The translations under genes and the position numbers were made by a program. This document shows positions 1 through 64,000 of a DNA stretch of 64,000 bases, one piece after another. The DNA comes from Polychytrium aggregatum. Its lineage: Eukaryota; Chytridiomycota; Chytridiomycetes; Polychytriales. The stretch's first letter is position 1. Every line of letters begins with the position of its first letter. The DNA is taken from positions 1 through 64,000 of the forward strand of contig NW_026516316.1 of assembly GCF_025602895.1 (NCBI RefSeq). Direction: 5' to 3'. Under the pieces are notes generated by a model. That model did not search any database. It saw nothing but the letters and a program-made list of their open reading frames with translations, and had not been told where the DNA came from.

Positions 1-315
1 TGCGTTTCCTTGGTCTGCTTGAGCAACGAGCCAGGATCGGTCGGCTGCAGCCTGATCCTCGAAGTGTAGCGAGAGGGCGATCTGGTCGCTCGGTGTGAGA
101 CCGATTCGCAGGTGTCCTTCCAGATTGAGTAGCTCCATGCTCTGACACCAGCGGTGGAAGCGAGGCATCTTGGAGCTCAGGAGGGGTCGGGCTCGTTTGC
201 ATACTCTGAGCAGGATCTTGATGGTGTTGTGGTCGAGGGCAAGCTGGAAACCGTCGTTGCAGCATATGATGGTGAATCTATCTGGGTAGTGTTCATCGAT
301 GGCCGGGTGAGCCAT
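1..315 (-). CDS. Sel1-repeat family protein, N-terminal part (runs off window)
   Basis: The first 105 codons of a minus-strand gene are present, from ATG at 315 down to base 1; the rest lies outside the window. The peptide aligns along its whole length with the N-terminus of the Sel1-repeat protein at 22629-24140. Shared pieces include PDRFTIICCNDGFQLALD (PDAFSIVCFNDDFRLALD in the paralog), LLRVCKRARPLLSSK and a conserved IGLTPSDQIALSL block. This N-terminal region is not itself Sel1-like and I do not recognise it; Sel1 repeats are expected downstream by analogy. The start was chosen because the paralog starts at the matching place. Function is unknown; Sel1 proteins are usually adaptor scaffolds. 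Confidence 0.7.
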   Translation of the reverse strand, partial: MAHPAIDEHYPDRFTIICCNDGFQLALDHNTIKILLRVCKRARPLLSSKMPRFHRWCQSMELLNLEGHLRIGLTPSDQIALSLHFEDQAAADRSWLVAQADQGNA

Positions 316-1950
316 GTTGGCTGAATGATGCAACAGACTAGGATGTGAGGAGAGTGCAGTGATGATGTCCAGGCGAGATGGGTGGAATGGAATGAGAGTG
401 GCACAGTCACGAAACCAGGATCGCATTGGATCCATGGATCGAGTGCCAGTCAACCAATGCTTGTCACCCGCATTCCCACACATCCAGCATCTGTCATTAC
501 CACCAGCGTTAGATATCGATTGGTTTGGCGGCAACTCACACTCAGACATGCAACGCCGTCCTCCATCGACAACTGTCATGATGATCACCATCAGGGCCCA
601 CAGATCCAATGCCGAGACAGAGATGGGGTTGGGAATCGAGACAGCGACACAGAGGAGATACACAGATCTTCCGATGTGCCCAACTGGACTCAGCTGGTCT
701 GGACGTGGTGAGTAGTGAGCGAGTGGTGAGTGAGTGGTTGTCGATGGACGACATCATTGCCTTGATGTGCGAACCAAGCACAAATACAATGCACACAGCC
801 GCATGTCAGCTTTGGGGAAGCTACTGCCCGAATGATCCACAAAGTACTCTGCCCATATCATATGCATGATCACACCGAGTCCGTATGCTCACCCACAATC
901 AAGACTGCATCAAAACCCGTCGCGCAACCTCCAGAGAAGAACATCAAGGTGTGCTTGTGTTGGCAGGGAAATACGGATGGCAGGGAAATACTGATGGTAG
1001 AGAAACACTGATGGCAGGGAAACCTGATGGCATGGAAATGTGAATGGCCAAAGAGTTCCGGTGCCTCGAGGCCATCAGACAAGACTCTAACGAGGACCAT
1101 CAAGACGCTCATCCGACCTACGATGGAGAATGGGACTGATCCTCGAGATCCTCAGCAAGCGGCAGGCGGTAAGCACTGTGGGTCGAGCGAGGATCAAAAG
1201 TGGAGAGGTGCTACTGCAGCATGATAGCGAGTTGAGTACAGGCACCGCTCTGACCATCCATAGGGAATGTACAGACCCTGCAAGCAGTGCACCAAGGTCG
1301 AGGAGAATCTTTGCAATCGCTGAGCCTCGACCACTCCCCGAGCTGTGTTGATGGGGATGATTGAATGCAACAGGTGAATGTTTTCCGTCGAAGATCCGAA
1401 ACTCGGATATCCCGGCTGGAACAAGAGCAATCACGAAAGCGTTCGGGACAGTCGACAAGCTGCTCGAACCTGACGACTGCGACTGGCTGCGCGATCGGTA
1501 CAACGAACGACGTGAGATGCAGATATCCGATCGACAACACCGAATGTCAAAACATTGTTGAGGACACTTGGAAGAGTGTTCGGGTTACTCGTCATCATCA
1601 ATGGTGGACGGAAACGTCCGAGACGACAGGAGCAGAGTCAAGCCGAGCACGATGGAAAGCGACAGCTTGTACTTGTGTGGCTGATTGACATTTATCATAC
1701 CTTCACGACTGTGATTTGCAAGCACAGACGAGGTATAGATGTCCCTCAGCCTTTGAATAGAGAAAATTACAAGCAAGCTAAAATAAAACTATCCCCCCCC
1801 CAGTTCGAGGTTCGGTTGCCACGCCCCATTCCCCATGCCAGTCATAATCATAGCCGAAAAATCACACGTCCCGGGCGGGCTCCTCAAAAGTCAACAGGAG
1901 CCATGACCTGAGCCACGGAACAGCAGATGTCCAAAAACAAGAGCAAATAA
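316..1950. other. Intergenic stretch without a supported gene
   Basis: Only short ORFs occur on both strands and none resembles a family I know. A possible short exon starts at ATG 1123 with a GTAAGC donor near 1168, but no convincing continuation was found. The part near 316-400 is presumably the promoter of the minus-strand Sel1-family gene. A run of C occurs near 1793-1801. Confidence 0.4.
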
Positions 1951-2023
1951 CGACCACACCAGGGGTCGAACCTGGAATCTCTTGATTCGTAGTCAAGCGC
2001 CTTATCCATTTGGCCATGCGGCC
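1951..2023 (-). tRNA. tRNA-Arg (ACG)
   Basis: The reverse strand folds as a 73-nt tRNA. Acceptor stem GGCCGCA pairs with TGTGGTC and the discriminator is G. The anticodon loop CTACGAA sits on a TTGA/TCAA stem, giving anticodon ACG. The T arm is CCAGG-TTCGACC-CCTGG. No intron is seen. Confidence 0.93.
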
Positions 2024-2754
2024 GATTTCTTGGAAAGGTTCGAAAAAAATTGAGATCATAATGGCAAAATTTATCAACCTCAACCGCCATGCCGCTCCAT
2101 CACCGCCGCATCATACTGCCCCAGCGCTAATCTCCACCCTCGACATTTTGAATTGCTGTTTATATATATATTGTAATTCTATTCGTGCCACGCTGCGAAA
2201 CACAATGGCGGCACCTGGTCGTCAAAATGGAGTATTTACTTGGCCTAGCGCCGAGTCATCCAGGGATAGCGGTTCCAAGGAGCCTCATATGGTCCGGCTG
2301 TTCCATGCTCCAATATTTGCGCCGCAAGTTGTGAGCGAGTCAGATCATGCCGATAAATTTCCCAGCAACCACAGCCGGATTTATCCGTAGCTCTGCCGAG
2401 CAAATCATGCGCGCTGAAAGTGTGAGACAAGCTTTACCGTCATCGCTTGTTCCAAAAGAATCTATTTGAACGCCGTATTCGTGTTGGAGGAGTGGTCATT
2501 CTCGTTCATAGGACTATTGAAACACGCTGACAAGCCCAATCAGGTGACGATATCAACAGGCCCTCCGTATTGCCTCGGGCAGTATCGATGGGTACGACGG
2601 CCGAGCGACATCACAGCCTTCCAAATAAAAGAAATAATGCGCACGGACGAGTGAGGAACAGGTGTGATGGAGGACACACACTTAAATGTTGGTATGACAT
2701 GACAAGACCGACAATCGGAATCAGAGTCAGAATCACAATACGGCGAGACAAAAG
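2024..2754. other. Intergenic stretch between two tRNA genes, no gene seen
   Basis: AT-richer sequence with only short, overlapping ORFs in several frames. Nothing coding is supported. Confidence 0.4.
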
Positions 2755-2825
2755 TGCATGGTCCGGGAATCGAACCCGGGTCTGCCGCGTGGCAGGCGGC
2801 AATTCTACCACTGGACCAACCATGC
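2755..2825 (-). tRNA. tRNA-Gly (GCC)
   Basis: The 71-nt cloverleaf has acceptor GCATGGT/ACCATGC, discriminator A, anticodon loop CTGCCAC (GCC) and T arm CCGGG-TTCGATT-CCCGG. Its gene sequence matches the plus-strand tRNA-Gly at 10092-10162. Its 5' flank is shared, in inverted orientation, with the flank at 4340-4615. Confidence 0.95.
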
Positions 2826-3100
2826 TTGAATGATAAGGTTATTCCAATATGCTATATGAATACAGTAATGCTTGACGCCGCAAACGCAGCCACCAGCTAT
2901 TCTTTCGACACCACAACCACTGCCATCAGCATTTCATTCGACACCGCAACCACTGAAACCACGGCAACCACTGCTACCACTGCTACCACTGCTACCACTG
3001 CTACCACTGCTACCACGGCAATCATTGCAACCACTGCAACCACTGCAACCACTGCTACCATTGCTACCATTGCAACCACTGCAACCACTGCTATCCACCA
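2809..3100. repeat. Left arm of an inverted repeat: tRNA-Gly 5' end plus upstream flank with a microsatellite
   Basis: Read 5' to 3', this arm matches the reverse complement of 4340-4631. It begins inside the minus tRNA-Gly gene, continues through TAAGGTTATTCCAATATGCT, and then enters a degenerate ACCACTGCTACC-type trinucleotide tract (about 2935-3090). Similarity fades beyond about 3100. The arms are similar, not identical. Confidence 0.8.
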
Positions 3101-4339
3101 AAGGCCGAAATTTGCGGCATGTTGCCCAATTCAACATGGTCACAGTGCCAGATGGGTAGCGATCGTTTCAACTTATGGCTCTGGATCCATTTATTCTTCG
3201 CATGATAATAATGCATCCCTGTCAACGCTGGCCTCCAAAAACCGAACTTTGGATAATATAAGGGATTTGCTCTCGACATTCGCGTCTGTATATCAACGAC
3301 TCACTTGCCTCTGAGTCACTGGTGTTGGCTTTTGGAGGCTCCAAATGTGATATCTTATTGTCTTCACCACGGTTGCCATTTCGAAAGATCCGTTTGCAAA
3401 GGAGCGACCATGTCAAGTATCTCATGTCCAGTCAAGTACTACAAGACCTGAGAAATCATATCTTTAGATGTGATTTCGGAATTGAATATCCACCGCAGCT
3501 CATTCGAGGCGTGGCCGCTATTCGTTTGAGGTGTCTCTGTTCAAAGTTATCCCTCAAACAAAGCACCATACGGTCAACAAGATATCGGGACATTGCGGGA
3601 GATCTGTTAGGGAAGATTAGGGAGAAACAGCAAGCCTGTATACGTGAAGAGATATATTATGATGAAGGAACAAGAATATCCTCGAACAAGGAGTAATACT
3701 GGTTTGGGGTGAGCATGGGCTTTATAGGAAGATATCCTGTCGTGGCGCGCGCGGTTCAGGGCGCGCCGGATATGTTCCCGCCAACGTTGGTTCATAACAA
3801 GATCGCCCTTGTACGATTGTATGATTGATATGGAGTGCTGACCTGGGTGATCATACGTGCATGGTTGATATCGATCGGCTCCATCACATCTCGCGTCTGG
3901 GGACAGGTAACGGATGATCAAGCGGATGGCCAAGCGGATGGTCAAGCGGATGGCCAAACGGATGGACAAACGAAGTACATGCGATTTTACACTCTGGATG
4001 TCCTTTCCCAGATATTGACCATGTATAATCTTCAATCGAAGTTGTACAATTTACTACGTGGCTGAAGCGGGCGCGGAAATATGTGTCTGTGTAATGCGCA
4101 GTATTCTCGTCGGATTTACGGATCAATGTTCAGCTTCGAAAAATGGCAGCTTGTGCCTGCGGCCGAAGAGTGGTCGCAAAGCTGTGTCGGCTCGGCCGCT
4201 CCCTGTGGGCAAGTGGAGAAGGCATCCGTGAGCAGAAATGGGGTGTTTATTTATTCGGTATATACTGATGTCGCATTGTAGACAGAGTTGATCACTTGCG
4301 CGGGAGAATGGGTTAAAGTACACAGCGCATTTTGGCTTT
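3101..4339. other. Spacer between the inverted-repeat arms
   Basis: About 1.2 kb with no supported gene. The longest plus ORF (3322-3696, 124 codons) resembles nothing I know. A short tandem repeat of GGATGGCCAAGC-like units lies at about 3913-3972. Confidence 0.4.
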
Positions 4340-4631
4340 GAGCGGACAGCAATGAATTGCAGTGGTTGCCGTAGTTGCCGTAGTTGCCGTAGTTGCCGTA
4401 GTTGCCGTAGTTGCCGTAGTTGCCGTAGTTGCCGTGGTTGCCGTGGTTGCCGTGGTTGCCGTGGTAACAGTGGTAGCAATGATTGCCGTGGTTGCGGTGT
4501 CGAATGAAATGCTGATGGCAGTGGTTGTGGTGTCGAATGAGTGGCTCATGGCTGCGTTTGCGGCGTCAAGCATTGCTGTATTCATATAGCATATTGGAAT
4601 AACCTTATCATCCAAGCATGGTTGGTCCAGT
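4340..4631. repeat. Right arm of the inverted repeat, ending in a split tRNA-Gly 5' end
   Basis: This is the reverse complement counterpart of 2809-3100. It contains a GTTGCCGTA/GTTGCCGTG tract (about 4362-4490), the shared AGCATATTGGAATAACCTTA segment, and finally GCATGGTTGGTCCAGT. There the tRNA-Gly sequence is interrupted by the LINE. Confidence 0.8.
4616..4631 (+). repeat. Left target-site duplication of the LINE (tRNA-Gly 5' end)
   Basis: GCATGGTTGGTCCAGT is identical to the first 16 nt of the intact tRNA-Gly at 10092-10107. Bases on either side differ between the two copies (left CAAG before and CAAT after; right GCTC before and GGTA after). The duplication is therefore 16 bp. Confidence 0.85.
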
Positions 4632-4641
4632 CAATAGGTGG

Positions 4642-4656
4642 GTCTTTATTAAAGAC
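4642..4656 (-). other. Perfect hairpin near the LINE 3' terminus
   Basis: GTCTTTATTAAAGAC is a perfect palindrome 10 nt from the 3' junction. On the element's sense strand it includes AATAAA. It could be a reverse-transcriptase recognition hairpin, a polyadenylation signal, or both; this is inferred from position only. Confidence 0.5.
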
Positions 4657-4875
4657 TTTGCCTTAGCGTCCCTTTTGGGCTCTGGCACTGGGTGTTGGCT
4701 TTGCCAACCGGGACATTTGGGTCGTCGGTGTACAGCTCTCTATCCCATGGGGCCTGTTTGCGGAGGGACGGCGATGTCAAGTTTTGCCGAACTCATCCAT
4801 TCAGTGACAGTTTGGGACTCTAGCTCCGGCTTCCCTGTCCAAGTGTCTGCTCATGCGTCTGGGAGGGTTTCTTTC

Positions 4876-7800
4876 TCAGGTACTTGTTTGCTGCGATTGG
4901 TCAGCCCGAGGGGCCGCTGTCCACGACAGACATTTGGTTGCGATGTCATCCAGCACCGCCACGACATCCAGCCAGATCGCTGGTCTGTTGTTCAGTACTC
5001 GGCTGCGCTTGGCACGCCATCTTCTCTGTTTTTCAGGATCGGTGGTGAGTGGTCTTGTTGGCACTCGAGCCAACTTGGGGAGTGCGTCGATTGCAAGGTC
5101 GATGTAGGTGATGCCTTCGGGGATCGATGTGGGGTGAACATATTTCTCGAGTCGGTCCTTGGCTCGGACACATTCTGCTGCATGTTTTCTGTTGACATAC
5201 ACCTTGGGGCCGTTGGGTCCGGTCTTTTTGCACTCCTTGTCGGGTTTAGGTGGGAAACACCCGACTCGCCACAGGAGCATTCTCCTTGCTTGGGCAACTG
5301 TTGCTACTGGCATCCGCGCTGTCAGGATGGGGTCGCCTTCCCACTTGTAGGTGCCTGCGATCGACATTACTTTCTCGGGCTTCCGCTCTTTTTCAAAACT
5401 GTGAACGATCACCGCCTTCTTGATGGGTGTGCCGGTGCCAGTTCCAGATTCAAACAGGTCCAGTCTTGTTCTGTCTGGGGAGTCTCGGTGCTGTCTCTCG
5501 AGCTCCTTCCATGCGGCGCTTCCGGTCAGCTTGGAGAGTATCTTCTTGTTTGGGTTTCTTGGGGGCAACTCGGTGATGTACTTGAGCACGTGGGATCCAA
5601 GATATCCTGGGTCGTCTTTCCTGTCGAACCACCGTCCGAAGCACTTGATCATCAGTATCTGTTTTCTGGTCGCCATGGTGTAGATTCCTGTGGCTGTCAT
5701 GACAGCCGGACCAGACGCGTTCTGGCGGATGTTGAGTGCCGATCGCAGTGTGTCCAGCATGCACCCCTGTAGAGTGTTCATTATCGGGCCCTTCATGTTG
5801 ACGATGGCAAGGCCGTACTCCAGACGGGGCCGGATGAAAGCCTTGTAGATTTTGACGATCAGTCCAGGGTAGACTGACTTGCTGAAGATGCCGTGTTCCT
5901 TGAGCTCTTTGGTTCGGAACTGGGCTTTGTGCTTTAGTTGAGTGACGTGGGCCTCTGCGTCGATGCCATCAGGGCCGAACTGCACCCCGAGGTACTTGTA
6001 GGTGCTGGTGACGAAGCTAAGAGGTGTTCCCTTGAGTGTGATTGGGGTCGGGTTTGCTTCCGCGGTAAGCACTTCGCATTTGGTCGGAGAGAAAGCGTAA
6101 TTGTTTTCGTCTGCGTGTGCTTCGGAGATGTCAACAAGTCTTTGGAGGTCTTCTTGGTTTTTTGCTACCAACGCCATGTCGTCCGCGTACATGACATTGT
6201 TGATGATGAGGTTCCCTATTCTGGGTGATGTGACTGCTCGTAGGTTCTGTGCGAGGTCATCCATGAAGAGGCTGTAGAGGGTGGGTGAAAGAACCGACCC
6301 TTGCAGCAGCCCGATCTCCAGCCAGTACGGCCGGGATTTGGTGCCGCTCACGAGAACAGCGGTGGTCACGTTGTCGAAGAGCGCGCGTAGGATGCGGATG
6401 GTATGCGGGGGGATGTCTCGTTGCTCGAGTTTGTGCCAGAGCCGATCCCGGTCAACTGAGTCGTACGCGGCTTTGATGTCCATGAACGCGATCCACGGGG
6501 TGTGGCCGTCGTTCTGTAGGAACTTGACGATTGAATCGAGTGCGAATACCTGGTCCAGGGTTCCCCTGTTGCTGCGGAAGCCTCCTTGGGAGATGTCGAT
6601 GGGGCCCATCTCCTGGAGGAGTCGGCTATGTAAGATCCTTTCGAATACCTTTCGGACAACTTGTAGCAGAGAGATCGGGCGATAGTTCTTGATGTCCTCT
6701 TCTTCGCCCTTCTTCTTCCAGATGGGGTGGCTGATGGCGACATTCCATTCTTGAGGGACGATGCCGGTCCACATGCACCAGTTGAAGAGCTGACGCAGCC
6801 AATCCGAGACTTGGTCGGTTACTGGGTGTAGGAGCTCGGCACTGATCCCGTCGGACCCAGGGGCCTTGTGTTTCCCCATGCGTCGGATGGCTGTTTTTAC
6901 TTCTTCTGCTGTGATTTCGCGGCCCAAGAGGCGACTGAATAGTATTTCCTGAGGACGCGGTGTATCGTTGGCTTCTTGAACACCGAGACGACTTGAGATG
7001 TTCCCAAAGTGGGCCCGGTACTGGTCCATGCTGTCTTGGTCGTTCGGAAGAATCGACCGGTTGAAGAAGCCGCTTTTGACCTTGTCTCGCTTGCTGATTT
7101 CCTTGAGGAGCTCAGAGTCCGATTTGGTGGAGAGAGACTGGGCCCAGGTGTTGTAGAAGGCGCGTTTCTGTCGTCGTATGAGGTCCTTGAGTTTGTTGTT
7201 CATGTTTTCGTAGTCGGCCATGGCCTGCAGTTGGATTCTCGAGCCTTGTGGCGACCGGTTCACGATTCGATAAGCCGTGTTTCGTCGTTTCTTGATGTCA
7301 GCCATTTCCGGTGTCCAAAAGCCGTTGCGGGGAGCCGGGCCATCCTTCTTTCGCTTCCCAATGACGATTTGTGCCACCGCTGTGACGTGGTTCTTGATGA
7401 TATTCCACCCAGATTCAACGAGGGCTTCGGCGTCTTCGCGTGCCATAGGTCCATCCTCTTGTGGTAGCCGGGTTCCCAGCTGTGTGATCTGCTCTACGAC
7501 TACTGGGTGGTGGACTCTAAAGGCTTCCGTGTATTGCTGGAGGGTTTCGGGATCTTCGAGCTTGTTGGTTCGCCACACGAGGATTGGTGGGCGGGCAGGC
7601 TCTCTGGCGGCGTTCCATTCAAGTTCCATCGACACCATGCGGTGGTCTGAGTTACAGGTATCGTTGGAGTGGACCGTCACCGTCTTGGCGTTGTGTCTCA
7701 GTGCCGTCGAGACAAAGAAGAGGTCCAGTACTGAGTGTTGTGGTTTCTTCCCGTTGACGACGTGGGTCCAGTGTTGCCCCGTGGGGTTGGTCGAATCCAC

Positions 7801-8376
7801 GAATTCCAGGAAGCCGCCCGCTACAGCTGTCCGCAGTGGTTGTAAACGGTTGGCGGTTTCATGGGTGTCTCTGCTTGTCTGGCCCATGCGGGTGTTGAAG
7901 TCGCCCATGATCACAGATGGGATAGGTTTGTTCATTTCTGTGGTGTTGGTCTTGATGGCCGACAGGGCTTCTCGGAACTTTTGCAGGGCTGCCGCATTGG
8001 CTGATAGAGCAGGCTTGAGGTAGAAAGATCCAAAGACGATGCCTCGGAACTTGAACCAGATGCTCGTGTGATGAGGTCCAACGCGGAAGTTGCTAAAGTC
8101 TTCGAGGTTGGTGGTTTTCGGGTTCCGAATGAGGGCGATTCCTCCGGTGCCTCTTGCGAGGCCGTCGACAGAGACATATGGCTCTCGGGTTTCGAAAACT
8201 ATGAGGTTCTTGTAAGGTCCGATGGATTGCTGTGGTTTGAGCCACGTTTCTTGGACTGTTATAAAGTCGAGGTCTTTTGCTTTTACCATTTCGATAACCT
8301 CGTGTATATAGGTTTCAAGTCCGCAGACATTCAGGGTCGCGAACCTAATAGTGGGCGTAGGTTGGGGCTGCATCAT
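4876..8376 (-). CDS. LINE ORF2: AP-like endonuclease plus reverse transcriptase, 1166 aa
   Basis: The endonuclease domain covers about residues 10-250, with LNVCG near 15, QETW near 42, MGDFNTR near 157 and SDHRM near 243 as the expected catalytic blocks. The reverse transcriptase covers about 495-770, with HKAPGSDG, NYRPISLL, QGGFR, the catalytic YADD at 730-733 and QGSVLSP just before it. Near the C-terminus a Cys-His cluster of CCHC type (one Cys, Cys about 8 residues on, His and Cys about 20 later) is visible, as in many LINEs. No stop or frameshift interrupts it. The ATG at 8376 overlaps the ORF1 stop (ATGA); a second ATG follows at once. No RNase H domain was recognised. Confidence 0.93.
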   Translation of the reverse strand: MMQPQPTPTIRFATLNVCGLETYIHEVIEMVKAKDLDFITVQETWLKPQQSIGPYKNLIVFETREPYVSVDGLARGTGGIALIRNPKTTNLEDFSNFRVGPHHTSIWFKFRGIVFGSFYLKPALSANAAALQKFREALSAIKTNTTEMNKPIPSVIMGDFNTRMGQTSRDTHETANRLQPLRTAVAGGFLEFVDSTNPTGQHWTHVVNGKKPQHSVLDLFFVSTALRHNAKTVTVHSNDTCNSDHRMVSMELEWNAAREPARPPILVWRTNKLEDPETLQQYTEAFRVHHPVVVEQITQLGTRLPQEDGPMAREDAEALVESGWNIIKNHVTAVAQIVIGKRKKDGPAPRNGFWTPEMADIKKRRNTAYRIVNRSPQGSRIQLQAMADYENMNNKLKDLIRRQKRAFYNTWAQSLSTKSDSELLKEISKRDKVKSGFFNRSILPNDQDSMDQYRAHFGNISSRLGVQEANDTPRPQEILFSRLLGREITAEEVKTAIRRMGKHKAPGSDGISAELLHPVTDQVSDWLRQLFNWCMWTGIVPQEWNVAISHPIWKKKGEEEDIKNYRPISLLQVVRKVFERILHSRLLQEMGPIDISQGGFRSNRGTLDQVFALDSIVKFLQNDGHTPWIAFMDIKAAYDSVDRDRLWHKLEQRDIPPHTIRILRALFDNVTTAVLVSGTKSRPYWLEIGLLQGSVLSPTLYSLFMDDLAQNLRAVTSPRIGNLIINNVMYADDMALVAKNQEDLQRLVDISEAHADENNYAFSPTKCEVLTAEANPTPITLKGTPLSFVTSTYKYLGVQFGPDGIDAEAHVTQLKHKAQFRTKELKEHGIFSKSVYPGLIVKIYKAFIRPRLEYGLAIVNMKGPIMNTLQGCMLDTLRSALNIRQNASGPAVMTATGIYTMATRKQILMIKCFGRWFDRKDDPGYLGSHVLKYITELPPRNPNKKILSKLTGSAAWKELERQHRDSPDRTRLDLFESGTGTGTPIKKAVIVHSFEKERKPEKVMSIAGTYKWEGDPILTARMPVATVAQARRMLLWRVGCFPPKPDKECKKTGPNGPKVYVNRKHAAECVRAKDRLEKYVHPTSIPEGITYIDLAIDALPKLARVPTRPLTTDPEKQRRWRAKRSRVLNNRPAIWLDVVAVLDDIATKCLSWTAAPRADQSQQTST

Positions 8377-9989
8377 TTGCGGGGAGGAGTGGTTCCTTCG
8401 CGTCCGCCTTTTTCTTGGCGGCCTGGTTTGTTGCGAGCCAGTTCCTTCGCCTTAGCAGTGATCTGCTCGGCGACGGCTGGGTCGTTCATCTTCCGTTGGT
8501 ACAAGGTCGCCGTGAGGAGGTCATTGGATTCCGCACATATCCTGGCAGCGCGTTCAATGAAGCTCTTGATTTGGAGCTTCTTGGACTCCTTCTCGGCCTC
8601 GGTGATCTTCGACACGTCCATGTGTGCGACTTCAGTGAATTTCATGTCCGTAATGTGCTTCAAGAATTCTTCTCTCGAGCTCTTGTCTCTGAGAACAAAC
8701 TCACAGACGCTGTTGTTGACAAAGCTGATATTGAGAATCTGGTTGGTGGCAAAGCCCTTCTCCTTGAAAGCTTGTCTGATCGTGCGGTAGCTACCCCGAG
8801 GGATACCCTTGACGTAAACCCAAGCGGCGTTGTCCATCCTATCCTTTAAGGGTCCTTCCTCGACAGGGACCGAGGATCTGATCATCCTGAATGGCGTGGC
8901 AGTCTTGGGCACCAGCCACTTGCCGTCGGTGGGGTCACGGCCGCGGAGGATGGCGCCGATGGCCTCGTTCTTCTTGCCGGCATCGGCCTCCTGGTGGACT
9001 TTTTCGAGGGCCGCCAGCTTGCGCGCGTCGATTGTCTTGTTGTCGGGCTGCTTCTTGGCACCCCGCTGGGCGGCTGCTGCGTAGGATGTCGGAGCTGGGC
9101 GTTCCGAGATGGCCCGGGACGCATGCTCCAGCTCGGAGGCGAGCGTCTGCATGCACTCGGTGGCGCTCTGGGTCAGGGCCTTGATTCTAGCAGCTTCCTC
9201 GGGCTTGCTGAGGTCCAGCTTGGCGAGTTCTTCGTTAATCTTCTGAGCTTTCTTGAGAAGCTCACTCTGGATGTGCTGAAGCTGCTGTTGGGGACTCTGC
9301 TTCTTGCGCATGTCGGTGGCGCAGACGCGCTTCCCGACAGCCCTGGCATCGGCGAGGGAGGCCCGTTGTTCGAAAAGCTTCCATCCGGCTTCGTCATGGC
9401 GGGTCATCAGGCCCCAGAATACGAGGATGGAAAAATGCTTCCCGCATTCTTCCACCTTGGTGGCGGCGTCCGGGCTCATCAGCATGTTCTTGCAGACGAC
9501 CGAGTGCTGGGCGTCGTCGATACGCCAGGCGGGGGGCTTGCTCCCTCTGCAACGGGAGCATTGAACTTGGTCTGCCTTCAGAGCGAAGACAAACCTAAAG
9601 CGGCGGTAGGTGATGTCTTTGAAATCGACCGGGATGAAGTCCTGGTCGGTGAGAGTGTTGTTCTTGGCCTTCTCGAGGATCGAGAGGGCCCACTTCTTTT
9701 CTTCAACCACGTCGGGCGGGTTGGGAAAGATTGCCGAATCTGCATAGAGCTCTTCGATAATTTCTTCGACGGTCTTCTTGCGACCGACGTGCAGCTGGAT
9801 GGGCTCACCATCCCTGCGGTGCTTTTTGGTGGGTGCTGATTCGGTGGCCTCGGTGATATTGGCGCTACTGACCTGATGGCCGTTGCTTCCTAGGCTGCGA
9901 TTTTCGTCCGGTTGGCCTGGTTCTTGGGCAGCAGGGCTGCCCGAGGTGTCTATGGCCATCTCGTTGATGGCCGTTTGGGTCGGGGGCAT
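8373..9989 (-). CDS. LINE ORF1 nucleic-acid-binding protein, 538 aa
   Basis: The reading frame stays open upstream into the tRNA-Gly gene, but that part is read-through. The first ATG inside the element that fits is at 9989. Visible features are a basic, charged N-terminus and a Cys-rich segment with CSRC followed by further Cys and CGKH, which could bind zinc. A helical charged region follows (QQQLQHIQSELLKKAQKINE). A late segment around AAWVYVKGIPRGSYRTIRQA has the look of an RRM-like fold. Such proteins bind the element's RNA as chaperones (family knowledge). It is positioned directly before ORF2 with a 4-nt overlap. Confidence 0.85.
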   Translation of the reverse strand: MPPTQTAINEMAIDTSGSPAAQEPGQPDENRSLGSNGHQVSSANITEATESAPTKKHRRDGEPIQLHVGRKKTVEEIIEELYADSAIFPNPPDVVEEKKWALSILEKAKNNTLTDQDFIPVDFKDITYRRFRFVFALKADQVQCSRCRGSKPPAWRIDDAQHSVVCKNMLMSPDAATKVEECGKHFSILVFWGLMTRHDEAGWKLFEQRASLADARAVGKRVCATDMRKKQSPQQQLQHIQSELLKKAQKINEELAKLDLSKPEEAARIKALTQSATECMQTLASELEHASRAISERPAPTSYAAAAQRGAKKQPDNKTIDARKLAALEKVHQEADAGKKNEAIGAILRGRDPTDGKWLVPKTATPFRMIRSSVPVEEGPLKDRMDNAAWVYVKGIPRGSYRTIRQAFKEKGFATNQILNISFVNNSVCEFVLRDKSSREEFLKHITDMKFTEVAHMDVSKITEAEKESKKLQIKSFIERAARICAESNDLLTATLYQRKMNDPAVAEQITAKAKELARNKPGRQEKGGREGTTPPRK

Positions 9990-10091
9990 GTGGAGGGGGT
10001 CGTTGGTTGAGAGTGTTGAGCGGTTTGTTAATAAAAGAGCGACGGAGAGCCTGTGCCTGTGGATCCAAAAGTTGAGATCAAGGTCAAGCTC

Positions 10092-10162
10092 GCATGGTTG
10101 GTCCAGTGGTAGAATTGCCGCCTGCCACGCGGCAGACCCGGGTTCGATTCCCGGACCATGCA
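10092..10162 (+). tRNA. tRNA-Gly (GCC), rebuilt by the LINE target duplication
   Basis: A complete 71-nt gene, identical in sequence to the tRNA at 2755-2825. Its first 16 nt are the right copy of the LINE target duplication. Its original 5' flank now lies 5.5 kb away at 4340-4615, so its immediate upstream DNA is the LINE 5' end. Internal A and B boxes are intact, so transcription by Pol III is possible. Confidence 0.95.
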
Positions 10163-11079
10163 CTTTTGCTTGGCGTTTTTTTGGGCCATTCTTTTTTTCC
10201 ATACCACCCTCCTCTTCCGCGGCTGGGTTGGCTGGCTTCGGATGGTATCGTGCATTCCCATGGCCCTTTTCATTCTATCCATTCATTCGGTTGATTGCCG
10301 ACGGAACCAGTGGCGATTTTGCTGTTCTGTATCTTGTTGCCCGGTTGGACGCCGCAATACCGTGACGCCATCGGCGGCAGTGCCCGCAATCAACCGAGAC
10401 CCTCTGGTATCTGTATCAGCAAATTCGCTCCAACAATGGGGTGGGTGCTTGGTGTTTTGCAAGTACCACTTCACTCTTGAAACAATCAAGACACGGCCGA
10501 GGAAAAATGCACTTACCAGGAAAGGTATCGATGGCAACAGCCCCAGAATAGGGCATAATTGGCGTCGTGTATTGGTCTGGCAGAAGACACGAAGGGCATC
10601 GAGAATCGAGACGAGGCACGCAGGGGCCGGAAGCGCGATAGGAGGCGGTATGAGCTGAGCAACGAGACAAGTTGGGTGGGCAGAGCTCGGTCGCTCACAG
10701 GCGGCGCAATCGGAGCCCAAGATTCATGATTCAAGATTCAAGACTCAAGGAACAAGATTCAAGGGACAAAACCCCAGTCGCCGAACAACCAGCTATGGCA
10801 AAATCCTGTTCATGGTGTGCGGTGTGCGGTGTGTGGTGTGTATGGTGTGCGATGTGCGATGTGCGATGTGCGATGTGCGATGTGCGATGTGCGATGTGCG
10901 ATGTGCGATGTGTTGTATAGATAGGTGACGGTATGACGATGCATGTTTGATCAGCATACGGAGATAAGATTTTGGTATCGCGGGACTGCGATGGTGGTGT
11001 GGTGGGTGGCTCTGGGAGAATAGTTCGTCGATATTGATACAGTAACATAGGATATGAAATTAATGACGGCACAACCAAC
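10163..11079. other. Intergenic stretch, no supported gene, one microsatellite
   Basis: Several overlapping ORFs of 60-166 codons occur on both strands without recognisable features. A T-run follows the tRNA-Gly (10174-10199) and can serve as a Pol III terminator. The short-repeat array is listed separately. Confidence 0.4.
10847..10909. repeat. 7-bp tandem repeat (GTGCGAT)9
   Basis: Nine uninterrupted copies of GTGCGAT are seen, preceded by looser GTGCGGT/GTGTGGT units. Confidence 0.9.
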
Positions 11080-11152
11080 GGATGGGTAGCGCAGTCGGCA
11101 GCGCGTGGGTCTCATAATCCCAAGGCCGCGAGTTCGATTCTCGCCTCGTCCA
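11080..11152 (+). tRNA. tRNA-Met (CAT), elongator type
   Basis: The 73-nt fold has acceptor GGATGGG/CTCGTCC with discriminator A, anticodon loop CTCATAA (CAT) and T arm GCGAG-TTCGATT-CTCGC. The TTCG T-loop start and the acceptor favour an elongator rather than an initiator tRNA. Confidence 0.9.
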
Positions 11153-11344
11153 TTCTCTTTTGGTCTGCAACCAACCTGTGTTGGCTCTGCCGTGTGTTTT
11201 TCACTCTTGCCGTCTGGCCTGTTTCCCATCGCCATCTCTCAGCCACATGCAGAAGCGCCTTGGTGTCTCTGCCTTTGCGCTTTCAATTTTCAATTTTCAC
11301 AGACCCCTGCAGCAGCCACGGCTCGGACTGGTCGTGGCCATCGA

Positions 11345-11568
11345 TGTGTGCTGCTGGCTGTTGCTGGCTGTTGCTGCTGGCTGTTGCTGGCTGTTGCTGC
11401 TGGCTGTTGCTGGCTGTTGCTGCTGGCTGTTGCTGGCTGTTGCTGGCTGTTGCTGGCTGTTGCTGCTGGCTGTTGCTGGCTGTTGCTGCTGGCTGTTGCT
11501 GCTGGCTGTTGCTGCTGGCTGTTGCTGCTGGCTGTTGCTGCTGGCTGTTGCTGCTGGCTGTTGCTGCG
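11345..11568. repeat. Impure CTGTTGCTGGCTGTTGCTG repeat upstream of IST1
   Basis: About 220 bp made of TGTTGCTGC and TGGC units. It lies 80-300 bp upstream of the IST1 start, probably in the 5' UTR or promoter. Long ORFs through it are repeat artefacts. Confidence 0.85.
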
Positions 11569-11644
11569 CACAGGCCTTCTTGGCCTGCCGCTGTTCCTTT
11601 GCCTCGGACATTCCCGCTCCTCCCCGTCGCCAACTCCATCCGCC

Positions 11645-13934
11645 ATGAGCACCGGAAGCTTCAATGCAAACAAAACCAAGGTGTGTCGCGGCGTCCCTCC
11701 CCCGGCTCAGTCGCCATGGCTCTCGCCTGTTTTCTGCATGACTTGTGCTTGACTGTTGCAGGGCATCCGCAAGGCATCTGCGTGGGTTTTACAGCGTTTC
11801 TGTGTGGGCTTCTGCATGAGCTTTGCTGGGCCTCTGTGTGGGTTCTGCACCATCCCGCCACCGTTCCCGCTGGCCGCCATTCTTCTCGACCCACATATCA
11901 CATATCACATATCACATATCCACATATCCGCATATCCGCATACCCACACGACCAGCACCATCGCCGCTCGTGTGTGCGTCTCGATCATGTTCAACCCCTT
12001 GCTCAACCTCCATTTGATTCCCTTGGCCCATTTCGGCATCTCCCGTTTCCTCGCCCAGGTGCTCCTCAAGCTGTCACTCAATCGCTTGAAGCTCCTCCAA
12101 CAAAAGAAGGCCCAGATGGCCCAGCAGGCCCGGCGCGAAATCGCAGTCCTTTTAGAAAAGGGCAAGATTGAGTCGGCCCGAGTCCGGGTAGGCACACCAT
12201 GCAAATCTCAGATCGGTGCACTCCTCGACAACCACCTGCAGGCGTTCGTCTCTTCAACTCCAGACTTCCTCACACTCTTTATTGCTCATATCTCTTCGCC
12301 AGGTGGAATACATTATTCGCGAAGACTATAATGTCGAGGCCATGGAGATTCTCGAGCTGTATTGCGATTTAGTTTTGGCTCGCTTCGGCCTCGTCGAGCA
12401 GATGAGGTCAGCACCCTCCACGACGGCTTCTTCCCCATCTGGCATTTGCTCTCGTCCTGCTGCGTGAGCTCCAGAATCCGGTGTGTCCTTCTGGTAACCA
12501 GACTTTCCCGAGGCAGACACTGCGATCCCGGCATTGCTGAGGCAGTCAACACCATCATCTATGCCGCACCGAGAATGGAGGTCAAGGAGCTCTCCCAGGT
12601 CCGGGATCAGTTCATGCTCAAATACGGACGCGACTTTGCGTCTGCAGCCATCGAGAACATTGGCGATATCGTCAATCCCAGGGTATGATCCATGCTCTGG
12701 CACGCAACGTGTTGTTGGATTTGAGACTCGTCGATTTCTTCAGTATCTGTCAAGGATGCCAATACTTCGATGCTATGATCCTCTGGTGTGCGTGTGTTTC
12801 CTGCTCGTTTCCTGACCCTCACATCGTTGTCGCTCTTAGGTTGTGAACAAGCTTAGGGTATGCACACCGGAGAAATTGCTGGTCAATCAATATCTCAATG
12901 CCATCGCCGCGGCCTACAAAGTCGACTTTGTGTGTCCCGAGGAGGACCTCGAGTAAGTTCGGCGTTGTTACTGCCCTCGCCTTGCTGGTGATCCCTGTCG
13001 CCTTGGCTCGTCCGTGCTCGGTGGCCCGAGCCGATGCAGTTTTGAGCCGTGTCGTAACGCCAGGGACTTTCTCTGATGCTTGCTACAACATTCCAACATG
13101 TCCATAGACCCATCCCGGATCTTCCAACTGGACCTGACGCTGGACTTGTGCAATATGCGTCCACACCGATGTCACAACCGTTTGAGCTCTACCATCCGCC
13201 GAGTGCAGCGACAACTGTGGCTGCAACGCCTGGAGTCCCAAGGCTCAACTTTCCCTCCCCCGAGGACGCCCTTGCCAGTGCACCGATTTCACCGTACGCC
13301 CCTGGATATGCACCACCCACCGTCTCTCTCCTCCCAAGCCAGCTGAACTTTCCGGGGCCATCGGATGTCCGATCAGTTCGATCTGCTGTTATTCCTGGGC
13401 CTGATTCGTTGCCGCAAACGGTAAGTGATGGCCTGACACCCACAGTGTCCAGGTTGGCCGTCCTGGCACTTGCATCTCGGCGGCCCCCACTTGCTCATGG
13501 CTTGTAAAGGGGGGTACGAGTTCTAGGATGAATGTCCCGATTTCTGGCATATGTATTCCTACGCTCACGATCACGGGCGAGGCTCTCCTGTCAAAGAGCA
13601 GATCGATGGAGTGTCATGACATATCGTTTGACCGTCATCAAATATCGCTCCTTCCGTCTCACCTTTCATGTCGCTTTGTGTTCGATCGCTCATCAGGGTC
13701 CAACCTTTTCGATCCATTCGGCGCCATTGCCTGGAAGAGATGCCTTCCCTGGACCATCAGTGTCTCCTGATCCACTTGACTCCGTTCAGGATGACTTGGA
13801 GAAGCGTAAGTTGATGGACGACTCCTGATGATCGCACTCCTGCAGCCATTGTGAGGCGATTGTGGCCACTTCAAGTTCATGGCTGAACCATCTTTCGCTG
13901 GCCTCATCCAGGACTTGCAGCCCTCAAAAAGTAG
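11645..13934 (+). CDS. IST1: IST1 homolog, ESCRT-III regulator, 330 aa, 8 exons
   Basis: Proposed exons: 11645-11680, 12059-12187, 12303-12406, 12517-12682, 12840-12952, 13108-13420, 13697-13805, 13912-13934; the joined length is 993 nt and all phases agree. The N-terminal half is the Ist1 helical domain: LNRLKLLQQKKAQ, then ARREIAVLLEKGKIESARVR, then VEYIIREDYNVEAMEILEL, then AAPRMEVKEL. A Pro-rich linker follows. The last 12 residues, DDLEKRLAALKK, form a MIM1 motif for MIT-domain partners such as Vps4; it is only completed by splicing to the tiny last exon. IST1 binds CHMP1/Did2 and controls Vps4 at endosomes and in cytokinesis (family knowledge). Exon 1 is supported by similarity of MSTGSFNANKTK to the IST1 N-terminus; an alternative start inside intron 1 (about 11989) is less likely. 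Confidence 0.93.
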
Positions 13935-14665
13935 ACGATTGATTTCCACCTCTGAACCACTCGGCCTGATTCACTCGTTTGCTGCTGGATGTGGAGCTGT
14001 CGAGTCGGTCGCTCCCAACGTGTGTCATTACGTGCATACATACGTGCTGCCGATGCTGCGATCTCGCCCAGTGCACCACGCAGGCTGATGAATGCCAAAT
14101 AGATCATTCGGCGGAAACAATTCATTTCCGTCGAGGCAGCGACGAGATGGCTTGTTCAAATCACATGTGCGGTTGACGGAGTGCGTGCTGGCCTTGACTT
14201 TTCGGCTTCATCCATTAATGGCCGTTTGTGCTGATACCTCGGGCAGGCCGGCGAGATAAAAGGCCACCGATGTACTCACTGTGTAAATCATGCACGCCGA
14301 GCGCTCTTTCGAGTGATGTATGCGTGAGTGCACGGCATATGCCTGAGCCTCTGTTGTTCCGTCGGATGACCAGGCAGATGAAGGCCACCCAGACCCGCCC
14401 ATCAAATGTCATTCGTCACGGACGCGGACGCAAATGCAAATCACATCCCTCACTCCATCTGATCGCCTGGGATTCTCGCTGGCCGTCCCATACACATTTC
14501 CTGCCGCAGACACCTGCATCCAGCGCTGCTCCGAGCTGGATCTCCAGTGGCCACTGCCGCTGCGCCTTGCCAAAAACACACAGCCTCTAGATCCATCTTG
14601 CTTCAGCAGTCACAGCCTTCACCTGCTCGACCTATCCCGCCAGCATACAACCTCGTCGATTGACA
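13935..14665. other. IST1-THOC5 intergenic region
   Basis: Holds the IST1 3' flank and the THOC5 promoter/5' UTR. Short ORFs only; nothing else is supported. Confidence 0.4.
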
Positions 14666-17600
14666 ATGGACGGCCACTCGAAACGCAAGGCCGAAGATGA
14701 TGGGCGAGAGCTCTTGCCTCACCTGGAGGACTTCCAAGCGATTGTCGAAACGCTCAAGGCCGAAATGTCGTCGCTGAGCCATTGCTATGAGCAGCACCCG
14801 ATCGGACTGCCCGTTCCCCCGGCCGGTCTCCACAACAACACCGTCAACCTGCTCAATAAGATCAGCCTGAGCTTTGCCGATCTCTTGCAGATCTCCCGAG
14901 CAACAGTGGTGCACACCAAGTCCACCAAGGACCAAACCAGCAAAATCAAGCAGAACCTCGACCGCTCCCAGATCTCGCTCCAGAACCTGAATTATGAGCG
15001 GCTCCATCTGAAGCGACAGATCGAGCTCTGCCAGGATGGGAGGTGAGCCTCTCTGCGCCCGATTTGACTCGACGAGCGGGGGGTGCTGATCGACCGCCGG
15101 GCCATTTTCAATCGGCTGCTCCTTTTGTCTCGGTATTTTTGTGCGGCTGTTGAAGACCTGGCAGCAGATACCCGTCATTCATCGCTGCTCGACCAGCGTG
15201 GCGGATCGACGGACACTCGACTTGCATTTATCGGAGCGAAACAGACGCCCCATGGTTCGGATGGGCATGTCCACTCAGTATCTTATGGTGCTGGTTCTGC
15301 ATAACCCCCTGCCCCTCGTCATCGAAGACAGCTGCTCGGTGCTGAGCCGCGTCATTTGATTGAGTCTTATGGTTGGACCACAATGATCTCTGACGGTTCG
15401 CTCTTCGTTTCACCAGCAACATCTATCAGGACATCGACTTGATTTCGGAGAGCGAGTTCCAGTCGCTCTCAAAGGACAGCGACGCTGGCCTCGATCCTCA
15501 CGCGAGGATGCTGGCGCGGCTACAGATGGAGCTCGCTGAGCGGATCAGGTAAGGCGAAAGGGGGATGTGTTGTCTTGCTTGGTTGCTGGATCGGTGCCTG
15601 GAGTAGGGACTGGCGGTACTAAGCGAGTCGATCATTCATCAGACTGTCGGAGGAAGAGAAGCGACTGATCGAGGTCCGCGATGCCCTTGCCAAAGAGAGT
15701 GCCGCCAAGGCTACCGAACTGGACCAGATCGACCGGGATCTCGAAAGCGTGGTCAAGGTACTTCCTCCTCGGTCCAGCAAGCGAGGGATTGTGCTTGACT
15801 GCGCTAGTTTCTCGTGCGATATCATCGACTGCCTCTCGGAGGATAGCCTCCTGACTTACCGACACCTGCGCCGTACAGTCGACTCTGCCCCTCCAGGAGA
15901 AGCTGGGCGTGGAAGTGTCCACGGCCCGCAAGAACAACCAAACGGCACGCTGTCTGCCGAGCCCGCTCTTGTCGCTCTACAAGCATTTGATTGGATACAG
16001 CGAGTCATATCGTATGTCTGCGTGCACATCTCTCTTGGATCGACGGGTTCATACGTGCTTGTTCGCCAAACGCTTACTGAGTCTTATCTCCTCGCTGGCT
16101 TTACCACCGTCTCTGTATTCTCGTGCATTTGTCGGATGCCCTAGCCAACACAGTCGAGATCCTGGTTGTCGGGGACGAGGCCAGTGCATTGGAATTGATC
16201 AACGGTCACTCGACGAGCGAATCCCCCGCGCTGCCCACACCCTCGAAATCTTCGAATGACATGGACACGGACGGGCCCGGGGCGGGTGACGACGTTGGTG
16301 GCGACGAGGTTGTGGGCGTCAAGCGTGTAGCTGCCGAACAGGAGCGATTCTACGAGGCGCATCCGATGTCGGTTCAGGTGGCGGTACTATCGGCGCATGG
16401 TAAGTTGAAGGGAGGGGGGCGCTTGGCCGGAGGGTATCTGCGGCAGCATAAAAGTGCCCGTTGTTGTCGTTGATATGGGAGGCACTCGGCAATGCATGGC
16501 ACACAGTCGCTGGTAGATGGCTGGTAGATGGCTAGGTCTCATTCCAGGGCCGATCTGAGTGTGCTTGAGGTTTTGGAGTTTCCTGACACATTCTGTGCCG
16601 GACGGTATCGTCTCTGTGGTTGTGTGCTGCGTGTCTGCACCCCCACATTCATGTGCTCCCCTCTAGAGCCCAAATCGATCCTCACGACCTTGGAGTTTGT
16701 CTACCTGATGCATTTGGATCTTGTCGTTGTTCGATCCGGCTGCCCCGAAACGCACGGATCTGCCTCGCACTTGCTTCCGATCGACCAATGTCTTCTCAGC
16801 GGACTCCTCGACCAGGACGATGGTGAATTCGTCATCAAGACTTCACACCGGCTGATCGAAGCTGGGGTCCGATTTGACTCCGTGAAGGCGCGTGGACATG
16901 CCTACGAATGGTGCCAGAGCCTGTGCGGTTACTCACATCACGCCAGGCGACCAATATACTTCCGAAGGATCCTCGAGCTCATCCTGGCTCGATGGACCGA
17001 TCTCCGGCAGCTGGAGGAGCAGCTCGCCGAGTTTGTCGGGCACGACGGATACGAAACGAGCGGCAATCAAGGCTCTGCAGGCCCCATTCATCGGTTTGAA
17101 CTTGGGGATCTCGACATGCGGAAGTGGCAGGAGGCCGAGCCCAACAGCCGCCGATGCGCCAAGAGCTTCACGTTCCTGATCGCACGCCGATCCAAGGGAA
17201 GCAACGGCTCCCAAGGAGGTATGGGATTGCGATTAGCGATGGCGCATGATTTGGGCGTTCTTTGGAACTCAGAGATTCGCTCCTTTAGCTGACGGACGGC
17301 GCGCATATCCCTCAATCAGGGCGCACTGTGCAGTGCCGAATCGATATCCCCCGGAGTTATCCGGTCAGTTCGCCGGTATTCCAGCTGAGCGACGATGACC
17401 AAGATGCAAGCCCAGATAGAACCGAGCGGCTCAAGGTGAGCACTCGCTGACCATTGAGGGGACCAGCGACAGGGGGGGGGCACCATGGCCTATTGACGCA
17501 AGCGATACTCTTAGTGCCATTCTCCCCGGCCTGAAATGTCGCAAATACCACCGAACTGTGCTAATAGGTCAATGTTCTTGTAGGATATCGAGGCTCAAGT

Positions 17601-17715
17601 CAACCAAGAGACAAAGGAGACTCATGGCGAGTCGCTGACGAACGCGAGCACCTTGTGGGCACAGCTGAGCCGGCTGGAGCGCTGCCTGGAGGAGCACTAT
17701 TTTGGCACGGCATGA
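14666..17715 (+). CDS. THOC5: THO complex subunit 5 homolog, 597 aa, 8 exons
   Basis: Proposed exons: 14666-15042, 15417-15548, 15643-15757, 15897-16011, 16145-16399, 16667-17218, 17320-17435, 17584-17715; they sum to 1,794 nt in frame. The N-terminal half is coiled coil with the family's conserved core (QNLNYERLHLKRQIELC, then HARMLARLQMELAERIRLSE). After it come LPSPLLSLYKHLIGYSESY and an acidic linker, then PMSVQVAVL. The C-terminal half contains AYEWCQSLCG, the YPVSSPVFQL block and the final LWAQLSRLERCLEEHYFGTA helix. Size is near that of animal THOC5 (about 680). It is a nuclear subunit of THO/TREX, coupling transcription to mRNA export (family knowledge). The exon 5 acceptor (CTAG at 16141-16144) is the least certain junction. 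Confidence 0.9.
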
Positions 17716-18214
17716 TCAGCCTTCCGCAACCATCACCGACACCTGCGATCGCGCTGCATGGCGACACGGGTTCTGGACGGATAGGACGTTTCAGCGCATC
17801 CAAATCGAAACAGGACGCCCTGTTTTGAACCGAGTGCGACCCCCCCTCTCTGGGTCCTGAATACATCTCAACTGCGATGCCACAATGCGGGGCGATGTTG
17901 GGGACTCGGGTGCTCTCACTCGAAGGTTGCCGAGGCGGTCGCTTGTTATTGCAAATGGCTGGCTATCGCAGACGCCCATCCAGCCCCGGAGGGAAGTACT
18001 GCCCTCGCTTGGACTTGGCGTCTGTTCCCACGACCGAGGACAGAGCGAGACCGCACGGTCCTCTCGCCGGGACCGCCTGTGCCGGCCGCGCGCAGCCTGT
18101 GTGTCCTCGCTGGTGTCTCGCTGGGCAGTGCAAACAGATTCAAAGCCATCGGCTCCAGGCAACGTTCGCCAACCTTCACCATCTCTCGCCATCTGCATCG
18201 GTCTCCTGCCTGCC
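17716..18214. other. Intergenic stretch between THOC5 and the next plus-strand gene
   Basis: No gene is supported. It should include the THOC5 3' flank and the promoter of the gene at 18215. Confidence 0.35.
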
Positions 18215-19243
18215 ATGCGTCCCGGCAGCATCTCCACCGCTCTCATTGTCTCGCTCTCGGCCGTCTCGGTCTCGGCCTCGGCTCCCGTCTTCATGGAGGG
18301 ATCTCTGCTGCAGCGATGGCGGGATCTGAGATGTGAGTCTCGCTTTCTCCAGCGTCGCAACTGCTTCGGCTTCACCTGGGCCGCAACAGGTCCCTCTCCC
18401 CCTTCCGACGGCCCGGGTTGTTATCGGTCTGACAGCATGGGCACGGCTTGCTTGTCGTGCTTTGGTCGTGCCTAGACTCATGCAGCCAGACTCTGGCAGC
18501 TGGGGCCGGGCCTCAAACACAGCTGCTGTCTCTGTTCCGACTTGCGTCTGTGTGCATGGCTTCCGTTTGTCTGATCCGTTGTTGCATCGATTTTGCTGCA
18601 TCAGCCCTGGCGTCCGAGGTCGACCTCAACCACTGCATGCTCGAGCTGGTGACCACCTACGATGAAGCAGATTCCATCTACAACAAGACCGGCATCACCA
18701 GCGACGTGAGTGTTTGCCTGTGTCTTGCTTGGTTTGTTGGTCGTCCTGGGGATGAGAGCAGCGGCCCGGCCAAGGAGGAAGGATGGGGCTCTTTCGTGTG
18801 CCGTCGTTCTGTTGCTTTATCAAGTACCATGGCCCAGACATGCAAGACAGCCTCTCAATCGGCCACGCCTCTTGGCATCAGCCGTTCATGCGTCTTCTTA
18901 TTGGCACGGATCGATGCCTGAGCCGAATCGCCTGTCAGCCGCTCCGTCTATCTTGGCCCACTTCGTGCTCTAACCGGCAACAATGTCCCGGCTTCCCCCC
19001 GTCTGCTCCCAGTTTGTCAACTATCTCAGCGCTTTGGTCACTGTTTCTGGCGATGTGCCCGACACGGCCGACTTCCGGGGCGAGCTGAACGATATTTCGG
19101 GCGAGATTCAGATGCTCAACAGCCTCTCTGCACAGGACCCATCCGGCCGCAGCATGTTCGGCGTCCGCTCCTGGGGCTGGGCTGCTGGATCGGCAGTCGG
19201 TGGTCTCGTTGTCATGGGTGCCGTGCTTGCGGCTTTTTACTGA
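18215..19243 (+). CDS. Small secretory-pathway protein with C-terminal hydrophobic tail, 149 aa, 3 exons
   Basis: Proposed exons 18215-18332, 18605-18705, 19013-19243 (450 nt, in frame). The start gives a clear signal peptide (MRPGSISTALIVSLSAVSVS, cleavage expected near residue 23). The middle is acidic and helical with a Cys in HCMLELVTTYDEADSIY and one N-glycosylation site (NKT). The C-terminus ends in a hydrophobic stretch, WAAGSAVGGLVVMGAVLAAF. That suits either a tail-anchored type I protein or a GPI signal, and no long cytoplasmic tail follows. I do not recognise the family. Exon 3 could start earlier in another frame, but the CCCAG acceptor at 19012 keeps the frame open to the tail. 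Confidence 0.6.
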
Positions 19244-19881
19244 GCCATCGAACTCGTTACTCCTCTGGATCTCCCACACATGGAGAGCGCAGAGGCTCGC
19301 TTTGGCCGATTCCTCTCTACACTCCATGTGCTCAACTCGTTAGCCCTCCTTTCTTTGTTGCTTTCTTCTATCCGTCCAGCTCGTTTTCCTCGGCTGTCTC
19401 CCCGATCGTCCTTCTTTTTCTGGCAGCGCTCGTAAAGAACCAACGTGGTAGTCGACTGTCTTCTCTAATTTGAACACGACTTTGAATTTGTTTTGTCGAT
19501 TTTACAAAGCGCAACTCTGGTGTGAGGTATAGCGGGTTTGGATGTGGGGGGTGCTTGCTTGGCCGTGTCCTGAGCCATTTTCGATGGCTGTTTGGATATG
19601 TGTCTCTGGCAGCGCTGTCATCCGAGTTCCATTCGTACATGGTCCAAGACCCGTTGGCTCCTGGTTCAAGCTCTACATGCACGCAGCATCGCATTTCATC
19701 CACACATGGCAGTCGCACTGGCGAAGGGGGCTGTGCTTGTATTTTGACGCTGAAGAAATGACATTGACATTGGCATTGCGCCGTCTCACACCAATACCGA
19801 TCCATCCCACACCGAGATGGGACCAACCGTCAGCAGCTTGGACGTTCCCCACCCCTCGAACACTCGCTGGCTTTGGGCCGC
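19244..19881. other. Convergent intergenic region
   Basis: Lies between two convergent genes. No gene is supported; it should hold both 3' UTRs. Confidence 0.35.
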
Positions 19882-22002
19882 TCAGATAGCGCGGGCGAGC
19901 TGCTTCTCGCTCAGGTACAGGACCCGCGAGGGAGATCGGCCGGGCTCTTTGTACATGACGAGTTTCTGGGCCAACTCCTTCCGCGCAAGGCAGTAGCCAT
20001 ACTTGAGGGCCTTGGCCTCGCCACCGGCCCAGTGGCGGCCGGAGCTCGTTCGGATGCCGCAGTGCTTGATGATGCCCTCATCCGACCATGTCACCCCCGG
20101 GATGCGGCAAGGGATCTTGTGGGTCGTGAGGTTGAAGAGACCCGACTTGAACTGCACAAAGTGGACACCCTCGAGGATGTCGGTGATGAAATCACCCGAG
20201 CTGCTGGGCGACGGGTGGTGGTCGTTGCCGGAGGCGCCCCAGAGATAGCGCAGAGTGTACTGCACGATGCACTCGCCAAAGAGCCTGCAGCTGGGCAGAG
20301 GGAGGGCGCGGATCTGCTCCTCGTACTTGAAGGTGAAGCCACGGGCTATGCCTTCGGAGAGCTGTCGTTGGTCGTGCGGCGGCGGGTGAAAGTGGTAATG
20401 GGTTAGGTAGGCCAGGATCCATCACAGTCTGCGCCCGCTGTCGCCTCGCAGGTTCTCCACCGTACACAAGCAGTCGAGCGTCTCGCCTCCAGCATCTACC
20501 TGGTCGATCTCGCCCGTGGTAGTGGTCAAGGACGAAACGGTTGCGATGCGATCGCCCTCGACCTTGTCGGCATAGAACTGGGCACCCTTGGCAATCCATC
20601 CCACGACGGCGCTAGCGCCAGGCAGGGGAATGTGGTCGCCGGCGAGAGCAATGTACTTGGCGACCTTGTCGGCCTGGCTGTAGTTGTCACGGACGACCAT
20701 GCCCGAGTTGAGCGACTTGCAGGCCACAAAGACCTCGACGAGCTTGGAGATCACCGTCCGGTAAAACTCGCACAGGCCCTCGTCCACCTCGATGTACTTT
20801 TTCTCGTTCAGGTCGCGCTGCTTGCGGTGGTACTCCTCCATGAGGAGCTGCTGGTCGCTCTTGAGGGAATAGAACTGGCCGTAGAGGTCCTCGGTCCACT
20901 GCTGCTGTTGGGCGACGGTGTGCTCGATCGCTTGCAGCTTGGCATTGATCTCGGCTCGGTGCTCGGCCAGGGCATTGTCCAGCTGGCTCTGTTGCTTCTG
21001 GAACTGGGCCGCCACCGCATCAAAGTTGGCTGCGGTCTCGAGACGAAAGTGGCTGAGGTCCTTGGAAACGGTCTCGACGGTGGCCTCGATGGCACGCTGG
21101 TCTGTACCCGAGGAGACAACGAAAGATGAACAGGAATCAGAGTCAGATTCAGAGTCAGATTCAGAGTCAGAGTCAGAGTCAGAGTCAGAGTGGGGTGAGG
21201 ATCGGCGAATGGTTGTTTGAGAGCGGGGCTTGGACCAGGCGCACGTTTGTGTGTTATACGACCCAAGCGCAACACCAGGTCGGCTGGCTGGCTGGCTGGG
21301 GGAAGGGAAATGAGGGGAGAAACTGCGCCGTACCAGCAACTTTCTTTTCTTCCAGCAGCTGGTTGATGAATCGGATCTTTTCGTCGAATTCGGCGGTGCT
21401 GCGACGGAACCTAGCCGCGGGAGTGTCAGGATGGGACGCTCGTCAACATGGCAAGCCAGTAGAAAGGCAGACACTGCTGCAGGAGGGAGACGAAGGAGGA
21501 GGGAGGGAACAAACAATCTTACTGGTCTCTGGCGGTGTTGACCCTGAACTGGTGGAGATTGATCTGGCTCCTCCAGTTCTGTTCTCCCGGCTTGCCCTTG
21601 TCACGCTGGAGATACTTTTCAAAGTTGGAGAGCTGGAAGGCGTTGAACTTTTCGGACTGGTGGTACTTGTCGGCCTGCAGGAGGGACACCAGAGTGGAAG
21701 GAATGAGCCGGCATGTGCAATATGCGATATCGGCCGAGGCCGCTCGATGCAGCCAAGGGGACACTCTGTCGTCACCAGCACCGTACCAGCTCAATCTTGC
21801 TCTGCTCGAGCTGGGAGAGGACTTCCCAGAGCTCTTCGGAAGTCGATTCGATCGAGTACTTGGACTGCAGGTCTTCTCCGAGCATGGCGAATTTTGTTGT
21901 CAGCGGGATGGGAGGAGGGGGAGGGCCAGATGGAGGGAGAGATGGGATGGCAAGTGCAGTCGAGGCGGCAGCAGCCCAGAGCAGCGCCCAAAGCAGCGCC
22001 AT
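19882..22002 (-). CDS. Secreted coiled-coil protein of unknown function, 508 aa, 5 exons
   Basis: Proposed exons, minus strand: 22002-21787, 21674-21523, 21410-21334, 21101-20500, 20361-19882 (1,527 nt, phases agree). A signal peptide, MALLWALLWAAAASTALA, is followed by a Pro-rich stretch. Long amphipathic helices come next (KFNAFQLSNFEKYLQ; ATVETVSKDLSHFRLE; AEINAKLQAIEHTVAQQQQW), giving an extended coiled coil to about residue 260. A segment with DHIPLPGASAVVGWIAKGAQ follows, then a Cys-containing C-terminal domain (KIPCRIPGVTW, KHCGIR). The last intron (20362-20499) holds an in-frame stop, so intron retention would give a protein ending after about 374 residues. I do not recognise the family. 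Confidence 0.6.
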
Positions 22003-22628
22003 GTCCCAGAAGAGGGATACATCCGGGTCCGTTGTCCCCTCTGTGCTCACCTTGTCGCCAGGGGCACGAGGACAGGCTCGCGTTCTGTTGTTGCCATGTG
22101 GGCGAATTCGGTGTTTGTGGGTGGGTTGAGGTCGAGACCTGTGGCAACGCATGGCGATATCATTTGCGAATGGCGAGACGCACTGAGATGTGCATGTCGA
22201 GACAACAGCTTGGTCGGCTGTGTTCCTCGCATCCCTCTGTCCTGGTTGCAGCCCACGCACGCCCCTCATCGACTCCAACCCGAGAACATCCTCTGCTCTG
22301 CACTGCATTGCCCTGCCCTGCATTGCACTGCGCTGCTGGATTGGCTTCTGACTTGTTCGGAGTGGACACGCCCAAGAGACAGGCTCCTGCCCGTTCTGAC
22401 CCGGCGAGTCAATCAGTGAATGCCGCGAAACCGCATCGCTGTGGATACTGAGATGTATTGAGGAACAGGCACAGCCTCGATCGACCTTGCCACTCGATCG
22501 GAAAGGAGATGAAACGGAATAGAGTCGATGCTGCTCGCTTGGATGGCTTGCCTGGATGCTCTGCCTCTCTGTCGATCGCCCGCTGCGACACAGATGCTGC
22601 GAGTTGGCTTTTGGGAGAAACTCGTGCA
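22003..22628. other. Region between two minus-strand genes, partly duplicated elsewhere
   Basis: Contains the Sel1 gene 3' flank and the promoter of the secreted coiled-coil gene. From about 22415 rightwards the sequence reappears in inverted orientation at 35845-36193. No gene is supported. Confidence 0.5.
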
Positions 22629-24140
22629 TCAGGGCCACTTGCCGAGCTCCTTGAGACTCTCGATGGCCCTTTCGAAGCCTTGGTCCGCGGCCTTGCGGAG
22701 CCAGAAGACAGCAGCATCGATGTCCTTGGCCACACCATCGCCTTTCTGGTAGCAACTGCCGAGCAAGAACTGTCCGTACCGATTGTCCTGTTCGACCGAC
22801 AACCGACACCACTCGACAGTCTTGGTCAAGTCCTCGGCGACATCATTTTGCCAGTAGTAACACCGAGCAACTCCCCATTTCCCATACGAATTGCCTTGCT
22901 CGGCAGACTTGCTGCACCACTCGATTGCCTTTGGGAGTTCTCGTGACACTCCCCAGCCGTAGAACCAGCACCGCCCGAGCCAATGCTGGCTGTCGCTGTG
23001 ACCTTCGTTGACGAGTTGCTCAAAGATACTTGTGGCTCTCTGCATTCCCCTTACGGTTCCGAATCCAATAGCCAGAAACACGGCCATAAGATGCTTGCAG
23101 AGCCAGTCTCGCTCGGATCCCAGTTGACAGAGTTGATAGATCTTGGTGGCTGCGGGAAACATTGACTTGACACATCTGTACCCAGCCAGACATTCGCCCT
23201 CGCCGAACCGGAAGTCGTCCGATCTGTTCTCGCGAATAATCTTGATACCTCTTTGTTGGTCTTGTTGGATGCCCCGGCCAAGGTAGTACATCCATCCCAC
23301 CATGTGGGTGGCAATGGGCTTGAGGACTGAGTCAGAGGATTTTGCGCTGACTTCCTGCCAGTCGTTCAAAGCGCCAACGTCGCTCTGTTCGAGGCCATAG
23401 CCAATGAGCGAGAACCAGCCGCGGAGGAACACGACATGGAGACGGCCATCTTCGCTTCCTTGGTCTGCAGCGTTGATGTACCACTCAATGGCTTTGGTAA
23501 AGTCTTGCACGACACCCTCGCCATTCTCATAGCATCGACCGAGACCGACTTGGGCTGCTGCACATCCGCGCTTGGCGAGATTGAGATACAACTCGGCGGC
23601 CTTGGTGTGGTCTTGACTGAGTCCGATTCCGTCGCGATAAAACTTGGCCAAGCGAAGCTGGGCGATTGCGCTGTTTCCGTTCGTGGCCTTAGTCAGATAC
23701 TTGGTAATTCTCCGACGGACACCCCTTCGTTTCACTCGGTCTGTCACCAAACGCTTGTCGATATCGGATTGGAGTGTCTGAGCCAGGAGAAACGTGGCTG
23801 CGGCGCTGCCTCGGTTGACCTGGGCAACTACCCAGGATTGGTAGGCTGCGGTTTGATCATTCCAGCGAAGCGAGAGGGCAATCTTTTCACTGGCTGTGAG
23901 GCCGATTTGCAGCTGTCCGTCGGGATCACGGAACCCTTCCCTCAGGAACCAGGCGCAGAAGCGAGCCACCTTGGAGCCCAGGAGAAGCCGGGTACGTTTG
24001 CACACGAGGAGCAGGGCCCTGATGGTGGGAAGATCGAGTGCCAGCCGAAAGTCGTCGTTGAAGCAGACGATACTGAAGGCGTCTGGATACAAGAGGGCCG
24101 GCTCAGTTGTGTTGAAGGAGAAGCGCAAACGACCAGCCAT
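22629..24140 (-). CDS. Sel1-repeat protein, 503 aa, single exon
   Basis: The frame is open upstream to 24374, but the ATG at 24140 (MAGRLRFSF) matches the start of the paralog at position 315. Residues 1-90 form an N-terminal region shared with that paralog. About six to eight Sel1-like repeats follow; clear ones are AAAQVGLGRCYENGEGVVQD, HWLGRCWFYGWGV, and the last two, YGQFLLGSCYQKGDGVAKDI and the run ending KAADQGFERA. The middle module (IATHMVGWMYYLGRGIQQDQ, GSERDWLCKHLMAVF) is shared with the kinase-Sel1 protein at 29776-32046, so the two are relatives. Sel1 repeats are helical adaptor repeats; the partner is unknown. Part of its 3' end is duplicated at 35840-36193. Confidence 0.85.
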   Translation of the reverse strand: MAGRLRFSFNTTEPALLYPDAFSIVCFNDDFRLALDLPTIRALLLVCKRTRLLLGSKVARFCAWFLREGFRDPDGQLQIGLTASEKIALSLRWNDQTAAYQSWVVAQVNRGSAAATFLLAQTLQSDIDKRLVTDRVKRRGVRRRITKYLTKATNGNSAIAQLRLAKFYRDGIGLSQDHTKAAELYLNLAKRGCAAAQVGLGRCYENGEGVVQDFTKAIEWYINAADQGSEDGRLHVVFLRGWFSLIGYGLEQSDVGALNDWQEVSAKSSDSVLKPIATHMVGWMYYLGRGIQQDQQRGIKIIRENRSDDFRFGEGECLAGYRCVKSMFPAATKIYQLCQLGSERDWLCKHLMAVFLAIGFGTVRGMQRATSIFEQLVNEGHSDSQHWLGRCWFYGWGVSRELPKAIEWCSKSAEQGNSYGKWGVARCYYWQNDVAEDLTKTVEWCRLSVEQDNRYGQFLLGSCYQKGDGVAKDIDAAVFWLRKAADQGFERAIESLKELGKWP

Positions 24141-24486
24141 GTCGATAGATACGGAAATCAGAGGTGTGCGAGGTTGATCCGGGCAGACGATGGTGTGAAG
24201 GACAGGGGTGCGGACGGAGGTCAAGCCAAGACCCAACATCCGCAACCCATGCCCCGCAACATCGCATTCGATCCGGATGCATTTCCGCCCAGGGTGTGTG
24301 CGCAGCAGTCCGCCTGTGTTGTCTTGTCCTGTCCTGTTCTGCGATATCGAACGGCTCGTTGCTCTGCCCGTCATCTGGAGACCTGCACCCGCCCGATTGA
24401 CTGCACCCGCCCGATCGACTGCATCTGCTGGATCGACTACTGCAGTACTGGCGCACCCGGTCGTCCTCTATCTCTGCGGATTCCCC

Positions 24487-24783
24487 ATGAGCCATACCCG
24501 ACACAACACCCATCTCGGCACTGGAGCGGCCTCATCGCATCCACATCGCACACCAGCGGATCCTCCGCCGAGCTCCTCTGCTGCAAGGGCAGGTCCTCAC
24601 GAGCCCCGCTTTGTGGCCCATCCTCCATCCAACCACTCAGGACAAGTCTCCTATCGCTATATTCCCTACAGCAACCCTCGCTCGCCCGTGACGGTCGCTG
24701 CGCAAGATCCAGATCCAAAGCTCCATTCGGGCCAGAGTACACGGTCGACGGATGACTATTCAGATCTGCACTACTGTGCGTAA
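24487..24783 (+). CDS. Doubtful small ORF, 98 aa
   Basis: An ATG-started frame rich in Ser, Pro, His and Thr, with no recognisable domain. It lies between the divergent Sel1 gene start and a microsatellite. A possible donor (ACT/GTGCGT) sits just before its stop, so it could be a first exon rather than a complete gene. It may equally be non-coding. Confidence 0.2.
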   Translation: MSHTRHNTHLGTGAASSHPHRTPADPPPSSSAARAGPHEPRFVAHPPSNHSGQVSYRYIPYSNPRSPVTVAAQDPDPKLHSGQSTRSTDDYSDLHYCA

Positions 24784-24977
24784 TCCCTGACCCCTCTCCA
24801 GCCTCGAGCTTCAAGGACTCCAGCGAGGGCAACCGAGGGAGTGTGGAGTTGGCGTATCGTGGTTTATTAACGATCTCGCTTTATTTTCTTCTTTTTATCT
24901 CGGAACCATATTCGAATCGATGCGTCATCTGAATTGCTCGCTTCGCTCGTCGACTCCGGACTCGTTCCTCGGCTGTG

Positions 24978-25155
24978 ATACGATACGATACGATACGATA
25001 CGATACGATACGATACGATACGATACGATACGATACGATACGATACGATACGATACGATACGATACGATACGATACGATACGATACGATACGATACGATA
25101 CGATACGATACGATACGATACGATACGATACGATACGATACGATACGATACGATA
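24978..25155. repeat. (CGATA)n pentanucleotide array, about 35 copies
   Basis: Uninterrupted CGATA units run for about 175 bp, followed by three CGATACGGTT units to about 25180. ORFs reading through it are artefacts. It lies about 60-90 bp before the possible first exon of the transposase-derived gene. Confidence 0.97.
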
Positions 25156-25242
25156 CGGTTCGATACGGTTCGATACGGTTCGACTTGCTTCCCCTCATTC
25201 TCTGGGCTCGCAGCATCCGTCGTCTCAAGTTCGACGCCTTTG

Positions 25243-28200
25243 ATGGACGCTTACTCGATAGCTAGTGACTACCGTTCTGGCTCACGCCAACCAACACGAA
25301 CGACAGCGGCGGCAGGAATGTCAACATCAACATCGACGACAACCCTCACCAAAGCAGAATCTGCTTCAGAAGGCGATTCAGCAACAACGCCAACTATGAG
25401 GCCAACCCCTGTAGGCAATGTAAGATTCCCCGTCGTTGGTGCGCAGTGGATTGCTGGCCACGGGCCAGATCGACTTCCACACTCATATCTGATTCAGCTG
25501 GATCGCACATGCCCGCGGTTTGCTCGATCGCGATATTTTACTCGACTCTGATGCTTGTTCGATTTCGGCCTTTGCCCTCGCCGATATCAACGGTATTCGC
25601 TCAGGCAAGACCCTCTCCTTTGGCTCCAAGTCACGATCGCCCAGTCCAGCGATACGAGTCCGTTGAGCTTACCCAGTGGCTCAAGAACCCCGCCACCCTG
25701 GCCGAAAAGATTCACTATTTCGAGGAGCTCAGGTCCCTGGCCGACAGGTCGGGTGACCGGCTCAGTACCGGGCCTGAACCAGCGTCGAGGCCAAGCCGTG
25801 CGGAGACATCCGGATCCACAGTGTGCTATCCAATCACCCCCCAGCTGCAGTCGTTGCTCCAAAATCCAGACAAGGTAGAGGAGATGCGCTATCGAGTGAA
25901 TCGGCCCCGTAATGATGGTAAGTATTGATTGCGACCTGTTTCTGCGCCGTTTTCCTGGTCTATCCCGCCTGATCCTATTGTCGAACCGATGCCATGGCCA
26001 TCAGCTTCCCTTCAGGATATCTTTGATGGAAACTACTACAAAGTACTTCAGAAGAAGCGCTATTTTTATCAAGATACAGATATTGAGCTCGCTCTCAACG
26101 TCAGCTTGACTCAATCCAACGGACTGTGAGTTTCGGCAATCGCCTACCAATGGCCTGTCAATGACCTGTCAATGACCTGCCAATGACCCTCGACCCCCGC
26201 TCGTTTCCACCCTCCTGTTGTCGACTCGTATTCGGACAAAATCCGCATCCGCCTAGCAATGGTTTCCAGCATTATGCGGCACGCCTAGTCCTTTGGAATG
26301 CTCAATGCTGTGGCTTTTGATTCCTGATGCAGGCTCCCCCAAGACTCCTGGCTCGTGACCCTGATCAACCTTAACCTGAGCCCTGCGCTCCGAACACTGG
26401 ACGAAAATGTGATTCCTGCCGCCCTGATCCCTGGAGGAGTGCTTCCCAGCAATGTCAACGAGCTTCTGACGCCGCTGTTGGAGGAACTGGCCGAACTTGA
26501 GCAAGGTGAGGTAACTCTGCTGCCTCTGATCCACCCATCTGAGCCCACATTCCCGAGCCAAGCCAGCATAATTCTGTGATCGGATGCGGGGGGGGGTGCT
26601 TGTGGCATCAATATGCGGAAACGGTAGTGGGTGTGAATATTCAATCGCCTGCTTTACGTCACTGTGACGCTTCCGTCAATGTTGTCCTCTCCTTCCAGGC
26701 ATCTCGACTCAGATCGAGCACCAAGATGGGTCCGCGATGCGACTCACCGTGTGCGCTTACCTGGTTGTTTGCACCGGAAGCGCACCTTTCCTCTCTGGTC
26801 TCTCCAGTATCCAAGGATGCCACCCGGGCCACGGCTGCTTCTTTTGCCTCGCAAAGGCCCCTCTTCCAAGAGAACATAGTGTTTCTGATTCAGAGACTGG
26901 AGGTATTGTGAGGGCAGCGGCGGGGATAAGCAGCTGATGCTCCTAAATCTCTCGGCTGCGAGTAGCCATGTCGATGGCTGTTGTCGTTGGGGTCAGCATC
27001 GTAGTGCATCGGCATCTGATGCGAGGTATGTCTCTTCCTCAACCCTGCAGCCGACAACGGGGCAGCTTTGACTACTTTTGCAATCCCAGCACTCGAGTTC
27101 GGAGTTCCTCGCCTCATCAACATCTTGAAGCTAGCCTCCGACATCGGCTCGCTCATGTTTTCCATTTGGATCGGAGAAACGTCTGTCCCCCAAGGCTCGA
27201 TGCTTGCCGAGCCTCTGGGTGCAGGTACCCTGGCAGAAATTGGGGATATAATGGAAGCAAGTCGGGATTTTGTGCCATCGTCGTTTGAGGTGCGGCCTCG
27301 CAACATCTCAAGACACTGGAAGTCCTTTTCACCAATCGAATGGATCTACTGGATCACCATGTACTCACTGCCGCTGCTCCGAAAGGCAGGGCTGCCCCAG
27401 AAGCACCTGTGAGTCTTGTGGTTGCATTCAAGAGCATGACGCTGGAACCCAAATCGCCACGATTTGCCCCCATGCTGGCCAACTGATACGCCGGTGCTCG
27501 TGTTTGCTATTGCAATCCAACGTCTCGGCTTGTAGGAGCGGATGGAGTCAGTTTGTGCAAGTCTTGAGGATAGCGCTCCTCAAGGAGATCACAGTGCCAC
27601 AGCTGTCCCAGCTCGTGGAGCACACCAACAACTTTATCGAATATTACAGCCGGTACGAGCGGTGGGGGTAGAGCAACATGTCTTGTGCAGTCGTGGCCTG
27701 TCCTGGCTGCAACTCTCATAGCCAATACGGGGGGAGGGGCGGTTCTCGCTTCTCACCCATCCATAACCCCTTCCTCGACTTGCTCCAGCTCTGTTACTGC
27801 CCTCCCGTGGCCCCAGAGTGTCATCGACGTTGGTTCGTCGCAGCCAAGCGACCTCCATATGGACTGTATGCATCTTCTGAGCCACGTTCCCGAATGCGTC
27901 AGCAACTTTGGACCCATGTATATCTATCAGGAACTCAGCGCCCCCAGCACCAGCGCAGCAACGGATCCTTCAGAATCGCACTCTGGGTCGTCATTCTCGG
28001 TTGCCTCCGAAAGATCAAACCGAGTCTACAGCCTCACCCAGCCCATCCTGAAGCTGCTTGGACCTCGCATCCACGACGACGCTGGGAAGCAAACGCTCAT
28101 GGGGCACGGTCGGTCCATCACTCTCGATGCATCCAGCGTCCAGCTGCTCCAAGAGGCCTATGCGCAGCTCTATCTTGCACACAACCCGGTCCACAGCGAC

Positions 28201-28946
28201 AACCACGCAATCGTGATGGAGAGCATCCGCGCTTTCTGGAACGAGGATGCACTCTGCGCCGTTTGCTATGCAGGATTGGCCACTGACGACGGGGAGCTAT
28301 TTGTTCAGGGCCAGCTGTTCAGCCACGAATTTGCCAACACCCGCATGGACGCCTTTGTAAAGGTATGGTTCTCTGTTGCTCCATCGGTCCGGCTCAGATG
28401 CTTCCTGACCGACTCAGCCTCCACTCTTGTCTTTGCTTCTTCAACACCACCAGGCTGTCTCAGGAAGGCATGATCGAAATACCCCCCTGAACTTTCATCC
28501 GCCCCTGCGACACTATCGGGTGGAGTACCTTCTGAGCCACACTCTGCGCGAGACGACAACCTACTGGGCCTATTGCAGCATCCCTGAGATTGATGCCATC
28601 TATGGCAACTTTGAAATCGGATACCAGCCCTGTCCCTTTACTCGCACGGTTTGCTTCAAAACTGTCGAGACCGAGCGCAAGATCTTCATCCCTGCCGCGA
28701 CAATTCTGTCGACAGTGGGTGTGCTCCGGGTCGGCGAGGGTGAGTTGCTCTGAATATCAGAGCTTTTGGATCTAGCAGTTGTGGTCGCAGTTGAGGCCGG
28801 CAGAATTGGGAAGAGGGCAGACGTGGTTTGCTCCTCGTCTCAAGACGACAGAACAGCTCGGCCAAGTCAACGTCGCCCGCACCCATATCGATCCTTATGG
28901 CTGCTCATTTCTCCTCCATCTGACTTCTCGAATACGCTGTGTCTGA
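25243..28946 (+). CDS. Plavaka/Tnp2-type transposase-derived gene, multi-exon, 5' end unresolved
   Basis: Well-phased exons: 26005-26125, 26333-26505, 26699-26902, about 26963-27025, 27051-27408, 27536-27652, 27789-28362, 28454-28739, 28804-28946, preceded by an exon ending at 25917. A first exon 25243-25419 is possible but does not join cleanly. The order of motifs is that of the fungal transposase family: DIFDGNYYKVL, then LINLNLSPALR with AALIPGGVLPSNVNELLTPL, then MRLTVCAYLVV and HPGHGCFFC. These are followed by LAEIGDIMEASRDFVPSSF and RPRNISRHWKSFSPIEWIYW, then LLSHVPECVSNFGPMYIYQE. Whether it is an active transposase or a domesticated gene is open; the frame is clean over nine joins. 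Terminal inverted repeats were not found by eye. Confidence 0.65.
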
Positions 28947-29775
28947 CAGACAGTTGCTATGTGCTCGACAAATACGACCCAACATACTGAGGAAACTCGG
29001 CTGTGCCGGGACCTCTTGGGTGGTGAAGCCGAGTAACCAAGACCTTGGAAGGCCGGTGACCCCGCCCCCGAGGAAGCCGGTCCACGGAATCAATCCCGGC
29101 AGTGACACTATCGGATTTGAATCGTCGGCGCTGCTCGTGGATACCCTGGCCTGACACCGACCTGATACCATCGACCGCGACCGCCGCAGGCATCACCCTC
29201 CCCGGTCCACAATTAGACATGGCCGCTTTGGTCACCTGGAGATCAGCCACCGCTTTGTGCTCTGAAACAATGCTGTCACCAAGGCATCCCCACCCAATAA
29301 TCCATCTCTAGTCTTGAACGGCAGATCCTCACCAAGGCCTTGTCTGTGGAGTGTTGCGAATCTGTAGCATCTATCAGCGTACCGAATGGGGCGAGGAGGG
29401 CGAGGTGCATTTCAGGTGCGAACAGCACCGTTGATGCCCCAAAGATCGGGGGAAGGCGACCTCCGATGATAAGCCCTGACGCCGGCAGTGCGATTGATGT
29501 CAGAGATACCAGAGATACCAGAGATATCATCGATTCCCTCGATCTCGTTGTCGTGGTGGCAACGCTGTGAGATGGCAATGTGGCGATGAGAGCAGAGTGG
29601 CTGGGATGGGATAGCCGTGCGTCCCATCCCTCGCCGCATTTGGCTTTGGCTTTGGCTTTGGTCGTCGCCATGAAAGTATCATTCAGCAAAGTGCGCTCCG
29701 CTGCCTCCCTCCCCGGCCCGTCGCAATTCGGCTCTATGTATGGTGCATATTGTTTCATTGATGCGACAGAGGCTG
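28947..29775. other. Intergenic stretch, no gene seen
   Basis: Convergent gap between the transposase-derived gene and the kinase gene. Several ORFs up to 160 codons show no family resemblance. A small GATACCA repeat occurs at 29504-29527. Confidence 0.4.
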
Positions 29776-32046
29776 TTAAATCGGCGTATGTTGCAGGTTC
29801 CCAGTTCCACCATTCTCAATGCGCTGCAGCTGCTGCATGGCCAAATCGACGACACCGCCCTTGATTTGCCGATACCAAAAGATGGCCTGTCTCACGTTCC
29901 GGGGGGTGCCCTTGGCGTAGTCGTAGCAGAGTGCAAGGTTCCACTGCGACCGCCAGTAGCCCTGTTCCGCAGCCCGGGTGTAAAGCTGCAAGGCAAGCGT
30001 GCCGTCTTGCTTGACGGCCCTCCCAGTTTCGTAGCAGATTCCCAAGAAGTTGAGGCTGCGGATGTTGCCTTGCTGGGCCGACTTTTGGTACCACTCGATT
30101 GCTTCGGCGCTGCTCTGGGCGGTGCCCTGGCCACTCCAGTAGCAATCTCCGAGGCTGTTTTGGCCATACGAATTGCCTTGCTCGGCCGATTTGCGGTACC
30201 ATTCGACGGCGATGGCATGGTCCTGGGAAACGCCACAGCCTTCTTGATAGCAACGGCCGACCATGTTTTGTCCGTACGAGTCGCCACGGCGGGCCACGGC
30301 GAGATACCACCGGTAAGCGGTGCTGCGGCTCTGCGGCAGTCCCCAGCCCCAGTCGTAGCAGCGGCCGAGCCAGTACTCGCCGATTCCGTGTCCCTGCGCG
30401 GCCACTTGGTCGAAGATCTGTGCGGCGCGCTGGCGATCCATGGGTGTTCCAAAGCCGTTCAGGGCACAGACCGCCACCATGGTCTTGCAGAGCCAGTCGT
30501 GCTCCGATCCGGCCTGACACAGCTCGAAAAACTTGCGGGCTATGGCCGTGTCCAACGGGATCACACATTCGGTGTGGATGCTGCCTTCTCCAAGGGTAAA
30601 CTCGCTCGTCTTGCTCTGCTTGATCAGCTCGAGGCCCAGCCTTGGGTCGGCGGAAGTACCTCGACCGAGATAGTGGCACCAGCCCAGCATAAACGTGGCA
30701 ATCGGCTTCGTGATGACATCGCGGGATCGGTCGTGGACCTGCTTCCAGTACCACAGCGCGCTTCGATCATTCTTGCTGATGCCCATGCCAGTGAAACAGA
30801 GCCAGCCCATCTGGAAGCTCGCCTCGAGATTGCCCTGGTCGGCGCTGATCTTGAAGAGCTGGGCGGCAGAGCTCCAATTGGCTCGCCCGGAAGTGACCTC
30901 CTCGGCGACGATTCGCGCAACTTCGAGGCAGGCCGCAGGATCGCCTTGGCGGGTCTGGGCGAGGATCGGGCCAGGAACGGAATCCAAGGACTCGAGATCG
31001 GAGAGCAGGCGCTCCAATGATTGCGATCGACTGGCGTCGCTGGTGGACAGCCGCGAGCTTCGAGTATCTGCCGGACTGTAAGCATATCCAGAGCCAACGC
31101 CGGCGACGTTGCTGGTGCTGCTTGGTCTTGACGACAGCACCGACTCAAGGCGGATGCCGATTCCGCTTTGAGGGGCCGCACTCAGATCGCTTGACGCGGA
31201 CTTGTAGGGTTGGAGGTGGTCGAGGATACGTGTGAAAGCAGGCCGCTGGACGGCATTTTGGTGCCAACACAGCTCGATAAGGGCCCAGATGTCGTCCGGT
31301 ATGTTGGCGAGCCGCTTGGGCCGATTTCCGCGACAGACCTGCCGCTCGATGACGCTGTCTCGCATGGGGCTGCCATCGATGGCGGTCCAGATGTGATTGC
31401 AGCTGTTGAATACCTCAAAGAGCATGATGCCAAAGGCATACACGTCCGTTGCCTTGGTCGAGCCTGTGGGGCTTTCGTCATCCAGCATCTCGGGCGCCAT
31501 GTAATCGAGCGTGCCTCCAGCGGTCTCTCGCGACGCCATGCGCCTGGAGACAGAGGCGCTGGCTTTGGTGCGGGACATGCCAAAGTCCGATATGACGGCG
31601 TTGAAGCTCTTATCGAGGAGGACGTTCATTGACTTGAGATCGCCGTGAATGACGTTTTTGCCATGGAGATAGGCCATTCCGGACGCGGCCTGGTACATGA
31701 GCTGCAGCCTGTCGCGAATGCTGCAGTTGGTTTGGGGATTGGAGAGGTACCGATAGAGCGAGCCATTTTGCATCAAGGGCGAAACCATGTAGTGTTTGTC
31801 ATCGGCGTCGCAGGCCCCTAGAAGGGGAAGGATATTCGGGTGGTTTAATCGAAACCAAATGCTGATTTCGCGGTTAAAGTTGGCCAGCTCTTGTTCGTTG
31901 TGTGAGCGGAAGAGCACCTTGACGGCGACGTCCGATCCATAATACGAGGCTGTGTAGACTTCGCCGAATCCTCCGCGAGCAATGGGAAGAGACGACAAGT
32001 TGGTGATGGCCTCAGGGCAGATATGCCAGTGATTGTCGCTGTTCAT
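29776..32046 (-). CDS. TKL-type protein kinase with C-terminal Sel1 repeats, 756 aa, single exon
   Basis: The ATG at 32046 is the first true ATG; the frame extends five codons further but starts with TTG. The kinase domain covers about residues 20-290: glycine loop ARGGFGEV (23-30), VAVK lysine 43, alpha-C Glu 60, catalytic loop HGDLKSMN (134-141), DFG (154-156) and APE (184-186). HGD replaces HRD, which is common in TKL kinases. All catalytic residues are present, so activity is expected. A Ser-rich linker is followed by about eight to nine Sel1 repeats from about residue 370 (YWLGRCYDWGWGLPQSRSTA; YGQNSLGDCYWSGQGTAQSS). The repeats resemble the Sel1 protein at 22629-24140. Kinase-Sel1 fusions are expanded in some early-diverging fungi (family knowledge); substrates are unknown. 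Confidence 0.92.
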   Translation of the reverse strand: MNSDNHWHICPEAITNLSSLPIARGGFGEVYTASYYGSDVAVKVLFRSHNEQELANFNREISIWFRLNHPNILPLLGACDADDKHYMVSPLMQNGSLYRYLSNPQTNCSIRDRLQLMYQAASGMAYLHGKNVIHGDLKSMNVLLDKSFNAVISDFGMSRTKASASVSRRMASRETAGGTLDYMAPEMLDDESPTGSTKATDVYAFGIMLFEVFNSCNHIWTAIDGSPMRDSVIERQVCRGNRPKRLANIPDDIWALIELCWHQNAVQRPAFTRILDHLQPYKSASSDLSAAPQSGIGIRLESVLSSRPSSTSNVAGVGSGYAYSPADTRSSRLSTSDASRSQSLERLLSDLESLDSVPGPILAQTRQGDPAACLEVARIVAEEVTSGRANWSSAAQLFKISADQGNLEASFQMGWLCFTGMGISKNDRSALWYWKQVHDRSRDVITKPIATFMLGWCHYLGRGTSADPRLGLELIKQSKTSEFTLGEGSIHTECVIPLDTAIARKFFELCQAGSEHDWLCKTMVAVCALNGFGTPMDRQRAAQIFDQVAAQGHGIGEYWLGRCYDWGWGLPQSRSTAYRWYLAVARRGDSYGQNMVGRCYQEGCGVSQDHAIAVEWYRKSAEQGNSYGQNSLGDCYWSGQGTAQSSAEAIEWYQKSAQQGNIRSLNFLGICYETGRAVKQDGTLALQLYTRAAEQGYWRSQWNLALCYDYAKGTPRNVRQAIFWYRQIKGGVVDLAMQQLQRIENGGTGNLQHTPI

Positions 32047-32946
32047 TTTTGGGGTGGTCAAGATGGGGACAGGCGAAAGGCGAGTGCAGGATGGTTCTGG
32101 GAGGGGGGGGGCGCACGAGTGTCTATTCGTTTACGCACTCTTTTTTTGTTCCGCTCGTGAGAAACAATGTGCGAAGAAAATAGCAGTATGTGAACAGCAG
32201 CGTATGGGCAGCAAATGCAGCGCCGGGGGTACGCACGGCGAGAGCTTTATAGCCGGCTTTCTTGGATACCGAGCTGGTGGCGGGATGATCTCCACCGCAC
32301 GACAGCGAGGGCGGGGCGGAGTGGGGCAGTTTTGGACAGGGGCAAGTGGATACCCATGAGATGGCTGACGCATCATCACGTTTGTTTGTTTGTTTCCAGA
32401 CCGAGTGTTTGGGAGGTCCACACACCTCGCAGCAACGACACCGACACCAAAGCAGCCCGGCTGGCACTGTCCGAGAGAGCTCTGATATTTCAGCGATCGC
32501 CCCTCCTGAAAACGAACGAATGCGGACTACACTCGGGCTGTATCGACGGCGCTGAGTTCAGGATAGATTGCGAGTCCCAGTGCAGTCGCCGCATCTCTCG
32601 TGCCGGTGTGTGGTGGGTGAATGGAAGCAATCAATGACATGGAGGCGGTGGGTGGTATGGATGGTATGGGTGATATGGATGGTATGGGTGATATGAATGG
32701 AAGGGATGGAGTGAAGGGAAGGGATGGATACCTGAGGCTTGGTGCACTCGGAGGCGCTGCTGGTGAGTGAACGGAGCAGCAGCGGCACTGCATCTCCATA
32801 CCATTTGGACGCTGCAACACAGCGCATCGCTCTCTGCCCCTCTTGTTTCGTTGCCTCGTTGATCAAAGGGTTGTATTGAAACAGCCGCAGCCGACAGGAA
32901 ATCAAGGCATCATAGACGTTGTCAACCACTGTCGAGTGCACCGTAC
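32047..32946. other. Kinase promoter region with a satellite-like tract and one unexplained frame
   Basis: A GGTATGGGTGATATGGAT-type tandem repeat lies at about 32636-32720. On the minus strand a frame at about 32735-32948 reads as a compact helical peptide (QYNPLINEATKQEGQRAMRC) and ends at a CAG/GTATCC donor-like site. It cannot be joined in frame to the WD40 gene and I do not recognise it. Poly-G/C runs and a GC-rich upstream region precede the kinase start. Confidence 0.35.
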
Positions 32947-35682
32947 TCACGAGCGATTCGTGTGGATAACGACCGGTCGTCGATGTGCCATCACAAGAGC
33001 CCCCGATGCCGTTGTCTGGCGATTCGACCAGTCAAAGAGAGAGAGTGGAATCTGCACAATGCATCGCCCATGCCGGATCCACTGCGAATGCCGATCCTGC
33101 ACGATCCATTCGGCCTGCTCCTGCTCCACACGGCTCCAGCCCGAAGCAGTGCGATGATTCCCAGGTGGCTCTGATGGGACAAACAGATCATCGGCGAGAT
33201 GCCAGAATAGCTGCTGGCCGCACCTCTGGGTGACCGCGATAAACTGTCGGCCGGCAGCAAACTCGACAGACTCCAACGAGTCGGCACAGCTCTCGATCAC
33301 CTGCACTTGCTGCCACCGGGCTGTGTCCCAGATGGTGACGGTGCCGTCGTGAGACGCCGTCGCGAGCATGCTGCTGTCAGGCGAGAAAGCAACGGACGCC
33401 AGATTCGCTCCGTGGGCCTCAAGGATGTGGGTTTGTTGGCCAGCTTCGGCGTCCCATATTCGGACGGTCATGTCGTTGGACGCAGAAGCAATCAGAGAGC
33501 CGCTGGGTGAGGCAGCGATGGTCACGATGCGATCAGCGTGCCCTTGGAGCTTCCACTTCAGCCGACCCGAGCTGAAATCCCAAATCCATAGGGAACTGCC
33601 CTCGGCGTTTGCTGCAATCCACCGGCCATCGGAGGTGACAGAGATGCTGGTGACGCCTTCGGATTGGCCCTCCAGTTTGCGCTTGAGATTGCCGGTAGCC
33701 GCATCCCAGAGCTCGATAGGATTGTCGTCAGATCCAGTGACGATGGTGTTGCCATCAGGAGTCAGAGCAACGGCTCGAACGCAGCGGCTCTGTTGGTTGG
33801 GCACAAAATTGAACGGAAAGGATGTACCGTACACCTTGATGGTTTGATCAGCCGAGCCCGAGACAATCGACTCGCCATCAGGCGAGATCGCCACGGAGAT
33901 GACACTTTCTGTATGTCCTTCGAGAGTGCGTCGCAATTGGCCAGTGGCGACATCCCACATCTTGATGGTCTTGTCGTCAGAACCAGAGACAATCCACCAG
34001 CCATCGGGTGAGATCGCCACAGAGGTCACACGCTCTGTGTGTCCGGCGAGGATGTGTTGCTCTTGGCCCGTGGACGCATACCATATCTTGATGGTCTTGT
34101 CGGTTGAGCCTGAGACAATCAACCTGCCATTAGGAGAGATGGCCACCGAGTTGACATCGCCTGTGTGTCCCTTGAGGGTGCGCTTTACATGGCCATTGAT
34201 GGCATCCCATACTTTGATGGTCCGATCAGTTGAGCCAGATACAATCCACTTGCCATCGAGTGCGATTGCCACAGAGGTAACGGTGCCTGTGTGTCCCTCG
34301 AGACTGTGCTTCAACCCGCCAGTGGAGGCATCCCACAACTTGATGGTCTTATCACCTGAGCCAGAGACAATCCATTTTCCATCGGGTGAGATCACGACAG
34401 AATTGACGCCGTCCGTGTGGCCTTCAAGAGTGCGCTTCAGCTGGCCCGTGGTGGCATCCCACACTTTGATGGTGCCATCTTGAGAGCCAGAGACAATCGA
34501 CTTGCCATCAGGCGAGATTGCGACTGAGTTCACTTCGGCTGTGTGTTCTTCAAGAGCATGTTGATCTTGGCCTGTGGTGGCATCCCACAACTTGATGGTA
34601 CCGTCATCAGAGCCCGAGACAACAATCTTGCCATCGGGTGAGATCGCAACGGAGTTCACTTGGCTCGAGTGACCAGTGAGTGTCACCTCACACGGATCCC
34701 AGGTGGGTGCTGGACCGCAGGTGACCAGGAACGGGATCTTGTCCTCGAGCTGGGTGGCATATGTCTTGTAGATCGCCGTCTCCTTCGGTGTGAATGCATA
34801 CCCCGAGTTGTACACCTGTGGTGCACTCTTGATGACGGGATCGGCAAACTCGCGGATGAATCGATACGTGTCCTTGACCAGTTCCTTTGTGGTGTCGTCG
34901 ACGATGGTGCTGGGTGCCTTGGCGATCACTCCTCGCAGCACAGCCAGTTGCTCGATGATCGGCTTGACCACATGTGTGAGCGACCCACACTCGAGCCAGA
35001 AGAACACATGCGTCTTGACGAACCGAGTGAGCACCGCTGCCACATCGACCATCTCGGTCGACTGCCACACCAGACTCGACTCGGCCACTCCGTCCACACA
35101 CCACACAAAGTGTGTGATCCAGTGGGCGATGCTGTATCGCAGCGACGGTGTGATCGTGGCTGAGACCCTGTCCTCGAGGTCTGGGATATCGTCGTGAAAG
35201 TCGAAGATATCGCAGATGTTGATCACTGGCTCGTGCGAGAGGATCACACCGAGACATCCCTGGGCAAACACCGTGTGGAACGAGCTCGACACATGCCACA
35301 GATGGCCAGTCGATGCGTCGCCGAGGAGATAGTCCGCCACCGACTTGTGGTTGAACTTGACCTCGGTATTGGTGGACGGGCTGCCTCGGGGACCCAGTCC
35401 ATTGGCGCCAGGATCGAGGACCAGACTGAGGCTCTTGAGACACTCGCGAACGACGCCGATCTCGAGTCCAAACACATCGGCGATGATCTGCGGGGTCAGG
35501 ATCGACTGGGCCGTGGCGATCGCCGACACCACCGTGACCAGCTCGGCCGGGTGGCTCGACTGCGAGTGGATCTTGGCGAATGTCTTGTGGTACAGCTGGC
35601 CGACATCGGCGGCGCTGTCGCTGATGTCCTTGATTCTCTGGAGGATCATGCCCAGCATTGGTTCTCTGTTGCCAGCTGCCAT
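32947..35682 (-). CDS. WD40-repeat protein with STAND-type linker but no NACHT domain, 911 aa
   Basis: Residues 1-330 match the region that follows the NACHT ATPase in fungal NLR-like proteins: LYHKTFAKIHSQSSHPAELV, then ILTPQIIADVFGLEIGVVRE and VKFNHKSVADYLLGDAS. Twelve WD40 repeats follow from about residue 335. Repeats 1-7 are very alike (the VNSVAISPDGK...IVSGS...TIKLWDA pattern), and repeats 8-12 are more diverged. No P-loop or Walker B motif occurs upstream; the frame before the first fitting ATG (35682) runs into a Sel1-gene fragment. The gene is therefore best read as the 3' part of a NACHT-WD40 gene that has lost its ATPase, possibly still translated. A GTGAGT at the stop (32945-32940) could be a splice donor to further 3' exons that I could not place. 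Confidence 0.8.
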   Translation of the reverse strand: MAAGNREPMLGMILQRIKDISDSAADVGQLYHKTFAKIHSQSSHPAELVTVVSAIATAQSILTPQIIADVFGLEIGVVRECLKSLSLVLDPGANGLGPRGSPSTNTEVKFNHKSVADYLLGDASTGHLWHVSSSFHTVFAQGCLGVILSHEPVINICDIFDFHDDIPDLEDRVSATITPSLRYSIAHWITHFVWCVDGVAESSLVWQSTEMVDVAAVLTRFVKTHVFFWLECGSLTHVVKPIIEQLAVLRGVIAKAPSTIVDDTTKELVKDTYRFIREFADPVIKSAPQVYNSGYAFTPKETAIYKTYATQLEDKIPFLVTCGPAPTWDPCEVTLTGHSSQVNSVAISPDGKIVVSGSDDGTIKLWDATTGQDQHALEEHTAEVNSVAISPDGKSIVSGSQDGTIKVWDATTGQLKRTLEGHTDGVNSVVISPDGKWIVSGSGDKTIKLWDASTGGLKHSLEGHTGTVTSVAIALDGKWIVSGSTDRTIKVWDAINGHVKRTLKGHTGDVNSVAISPNGRLIVSGSTDKTIKIWYASTGQEQHILAGHTERVTSVAISPDGWWIVSGSDDKTIKMWDVATGQLRRTLEGHTESVISVAISPDGESIVSGSADQTIKVYGTSFPFNFVPNQQSRCVRAVALTPDGNTIVTGSDDNPIELWDAATGNLKRKLEGQSEGVTSISVTSDGRWIAANAEGSSLWIWDFSSGRLKWKLQGHADRIVTIAASPSGSLIASASNDMTVRIWDAEAGQQTHILEAHGANLASVAFSPDSSMLATASHDGTVTIWDTARWQQVQVIESCADSLESVEFAAGRQFIAVTQRCGQQLFWHLADDLFVPSEPPGNHRTASGWSRVEQEQAEWIVQDRHSQWIRHGRCIVQIPLSLFDWSNRQTTASGALVMAHRRPVVIHTNRS

Positions 35683-35839
35683 GCTTCGATGTTGCTGATG
35701 GGGGAAGATGGAATCGAGATTGGGGCAGGGGGAGGACGCTGCTGGCTGGCCTCTCTTGGTGGCGGTGCGCTGCCGGATCCATCCAATGGCTGCTGCGCAC
35801 CCGTGCTTGGTGTCCCCATGGCCCTCGGGCCGGGCAAGG

Positions 35840-36193
35840 CAATTCGTATGGGTCACTTCTGGCAAAACGATGTCGCCGAGGACTTGACCAAGACTGTCGA
35901 GTGGTGTCGGTTGTCGGCCGAACAGGGCCGTCGAGAGTCTCAAGGAACTCGGCAAGTGGCCCTGATGCACGAGTTTCTCCCAAAGGCCAACTCGCAGCAT
36001 CTGTGTCGCAGCATCTGTGTCGCAGCGGGCGATCGACAGAGAGGCAGAGCATCCAGGCAAGCCATCCAAGCGAGCAGCATCGACTCTATTCCGTTTCATC
36101 TCCTTTCCGATCAAGTGGCAAGGTCGATCGAGGCTGTGCCTGTTCCTCAATACATCTCAGTATCCACAGCGATGCGGTTTCGCGGCATTCACC
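35840..36193 (+). pseudogene. Broken inverted copy of the Sel1 gene 3' end
   Basis: On the plus strand the sequence encodes FWQNDVAEDLTKTVEWCRLS, as in the Sel1 protein at 22629-24140. It then jumps by an internal deletion of about 130 nt to the last codons of that gene in a shifted frame. The 3' flank of the donor continues to about 36193. It matches the reverse complement of about 22415-22855 and lies directly before the NACHT-less WD40 gene. Confidence 0.8.
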
Positions 36194-36470
36194 GATGTTG
36201 CCTTTGTGGCCAAGCAGCCGGTCCAGAGCCAAGGCACGCATGCATTTCAGCGTGCGCGACATGCCCGTCTCCCCGCGCTGTGCGTGCTCGGGCTTGGCCA
36301 ATGGGAAAATCGGCGGCTCGGCTGGGCTGGTCCTCGGCAAGTCATGTCGGATGAGAACAGGACGAGAGCGGTGTTGGCAAACGGCGAGATATTCGCATCG
36401 GACGGGATGCGTACTGCAGGAACGAGAGCGGGTCAGAGGACGAGTCGACGGCGCCGAGTGTAGGATATCA

Positions 36471-36550
36471 ACTGATCGACTGGATAGTCAATTGATCGAC
36501 TGGATAGTCAATTGATCGACTGGATAGTCAATTGATCGACTAGATAGTTA
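36471..36550. repeat. 20-bp tandem repeat, four copies
   Basis: Units of TGATCGACTGGATAGTCAAT, the last with one change (CTAGATAG). No ORF is associated. Confidence 0.93.
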
Positions 36551-37054
36551 CGAGCAGAGCGTTGGGTCTGTGTTGGACGTCGACAATCCTCCCTAACAAT
36601 GTCCATTCTATCGCAGTCCATACTCTGTACATTCAAATCCATGTTCTATCCATTAACTTATACTCCACAATCAACTTGTACTTCTCACGATATTCTTTCC
36701 ATCCATACATCCATCCATCTATCTATCTATCTATTTATCTGTCCATCTTTCCATCCAATCCAATCCGCCGCTCTTGGCCGCCGCTCTCGCCCGCCCCTCG
36801 CCGCCGCCCTCGCCGCCCTCTCGCTCTTGGCCGCCCAGCCACGCTTGGATGTGTTGATCACACCGCATTCAGTCCGTCGCATTGAGTCCGTCGCATCATC
36901 TGTCGCATCATCCATCGCCCTGCTGCATCGATCGCATCCGATCCCTCCAAGGCTCTGTTGCACAGGGTGACTATTACCCGCACCATACTTTAACACATTA
37001 AAAATCTCTTTTAACACATCCTTCGACTCCATCCATCCCATCTCCCCCGATTGT

Positions 37055-40000
37055 ATGTGGAACCCCCTCCGGGTCTTCTCTCCCCGCTTCTGGATCGCCG
37101 TCCCCTCGCTCCTGGTCCATCTGCTGGCCTCGTCGTACTCGCTGCTCTGCTCCGTCCGCATCTTGTCGCTGCCAGTCCCTCGCTCGCTCCGGTCCGCCAT
37201 TTCGTCCTTCGCCCCCATCCCGTCTTCGGCCTCGCCTGCGCTCTCGACCGTGCGGTCTCCCAAAACCCCTGACTCTGGCGACTCTACGACGTCGTCTCTC
37301 CCGTCTTCGTTTCTGCCATCTTCGCCTTTGCCTTCTTCGTCTTTGCAGTCGCCGTCCGCCACCTCCCCCGTGACTGCTGACCCGCATCCCGGCGCCGTCG
37401 TCGAAGCCTCCTCCTCCTCATCCCCGTCGCCGCCTTCGTCGTCGTCGTCGTCTCGAGCTCCCCGTCCTCCGTTTTCGCTCTTAACTCCAAGGACCTTCAC
37501 GGCCTTTATTGCCATCGTTCTTGCATCGTCGCTCTCATCGTCTCTTGCTGCCTGGCTACCCTCGCTTCTTTTCCCGACCTATACAAAGTTCCAGGTGAGT
37601 CACCGAAATGGCAGGTGGGCTGGTGGGTCAGTGGGCTGGTGAGTCGGCACTGGCGACAGACTGCAGGATAGGGAGGCGGAACAGGGCTTGGCTCTGAGTC
37701 GTCTGCCTGCACTGGCTCGTATGGCCATGTCTCGCATTGCCAAGTCGGACTCTTTCGATTGTAGTCCCCTTCAATATGTCTCCAGCACATCTACCAGCAC
37801 ATCTATCAGCACATCTATCAGCACATCTACCAGCACATCCCCATCAACCTAACTCCATTCCCACTTCCTCGCACCGCAGCGCCAGCAGATTGACGAGCGC
37901 ACCATGAAGCCTCCCAACCCCGACAAAATCAAGCCTGCCATCCCCGACAATGGCCTCTCCATCATCGAGCGCATCTTTTACAACTCGGCCCCCGGCCGAC
38001 CCCAGGTCATCATGGGCATCATCTTCCGCATGCGCTGTCCCAAGCAGGTCCCCGAGCTCCGTCTCCAGCGCGTCCTCGACATTGTCCGCCTCGCCGCCGC
38101 CCAGCACTACCGGCTCTGCGTCTCCATCAACCCAGAGACCATGACCACCTATTCGCTCGCCCAGACCGCCGACCAGCTCCCCATCATCTCCCGCGCCGTC
38201 GTCGACGATGGCAACGACAACTGGAAGGAGGTTGTCAAGGAAGAAATCAACACCAACTTTGACATCAACGATCCAAAGCTCCCTCTCTGGAAGTGCTGTA
38301 TCGTCGGCAGCAAGGAGCTCGTCGAGACGGGCAAACAGCGCCACTCATCGCCCCTGGCCGATGCCAAAGGCAAGGGCGTCGATCGCTCTGGCGCCGGCGT
38401 CCCGCCCGCAAAGTCCGCCTCGGCCTTCGACCTCGAGGTCGTCCACGACTCGCTCGACAATCTGGTCGAGGCCGAGTCCCCGCCCTCGCCCACCTTCACC
38501 ATGTCCCGCTGGTCGCTCGGTCGCTGGCGAAACCACTTCCGCAGCAAGAACGACTCCACCAAGGTTGTCGACGGCATCATCAAGCACGGCTCCTTCCACC
38601 ATGACGCCATGGACGACGGTGCCCCGTCCTTCTACGTCATGTTTTCGTTCCACCACTGCCTTGGCGACGGCCTGTCCATGCTGGCCTACGCTCGCACCTT
38701 TTCCGAGTTTTGTGACGACGCCCACTTCAACCCCGACAACCTGCACCTCGAGAACATCCCCGTTGCCCAGAGCCCCCCGCCCATCCTCGACAACCTCTTT
38801 GACCCGAACGTCTTTGAGGTCCTGCCGGGTAAGGCGTGACCTCTGTGCACAGCACTTGCGCTGCATCATATCGCATTGCGCTTTATTGCACGGCGTTGCC
38901 TTGCACTGCATCCCATTCCATGACCTTGCATTGCATCCCATTCCATGACCGTGCATTGCCTTGCAGTGCATTGCGTTGTGTACAATCGTTATAATCGCTG
39001 CTCGGTTGGCAGTTCTTTGGCCAACCTGTGCACCAGAAGCACAGCAGACCGCGCTAACGCTGTCTCGCACCCTTTGCCTCGCCCCCACAGCGGCCACCGC
39101 CATGGCCTTCAACTTCTTGAAGAAGAAGCCAAAGGACAGAATCAAGGGCCGCACGCTCTCCATGCTCGTCAACGAGCAGGGCGATTTCGAGCTCGATCCC
39201 GATGACGACGATGACTTCAAACCCACCCCCAAGCAGATCGACTTTGCTCAATACCAACAGCAGCAGCAACAACAGCTTCAGCAACAGCAGCAGTCGCCGA
39301 CCGAGATGGGCCCCTCCACCGTTGTCGTTGCCCCCACTGCCGTTGGACAGACAGTCACCTTTGCTGCGGCCACTGCCCAGCCCGCTCCGTCCTCGTCCGC
39401 ATCCTCATCCGCGACCGCGGGCCAAGTCGTCGTTGCAGCGGCCTCTCACAGCCGCAACCGTAGCAACCCGCAAACCTTGATTGTGTCTCCCATGAAGCCC
39501 CTGCGCAACTACACCAATGTCCGCCAGATCTGGTTTGACTCGGACTTCACCTCGATCCTGCGCAAGCGCGCAAAGGCCGAGCGCACCACCATCGCCGCCG
39601 TCCTGATCGTCACCGCTCTGGGCGCCGTGCGCACGTCCTTCTCGAAGCTGCCCAAATATCGACACCGCCCGCTGCCCAACCACCAGGGCTGGGTCATCAC
39701 CTCGTCGGTGCGTTTCCTGATTCCGGGATCCAACCTCATGAACGGTGGCGACCGTGCCTCCGACCCGGCCCTGCGGGTCTTTGGCGGCTACGGCGGCTCC
39801 ATCATGAATGCCAACATGGCCTACGACGACTACCACGATTTCTGGGAACGCTGTCGGGCAGTCAGTCGCTCCATCCGCACCAGCTTCCGCGCCTCGATCT
39901 CGCGCATGAAGCTCGTCAACTACGCCTACCGCCACCCCAAGCTCTGGAAGTGGATCGAGTCCAAGGCCGACCTGGCCAAGCTCTCGCGTTCCTACAGTGT

Positions 40001-40307
40001 CGAGCTGGCCAACATTGGCGCCTGGGACTACCCCATGGCCCCGCCCAATGCCGACGATAGCGACAGCCGCCTGCGCTGCGATTACTTTGGTGGCGTCGTC
40101 AACTCCAGCTTCGATGGCGTCCGCGGCCTCTACACCCTTGGTGTCGTCACCCTTGGCGGCAACATGTCGGTCTCGTGCGCCTACGACGTCTCGGCTGTCC
40201 ACGAAGTCGATGCCGACAACTTCCAGAAGAACTTTAGTGAGATTATGCGGGCTATTGCCGCCTGCGAGGGCAAGATCTCTGTCGGAAAGGCTCGCGAGCA
40301 GGCTTGA
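37055..40307 (+). CDS. Membrane-anchored HHxxxDG acyltransferase-like protein, 901 aa, 3 exons
   Basis: Proposed exons 37055-37594, 37880-38828, 39091-40307 (2,706 nt, in frame). The N-terminal 180 residues are hydrophobic, then Ser/Pro-rich, and end in a likely TM segment (FTAFIAIVLASSLSSSLAAW). The catalytic half has the HHxxxDG motif of condensation/alcohol acetyltransferase-type enzymes as FHHCLGDGLSM (about residues 438-444). The second half contains WFDSDFTSILRKRAKAERTT and TIAAVLIVTALG, typical of the partner lobe of this CoA-dependent acyltransferase fold. Between the lobes sits an acidic, Gln-rich insert (poly-Q with QQQQQLQQQQQ) encoded at the start of exon 3. The acyl acceptor cannot be told from sequence; ester, glyceride or wax formation at a membrane is an inference. 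Confidence 0.8.
37781..37840. repeat. 11-bp intronic tandem repeat (AGCACATCTAT-type)
   Basis: Five to six units of AGCACATCTAYC lie in intron 1 of the acyltransferase-like gene, just before its acceptor. Confidence 0.85.
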
Positions 40308-41368
40308 CGCGCCAGACCTGCCCGCATTCGCATGTCCTCCTGCTCCTCCACCTCGTCAGCTCCATCGCCCACCCCCTCCCTCCTGTCCTCGCTGACATTG
40401 TCCTTGCCCTCGCCCTCCGTTCCTTCATACGTCGATCCCTTCGCGACCTGCCCTTAGAACCCGCCCATTTACGCGCTTTGCCTTCCCGCTTTCTCCGGCT
40501 GTATACATCCGCCTGTCTGTCTGTCCGTCCTGTCCGTCCGTTGCTTGCACTCTCGTTTCTTTGATCATCGCCTACCCGCTTCCGTCATCGTAAAGTCACA
40601 GACGAGAGTGCAAGCGAGGAGGAAGGGCCTTTTTGTTGCATGTGCTTGTGTGTGTCTGCCTGAAGAAGGAAGCAAGAAAGAAAGAGAAAAAACGATAGAT
40701 TTACTCTGTGCCCTCATGAAGAATAGGTTTCGATTGTGTGTAGGCGCAGAGACGGGGAAAGGTGTGTACTTCGTGATGAGTCGCCCTGCAGTCTATCCCG
40801 GTGCACACCGCTTCATCGGGCTACCTCTGCTCGAGGAAGGGGAGAGTGATTTGGTTTATCAGGCTACCCGCCGCCTGAAGCAGAATGAAACAGAATGAGA
40901 CATAAAATGAAACAAAAATGAAACACATGAATCTAATGATATGATATCAACTCGGCCTCATGGTTTTACTGTTATTTCGGGCAGCTGGACGTGACATCGG
41001 CAGCGTTGACGGATGGATTCAATGGGGCCATTGAAGATTGCCATCCCAACATCAAGCGACATTGTGTTTCGACCAACAGTTATCACGGGCACATGATCGC
41101 GGCATTCCCCTCCCTCCTCCCCATGTGACAAACGAAACCAAATAAACTTGTTGAAGAAATGAATGAAGCGATTGACAGTCTATGCTCAAAGATGCGTTGG
41201 AATGCCACACTAAACGAATTCAAAGGCGGGTGGGGGCTGGGCAGCAGCAAAACGCATTCCAGACAGCCAGTAAACAATACTGGTGGGAAATCGTGAGAGT
41301 GGGCAATGCGGGCAATGTGAGCAATGTGAGCAATGTGAGCAATGTGAGATGCACTGATGCTTGCGCTC
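40308..41368. other. Convergent intergenic region, no gene seen
   Basis: Holds the 3' flanks of the acyltransferase-like gene and of the first receptor gene. A GAGCAATGTG tandem repeat (about five units) lies at about 41300-41349. ORFs here are short. Confidence 0.45.
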
Positions 41369-44300
41369 TCAGGCTTCGGAGGTTCTGTGGATTTTGCTGG
41401 GGCCCTTGCTTCTCGTGGCGCACTGCTCGCAGATATCCTTGACCCTCTGCTTGTCTTCCTCATTCTTGGTCTGCATCAGGTACGTCTTGCCACCCTTGCC
41501 GGCCGAAAACACGATTGTGTCGGAGCCACCGCCATCGGCAAACGTGCAGTTGGGCAAATAGACGCAAATCCCGGGCTGGAGCGGCAACAACGATGAAAGT
41601 CATCCATCGTCAGCTTCAATACCACAGTGTCCATTCCAAGGACTTTGCCATCTTGGCGGCGGACACATATAAAAATTAGGAAATGAACCGTTGGCTCCGA
41701 CAACGTTTACCTTGGTGATGACGGTGCGCATCTTCTTTTTGGAAAACTCCTCGAGGTTGCCGCCACCACCGCCGCCACCACCGCCAATTTTCTCCTCTGC
41801 GACGGCCACCGGAAACATGCAGAGGGCCATGTGCTCGGCAACAAAGATGAGGCGACGAGCCTCCCAGGTCGAGAACAAGTTGCCTTCCTCCTTCACCACG
41901 ACATCAACGATGAAGGCGTAGTTGGTCTCGGACTGCTTCGTGGGCGACGCTGCCGTCGACGTCTGGCTGTCTCGAGGTCTACTGACGTGATTTGCGGAGG
42001 ACTGAACTGCCAAGATCAGTCGGCCAAGGTGGCAGTCTGGGCGAGGTTGGTTCGGGGCGTGAGTGTCCGAGGATGAGAGCGGATAAGCAAAAAAAAAAGC
42101 AACAGATGCGCATAACACTGCTGGCCCGATAGATTTCACATCCAGAAGGGGCAATTCAACTTACAGAGCGTGACGAGGATGGCAATCAAGAGAACAATGA
42201 CTCGGATGTAGTACTGCAGAGGGGAGGTGTACATGGGTGAGAATGGGTTCGGTGGGGACGGCCACGGGAGCCGCGAGTGGCAACTCCATCATCGATTTGT
42301 CGATGCGTACATTGCCAGAAGGCGTTCCGTTGCCGGTGGAAAGGATGATGATGACGATGGCTCCACAGAGGATGTTGAAGAGCGAGGTGTAGGTCATCCA
42401 CTTGCTCTCACGGTAGACGCTGTCGACGTTTTGGGTCTTGTATGCAAAGAGCAGAACAGCGAGCTGAAGGACGCTATCGAAAGCAGAGATTGGATAAAAT
42501 TAGAAACAGAGGCCAAGGCCAAGCACTTGAGGTCAACCAAGGAGAACCACGAGGCACAAGCGATTACAGCGATACAAAAACTGGACATGATGTTGCCGCT
42601 TACCCGTTGTACGCTATGAGGGTGTCCATGATGGCATGGCTCGCAGACGTAGAGCTGACGCAATCGTAATAAACGTACGAGCCATTGACGGTGATCAATG
42701 TCGGAACAGGCGGATCAATCGCCATCCACACCGCAAGGAGAATCACATTGACGGACACAACCAGAGCCGTGTATCCAAATAGAACGATGTTGGTCAGAGC
42801 AGATTTCTTGAGCTTCTGATTGTCTGGATGACAAGGATGTGTCAGTTCAACGCTTGGATGTGCTGCTCTTGCGCTGTTGATGCGATGCGCTCGCAGTATC
42901 CGTGTGGTGCTCGCATACCAAAGATCACCCAGATTCGATATGCCTTGACCAGCTGGCTGCCCGTGATCTGGCCGCATGGGCAGCAACGGGATTGAGGGAT
43001 TGTGGGAGTGTGGGATTGTGGGATTGTGGGAGTGTGGGATTGTGGGATTGTGGGATTGTGGGAGTGTGGGATTGTGTGAGTGTGGGATTGATGGTGAGAG
43101 TACATCATTGGGAGAGTTGGTATTGTGAGAGTTGGTATTGTGAGAGTTGGTATTGTGAGAGTTGGTATTGTGAGGAACATCCGATGCTCGCCCAGGTCCA
43201 AGCACACGCTGTCGATCAGACTGGCTCGGTGTCCCGCCAATGCCTTGACTCTCATCCGACATTCCCTCATCGTCGACACTCACAATCGAGAAGCCGAGCC
43301 ATCCGAACCAGTTCTGGAGCTGACAGCTGACAGCCGACATTTTTCCTGTGAAGCCAAAGACCGTCAGCCACAGCAGGACGAGTCCGAGCTGGAGGCAGCG
43401 AGATTGGGTGAAGTGAGATTGGGGGAAGTGAGATTGGGTCAGACGACGTTGGATCGGGAAGCAAGAACACAGATGTGGAGAGGTCAGAGACATGGCGAGA
43501 GTCGTGGCTGGCAAAGCAAGACACAGCGGGCCAGCGAGCCACTCACGCTGATGATCTGGAGGAACGGAGGTGACATGGCTTTGATGGCGGGTGTGTTTGA
43601 CTTGATCAAGACGTATATCCAGCAGAAGAGGGTCGACAGCAGTCCTGAGTGGGTGCGAGTGTGGGTGTGGGTGTGAGTGTGAGTGTGGGTGTGAGTGTGG
43701 GTGTGAGTGTGGGTGATGGATTGTCGGCAGCGATGACGCTTTGCGATTCCCGCACCACCTCACACATTGCACATTGCACATTGCACATTGCTTACCAATC
43801 ATGTAGATGATTATCAGGACGATCGGAGCCGGGTCGGTGTACGCAATATACACCTCAGGGAGGACTGTCGGGTGGCGACCCAATCGCGAGTCAGTCCAAT
43901 GTCGCTCACCAAGATCACAACCAGTGAGTTCCCTGGCCTGGCCGATCCGGTCCCTGCAACATCACCTCGCCGCATCGGTTCCATCGCTCGGCTGTGGCTG
44001 CTCGTCGCCCAGGTGTTTCAAACCAGCACCTTACCGATGTGGTCGGTCGACGGCACGGTCAGTCCTGACGGATAGATCACCGGCTGGATGTCGGTCACAC
44101 TGAGGTTCTGGCTGACCACAGACACAAGGCTCATCGCCGAAGCGTTGAAGATGTAGTTGCCGACAATGTAGTTTCCGATGCGCTCGCCTGCCGAGAATGT
44201 CACCTGGCCGGTTGAGCCAACGAACGGAGTCAGCACCGACGTGACGGCCATCGGGAAGCTTCGGCTTGCAATTGCTGCGACGGTGGTGTTTCCGTTTGCG

Positions 44301-47300
44301 AGGAGCTGGGGTGTTGTTGGGAGCCGGGGACAGCACCGAGGCAGCGACAACGGCGGCAGCACCGAGGCATCGATGGCATCGGTGACATGGACGACATGAT
44401 ATCGAACGAGAAGGCGATGGTGTCAGTGGAGCAAGATCGAAACCGAGAGCCTGATGCATCACCAAGCAGAGCCATTCTGACGGCAATATCATCGCCACAG
44501 AACAAGACACACCTGTTTGATGGCGTATGCCATCCCAAGGACACTGGTGAACGCAACACAAGTCAGCGACAAAGCAGCAGGACAGCAGGACAACAGGACA
44601 GCAGGACAGCAGCACGAGCAAAGGAACCCCGGCCCAGTGATCCACGGCCTGTGGAATGTCGCTGGCAACCAGCAAGAACTGGATTCCTCCACGCAGCCGC
44701 ACATACCAGTCGTATGTGAAGAACATTCCCGGTCGAGGTGCAATGTTGCCGTGGGCCGCCACAAAACTGAGGGTCGAGGGATGTGTTGGAGTCGAGTTGA
44801 CATGGCCGAGTCGGTGGACAGAGTCGAGTTGGTGGGGAGTCAAATGTGTTGTGGGAGGTCAGGAATGCAGCTGAGATGATCAAGTCACAGAGAGTTGCCA
44901 GTTCCTGGTCCAAGTGTCAACCAGACCACACCAGCACACCAGCACACCAGCACACCAGCACACCACCACACCACCACACCACCACACCAGCACACCAGCA
45001 CACCAGCACACCAGCACGCCAGCGTCCATGCCATCGCACTCACCGGTTGTAGATTGACTGAGCGCGAGTGTTGAGAGTTGTTCCAACCTCTTGAGGCATG
45101 ATCGAAACCAACCCCGAAGCCAGCTGCATGTTTGCGGTTGTGTTGTATGGGGTCACGCTGGTCAAGGTGTTGGAAATCGAGTAGGTCGCATCGGATCCAA
45201 TATAGGTGTATCTCGGACCAACAAAGTCATAGATTCTGGTGGTGTGGTTGTGTTGTGGATGGCAGAAGGACGAGATGGCAGAAGGACAGAGTGGCAGAAG
45301 GACAGAGTGGCAGAAGGACAGAGTGGGTGAGACGAGAGAACAGCCGTTCAGGTTGCCGTGACCTGGTCCCATTGCCGTCGCATGGTTGGTGCGCCATCAG
45401 CATCACTCACGCTGCTCGCTCGAGATACAGAATCAGGTCAGTGTCGACCCCGACAAAGACAATGATCTGGTATCCCGTTGCCTTGAGCTTGATGATTTGG
45501 TCGTCGATGTCGGTTCCTGGCGGGACATGATTCAAGGCGGGTGGAGGAATGAAGCAGTGCAGCAGTGCAGCAGTGGGGCAGCGGGATAGAGTCAAGGTGA
45601 GAGACAAGCACGAAGGATGTGAGAAACAAGAGATATGTATCGACAAGAACAACAAGAGATGAGACCAGCACAAACAGGAACAGCATCGAGGTCATGGCGA
45701 ATGTCCCGTGGCTCGTGATCGACCAAAGACTCGCTCGATGGCAAGTCGCTGGGATGGAACGACCCATCAAGCCACTGCAGCTGACCTGTGATCGGGGCGT
45801 TGTATGTTCCGATGGCCTGGACGGTGATCTGCATGTCGATGTATGTGAGTGTGCATCTGGCCATCACCACGAATGCAATGTGTCTGGCGGCTGCCATGTA
45901 TCGCTGCCACTGGTCGCAGGCCCGTCGCAGGCTCGTCACAGGCTCGTCGCCGCAACCCTCGACAGACTCACCCCCATCCCAGGTGCGAGTTGCTGGATTG
46001 CCGCCTGGATACCAAAGCCATATTGGTTTGCCTGGGTTGGGCGAGGTGTGTTGAGCGATTTGGATGGTGAGTGTGAGTTGTGTGCAAAGCGAGGTGAACA
46101 GCGTCAGTTGGTGAGGTGAACAGTGTCAGTCGATCCAAGTGGTCCGCCACCATCAAGCAACAGCGGTATCAAGTAGATAGTGTCGCAACGGTGCCAGCCG
46201 GCCACTCACGGCAATCATCAACAGGATGTTGGACCATCCGCGGGACCGCACAAAGGCCAAGATGGCCGGTGCCTGGAGATTGTCGTTCGGGATGGTTCTG
46301 AGTGGCGACGGAGAGGCAAGTTGGTCAGTAACCAGCACCCACCAACCAGCACCCACCAACCCAGCACCCACCCATTCACTCACCCATTCACTCACCCATT
46401 CACTCACTCACTCACTCACTCACTCACCTGAAAAATGTCGAGTACGAGGACTTGTCCGTCAAGGTGGTTGTGCTGAAGGGGCCGATCGATTCAGGACCGC
46501 AGAGTGAGTATATCGTCATTGGCAATCTCGGGGAACCAGAGGGCAGAGCGCACACCAATGCTGTGCTGATTCGCGGTGTTCGGCCCGGCTGTCCCTGTTC
46601 GTCACTCGTGTGTCCTTACGTGCTGGATCCGCTGCATTGAAGAATCTGTGGCGATGGAATATTGTCATTCCTTTGCCATAGTGTTGTCCTGACCCATGTA
46701 TACACTGAGCATACTTACATTGAACACTTTGCTCACGGGCGCCATTGGCACGGTTATAGTAGAGTAGCTTTGCCCTGTCGCAGCACGCGTTAGCAAATCC
46801 TGTGCTCGTTCCTCCATACCCTCCATACCTCCAAATCCTCAAATCCTCCAGGCCACGTCGCCGTTCCGGCGTCGATTGATCATCACCTATGATTCCAACA
46901 AGCCCTGAGACGCCTGAGAAGCTGACCACGTTTTGAACCGCCGTCCCCTGGATTTCCAAAATTGAGACGCGTGAATTTTCCATCTGGACTGGTTCATCAA
47001 CCCATCCTGCACCTATACTGCCAATATACTCCCGCTACCTTGACCAGTACTTACCACCGACCAAGAGTAGCCCATCCTCGTGAGAAGCGTGATATTGGGC
47101 AGAAGTGTCGGATCGCTGTTGACGTCGTTCACTGCCATGAGGGCAGCCTCGGTCATGGCCGAAACTGTTCAAGCATTCTGCATCAGAACAGTGTCTGTCC
47201 ACCCTCTCCTCCCATCATCGCTGCTTGGACACGTCTCTGGCTTCGGACTGCTGATACGGGGGCATTCTTATCGCCTTCGCATTCGAGCCCCGACATTACT

Positions 47301-47418
47301 TACTCGAGCCGACTTCGGCCAAGGCAATGCCAATGGTGAGGTTGGTGCGCTGGGCATCTCCATGACCAACACAGCAGAGGAGCCAAAGGAGGAGTAGTCG
47401 CAAGCTGAGCAGCTTCAT
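41369..47418 (-). CDS. Class C GPCR with C-terminal PH-like domain (receptor A), 879 aa, 23 exons
   Basis: Exons (minus): 47418-47304, 47164-47055, 46983-46887, 46774-46719, 46645-46620, 46526-46428, 46297-46210, 46031-45972, 45828-45786, 45516-45411, 45235-45044, 44766-44707, 44543-44513, 44305-44035, 43864-43796, 43644-43547, 43388-43284, 42967-42919, 42823-42604, 42473-42311, 42213-42165, 42036-41711, 41575-41369; 2,640 nt, every phase agrees. Signal peptide (MKLLSLRLLLLWLLCCVGHG), then a periplasmic-binding-like ligand domain to about residue 451 (NLTIGIALAEVGS; TIPNDNLQAPAILAFVRSRG; TYDCVLGMAYAIK). Seven TM segments cover about 452-702, including the class C signatures LLSTLFCWIYVLIKSNTPAI, LVKAYRIWVIF and NQKLKKSALTNIVLF. 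The cytoplasmic tail (703-879) holds NLFSTWEARRLIF, a poly-Gly loop and a final helix, resembling a PH fold. GABA-B/mGluR-like receptors signal through G proteins; the ligand is unknown. Confidence 0.9.
42806..46645. repeat. Near-identical 3.8-kb block, copy A (exon 19 edge to exon 5 of receptor A)
   Basis: The segment matches 55361-59146 almost base for base, introns and intronic microsatellites included. A handful of point differences and repeat-length changes are seen. Similarity drops abruptly on both sides, where the two receptors remain homologous but diverged. Confidence 0.95.
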
Positions 47419-48025
47419 TTCAAGCCAAGCCCGCGGGAAATTCGAGGTTGGAAAAAGATACAGGGCGAGACGAGGAGTGTTCGGGGAAGGCAGGCGATCC
47501 TGCTTGATATAGGTTGCCGGAACTTATCTCAACTACGGGCGCCTTGATTGACACCCCGGGTCGACCGCGGGCAGTGTTGGCTCGATTGGCATCGTCCATG
47601 CATGACGGCACCAGAGGGACATTGCATCCATCGACCCCTGTCCCGCTGGGCTGAATCATCCCGTCCGGAGCAGCCGCACGATAGGAATCATCCGCTGGCG
47701 CTGCGGCTCTGATTCTGCTGATATGGCAATTGCTGACTGCGGCATCAATGCGCGGATCGTCGATCGGTATCGTCGCCCAAGAACGATATTGCGAATACTT
47801 CCCGACCCTCACCACCCTCACCACCCTCTTGCTGCCTCCCACTCCCATCGTCCCACGGGTGCATTTCGCCGGCACATCCGATTGGGTTGCCTCTGATCGC
47901 TGCGGCGTCTGCGCAGCATTGTCATTTGCCGGCCAATCACCAGATATCAACTCGCTGCTCACGACATCAGGGCTGCTGTCGAGGCTGCTGCTCTCGCCCT
48001 CATCCTCCAGCAACATCCCGCCACC
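47419..48025. other. Divergent promoter region between receptor A and the MOSC gene
   Basis: About 600 bp between two divergently transcribed genes. A minus-strand frame of 198 codons (47420-48016) has no recognisable features and is taken as chance. Confidence 0.45.
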
Positions 48026-49540
48026 ATGAGTGGCATTACCGTCGTTTCGCTGTTTATCTACCCCGTCAAGTCCTGCAAGGCCGTCCCGCTCCAGGAGGCC
48101 ACGCTGAATGAGTGTTAGTGACGACGTCGATGGCCGCAGTCTTGAACGATCTGAGCCTGCAAACGGCGCTGCTGCACCAACTTGAAGAGGCGCTGCCGCC
48201 CCGACTGACTCTCCTGTCTGGCTCTCTATCTGCCTCGATGGCCACGATTGCCTCTATCCAGTTGGGTTTGAGTTTGACCGTTTCTGGATGATCGTCAAGG
48301 CTGACAACAGTCGAGAAATGGTCACCCAGCGGACCGAGCCAACCCTGGCCCTGGTTGCTCCTCGGCTCGAGGTCAACCCCGGACCTGCAGAAGTGGGTGC
48401 ATATCAGCGAGGTGGCCAGCTCATCCTCTCAGCCCCCGGCAAGCCCGAAATCTCGGTCCCGTTCCGAAAGTAACGTACTGCATCCGCCGCATCCAGTCTC
48501 GCGCTGCCCCGACGCTGACCTTTTCCCATCGACTGCCGCTCGTCGTCACAACGGCCACCAGGTCCTTTGACGGCGTTGCCACTTTCAAGACCTCTGTCTG
48601 GAAGCCCGACAACGTGGAGTGTGTCGACGAAGGAGATGACGTCGCCCAGTGGCTCTCGGATTATCTTGGAAAGCCCGTTCGCTTGGTCGTCAAGTACCCG
48701 CATTCGGTCCGGCCCACATCCCTGCGACACACTCCCGAGCCTTCTCACTTTGAGCACACCGTTCAGGTATCCTGTCGTTCGACCAAGGGGAATAGCACAC
48801 ACCCCGCGTCTTGGCTGCGGATCAACCGTCACGGCGGCGCAGACCCAGAACATGCCTGGTGACAGCTGTCGTGCCATACCCCGCCAAGACTAAAAGCGCA
48901 TTGCCCTTCCCAGACGGCCTTCGCAGACGGATACCCGCTACTGCTTTGCACGACGTCCTCGTTGGAGGCCCTGAACGTCCGGCTCAAGGAAAAGGAGCTC
49001 GATCCCGTAACGATCGTACGGTTCCGGCCCAACGTGGTGGTGCAGGGCCCTCCCGCCCACGACGAAGACGAGTGGAAACGCATCGAAATTGCATCGCATC
49101 CGTTCTTCGTATCGAGCCGATGCACACGCTGCATTATGCCCTCGAACGACCCCGAGACGGGCCGTCTGGGCAGCGAGCCCACCAAGACGTTGATGGGTTA
49201 TCGACGAGTGGACCCAGGGGCCAAGTACGAAGCCTGTTTCGGAATGAACTTGATTCACGGCAAAACAGGCGTGGCTGTCCGGGTCGGTGACTCCCTCTTG
49301 GTCACCGAGCGAACGACACAGCACAACCGGGCAACGGGGTTGTGGCAGAAGGACCCAGTGGCCGAGAAGAAGGCGGCCGACAAGGCGAGAGGGCCGGCCA
49401 AGAAAAGGGACCACTCGGAGAACCCCCGGAAGCCCCGGAAGCGCTCGGCCATGGACCTGATTGCCATCGGTGTCAGCGGCGCCGCTCTGGTGGCCGCCGT
49501 GGGTGTTGTTCTTGCCGTTGCTTTCGCCCGGGCCAAGTAG
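48026..49540 (+). CDS. MOSC-domain (mARC-like) protein with C-terminal membrane anchor, 375 aa, 4 exons
   Basis: Proposed exons 48026-48113, 48262-48469, 48562-48766, 48914-49540 (1,128 nt, in frame). The N-terminal beta-barrel part shows the family start VSLFIYPVKSCKAVPL and FEFDRFWMIV. The MOSC part has EALNVRLKEKEL, RFRPNVVV and SSRCTRCIMPSNDPETG, where a conserved Cys would hold the molybdenum cofactor, and the FGMNLIHGKTGVAVRVGD block. mARC-type enzymes reduce N-hydroxylated compounds with cytochrome b5 partners at a membrane (family knowledge). Animal mARC is N-terminally anchored. Here no N-terminal anchor is seen; instead a basic linker leads to a C-terminal hydrophobic segment (LIAIGVSGAALVAAVGVVLA), suggesting a tail anchor. 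Confidence 0.88.
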
Positions 49541-49800
49541 TATGACGGGCTGTCCCGATGGCCGATGGAGCGCCTGAATATACTCATTTTGTTTCGGCAA
49601 TCGACATCGTGCCCATGCCACTGCAGCGACGATGGCCCCGATCAATGCATTGCCCAGAGCAGCCATCAGGGCCACGGACCCTGGTGTTTCGTTCGCCAAG
49701 GGCAGCCGCTTCGGCCGCTTCGCCACTCTGCCCCCAATCTCGCTCGCTCTGTCCCTGAAACCACCACCGACCGTCTCCAGCCTGCCAAGGATCGGAAGCC

Positions 49801-51626
49801 ATGGTGTGTGAACAAATAATCCACAGCACCCTCTCGCACCGTTCACCGAGCTTCCCGTCCTGACCCAATTCCGGTCTGCCACAACACTGCTGCATCTGTA
49901 GGAGCTGCCCCATCTGGGAGAGCACTGCGATGAAGCCTCCTGCCATCGACTGGGTGAGTCGTGTGGATGGCGCTGTCTCAAATTTGACAGACATACATTG
50001 CTCCGATGCGGAGATCGGGCCTCTATCGAGACTCTAGCAGACATCGACGCTGCTTGGAGCAATCGCCAACCCGGCCTGGTTGCGATGAGCATCATGGCCA
50101 GAGGCTTGAGCTTCCGGCTGGCTGTGCGGCTGACTGTCTGGACTCTGTTAATTCTCTTGACACTGCTACTCTCGCCCGTCTCCACTCGGCATTCACTCGC
50201 CGAATCGATCGCATCGTTCCAGACTTTCTTCCGTACCGCTGCCAATTCTGCACAAAGGTATGGGGCCGATTCTTCTAACGACAGTGACTTGAGCAAAGCA
50301 ATGATCGACTGCTGTGTCGTTTCCCTGCGATTGAGTTGGCGTTTGGTATCGTGCCTGCGACTCGGAGCCGATGAGGAATCTCCGAGCGATGAGGAGAGTG
50401 TGTTAACCATGGCTCTGCTCCTCGTCTCCTCCGGTGAATGCTTGCGCTCTCACTTGCGCTCGCACCGGCCTCGTCATGCAGACTTTCTGGTGAGGCACTG
50501 TTGATAGTATCTGGAGCCGTGCTCACTCGATGCTCCAGCCCTGCTGCGATATCGCCGACGCACTCGCATCTTTGATGAAATGAATCGGATAGCGCATATG
50601 AAGGACCCATCGGCGATCCAACTGACTCGATGACGGCCAGGAGCATCCACTCACCGGATTGATCCCTTTCGCTGCCTTTGCTTCCGCAGCCAGGACCACT
50701 ATCGGCCCAAAGAGCATTCGTGTCCCAATGTCCCCGAGACCCTGGATCGGCAGGCAACCGTCTGTCCGGTCTGCTCGAGGGTTGTGCCCGTGAACCGAGA
50801 CGAAGACCCCAACATCCGGGTCGAGCGACACATTGCCGAGGGCTGTCCCGACCCAGGAACATCAACGCTCTCGGCGCCATCAACGAGAACCAGCTCGCCG
50901 GCTGCAAAGCGACCCGGAACCTGCAGCATGAAAAGGTGCACCAAGAAAGAGCTCGTTCCGATTCAGTGCCCAAGCTGTGGCCGGACGTTTTGCATCCGAC
51001 ATCGCCTGGACGTAGACCACCACTGCGAAGGGATTGGATCCGGTGCGAATGGATCCGGGAGGTCGCCGCTGCCTCGAAACACACCACCTTCGAATCGCAA
51101 AGGGCCAGCCAGCAGTGGGGCCCAGTCGAATCGGTAGGCTCATTGTTCCTCGTCTCATGGAGTCGAATAGAGCGATGTCGGCGGGACCAAATCGAGAGTT
51201 CGAATCAGGGGCGTTCTTGCTGGCACTATTAGCCGACATTCGTCGGCGATGATGTGGCTCGACCATCGGAACGAAAGCTAAGACAGATTCAAACATCCCC
51301 TCGCGGCCATCAGTGGATCCCAGCCATCGCAGCAGCGACAGCCTACTTCAGGCAGCAACCGGAGCGCCGGAACGGTATGGACCCATGCTTTGTCATTTCG
51401 ATCCATCGCCGTGTGAATGTGATGGCAAGGCAGGATGCGAAGCTACCAAATAGCCATTGCGTATCCAAGCAGATTGCATCGTCGCCTTCGTGAGTACCAT
51501 CCACATGACCCCTGATTACTTTGACAATCGATCCGTGCTCGCACCCAGAATCTCACCGAGGAAGAGCAAATCGCCCTTGCGATACAAATGTCATTGGAAG
51601 AGTCTAAGCAAAAAAATGTGAGATGA
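49801..51626 (+). CDS. ZFAND2-like AN1 zinc-finger protein with UIM, about 238 aa, 7-8 exons
   Basis: Proposed exons: 49801-49803 (the ATG only), 49902-49953, 50223-50257, 50482-50489 (8 nt), 50690-51133, 51314-51374, 51454-51489 (optional), 51549-51626. The joined start MELPHLGEHCDEASCHRL is the ZFAND2 start. AN1 finger 1 is completed by the 8-nt exon as CTKTFCQDHYRPKEHSC. A CPVCSRVVPVNRDEDPNIRV linker follows, then AN1 finger 2 (CTKKELVPIQCPSCGRTFC...HRLDVDHHC). The C-terminus carries a ubiquitin-interacting motif, TEEEQIALAIQMSLEESK. ZFAND2/AIRAP-type proteins link the proteasome, p97 and translocation-stress quality control (family knowledge). The joins 51133-51549 are tentative; omitting exon 51454-51489 also keeps the frame. 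Confidence 0.85.
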
Positions 51627-52788
51627 TCGTCCAAGTGGCATCCTGGAGGGGGGGGGAATCAAAGGAAACCGCCGATACCAACCGAGCCAAAGTATGAAGC
51701 AGGCGCTGCATAGGGCCAGTGACTTGGCTATTCGACAGCCAACGGATGTGATCAGATTGAGCTGCTTGTTGTTTGGCCATGTATCGAGAGTCCACCACAC
51801 TAACAAAGCGCTATACCGCATTCCTCGGTGTTCTCTGTGGCCATCCTCATACTGTCCTCTCTCCGCCATAAGCCGCCGTCGGATGCTGGATGCTCGATTT
51901 GCTGACGGCATCCCAAAGCTGGTACTCCAGGGTCAGGATGCCGTGGATGGCCGCTGACTTGAATGGCCAAGAGATCGTGCCTTTCAAAGGAGCTGCTACT
52001 CATGCGGCAGCAATATGGGACACTCTATATATTGGGGAGAGCCACAGCGGGCGCCTCCACTCCATGGATCCGTAGTGGCTATCGCTATGATGCCGAATTG
52101 CAAATAACAAGTTGGATTCAACCAACAGACAACCTGCTGTGCGAGGCGAAATAATGAGCTGCCGCAAGTTGATCGTATACCCTGCCGTGGAAGGGAGGAG
52201 GGCACAAACCGGCATCGATTTCTCAGACACCGTCGCTCGAGCTCGTCGCACTCGGCTCAGGAGTGAATGAGGCAGTGTCCTCGCTCGTGCACAATCGGCC
52301 TGTACACCGATATCATGCCCAGGACCGGACCGGACGGGACCGGCGTGCCGTCAATCGATGACTGGTGTTCGTCCTGGCCGAATCGATGGGTGTCTTGTGG
52401 CAGCTGTTGCCTGGGAATGGATATAGGAGGCATGGCAGCCACGGATATCAAAGTAGCCCGCCACATTTCTTGTTGCCTCGGCTGTTGTTTGCAAATCAAC
52501 CCTGAGTGTGAATAAAGCATCCAACACATCGTGGATGGTATGTATTCAAACTGGTATGCACATGCTCAAAACAGCCGGAAACCCAAGCAATCCAGCCATA
52601 TGCCTGCAGGACCACACCGAGCTTGCCCGTTTAGCCTAAAGTCGAAAGCCGAAACAAAAACAACGATATGCTCTGTCGGGGCCGAAAGGTGCGTAATCAA
52701 CGTCCGAGAGATGTCGGGATGGCGGGTTACAGGCTGCGATACACGGTACGATTGCTGATTCTTTCCATCACAATAGGCGCTGTGTGTT
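51627..52788. other. Convergent intergenic region without a supported gene
   Basis: Short ORFs on both strands lack features. It contains the 3' flanks of the ZFAND2-like and universal stress protein genes. Confidence 0.4.
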
Positions 52789-53642
52789 TTAGTCGTCGGT
52801 CTTGACAATGATGACGCTGGTGCTGGAGTTGTGAGCGAGGTGGTCGGAGACGCTGCCCTGGAGGGCTCTGTCGGAGATCATGTCCAGAGCATAAGCCGGC
52901 CGCCACGGTAATAAAGTGCGAGGGCGTATCAGCAGGAGAAACGACATACGGTGGTTGTGACAGGGCGCAAAGCGATAACGACCCAGTCGGCGATGGGCAG
53001 CAAATCGGGCCACCCTCTCGCCCAGAAACTCGATCAACCAAGCAACCAGCCAACCAGCCAGCCAGCCAGCACAATCTCGAGACGAAAGCAGACCCACCTC
53101 TGGAACGCGCCGATTCCTCGCGATCCGACAACGATGGCGACGACACTGGCGCTCTCGGAGAGTCGAAGGAGCGCATCCCGGGGATCGCCCTTCTGGATGG
53201 TAACACGCAACTGGATGGACTTTGCCACTTCGGCGGAAAGGTACAGCGGGAGTGCCTGGTGGACAACGTCCTCGACGGTCTTGAGACGGGAGGTGAGAGA
53301 TTGAGAGACCATTGCAGTTCGCATATTAGCCCGGAGCACGCCAACAGAGTGCATCGAGTTGGGCATCCTTCAGGATAGATCCGTGCCGCCCTCGAAGCGA
53401 TGGCGCTGGGCAAGGCAACTTACGCGCTCCATATCTCGGAGAACATCGCTGCTCATGTTGTCGGTGACGTGCCCGCCGGCGAGTGCCGGAGTGGCCAGTG
53501 ACTTGGATGCGTGGACCAGGTGAATGGTGTCTCCGGGACGGACAAACTGGCGGAGCGTCCAGAGCAGAACAGGCGAGTTTTTGATGCCGTCCTTGGAGAT
53601 AGTGTCGATGCCAAGAAGGATTTCGCGTTGAGGGGCGCTCAT
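52789..53642 (-). CDS. Universal stress protein (UspA family), 159 aa, 3 exons
   Basis: Proposed exons (minus): 53642-53424, 53279-53098, 52867-52789 (480 nt, in frame). The start REILLGIDTISKDGIKNSPV and the length are typical of a single-domain USP. The nucleotide-binding signature, G-x2-G-x(n)-G-S, is split over the last intron: VVGSRGIGAFQR in exon 2 and LQGSVSDHLAHNSSTSVIIV in exon 3, ending strand VIIVKTDD. USPs bind ATP or other nucleotides and help in stress survival (family knowledge). The exon 2 acceptor at 53280 was preferred because upstream acceptors give stops; a CTAAT branch-like motif and pyrimidine tract precede it. Confidence 0.85.
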
Positions 53643-54140
53643 GGTGCAGGCTGGGTGGTGTTGGAAGCGGGGGGGGGAGACTCGAGAGCTCTGCAAGAAG
53701 AAACGACGGTGTGCCGGTCGATCGATTTGGAATGGTCTGACTTGGGCGGATGGCGGTCTCTGGGGAGCGGCGGGGAGGGCCGGCTTTTGAGAACGGCTGG
53801 CGGCCTGGATGACAGCGAGTCACGGTGACGTCGGTGGCGGTCAGGCGGCCCGGCGAATGAATGCGATCCGATGAACCTCGGGGCCATGCGGGAGGCGGTA
53901 TCCAGCCAACCCATTCCCACCCGCAAGATCGGTCTGCTCTGCGGCGATTGATCCGAGCAAGCGCAGGGATGCGTGCCCATCGCGGCCGCTGTCAAGGACG
54001 TATATTCCGCACGCAGCACGGATACTTGTTCTGCGGATTCCACATGGGACTGGGGCGGGCAGCACCGCGACGCATCTGCGATACCCCGTTGGTCATCCAC
54101 ATCGGGCGAGAGCCTGTTTGGATCGCATGGTCGGTGTCCC
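53643..54140. other. Region between the USP start and the receptor B stop
   Basis: Presumed USP promoter and receptor B 3' flank. No further gene is seen. Confidence 0.4.
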
Positions 54141-57100
54141 TCATGCTTCCACTGTTCTCTTGATGCTCTTGGAGTTCTTGAGTCGATACGTCGCAAGTTC
54201 CTGCAAACACAGAAGCTTCTCCTTATCCTCGCTTGTTTGGAACTCAATGACATAGGTCCGTCCTCCGTGGCCGGTAGAGAATATCAGCTGGTCGCCCGGA
54301 GCATCCTCAATGCTGCAGTTCCTGATTCTGGCGCAAATGCCCGGCTGGATGAAGGAGGCAAGCAGGTAAGCTGTGCTGCGATCACATTGAGGCAAGAAGC
54401 GACTTTGATGCGGCCGATACCGGTCGCATACCCTTTCAATGGCCACCTTCTTTTTGGGAGATTCCGGATGGTCGATGGCTACGGTGTTGGTAGCTCTCAC
54501 CAAGTGCGTTGGATACAAACAAACGTTGGTCTGGTCATTGGAAATGATCAAACGTCGCGCCTCCCAGGTGGAAAATAGGTTGCCTTCTTCCTTGACGACA
54601 ACATCCACGAATGTGTCCGTGCGGGAGTGGGTGGTCTTGCCGGTCACTGCCGATCCTTCATGGTCGTTTTCCATGTGCTTTCCCCACACCGTGCTCGACG
54701 TGAGGATAAGCCGCCCAACATGGCAATCTGGAAGCGAGAGGACATGGTGAGACCGAGGAGGGCAGTCAGACCAGGCCGGGCCACCTCCTGTGACTTACAA
54801 AGATTCAAGAAAATAGCCAACAGCATGAGGATGGACTTGAGGAAGAACTGCGAACCAGATCAAGAGTCAATGAGGGGCCAATCGAGATGCACCCCAAGGC
54901 AAGGCGTGAGCGCCAGCTGATGCGTACATTGCTACTGAGCGTCCCGTTCCCAGTCCAGATCACTATAAAGGCGATGGCTCCACAGAGGATGTTGAAGAGC
55001 GAGGTGTAGGTCATCCACTTGCTCTCACGGTAGACGCTGTCGACGTTTTGGGTCTTGTATGCAAAGAGTAGGACAGCGAACTGGAGTGTACTGCAGAGGA
55101 ACAGAGCGTCAGTCGAATGATTGCGATGCAAGAAAATACGAGCCAGGAGCGGACATACATGTTATAGGCAACGATTGCTCTTGAGAGTATGAATCCCGAG
55201 AATCTGGAGGATGAACAATCGTAATACTGATAGGCTTCATTGACGGTGATAAGGACGGGAACCGGGGGATCAAGGATGGCCCATACAATCAATAGAATCA
55301 GGTTAACAGCCACGATAACGGCTGTGTAGGTGAAGAGAGTGACGTTGCTGAGCAGAATCATCTTGAGCTTCTGATTGTCTGGATGACAAGGATGTGTCAG
55401 TTCAACGCTTGCATGTGCTGCTCTTGCGCTGTTGATGCGATGCGCTCGCAGTATCCGTGTGGTGCTCGCATACCAAAGATCACCCAGATTCGATATGCCT
55501 TGACCAGCTGGCTGCCCGTGATCTGGCCGCATGGGCAGCAACGGGATTGAGGGATTGTGGGAGTGTGGGATTGTGGGATTGTGGGAGTGTGGGATTGTGT
55601 GAGTGTGGGATTGATGGTGAGAATACATCATTGGGAGAGTTGGTATTGTGAGAGTTGGTATTGTGAGAGTTGGTATTGTGAGGAACATCCGATGCTCGCC
55701 CAGGTCCAAGCACACGCTGTCGATCAGACTGGCTCGGTGTCCCGCCAATGCCTTGACTCTCATCCGACATTCCCTCATCGTCGACACTCACAATCGAGAA
55801 GCCGAGCCATCCGAACCAGTTCTGGAGCTGACAGCTGACAGCCGACATTTTTCCTGTGAAGCCAAAGACCGTCAGCCACAGCAGGACGAGTCCGAGCTGG
55901 AGGCAGTGAGATTGGGTGAAGTGAGATTGGGGGAAGTGAGATTGGGTGAAGCGAGATTGGGTCAGACGACGTTGGATCGGGAAGCAGGAACACAGATGTG
56001 GAGAGATCAGAGACATGGCGAGAGTCGTGGCTGGCAAAGCAAGACACAGCGGGCCAGCGAGCCACTCACGCTGATGATCTGGAGGAACGGAGGCGACATG
56101 GCTTTGATGGCGGGTGTGTTTGACTTGATCAAGACGTATATCCAGCAGAAGAGGGTCGACAGCAGTCCTGAGTGAGTGTGAGTGAGTGTGAGTGTGAGTG
56201 TGAGTGTGAGTGTGGGTGTGAGTGTGGGTGTGAGTGTGGGTGATGGATTGTCGGCAGCGGTGACGCTTTGCGATTCCCGCACCACCTCACACATTGCACA
56301 TTGCACATTGCTTACCAATCATGTAGATGATTATCAGGACGATCGGAGCCGGGTCGGTGTACGCAATATACACCTCAGGGAGGACTGTCGGGTGGCGACC
56401 CAATCGCGAGTCAGTCCAATGTCGCTCACCAAGATCACAACCAGTGAGTTCCCTGGCCTGGCCGATCCGGTCCCTGCAACATCACCTCGCCGCATCGGTT
56501 CCATCGCTCGGCTGTGGCTGCTCGTCGCCCAGGTGTTTCAAACCAGCACCTTACCGATGTGGTCGGTCGACGGCACGGTCAGTCCTGACGGATAGATCAC
56601 CGGCTGGATGTCGGTCACACTGAGGTTCTGGCTGACCACAGACACAAGGCTCATCGCCGAAGCGTTGAAGATGTAGTTGCCGACAATGTAGTTTCCGATG
56701 CGCTCGCCTGCCGAGAATGTCACCTGGCCGGTTGAGCCAACGAACGGAGTCAGCACCGACGTGACGGCCATCGGGAAGCTTCGGCTTGCAATTGCTGCGA
56801 CGGTGGTGTTTCCGTTTGCGAGGAGCTGGGGTGTTGTTGGGAGCCGGGGACAGCACCGAGGCAGCGACAACGGCGGCAGCACCGAGGCATCGATGGCATC
56901 GGTGACATGGACGACATGATATCGAACGAGAAGGCGATGGTGTCAGTGGAGCAAGATCGAAACCGAGAGCCTGATGCATCACCAAGCAGAGCCATTCTGA
57001 CGGCAATATCATCGCCACAGAACAAGACACACCTGTTTGATGGCGTATGCCATCCCAAGGACACTGGTGAACGCAACACAAGTCAGCGACAAAGCAGCAG

Positions 57101-59815
57101 GACAGCAGGACAACAGGACAGCAGGACAGCAGCACGAGCAAAGGAACCCCGGCCCAGTGATCCACGGCCTGTGGAATGTCGCTGGCAACCAGCAAGAACT
57201 GGATTCCTCCACGCAGCCGCACATACCAGTCGTATGTGAAGAACATTCCCGGTCGAGGTGCAATGTTGCCGTGGGCCGCCACAAAACTGAGGGTCGAGGG
57301 ATGTGTTGGAGTCGAGTTGACATGGCCGAGTCGGTGGACAGAGTCGAGTTGGTGGGGAGTCAAATGTGTTGTGGGAGGTCAGGAATGCAGCTGAGATGAT
57401 CAAGTCACAGAGAGTTGCCAGTTCCTGGTCCAAGTGTCAACCAGACCACACCAGCACACCAGCACACCAGCACACCAGCACACCAGCACACCAGCACACC
57501 ACCACACCAGCACACCAGCACACCAGCACACCAGCACACCAGCACGCCAGCGTCCATGCCATCGCACTCACCGGTTGTAGATTGACTGAGCGCGAGTGTT
57601 GAGAGTTGTTCCAACCTCTTGAGGCATGATCGAAACCAACCCCGAAGCCAGCTGCATGTTTGCGGTTGTGTTGTATGGGGTCACGCTGGTCAAGGTGTTG
57701 GAAATCGAGTAGGTCGCATCGGATCCAATATAGGTGTATCTCGGACCAACAAAGTCATAGATTCTGGTGGTGTGGTTGTGTTGTGGATGGCAGAAGGACG
57801 AGATGGCAGAAGGACAGAGTGGCAGAAGGACAGAGTGGCAGAAGGACAGAGTGAGTGAGACGAGAGAACAGCCGTTCAGGTTGCCGTGACCTGGTCCCAT
57901 TGCCGTCGCATGGTTGGTGCGCCATCAGCATCACTCACGCTGCTCGCTCGAGATACAGAATCAGGTCAGTGTCGACCCGACAAAGACAATGATTTGATAT
58001 CCCGTCGCCTTGAGCTTGATGATTTGGTCGTCGATGTCGGTTCCTGGCGGGACACGATTCAAGGCGGGTGGAGGAATGAAGCAGTGCAGCAGTGCAGCAG
58101 TGGGGCAGTGGGATAGAGTCAAGGTGAGAGACAAGCACGAAGGATGTGAGAAACAAGAGATATGTATCGACAAGAACAACAAGAGATGAGACCAGCACAA
58201 ACAGGAACAGCATCGAGGTCCTGGCGAATGTCCCGTGGCTCGTGATCGACCAAAGACTCGCTCGATGGCAAGTCGCTGGGATGGAACGACCCATCAAGCC
58301 ACTGCAGCTGACCTGTGATCGGGGCGTTGTATGTTCCGATGGCCTGGACGGTGATCTGCATGTCGATGTATGTGAGTGTGCATCTGGCCATCACCACGAA
58401 TGCAATGTGTCTGGCGGCTGCCATGTATCGCTGCCACTGGTCGCAGGCCCGTCGCAGGCTCGTCACAGGCTCGTCGCCGCAACCCTCGACAGACTCACCC
58501 CCATCCCAGGTGCGAGTTGCTGGATTGCCGCCTGGATACCAAAGCCATATTGGTTTGCCTGGGTTGGGCGAGGTGTGTTGAGCGATTTGGATGGTGAGTG
58601 TGAGTTGTGTGCAAAGCGAGGTGAACAGCGTCAGTTGGTGAGGTGAACAGTGTCAGTCGATCCAAGTGGTCCGCCACCATCAAGCAACAGCGGTATCAAG
58701 TAGATAGTGTCGCAACGGTGCCAGCCGGCCACTCACGGCAATCATCAACAGGATGTTGGACCATCCGCGGGACCGCACAAAGGCCAAGATGGCCGGTGCC
58801 TGGAGATTGTCGTTCGGGATGGTTCTGAGTGGCGACGGAGAGGCAAGTTGGTCAGTAACCAGCACCCACCAACCCAGCACCCACCCATTCACTCACTCAC
58901 TCACTCACTCACTCACTCACTCACTCACCTGAAAAATGTCGAGTACGAGGACTTGTCCGTCAAGGTGGTTGTGCTGAAGGGGCCGATCGATTCAGGACCG
59001 CAGAGTGAGTATATCGTCATTGGCAATCTCGGGGAACCCGAGGGCAGAGCGGACACCAATTCTGTGCTGATTCGCGGTGTTCGGCCCAGCTGTCCCTGTT
59101 CGTCGCCCGTGTGTCCTTACGTGCTGGATCCGCTGCATTGAAGAATCTGACGATTGTCATAATGGCATTAGACCCAAGTCGCTCACACGCCCACACCGTC
59201 ACGTAGTCTTACATTAAACACGCTCGAAATCGGAGCCATCGGCACCGTGATAGCAGAATAACTTTGCCCTATCAACATAGATTATCATCAGCGTCAGTTT
59301 TGCGTTCGATCGTTCGCTTCAGAAAATCGTGGATGCTCCTTACCTATGATTCCAAACAGGCCTGGTATTTGTGCGAACGAAATCACGTTCCGCACCGCCG
59401 TTATCTGCCGATTATCAATCTCCGTGAGAACCACCGTGCGCCTCGACCCCTCTGACGGCCACAACCATGCGCGTCACATACAATCGACCAGGAATGAAGC
59501 GTCGTCGCGACAAGTGTGATGTTGGGCAGAAATGTCGGATCGCTGTTGATGTCGCTTATAGCCATCTGAGCAGCTTCATTCATCGCCAGAACTTGTCGTC
59601 CGCACGATTGGGATCCGGTGGCCAGTGTCGTTAACATTTGGTTGCTGCACATCACCACGAAATTCCCAGGACCAGCAATCACAAGAGCATCGATACTCAC
59701 TCGAGCCGATCTCAGCCAGCGCTATTCCGATGGTCAGGTTCACATTCTGTGCCATTCCTGGCTGAGCGATCCTGGCTATTACCAGGAAAGCGAATAACTT
59801 GCCCCATAAACGCAT
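54141..59815 (-). CDS. Class C GPCR with PH-like tail (receptor B), frameshifted in exon 10
   Basis: Exon plan is the same as receptor A. Unique exons: 59815-59701, 59591-59482, 59449-59344, 59268-59213 at the 5' end; 55378-55159, 55090-54928, 54847-54799, 54727-54432, 54344-54141 at the 3' end. The middle exons lie in the block shared with receptor A (55361-59146). Signal peptide and ligand-domain start are present (LFAFLVIARIAQPGMAQ, NLTIGIALAEIGS), as are TM4-7 (NQKLKMILLSNVTLF) and the PH-like tail (NLFSTWEARRLII, GGRTYVIEFQTSEDKEKL). In exon 10 a run of four C in copy A (45448-45451) is three C here (57976-57978). This shifts the frame to a stop at 57961, after about 261 residues. All unique exons are intact, so the copy may be newly broken, or the base may be a sequencing error. 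Intact length would be 871 aa. Confidence 0.8.
55361..59146. repeat. Near-identical 3.8-kb block, copy B
   Basis: Direct-repeat partner of 42806-46645, about 12.5 kb away. It is 54 bp shorter, mainly from microsatellite length changes (the GAGTGTGGGATTGTGG tract, the CACACCAGCA tract and the CTCA tract). It carries the 1-nt deletion at 57976-57978. Confidence 0.95.
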
Positions 59816-60336
59816 CAGAACTCGAATAGCTGTAGGTGGTGATATGGATGAACTCGAATAGCTACTGTACCGCCTCGGCAAAAGCCAGACCCTCCCGTCG
59901 AAAGCAGCCAAGTTGCCAGCTCATCGCGATGGATGTGATTGGTATTGCCGGCGAATCCTCCGGGCCTCCCAACAATCGGGATTGATCATCCTTGCGCCGC
60001 ACCACCCCCTTGACGCTTGCTGAATTGCGTGTCTGACAGCCGCCGATCGCCTCGAAAATGATCAACTCTACATCATTCTGGTGAGCACACCCCCGGGCTT
60101 GGTATAGCCGATCACCATTCCAAGCAGCTTCAGGTTCCCCACTTGTAGCATCGCGGCGAAGCAGGCGGCAGACTCAAACGATAGCCGATGCACACGGCAG
60201 CGTCCGCTGCATCCACTCTGCAAGAAATGAGCTATGACCAAATCGGCATGCATCGTGCAGCCCCTCGGAGCGAGGGATTTGGTCGTGCATGTCCTTTCGA
60301 GAGCGAAAGGATGGATGGAACCCAAAAAAAAACCAG
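59816..60336. other. Receptor B upstream region
   Basis: Promoter and 5' flank of receptor B; no gene is supported. Confidence 0.35.
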
Positions 60337-60410
60337 TACCCACGGCGGGGGTCGAACCCGCAACCTTTGGATTAGAAGTCCAATGCGCTATCCAATTGCG
60401 CCACGCGGGC
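60337..60410 (-). tRNA. tRNA-Arg (TCT)
   Basis: A 74-nt cloverleaf: acceptor GCCCGCG/CGTGGGT with a first G-U pair (also found in the yeast counterpart), discriminator A. Anticodon loop CTTCTAA sits on TTGGA/TCCAA (anticodon TCT). T arm is GCGGG-TTCGACC-CCCGC. A T-run for termination is present on the transcribed side (60323-60331). Confidence 0.93.
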
Positions 60411-60626
60411 CTCGCCAATGTCGTACAAAGTCTATCCAGTTGAGCCAATCAAAGTCCCGATAATGTACATACAATGGCAATGTCGTGGATATTCCCAATC
60501 CAATAACCAACGGGACACCCCGGATTTTGGGCATTGGTGAATATTTTGATTCAAAACATCGCGCGCTGGGTATGACCATTCAGTGATGTGCTTCTGGATC
60601 TGAACCAAGGACGCTTTCTCGCACAG

Positions 60627-60863
60627 ATGGCTCCCTGCAAGCGAAAGACACCACCCAGGCGACGGCGATTCAAGCGACTCGATCTCCAGGTGTGCTCACA
60701 GTGCCGGAAAGCCAAGCGACTCGAGAAAGCCGAGTATCTCGATATCGATACACCATGGAGCTGTCCAGAGAGTCGAGTGGATGCACCACACAAAGAGATT
60801 GCCAGCCAGGACGGGAAACAATCGCCGACTGGAGCCTATGGACCAGCAGACTTGTGTCGCTGA
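60627..60863 (+). CDS. Doubtful small ORF with a CW-like Cys/Trp pattern, 78 aa
   Basis: Very basic start (KRKTPPRRRRFKR), then VCSQCRKAKRLE, a later PWSCPES and a final Cys. The spacing recalls a degenerate CW-type zinc finger (C-x2-C, W-x-C, C), but the first Trp is missing. It may be an exon of a longer gene or chance. Confidence 0.25.
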   Translation: MAPCKRKTPPRRRRFKRLDLQVCSQCRKAKRLEKAEYLDIDTPWSCPESRVDAPHKEIASQDGKQSPTGAYGPADLCR

Positions 60864-60908
60864 TGCCAGAAAGTGAATATCCCGTTTCTCTTTGGATTGC
60901 CTGTCTAT

Positions 60909-63900
60909 TCAGCGATTCAAACTCACGCGAGTCACTCCCAACTGCCGCAGGCGGCCAAGGCATTTGGAAAGTTCTCGGTCGAGGTCTTCTTCCGCCCGCT
61001 CGTGGTTGGACATGTTTTGTTGCGTCTTGCGCTGTAGATCCAGGAGCCCACCCAGCTCTTGGATCCGCATCCTTCCGTCGGCCCCAGGGCCATTGGGGTT
61101 CATGCCTGACATGTCCGTCAAGATGGTCGAGTTGATATGCTGAAGCAACTTTCGCAAGGTTTCTTGGTCGTCCTGGAGCTGAAGCTTGGCTTTCTGTATC
61201 TGCGTAACTCGCGTCTCCAGGAGGCGAGTCTCGCCGTCCGCAACCGAGGCAGCCTCGCCGAGTGTATTACTCGGATGGGTATCTGCCATTTCCCTTCTGG
61301 GGCTCACCCAACCCCAGCGGGGCTCGAGCTGCTCGCTAGAGGCACCTGCTTGGTTGTGCGATGCGGCAAGTTCCTCTTCCCCATGGGTTCTTGGCCCTTG
61401 GTTCTCCAAAGGAGCGGCGGTGGTGCATCTTGATGGATTGCCAAAGTGGAGCGACTTTGTCTGGGCTCCGATTTGAGTCGAACGTGAATTCGCTTGTGAC
61501 CGAGACAAAGAAGTGCGAGCAAGCCTTTCTTCCGTCCCAATCGCGCGGCTATTTCCAAGCTCAACAGCGACGAGCGGCTCCGTAGCTTTCTCGGCGGTTC
61601 CTGGCGCCCCCGAAACCCGGTGGGTCGAGTGCAGAGCACCGCGAGCTGGCGATTCCCAGGATTCTCTTGTCTTCCCTTGATGCATTCCTGGCTGCTCTTG
61701 CGTGGTGCTGGGTTCGACGAGGGTCTGGCATGTATCACCCGAGCCATGATCAATGCGAACCGAGTCCTTGGTACCTGCGTCCACGGGCTTGCCAAACATA
61801 CATCCGGGCTCCAGAAGAAATTTGGGCTTTCGGGGCTGTGGTCTCGTTGAGGCTGTTCGGGCCACAGCAGGCACGCCAACAAGCACAGACCCCACGCCTA
61901 GCTCTGAATGGTCTTGTGGATCCAGATGGGCCGAGCGTGGCGAATCGGTGTCAGGAGGATATATAGTCGTAAAGCGCGAACGATCCCCTCCGGTTTCGGG
62001 TTTGCTCTCTTGTGCCAAGCCCAGGTGTGTGCCCACGACCCTGTCGGCATCACGAAGCAGTTTAGCAAACAGTACACTGGCTTCATCAACCGTTGCGGTT
62101 GAACAAGGAACCAACCTGTTCAGGCCCGTGTCTTGTAGAGCAAGGCTGATTTTCTGGAAGAGCAGCTTGGTCCCTGCCAGGTGGAGTACAGTTTAGAACA
62201 TGTACCCCTGCATTCTATGCATGTACCATCGACGCCTACCATCTGGAGCACGGCCGGATGCACGTAGACCAGTCTTGGCCTTCCAGAGCAGCGCATATTT
62301 CCGGGCAAGTTGCCACTCGGTCGGCCCGAGATCGTGCTGCTGCGAAATGAGCATCTTTTCGTACTGACAATCCCATCCCTCCACAGCCTGAAACATATCG
62401 TATCATGAGAAGCACGACCATACCCACGTGTGAGTGTGGCTGCATTGTGCCGCAGTACGCCCATCTATAAAATACCCATTCGATGGTCGACATCGCTTCT
62501 CCCGACCGCCGTAATCAGCTCGTCGATGTCACCCACGAGATCCTACCTCGATCCACAATGCACATCCATTCCTGAGCACGCGTTCGCTCCTCCACATCTC
62601 AACGTCAGCCTTTTGAGCTCGATATCGCTTCTTCTGCTGGATATATGCGGCCCATGAGCTGAAGCACTTGGACATCAGATGGAGGCTCCAGTGCTCGATT
62701 GGCATTGAATAGAGACGATCAACGACGCTGTGCCAGTCTGGCCTGGACTTTTTCCAGACGCCGTAGGCCCGCCGGGAGAGTGACTTCCGTCGGAACTCGT
62801 CCGCGCGTCCATTTGACATCTGGATACGATCGAACGCAGAGCTGGGCGGTCAGCACTCTATGGAATCGATCAAGCCCAATATACGAGCAAGGTCCATGGG
62901 CGTGATCTTGTGGCCGAGCACTCGGCATTCCGCCACCAAGCAACTTACCCGGACCCAGGCCGAGTGCAAATAGATCAACTTCCATCGGCCCCAATATGTG
63001 ACCGCCAACTTGGATGAATAAAGGGAATCGGCCTCGAGTTTCATCATGTGAACTGTCTTTTGCGATTCGACGTATGCTCGCCAGGCTTCAAAGTGTCTCT
63101 GGAGTTTGGCTGGGCAGACAATCAGCTGGGGGCACATGATTCCAGGTGATAAAACAGCCGCATCATACTTACAGTATCCCAAGAGAATGCCGGCCTCACG
63201 CAGATTTTCGTTGACACGCCGCTTGTTCTCGGCCCTGTGCAGAGTATAGATTCTCCATCTGCGGAGAGTCTGCAGCGGCCTCAGTTTCAACGCTACAGCG
63301 AGCGCGTCGAGTTGCGGGAGAAAACGGGCAAGGTCCCAGCACCTACTTGTCGCAATAGCTCTGATTCGACCGAGGACTGAGCCGTGTCTATGATCGCTTG
63401 CATCTCGCGGTTTTGGCGGGCCCTGTGCATCCAAAGGCCAAAGGCCTGGCACTGAATGTGGCGATTGCGGTGCTCTGTCCAAGCCAAAACGATCCTCCGA
63501 AATGAGTTCTGGTCGCGCGTATAGTCCTGGCGTCGCATGGTTACCATAGATTGACCTCGCATGAGTAGGCATAAGCACAAGAGCCCTCCTCTGCCCTCCA
63601 TCCATCACAAGTTCAACCGTGCATGTCGTCATAACGCACCACCCAGGCGTATAGGTTCTTTCGGAGCCGAATCTTGCTGTCTCGGGAAACGGCAACGTCC
63701 CATTTGAGACTGCTCTTCTGATGATCCAGTAGTCGCTGAGACCGAGATTGTCCGATTTCGGTCAAACAGGGGCTTGGTGCAGACAGAGAGCCGCAAGTCT
63801 TTGCGTACACTGATCCGAACAAACCTTGATCCATCCGCGAAACCAATATCGCAGAACAGTGGTTCGGCGATACACTGCAGCAGCGTGCTCCATAAGCTGC

Positions 63901-64000
63901 CACGTTCTCATATGTTGCGCACGCTGAGCCCATCGCCGTAGGACGTGCCTTGCGATGTTTTGGCTATGCTGGACTGCGACAAGATCCTATAGGCATCATA
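60909..64000 (-). CDS. SFI1-like centrin-binding protein, C-terminal part (5' end beyond window)
   Basis: Several exons on the minus strand carry helical repeats of about 33 residues with the L-x3-F-x2-W-R/K pattern of SFI1: RHVLRRWAQRAQHMRTW, TTVLRYWFRGWIK, LQRHFEAWRAYVESQ, VTYWGRWKLIYLHSAW and CFSSWAAYIQQKKRY. Clear exon edges include the exon ending at 63825, the one ending with HSAWVR followed by GTAAGT near 62950, and the last large exon down to the stop at 60909. The C-terminal about 360 residues are low-complexity, then coiled coil (IQKAKLQLQDDQETLRKLLQ). SFI1 scaffolds centrin in spindle poles and basal-body-linked structures (family knowledge), which would suit a flagellated zoospore. 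Exact joins are only partly resolved. Confidence 0.65.

Follow-up and report, generated by a model that had tools for sequence, protein, structure and literature searches.

Two neighbouring receptor genes in the chytrid Polychytrium aggregatum raise the question of how tandem paralogs can be nearly identical in the middle, introns included, and strongly diverged on either side. The genes, here called A and B (Table 1), lie in a window of 64,000 nucleotides (assembly GCF_025602895.1, contig NW_026516316.1, positions 1 to 64,000) that forms part of the contig C18; the genome searched comprises 64.7 Mb in 418 contigs. We consider it very probable that A and B arose long ago when a complete gene was duplicated in tandem, and that their core has been kept in concert by repeated interlocus gene conversion.

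Table 1 Coordinates of the two receptor genes, their parts and the intervening genes in the window.
Feature	Position	Strand	Remark
Gene A, class C GPCR, 23 exons, 820 aa	41369..47418	-	Codon model and manual splice choice
Gene B, tandem paralog of A, 23 exons modelled	54141..59815	-	Several exon ends placed manually on the pattern of A
Near-identical (putatively homogenised) core of A: exons 5-18, introns, microsatellites, first ~17 bp of exon 19	42806..46648	-	
Near-identical (putatively homogenised) core of B	55361..59149	-	
Diverged exons 1-4 of A (5' end): signal peptide, judged by eye, and start of the ligand domain	46649..47418	-	
Diverged exons 1-4 of B (5' end)	59150..59815	-	
Diverged 3' part of A: remainder of exon 19, exons 20-23 (TM4 onward, tail)	41369..42805	-	
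Diverged 3' end of B	54141..55360	-	
Near-identical 112-bp island in exon 20 of A, within diverged surroundings	42355..42466	-	97.3% with B
Counterpart in B of the exon-20 island	54972..55083	-	97.3% with A
MOSC-domain protein gene, open stretches	48305..49540	+	Pfam MOSC E 1.7e-16 on 48863-49540
ZFAND2/AN1 zinc-finger gene stretch	50634..51137	+	Domain match
Usp-like gene stretch	53034..53819	-	Usp E 9e-5, 23.5 bits, cut-off 24 (53034-53369)

The exon model of A was derived from a codon-usage scan with splice sites picked by hand, and B was modelled after it. Judged from their sequence, A and B are class C (glutamate-family) GPCR genes on the minus strand. In a first, 838-amino-acid model of A, Pfam detected 7tm_3 at residues 447-690 (E 3.5e-42, 145.3 bits, cut-off 33.5) and ANF_receptor, the Venus-flytrap ligand domain (E 6e-21, 75.3 bits, cut-off 25.4). 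The closest PDB structures to the 820-amino-acid model are those of the mGlu receptors 4, 7 and 5, with E-values of ~1e-28 to 1e-30. Exon lengths of B and A are identical in 20 of the 23 exons; exon 23 is three bases shorter in B, exon 22 measures 146 bases in B vs 239 in A, and exon 10 of the B copy in the window (B1) is one base shorter than in A. This missing base, in a short homopolymer run, shifts the reading frame of B1; an assembly error is one possible source, a null allele another. The frame of A is open in both haplotypes (A1 and A2, 820 amino acids), and that of B is open in the other haplotype (B2, 788 amino acids). A pair of pseudogenes is ruled out for A1, A2 and B2; only B1 is frameshifted.

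In a self-comparison of the window, positions 43020-46648 align with 55543-59149 at 97.2% identity over 3656 columns, and 42797-43129 with 55350-55682 at 91.7%. In a four-way alignment of A1, A2, B1 and B2, the A/B pairs are 96-100% identical per 200-column bin within the core. The bin across the left border reaches 90-92%, bins beyond the core only about 36-79%, and the drop at each border spans about 20-40 bp. Both comparisons confirm the two class C GPCR paralogs with a near-identical core of ~3.8 kb that had been described in an earlier, sequence-only reading of this DNA. Identity in windows is high in the core and falls abruptly at the borders; even divergence along the gene pair, which that reading had named as evidence against itself, is excluded by the binned identities and by the fourfold sites of the exon groups. 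Its exon numbering of the core, 5-18, matches the 23-exon model and stands, except that the core, which begins with the start of exon 5, runs ~17 bp into exon 19.

Between A1 and B2, exons 5-18 are 99.7% identical at the nucleotide level, and 1 of 220 fourfold sites differs. Selection on the protein as the cause of this identity is ruled out by the likeness of introns and silent sites. Variable columns in the core are fewer in exons (9 of 1260) than in introns (48 of 2434; p 0.003), which is expected if a homogenised protein is under purifying selection. An abrupt tract of identity that includes silent and intronic sites is characteristic of interlocus gene conversion, and because the introns are homogenised as well, the process would need no selection on the protein. 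Apart from four copies, two on C18 and two on the contig C37, the genome gave no further close match to the core with the queries 45040-46648 (four matches, 4 of 4 candidates scored) and 42806-44806 (the same four long matches and about sixty short microsatellite matches, 40 of 58 candidates scored). That the core is a mobile insert is ruled out by these four copies and by the matching exon layouts of A and B.

Outside the core, the exons are 47-85% identical each, and the non-coding sequence is barely alignable. Exons 1-4, which encode the first 114 residues, are 64% identical in nucleotides and 60.5% in amino acids between A1 and B2, with 17 of 37 fourfold sites differing; the respective values are 57%, 54.8% and 12 of 17 for exon 19, 85%, 83.3% and 6 of 21 for exon 20, and 54%, 44.3% and 20 of 25 for exons 21-23. 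The many fourfold differences in the ends and the single one in the core indicate that the ends are old, while the core looks young. The divergence of exons 1-4 claimed from the letters was thus borne out. The corresponding claim for TM4-7 and the tail holds for exon 19 and exons 21-23, but not for the whole of exon 20 with its near-identical island, which probably marks a conversion tract of its own or one of greater age.

The contig C37 is colinear with C18 over ~79 kb, from position 4605 of C18 to 84000, the end of the compared sequence. Four large pieces are 98.7-99.7% identical, and one piece of 667 columns 97.5%; a piece of the core, where the microsatellites differ, reaches 94.3%. We read C37 as the other haplotype of the C18 region; the SNP divergence of the two haplotigs in the flanks is 0.24% over 62,600 columns (0.14-0.38% by region). 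A2 and B2 lie on C37 with the same borders as on C18. Since both haplotigs carry both genes with concordant borders, an assembly artefact in which the block exists in a single copy, the other outcome that had been named as contrary evidence, is unlikely.

Comparison of the four cores, which come from one genome on two haplotigs, revealed 22 SNP columns with a two-to-two pattern: nine separate A from B, four follow the haplotig and nine group A1 and B2 against A2 and B1. The last two classes are shared polymorphisms, with the same two bases at both loci; these 13 columns, several of them in or next to microsatellites, compare with 0.081 expected under independent mutation at even rates. After masking of columns near gaps nine (±10 columns) or three (±40) remain, and six remain after a TRF mask, all far above expectation (0.019-0.051). 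Outside the core, no shared polymorphism was found in 2507 columns, where power is low with only 5 and 11 heterozygous columns. The two-to-two patterns come in blocks, with five switches among the 22 SNPs (permutation p 5e-5, although linkage alone favours blocks too). Core divergence is 0.75-1.23% between paralogs and 0.71 and 0.97% between alleles, so that alleles differ ~3-4 times more in the core than in the flanks. Paralogs about as divergent as alleles, together with raised allelic diversity, are expected if variants pass between the loci. Once columns up to 40 positions from a gap are left out, the allelic divergence is 0.39% in the core of A (p 0.15, not significant) and 0.58% in that of B (p 0.004), relative to flanks that were not masked in the same way. 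Shared polymorphisms and blockwise two-to-two patterns are the usual mark of interlocus gene conversion and support it here; provided that the assembly is right, the same variants would be segregating at both loci.

This proviso names the main doubt about the gene-conversion reading, namely that reads of A and B were mixed during assembly or polishing and that the real cores are less alike than the assembled ones. Of the nine fixed A/B differences, seven are crowded into the ~250 bp next to the right border, and the left border has no such cluster. Conversion would predict fewer transfers close to a border, and read mixing halted at a unique flank would predict the same, so the bunching fits an artefact as well. 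The frameshift of B1 in a homopolymer run, a typical error site, points in that direction too. However, haplotigs only ~0.24% apart in SNPs stayed separate over ~79 kb, which would require long accurate reads. The four cores are distinct in SNPs and in microsatellite lengths with clustered private variants, and the borders agree between the haplotigs. We therefore regard such an artefact as unlikely.

It is highly improbable that the core of B was replaced once and recently by that of A, or the reverse, with ordinary divergence afterwards. The low divergence of the core would agree with such an event, and one tract could span it, but had one copy been fixed, the two loci would not now segregate for the same pair of alleles, as in the 13 shared polymorphisms, and the exon-20 island with its own divergence would require another event or a larger earlier tract. 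It is on the shared polymorphisms and this island that the word "repeated" rests; with the blockwise mosaic of A1, A2, B1 and B2, they support the preference of the earlier reading for repeated gene conversion over a simple recent duplication. A recent duplication of the whole gene, the ends of which were later replaced from, or selected toward, other sequences, would fit with A and B being each other's closest relatives in the genome, but is still less probable, as introns, upstream and downstream DNA are diverged along with the codons, fourfold differences abound in the ends, and a genome search with the coding ends gave no close donor for either. The next best match elsewhere in the genome is 57% over 47 amino acids for the coding parts of A and 39% over 78 amino acids for the coding ends of B; with no close coding relative in the assembly, the ends were not recently imported from another gene there.

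Under the gene-conversion reading, a complete glutamate-family receptor gene would have been duplicated in tandem long ago to yield A and B, whose exon layout is still largely the same and whose coding ends and flanking DNA have diverged. Non-allelic conversion would act across a spacer of 8.7 kb with three other genes, between partners that form direct repeats 12.6 kb apart, and would hold the middle ~3.8 kb in concert. The three unrelated genes noticed earlier between A and B are real at the domain level: a MOSC gene (MOSC_N on 48305-48862 is a weak match below the cut-off), a ZFAND2/AN1 gene and a Usp-like gene 0.5 bit below the Pfam cut-off, the second open stretch of which had no Pfam match. 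The transfers presumably occurred without crossover, because crossing over between direct repeats would have removed or doubled the spacer genes, and both haplotigs retain the spacer with A and B on either side. Lost homology at the ends would set the limits of exchange: below the pairing threshold it would stop, and the core, still exchanging, would stay alike. The positions of the borders fit tracts that end where homology of introns and codons is lost.

The core product would begin at residue 115 and take in the remaining ligand domain, TM1-3 and the start of the second intracellular loop, a topology that we assume by analogy; likewise, we take exon 19 to encode TM4-5 and exon 20 to encode ICL3. 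Judged from mGlu receptors, most ligand contacts presumably fall within the core-encoded part, and A and B share the motif QSYS in exon 4, so that the same or a similar ligand is plausible for both. The outcome would be a pair of receptors almost alike in ligand domain and TM1-3 but different in TM4-5, tail and signal peptide. Shared ligand recognition with different signalling output is plausible, within two limits: the core does not include the first 114 residues (60.5% alike), and exon 20 is largely shared.

Such an arrangement resembles paired receptors. In Siglec-11/Siglec-16 (PMC5701461) and in CEACAM receptors (PMC2832619), the ligand-binding region of related receptors is kept alike by gene conversion and the signalling part differs. 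The sequences of A and B fit this pattern in part, given the differing exons 1-4 of the ligand domain and the largely shared exon 20. Siglec-11/16 and CEACAM are mammalian immune receptors with opposite signalling types; A and B are 7TM class C proteins, in which conversion would extend into TM1-3. The likeness is thus one of analogy and not of membership. We speculate, with considerable reserve, that a paired-receptor principle operates in fungal GPCRs, in which ongoing conversion equalises the sensing core and exposes new variants to two signalling ends, and selection maintains the pair.

Gene conversion is a known process, and this locus is a new instance of it. From the duplicates evolving in concert with shared polymorphism that are treated in a review (PMC3924837), A and B do not differ in kind. 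Among the top-ranked matches in the open-licence literature, there was no fungal pair of class C GPCR genes with gene conversion between them. A and B would offer a clean natural case of conversion marks inside a receptor gene, with sharp borders, in one genome on two haplotigs, and suggest that the sensing and the answering parts of a GPCR can follow different evolutionary regimes. Trees of such receptors based on the core would misdate the duplication.

According to Krishnan et al. (PMC3251606), class C repertoires of this kind occur in Blastocladiomycota and Chytridiomycota, with 78 such GPCRs in Allomyces macrogynus and 14 in Spizellomyces punctatus. Like A and B, these proteins of zoosporic fungi combine an ANF-type ligand domain with a class C 7TM and belong to a large repertoire; unlike A and B, the members described there are strongly diverged, and no occurrence of the term "gene conversion" was listed for that paper. 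When another class C locus of P. aggregatum (L028) was used as DNA query and 40 of 1199 candidates were scored, the matches listed were near-identical contigs of L028 itself (99-100%), paralogs with 72% identity, and repeats that were dispersed or short, with the neighbouring paralogs on C35 and C382 outside the direct comparison. The same genome has chitin synthase and radial-spoke genes, which together with its rich class C GPCR repertoire suggest a zoosporic fungus. Many of the class C matches come as contig pairs.

Exon 10 of gene B, one of the two paralogous class C GPCR genes, carries a frameshift of one base in B1, the copy in the window, and three private silent SNPs lie beside it. The remaining three of the four copies are open: both copies of the paralogous gene A (A1 in the window and A2 on the second contig, which is read as the other haplotype) and B2, the second-contig copy of gene B.

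Features in the window, with strand and method where given
Feature	Position	Strand	Method
tRNA-Gly(GCC) gene 1	2754-2825		
tRNA-Gly(GCC) gene 2	10092-10163		
Inverted repeat, ~270 bp, 93% alike	22412-22674 and 35919-36196		
Large WD40-repeat protein	32947-36156	minus	
Intronic short tandem repeats, gene A	42988-46427		TRF
Intronic short tandem repeats, gene B	55543-58928		
Exon 10 of gene B, copy B1	57939-58043	minus	

Between exon 5 and exon 19 of gene A, 8 of the 14 introns contain a short tandem repeat, and the array at 43649-43715 has dozens of look-alikes across the genome among the matches listed. Positions 209-591 of L028, another class C GPCR locus, hold a dispersed repeat that reaches ~380 bp in length; its matches, at 81-97% identity, are spread over many contigs of the genome (40 of 1199 candidates scored). 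A further such locus, L019, encodes a class C GPCR in a single open frame of 1089 amino acids, whose N-terminal domain we take, by eye, to be PstS-like and not ANF-like.

The inverted repeat is perhaps a mobile-element remnant. The repeats of the WD40 protein are ~73-80% alike in DNA (33831-34665) and may undergo repeat exchange of their own. Two of the five tRNA genes in the window, both tRNA-Gly(GCC), lie in opposite orientations ~7.3 kb apart, each inside an identical 77-bp stretch.
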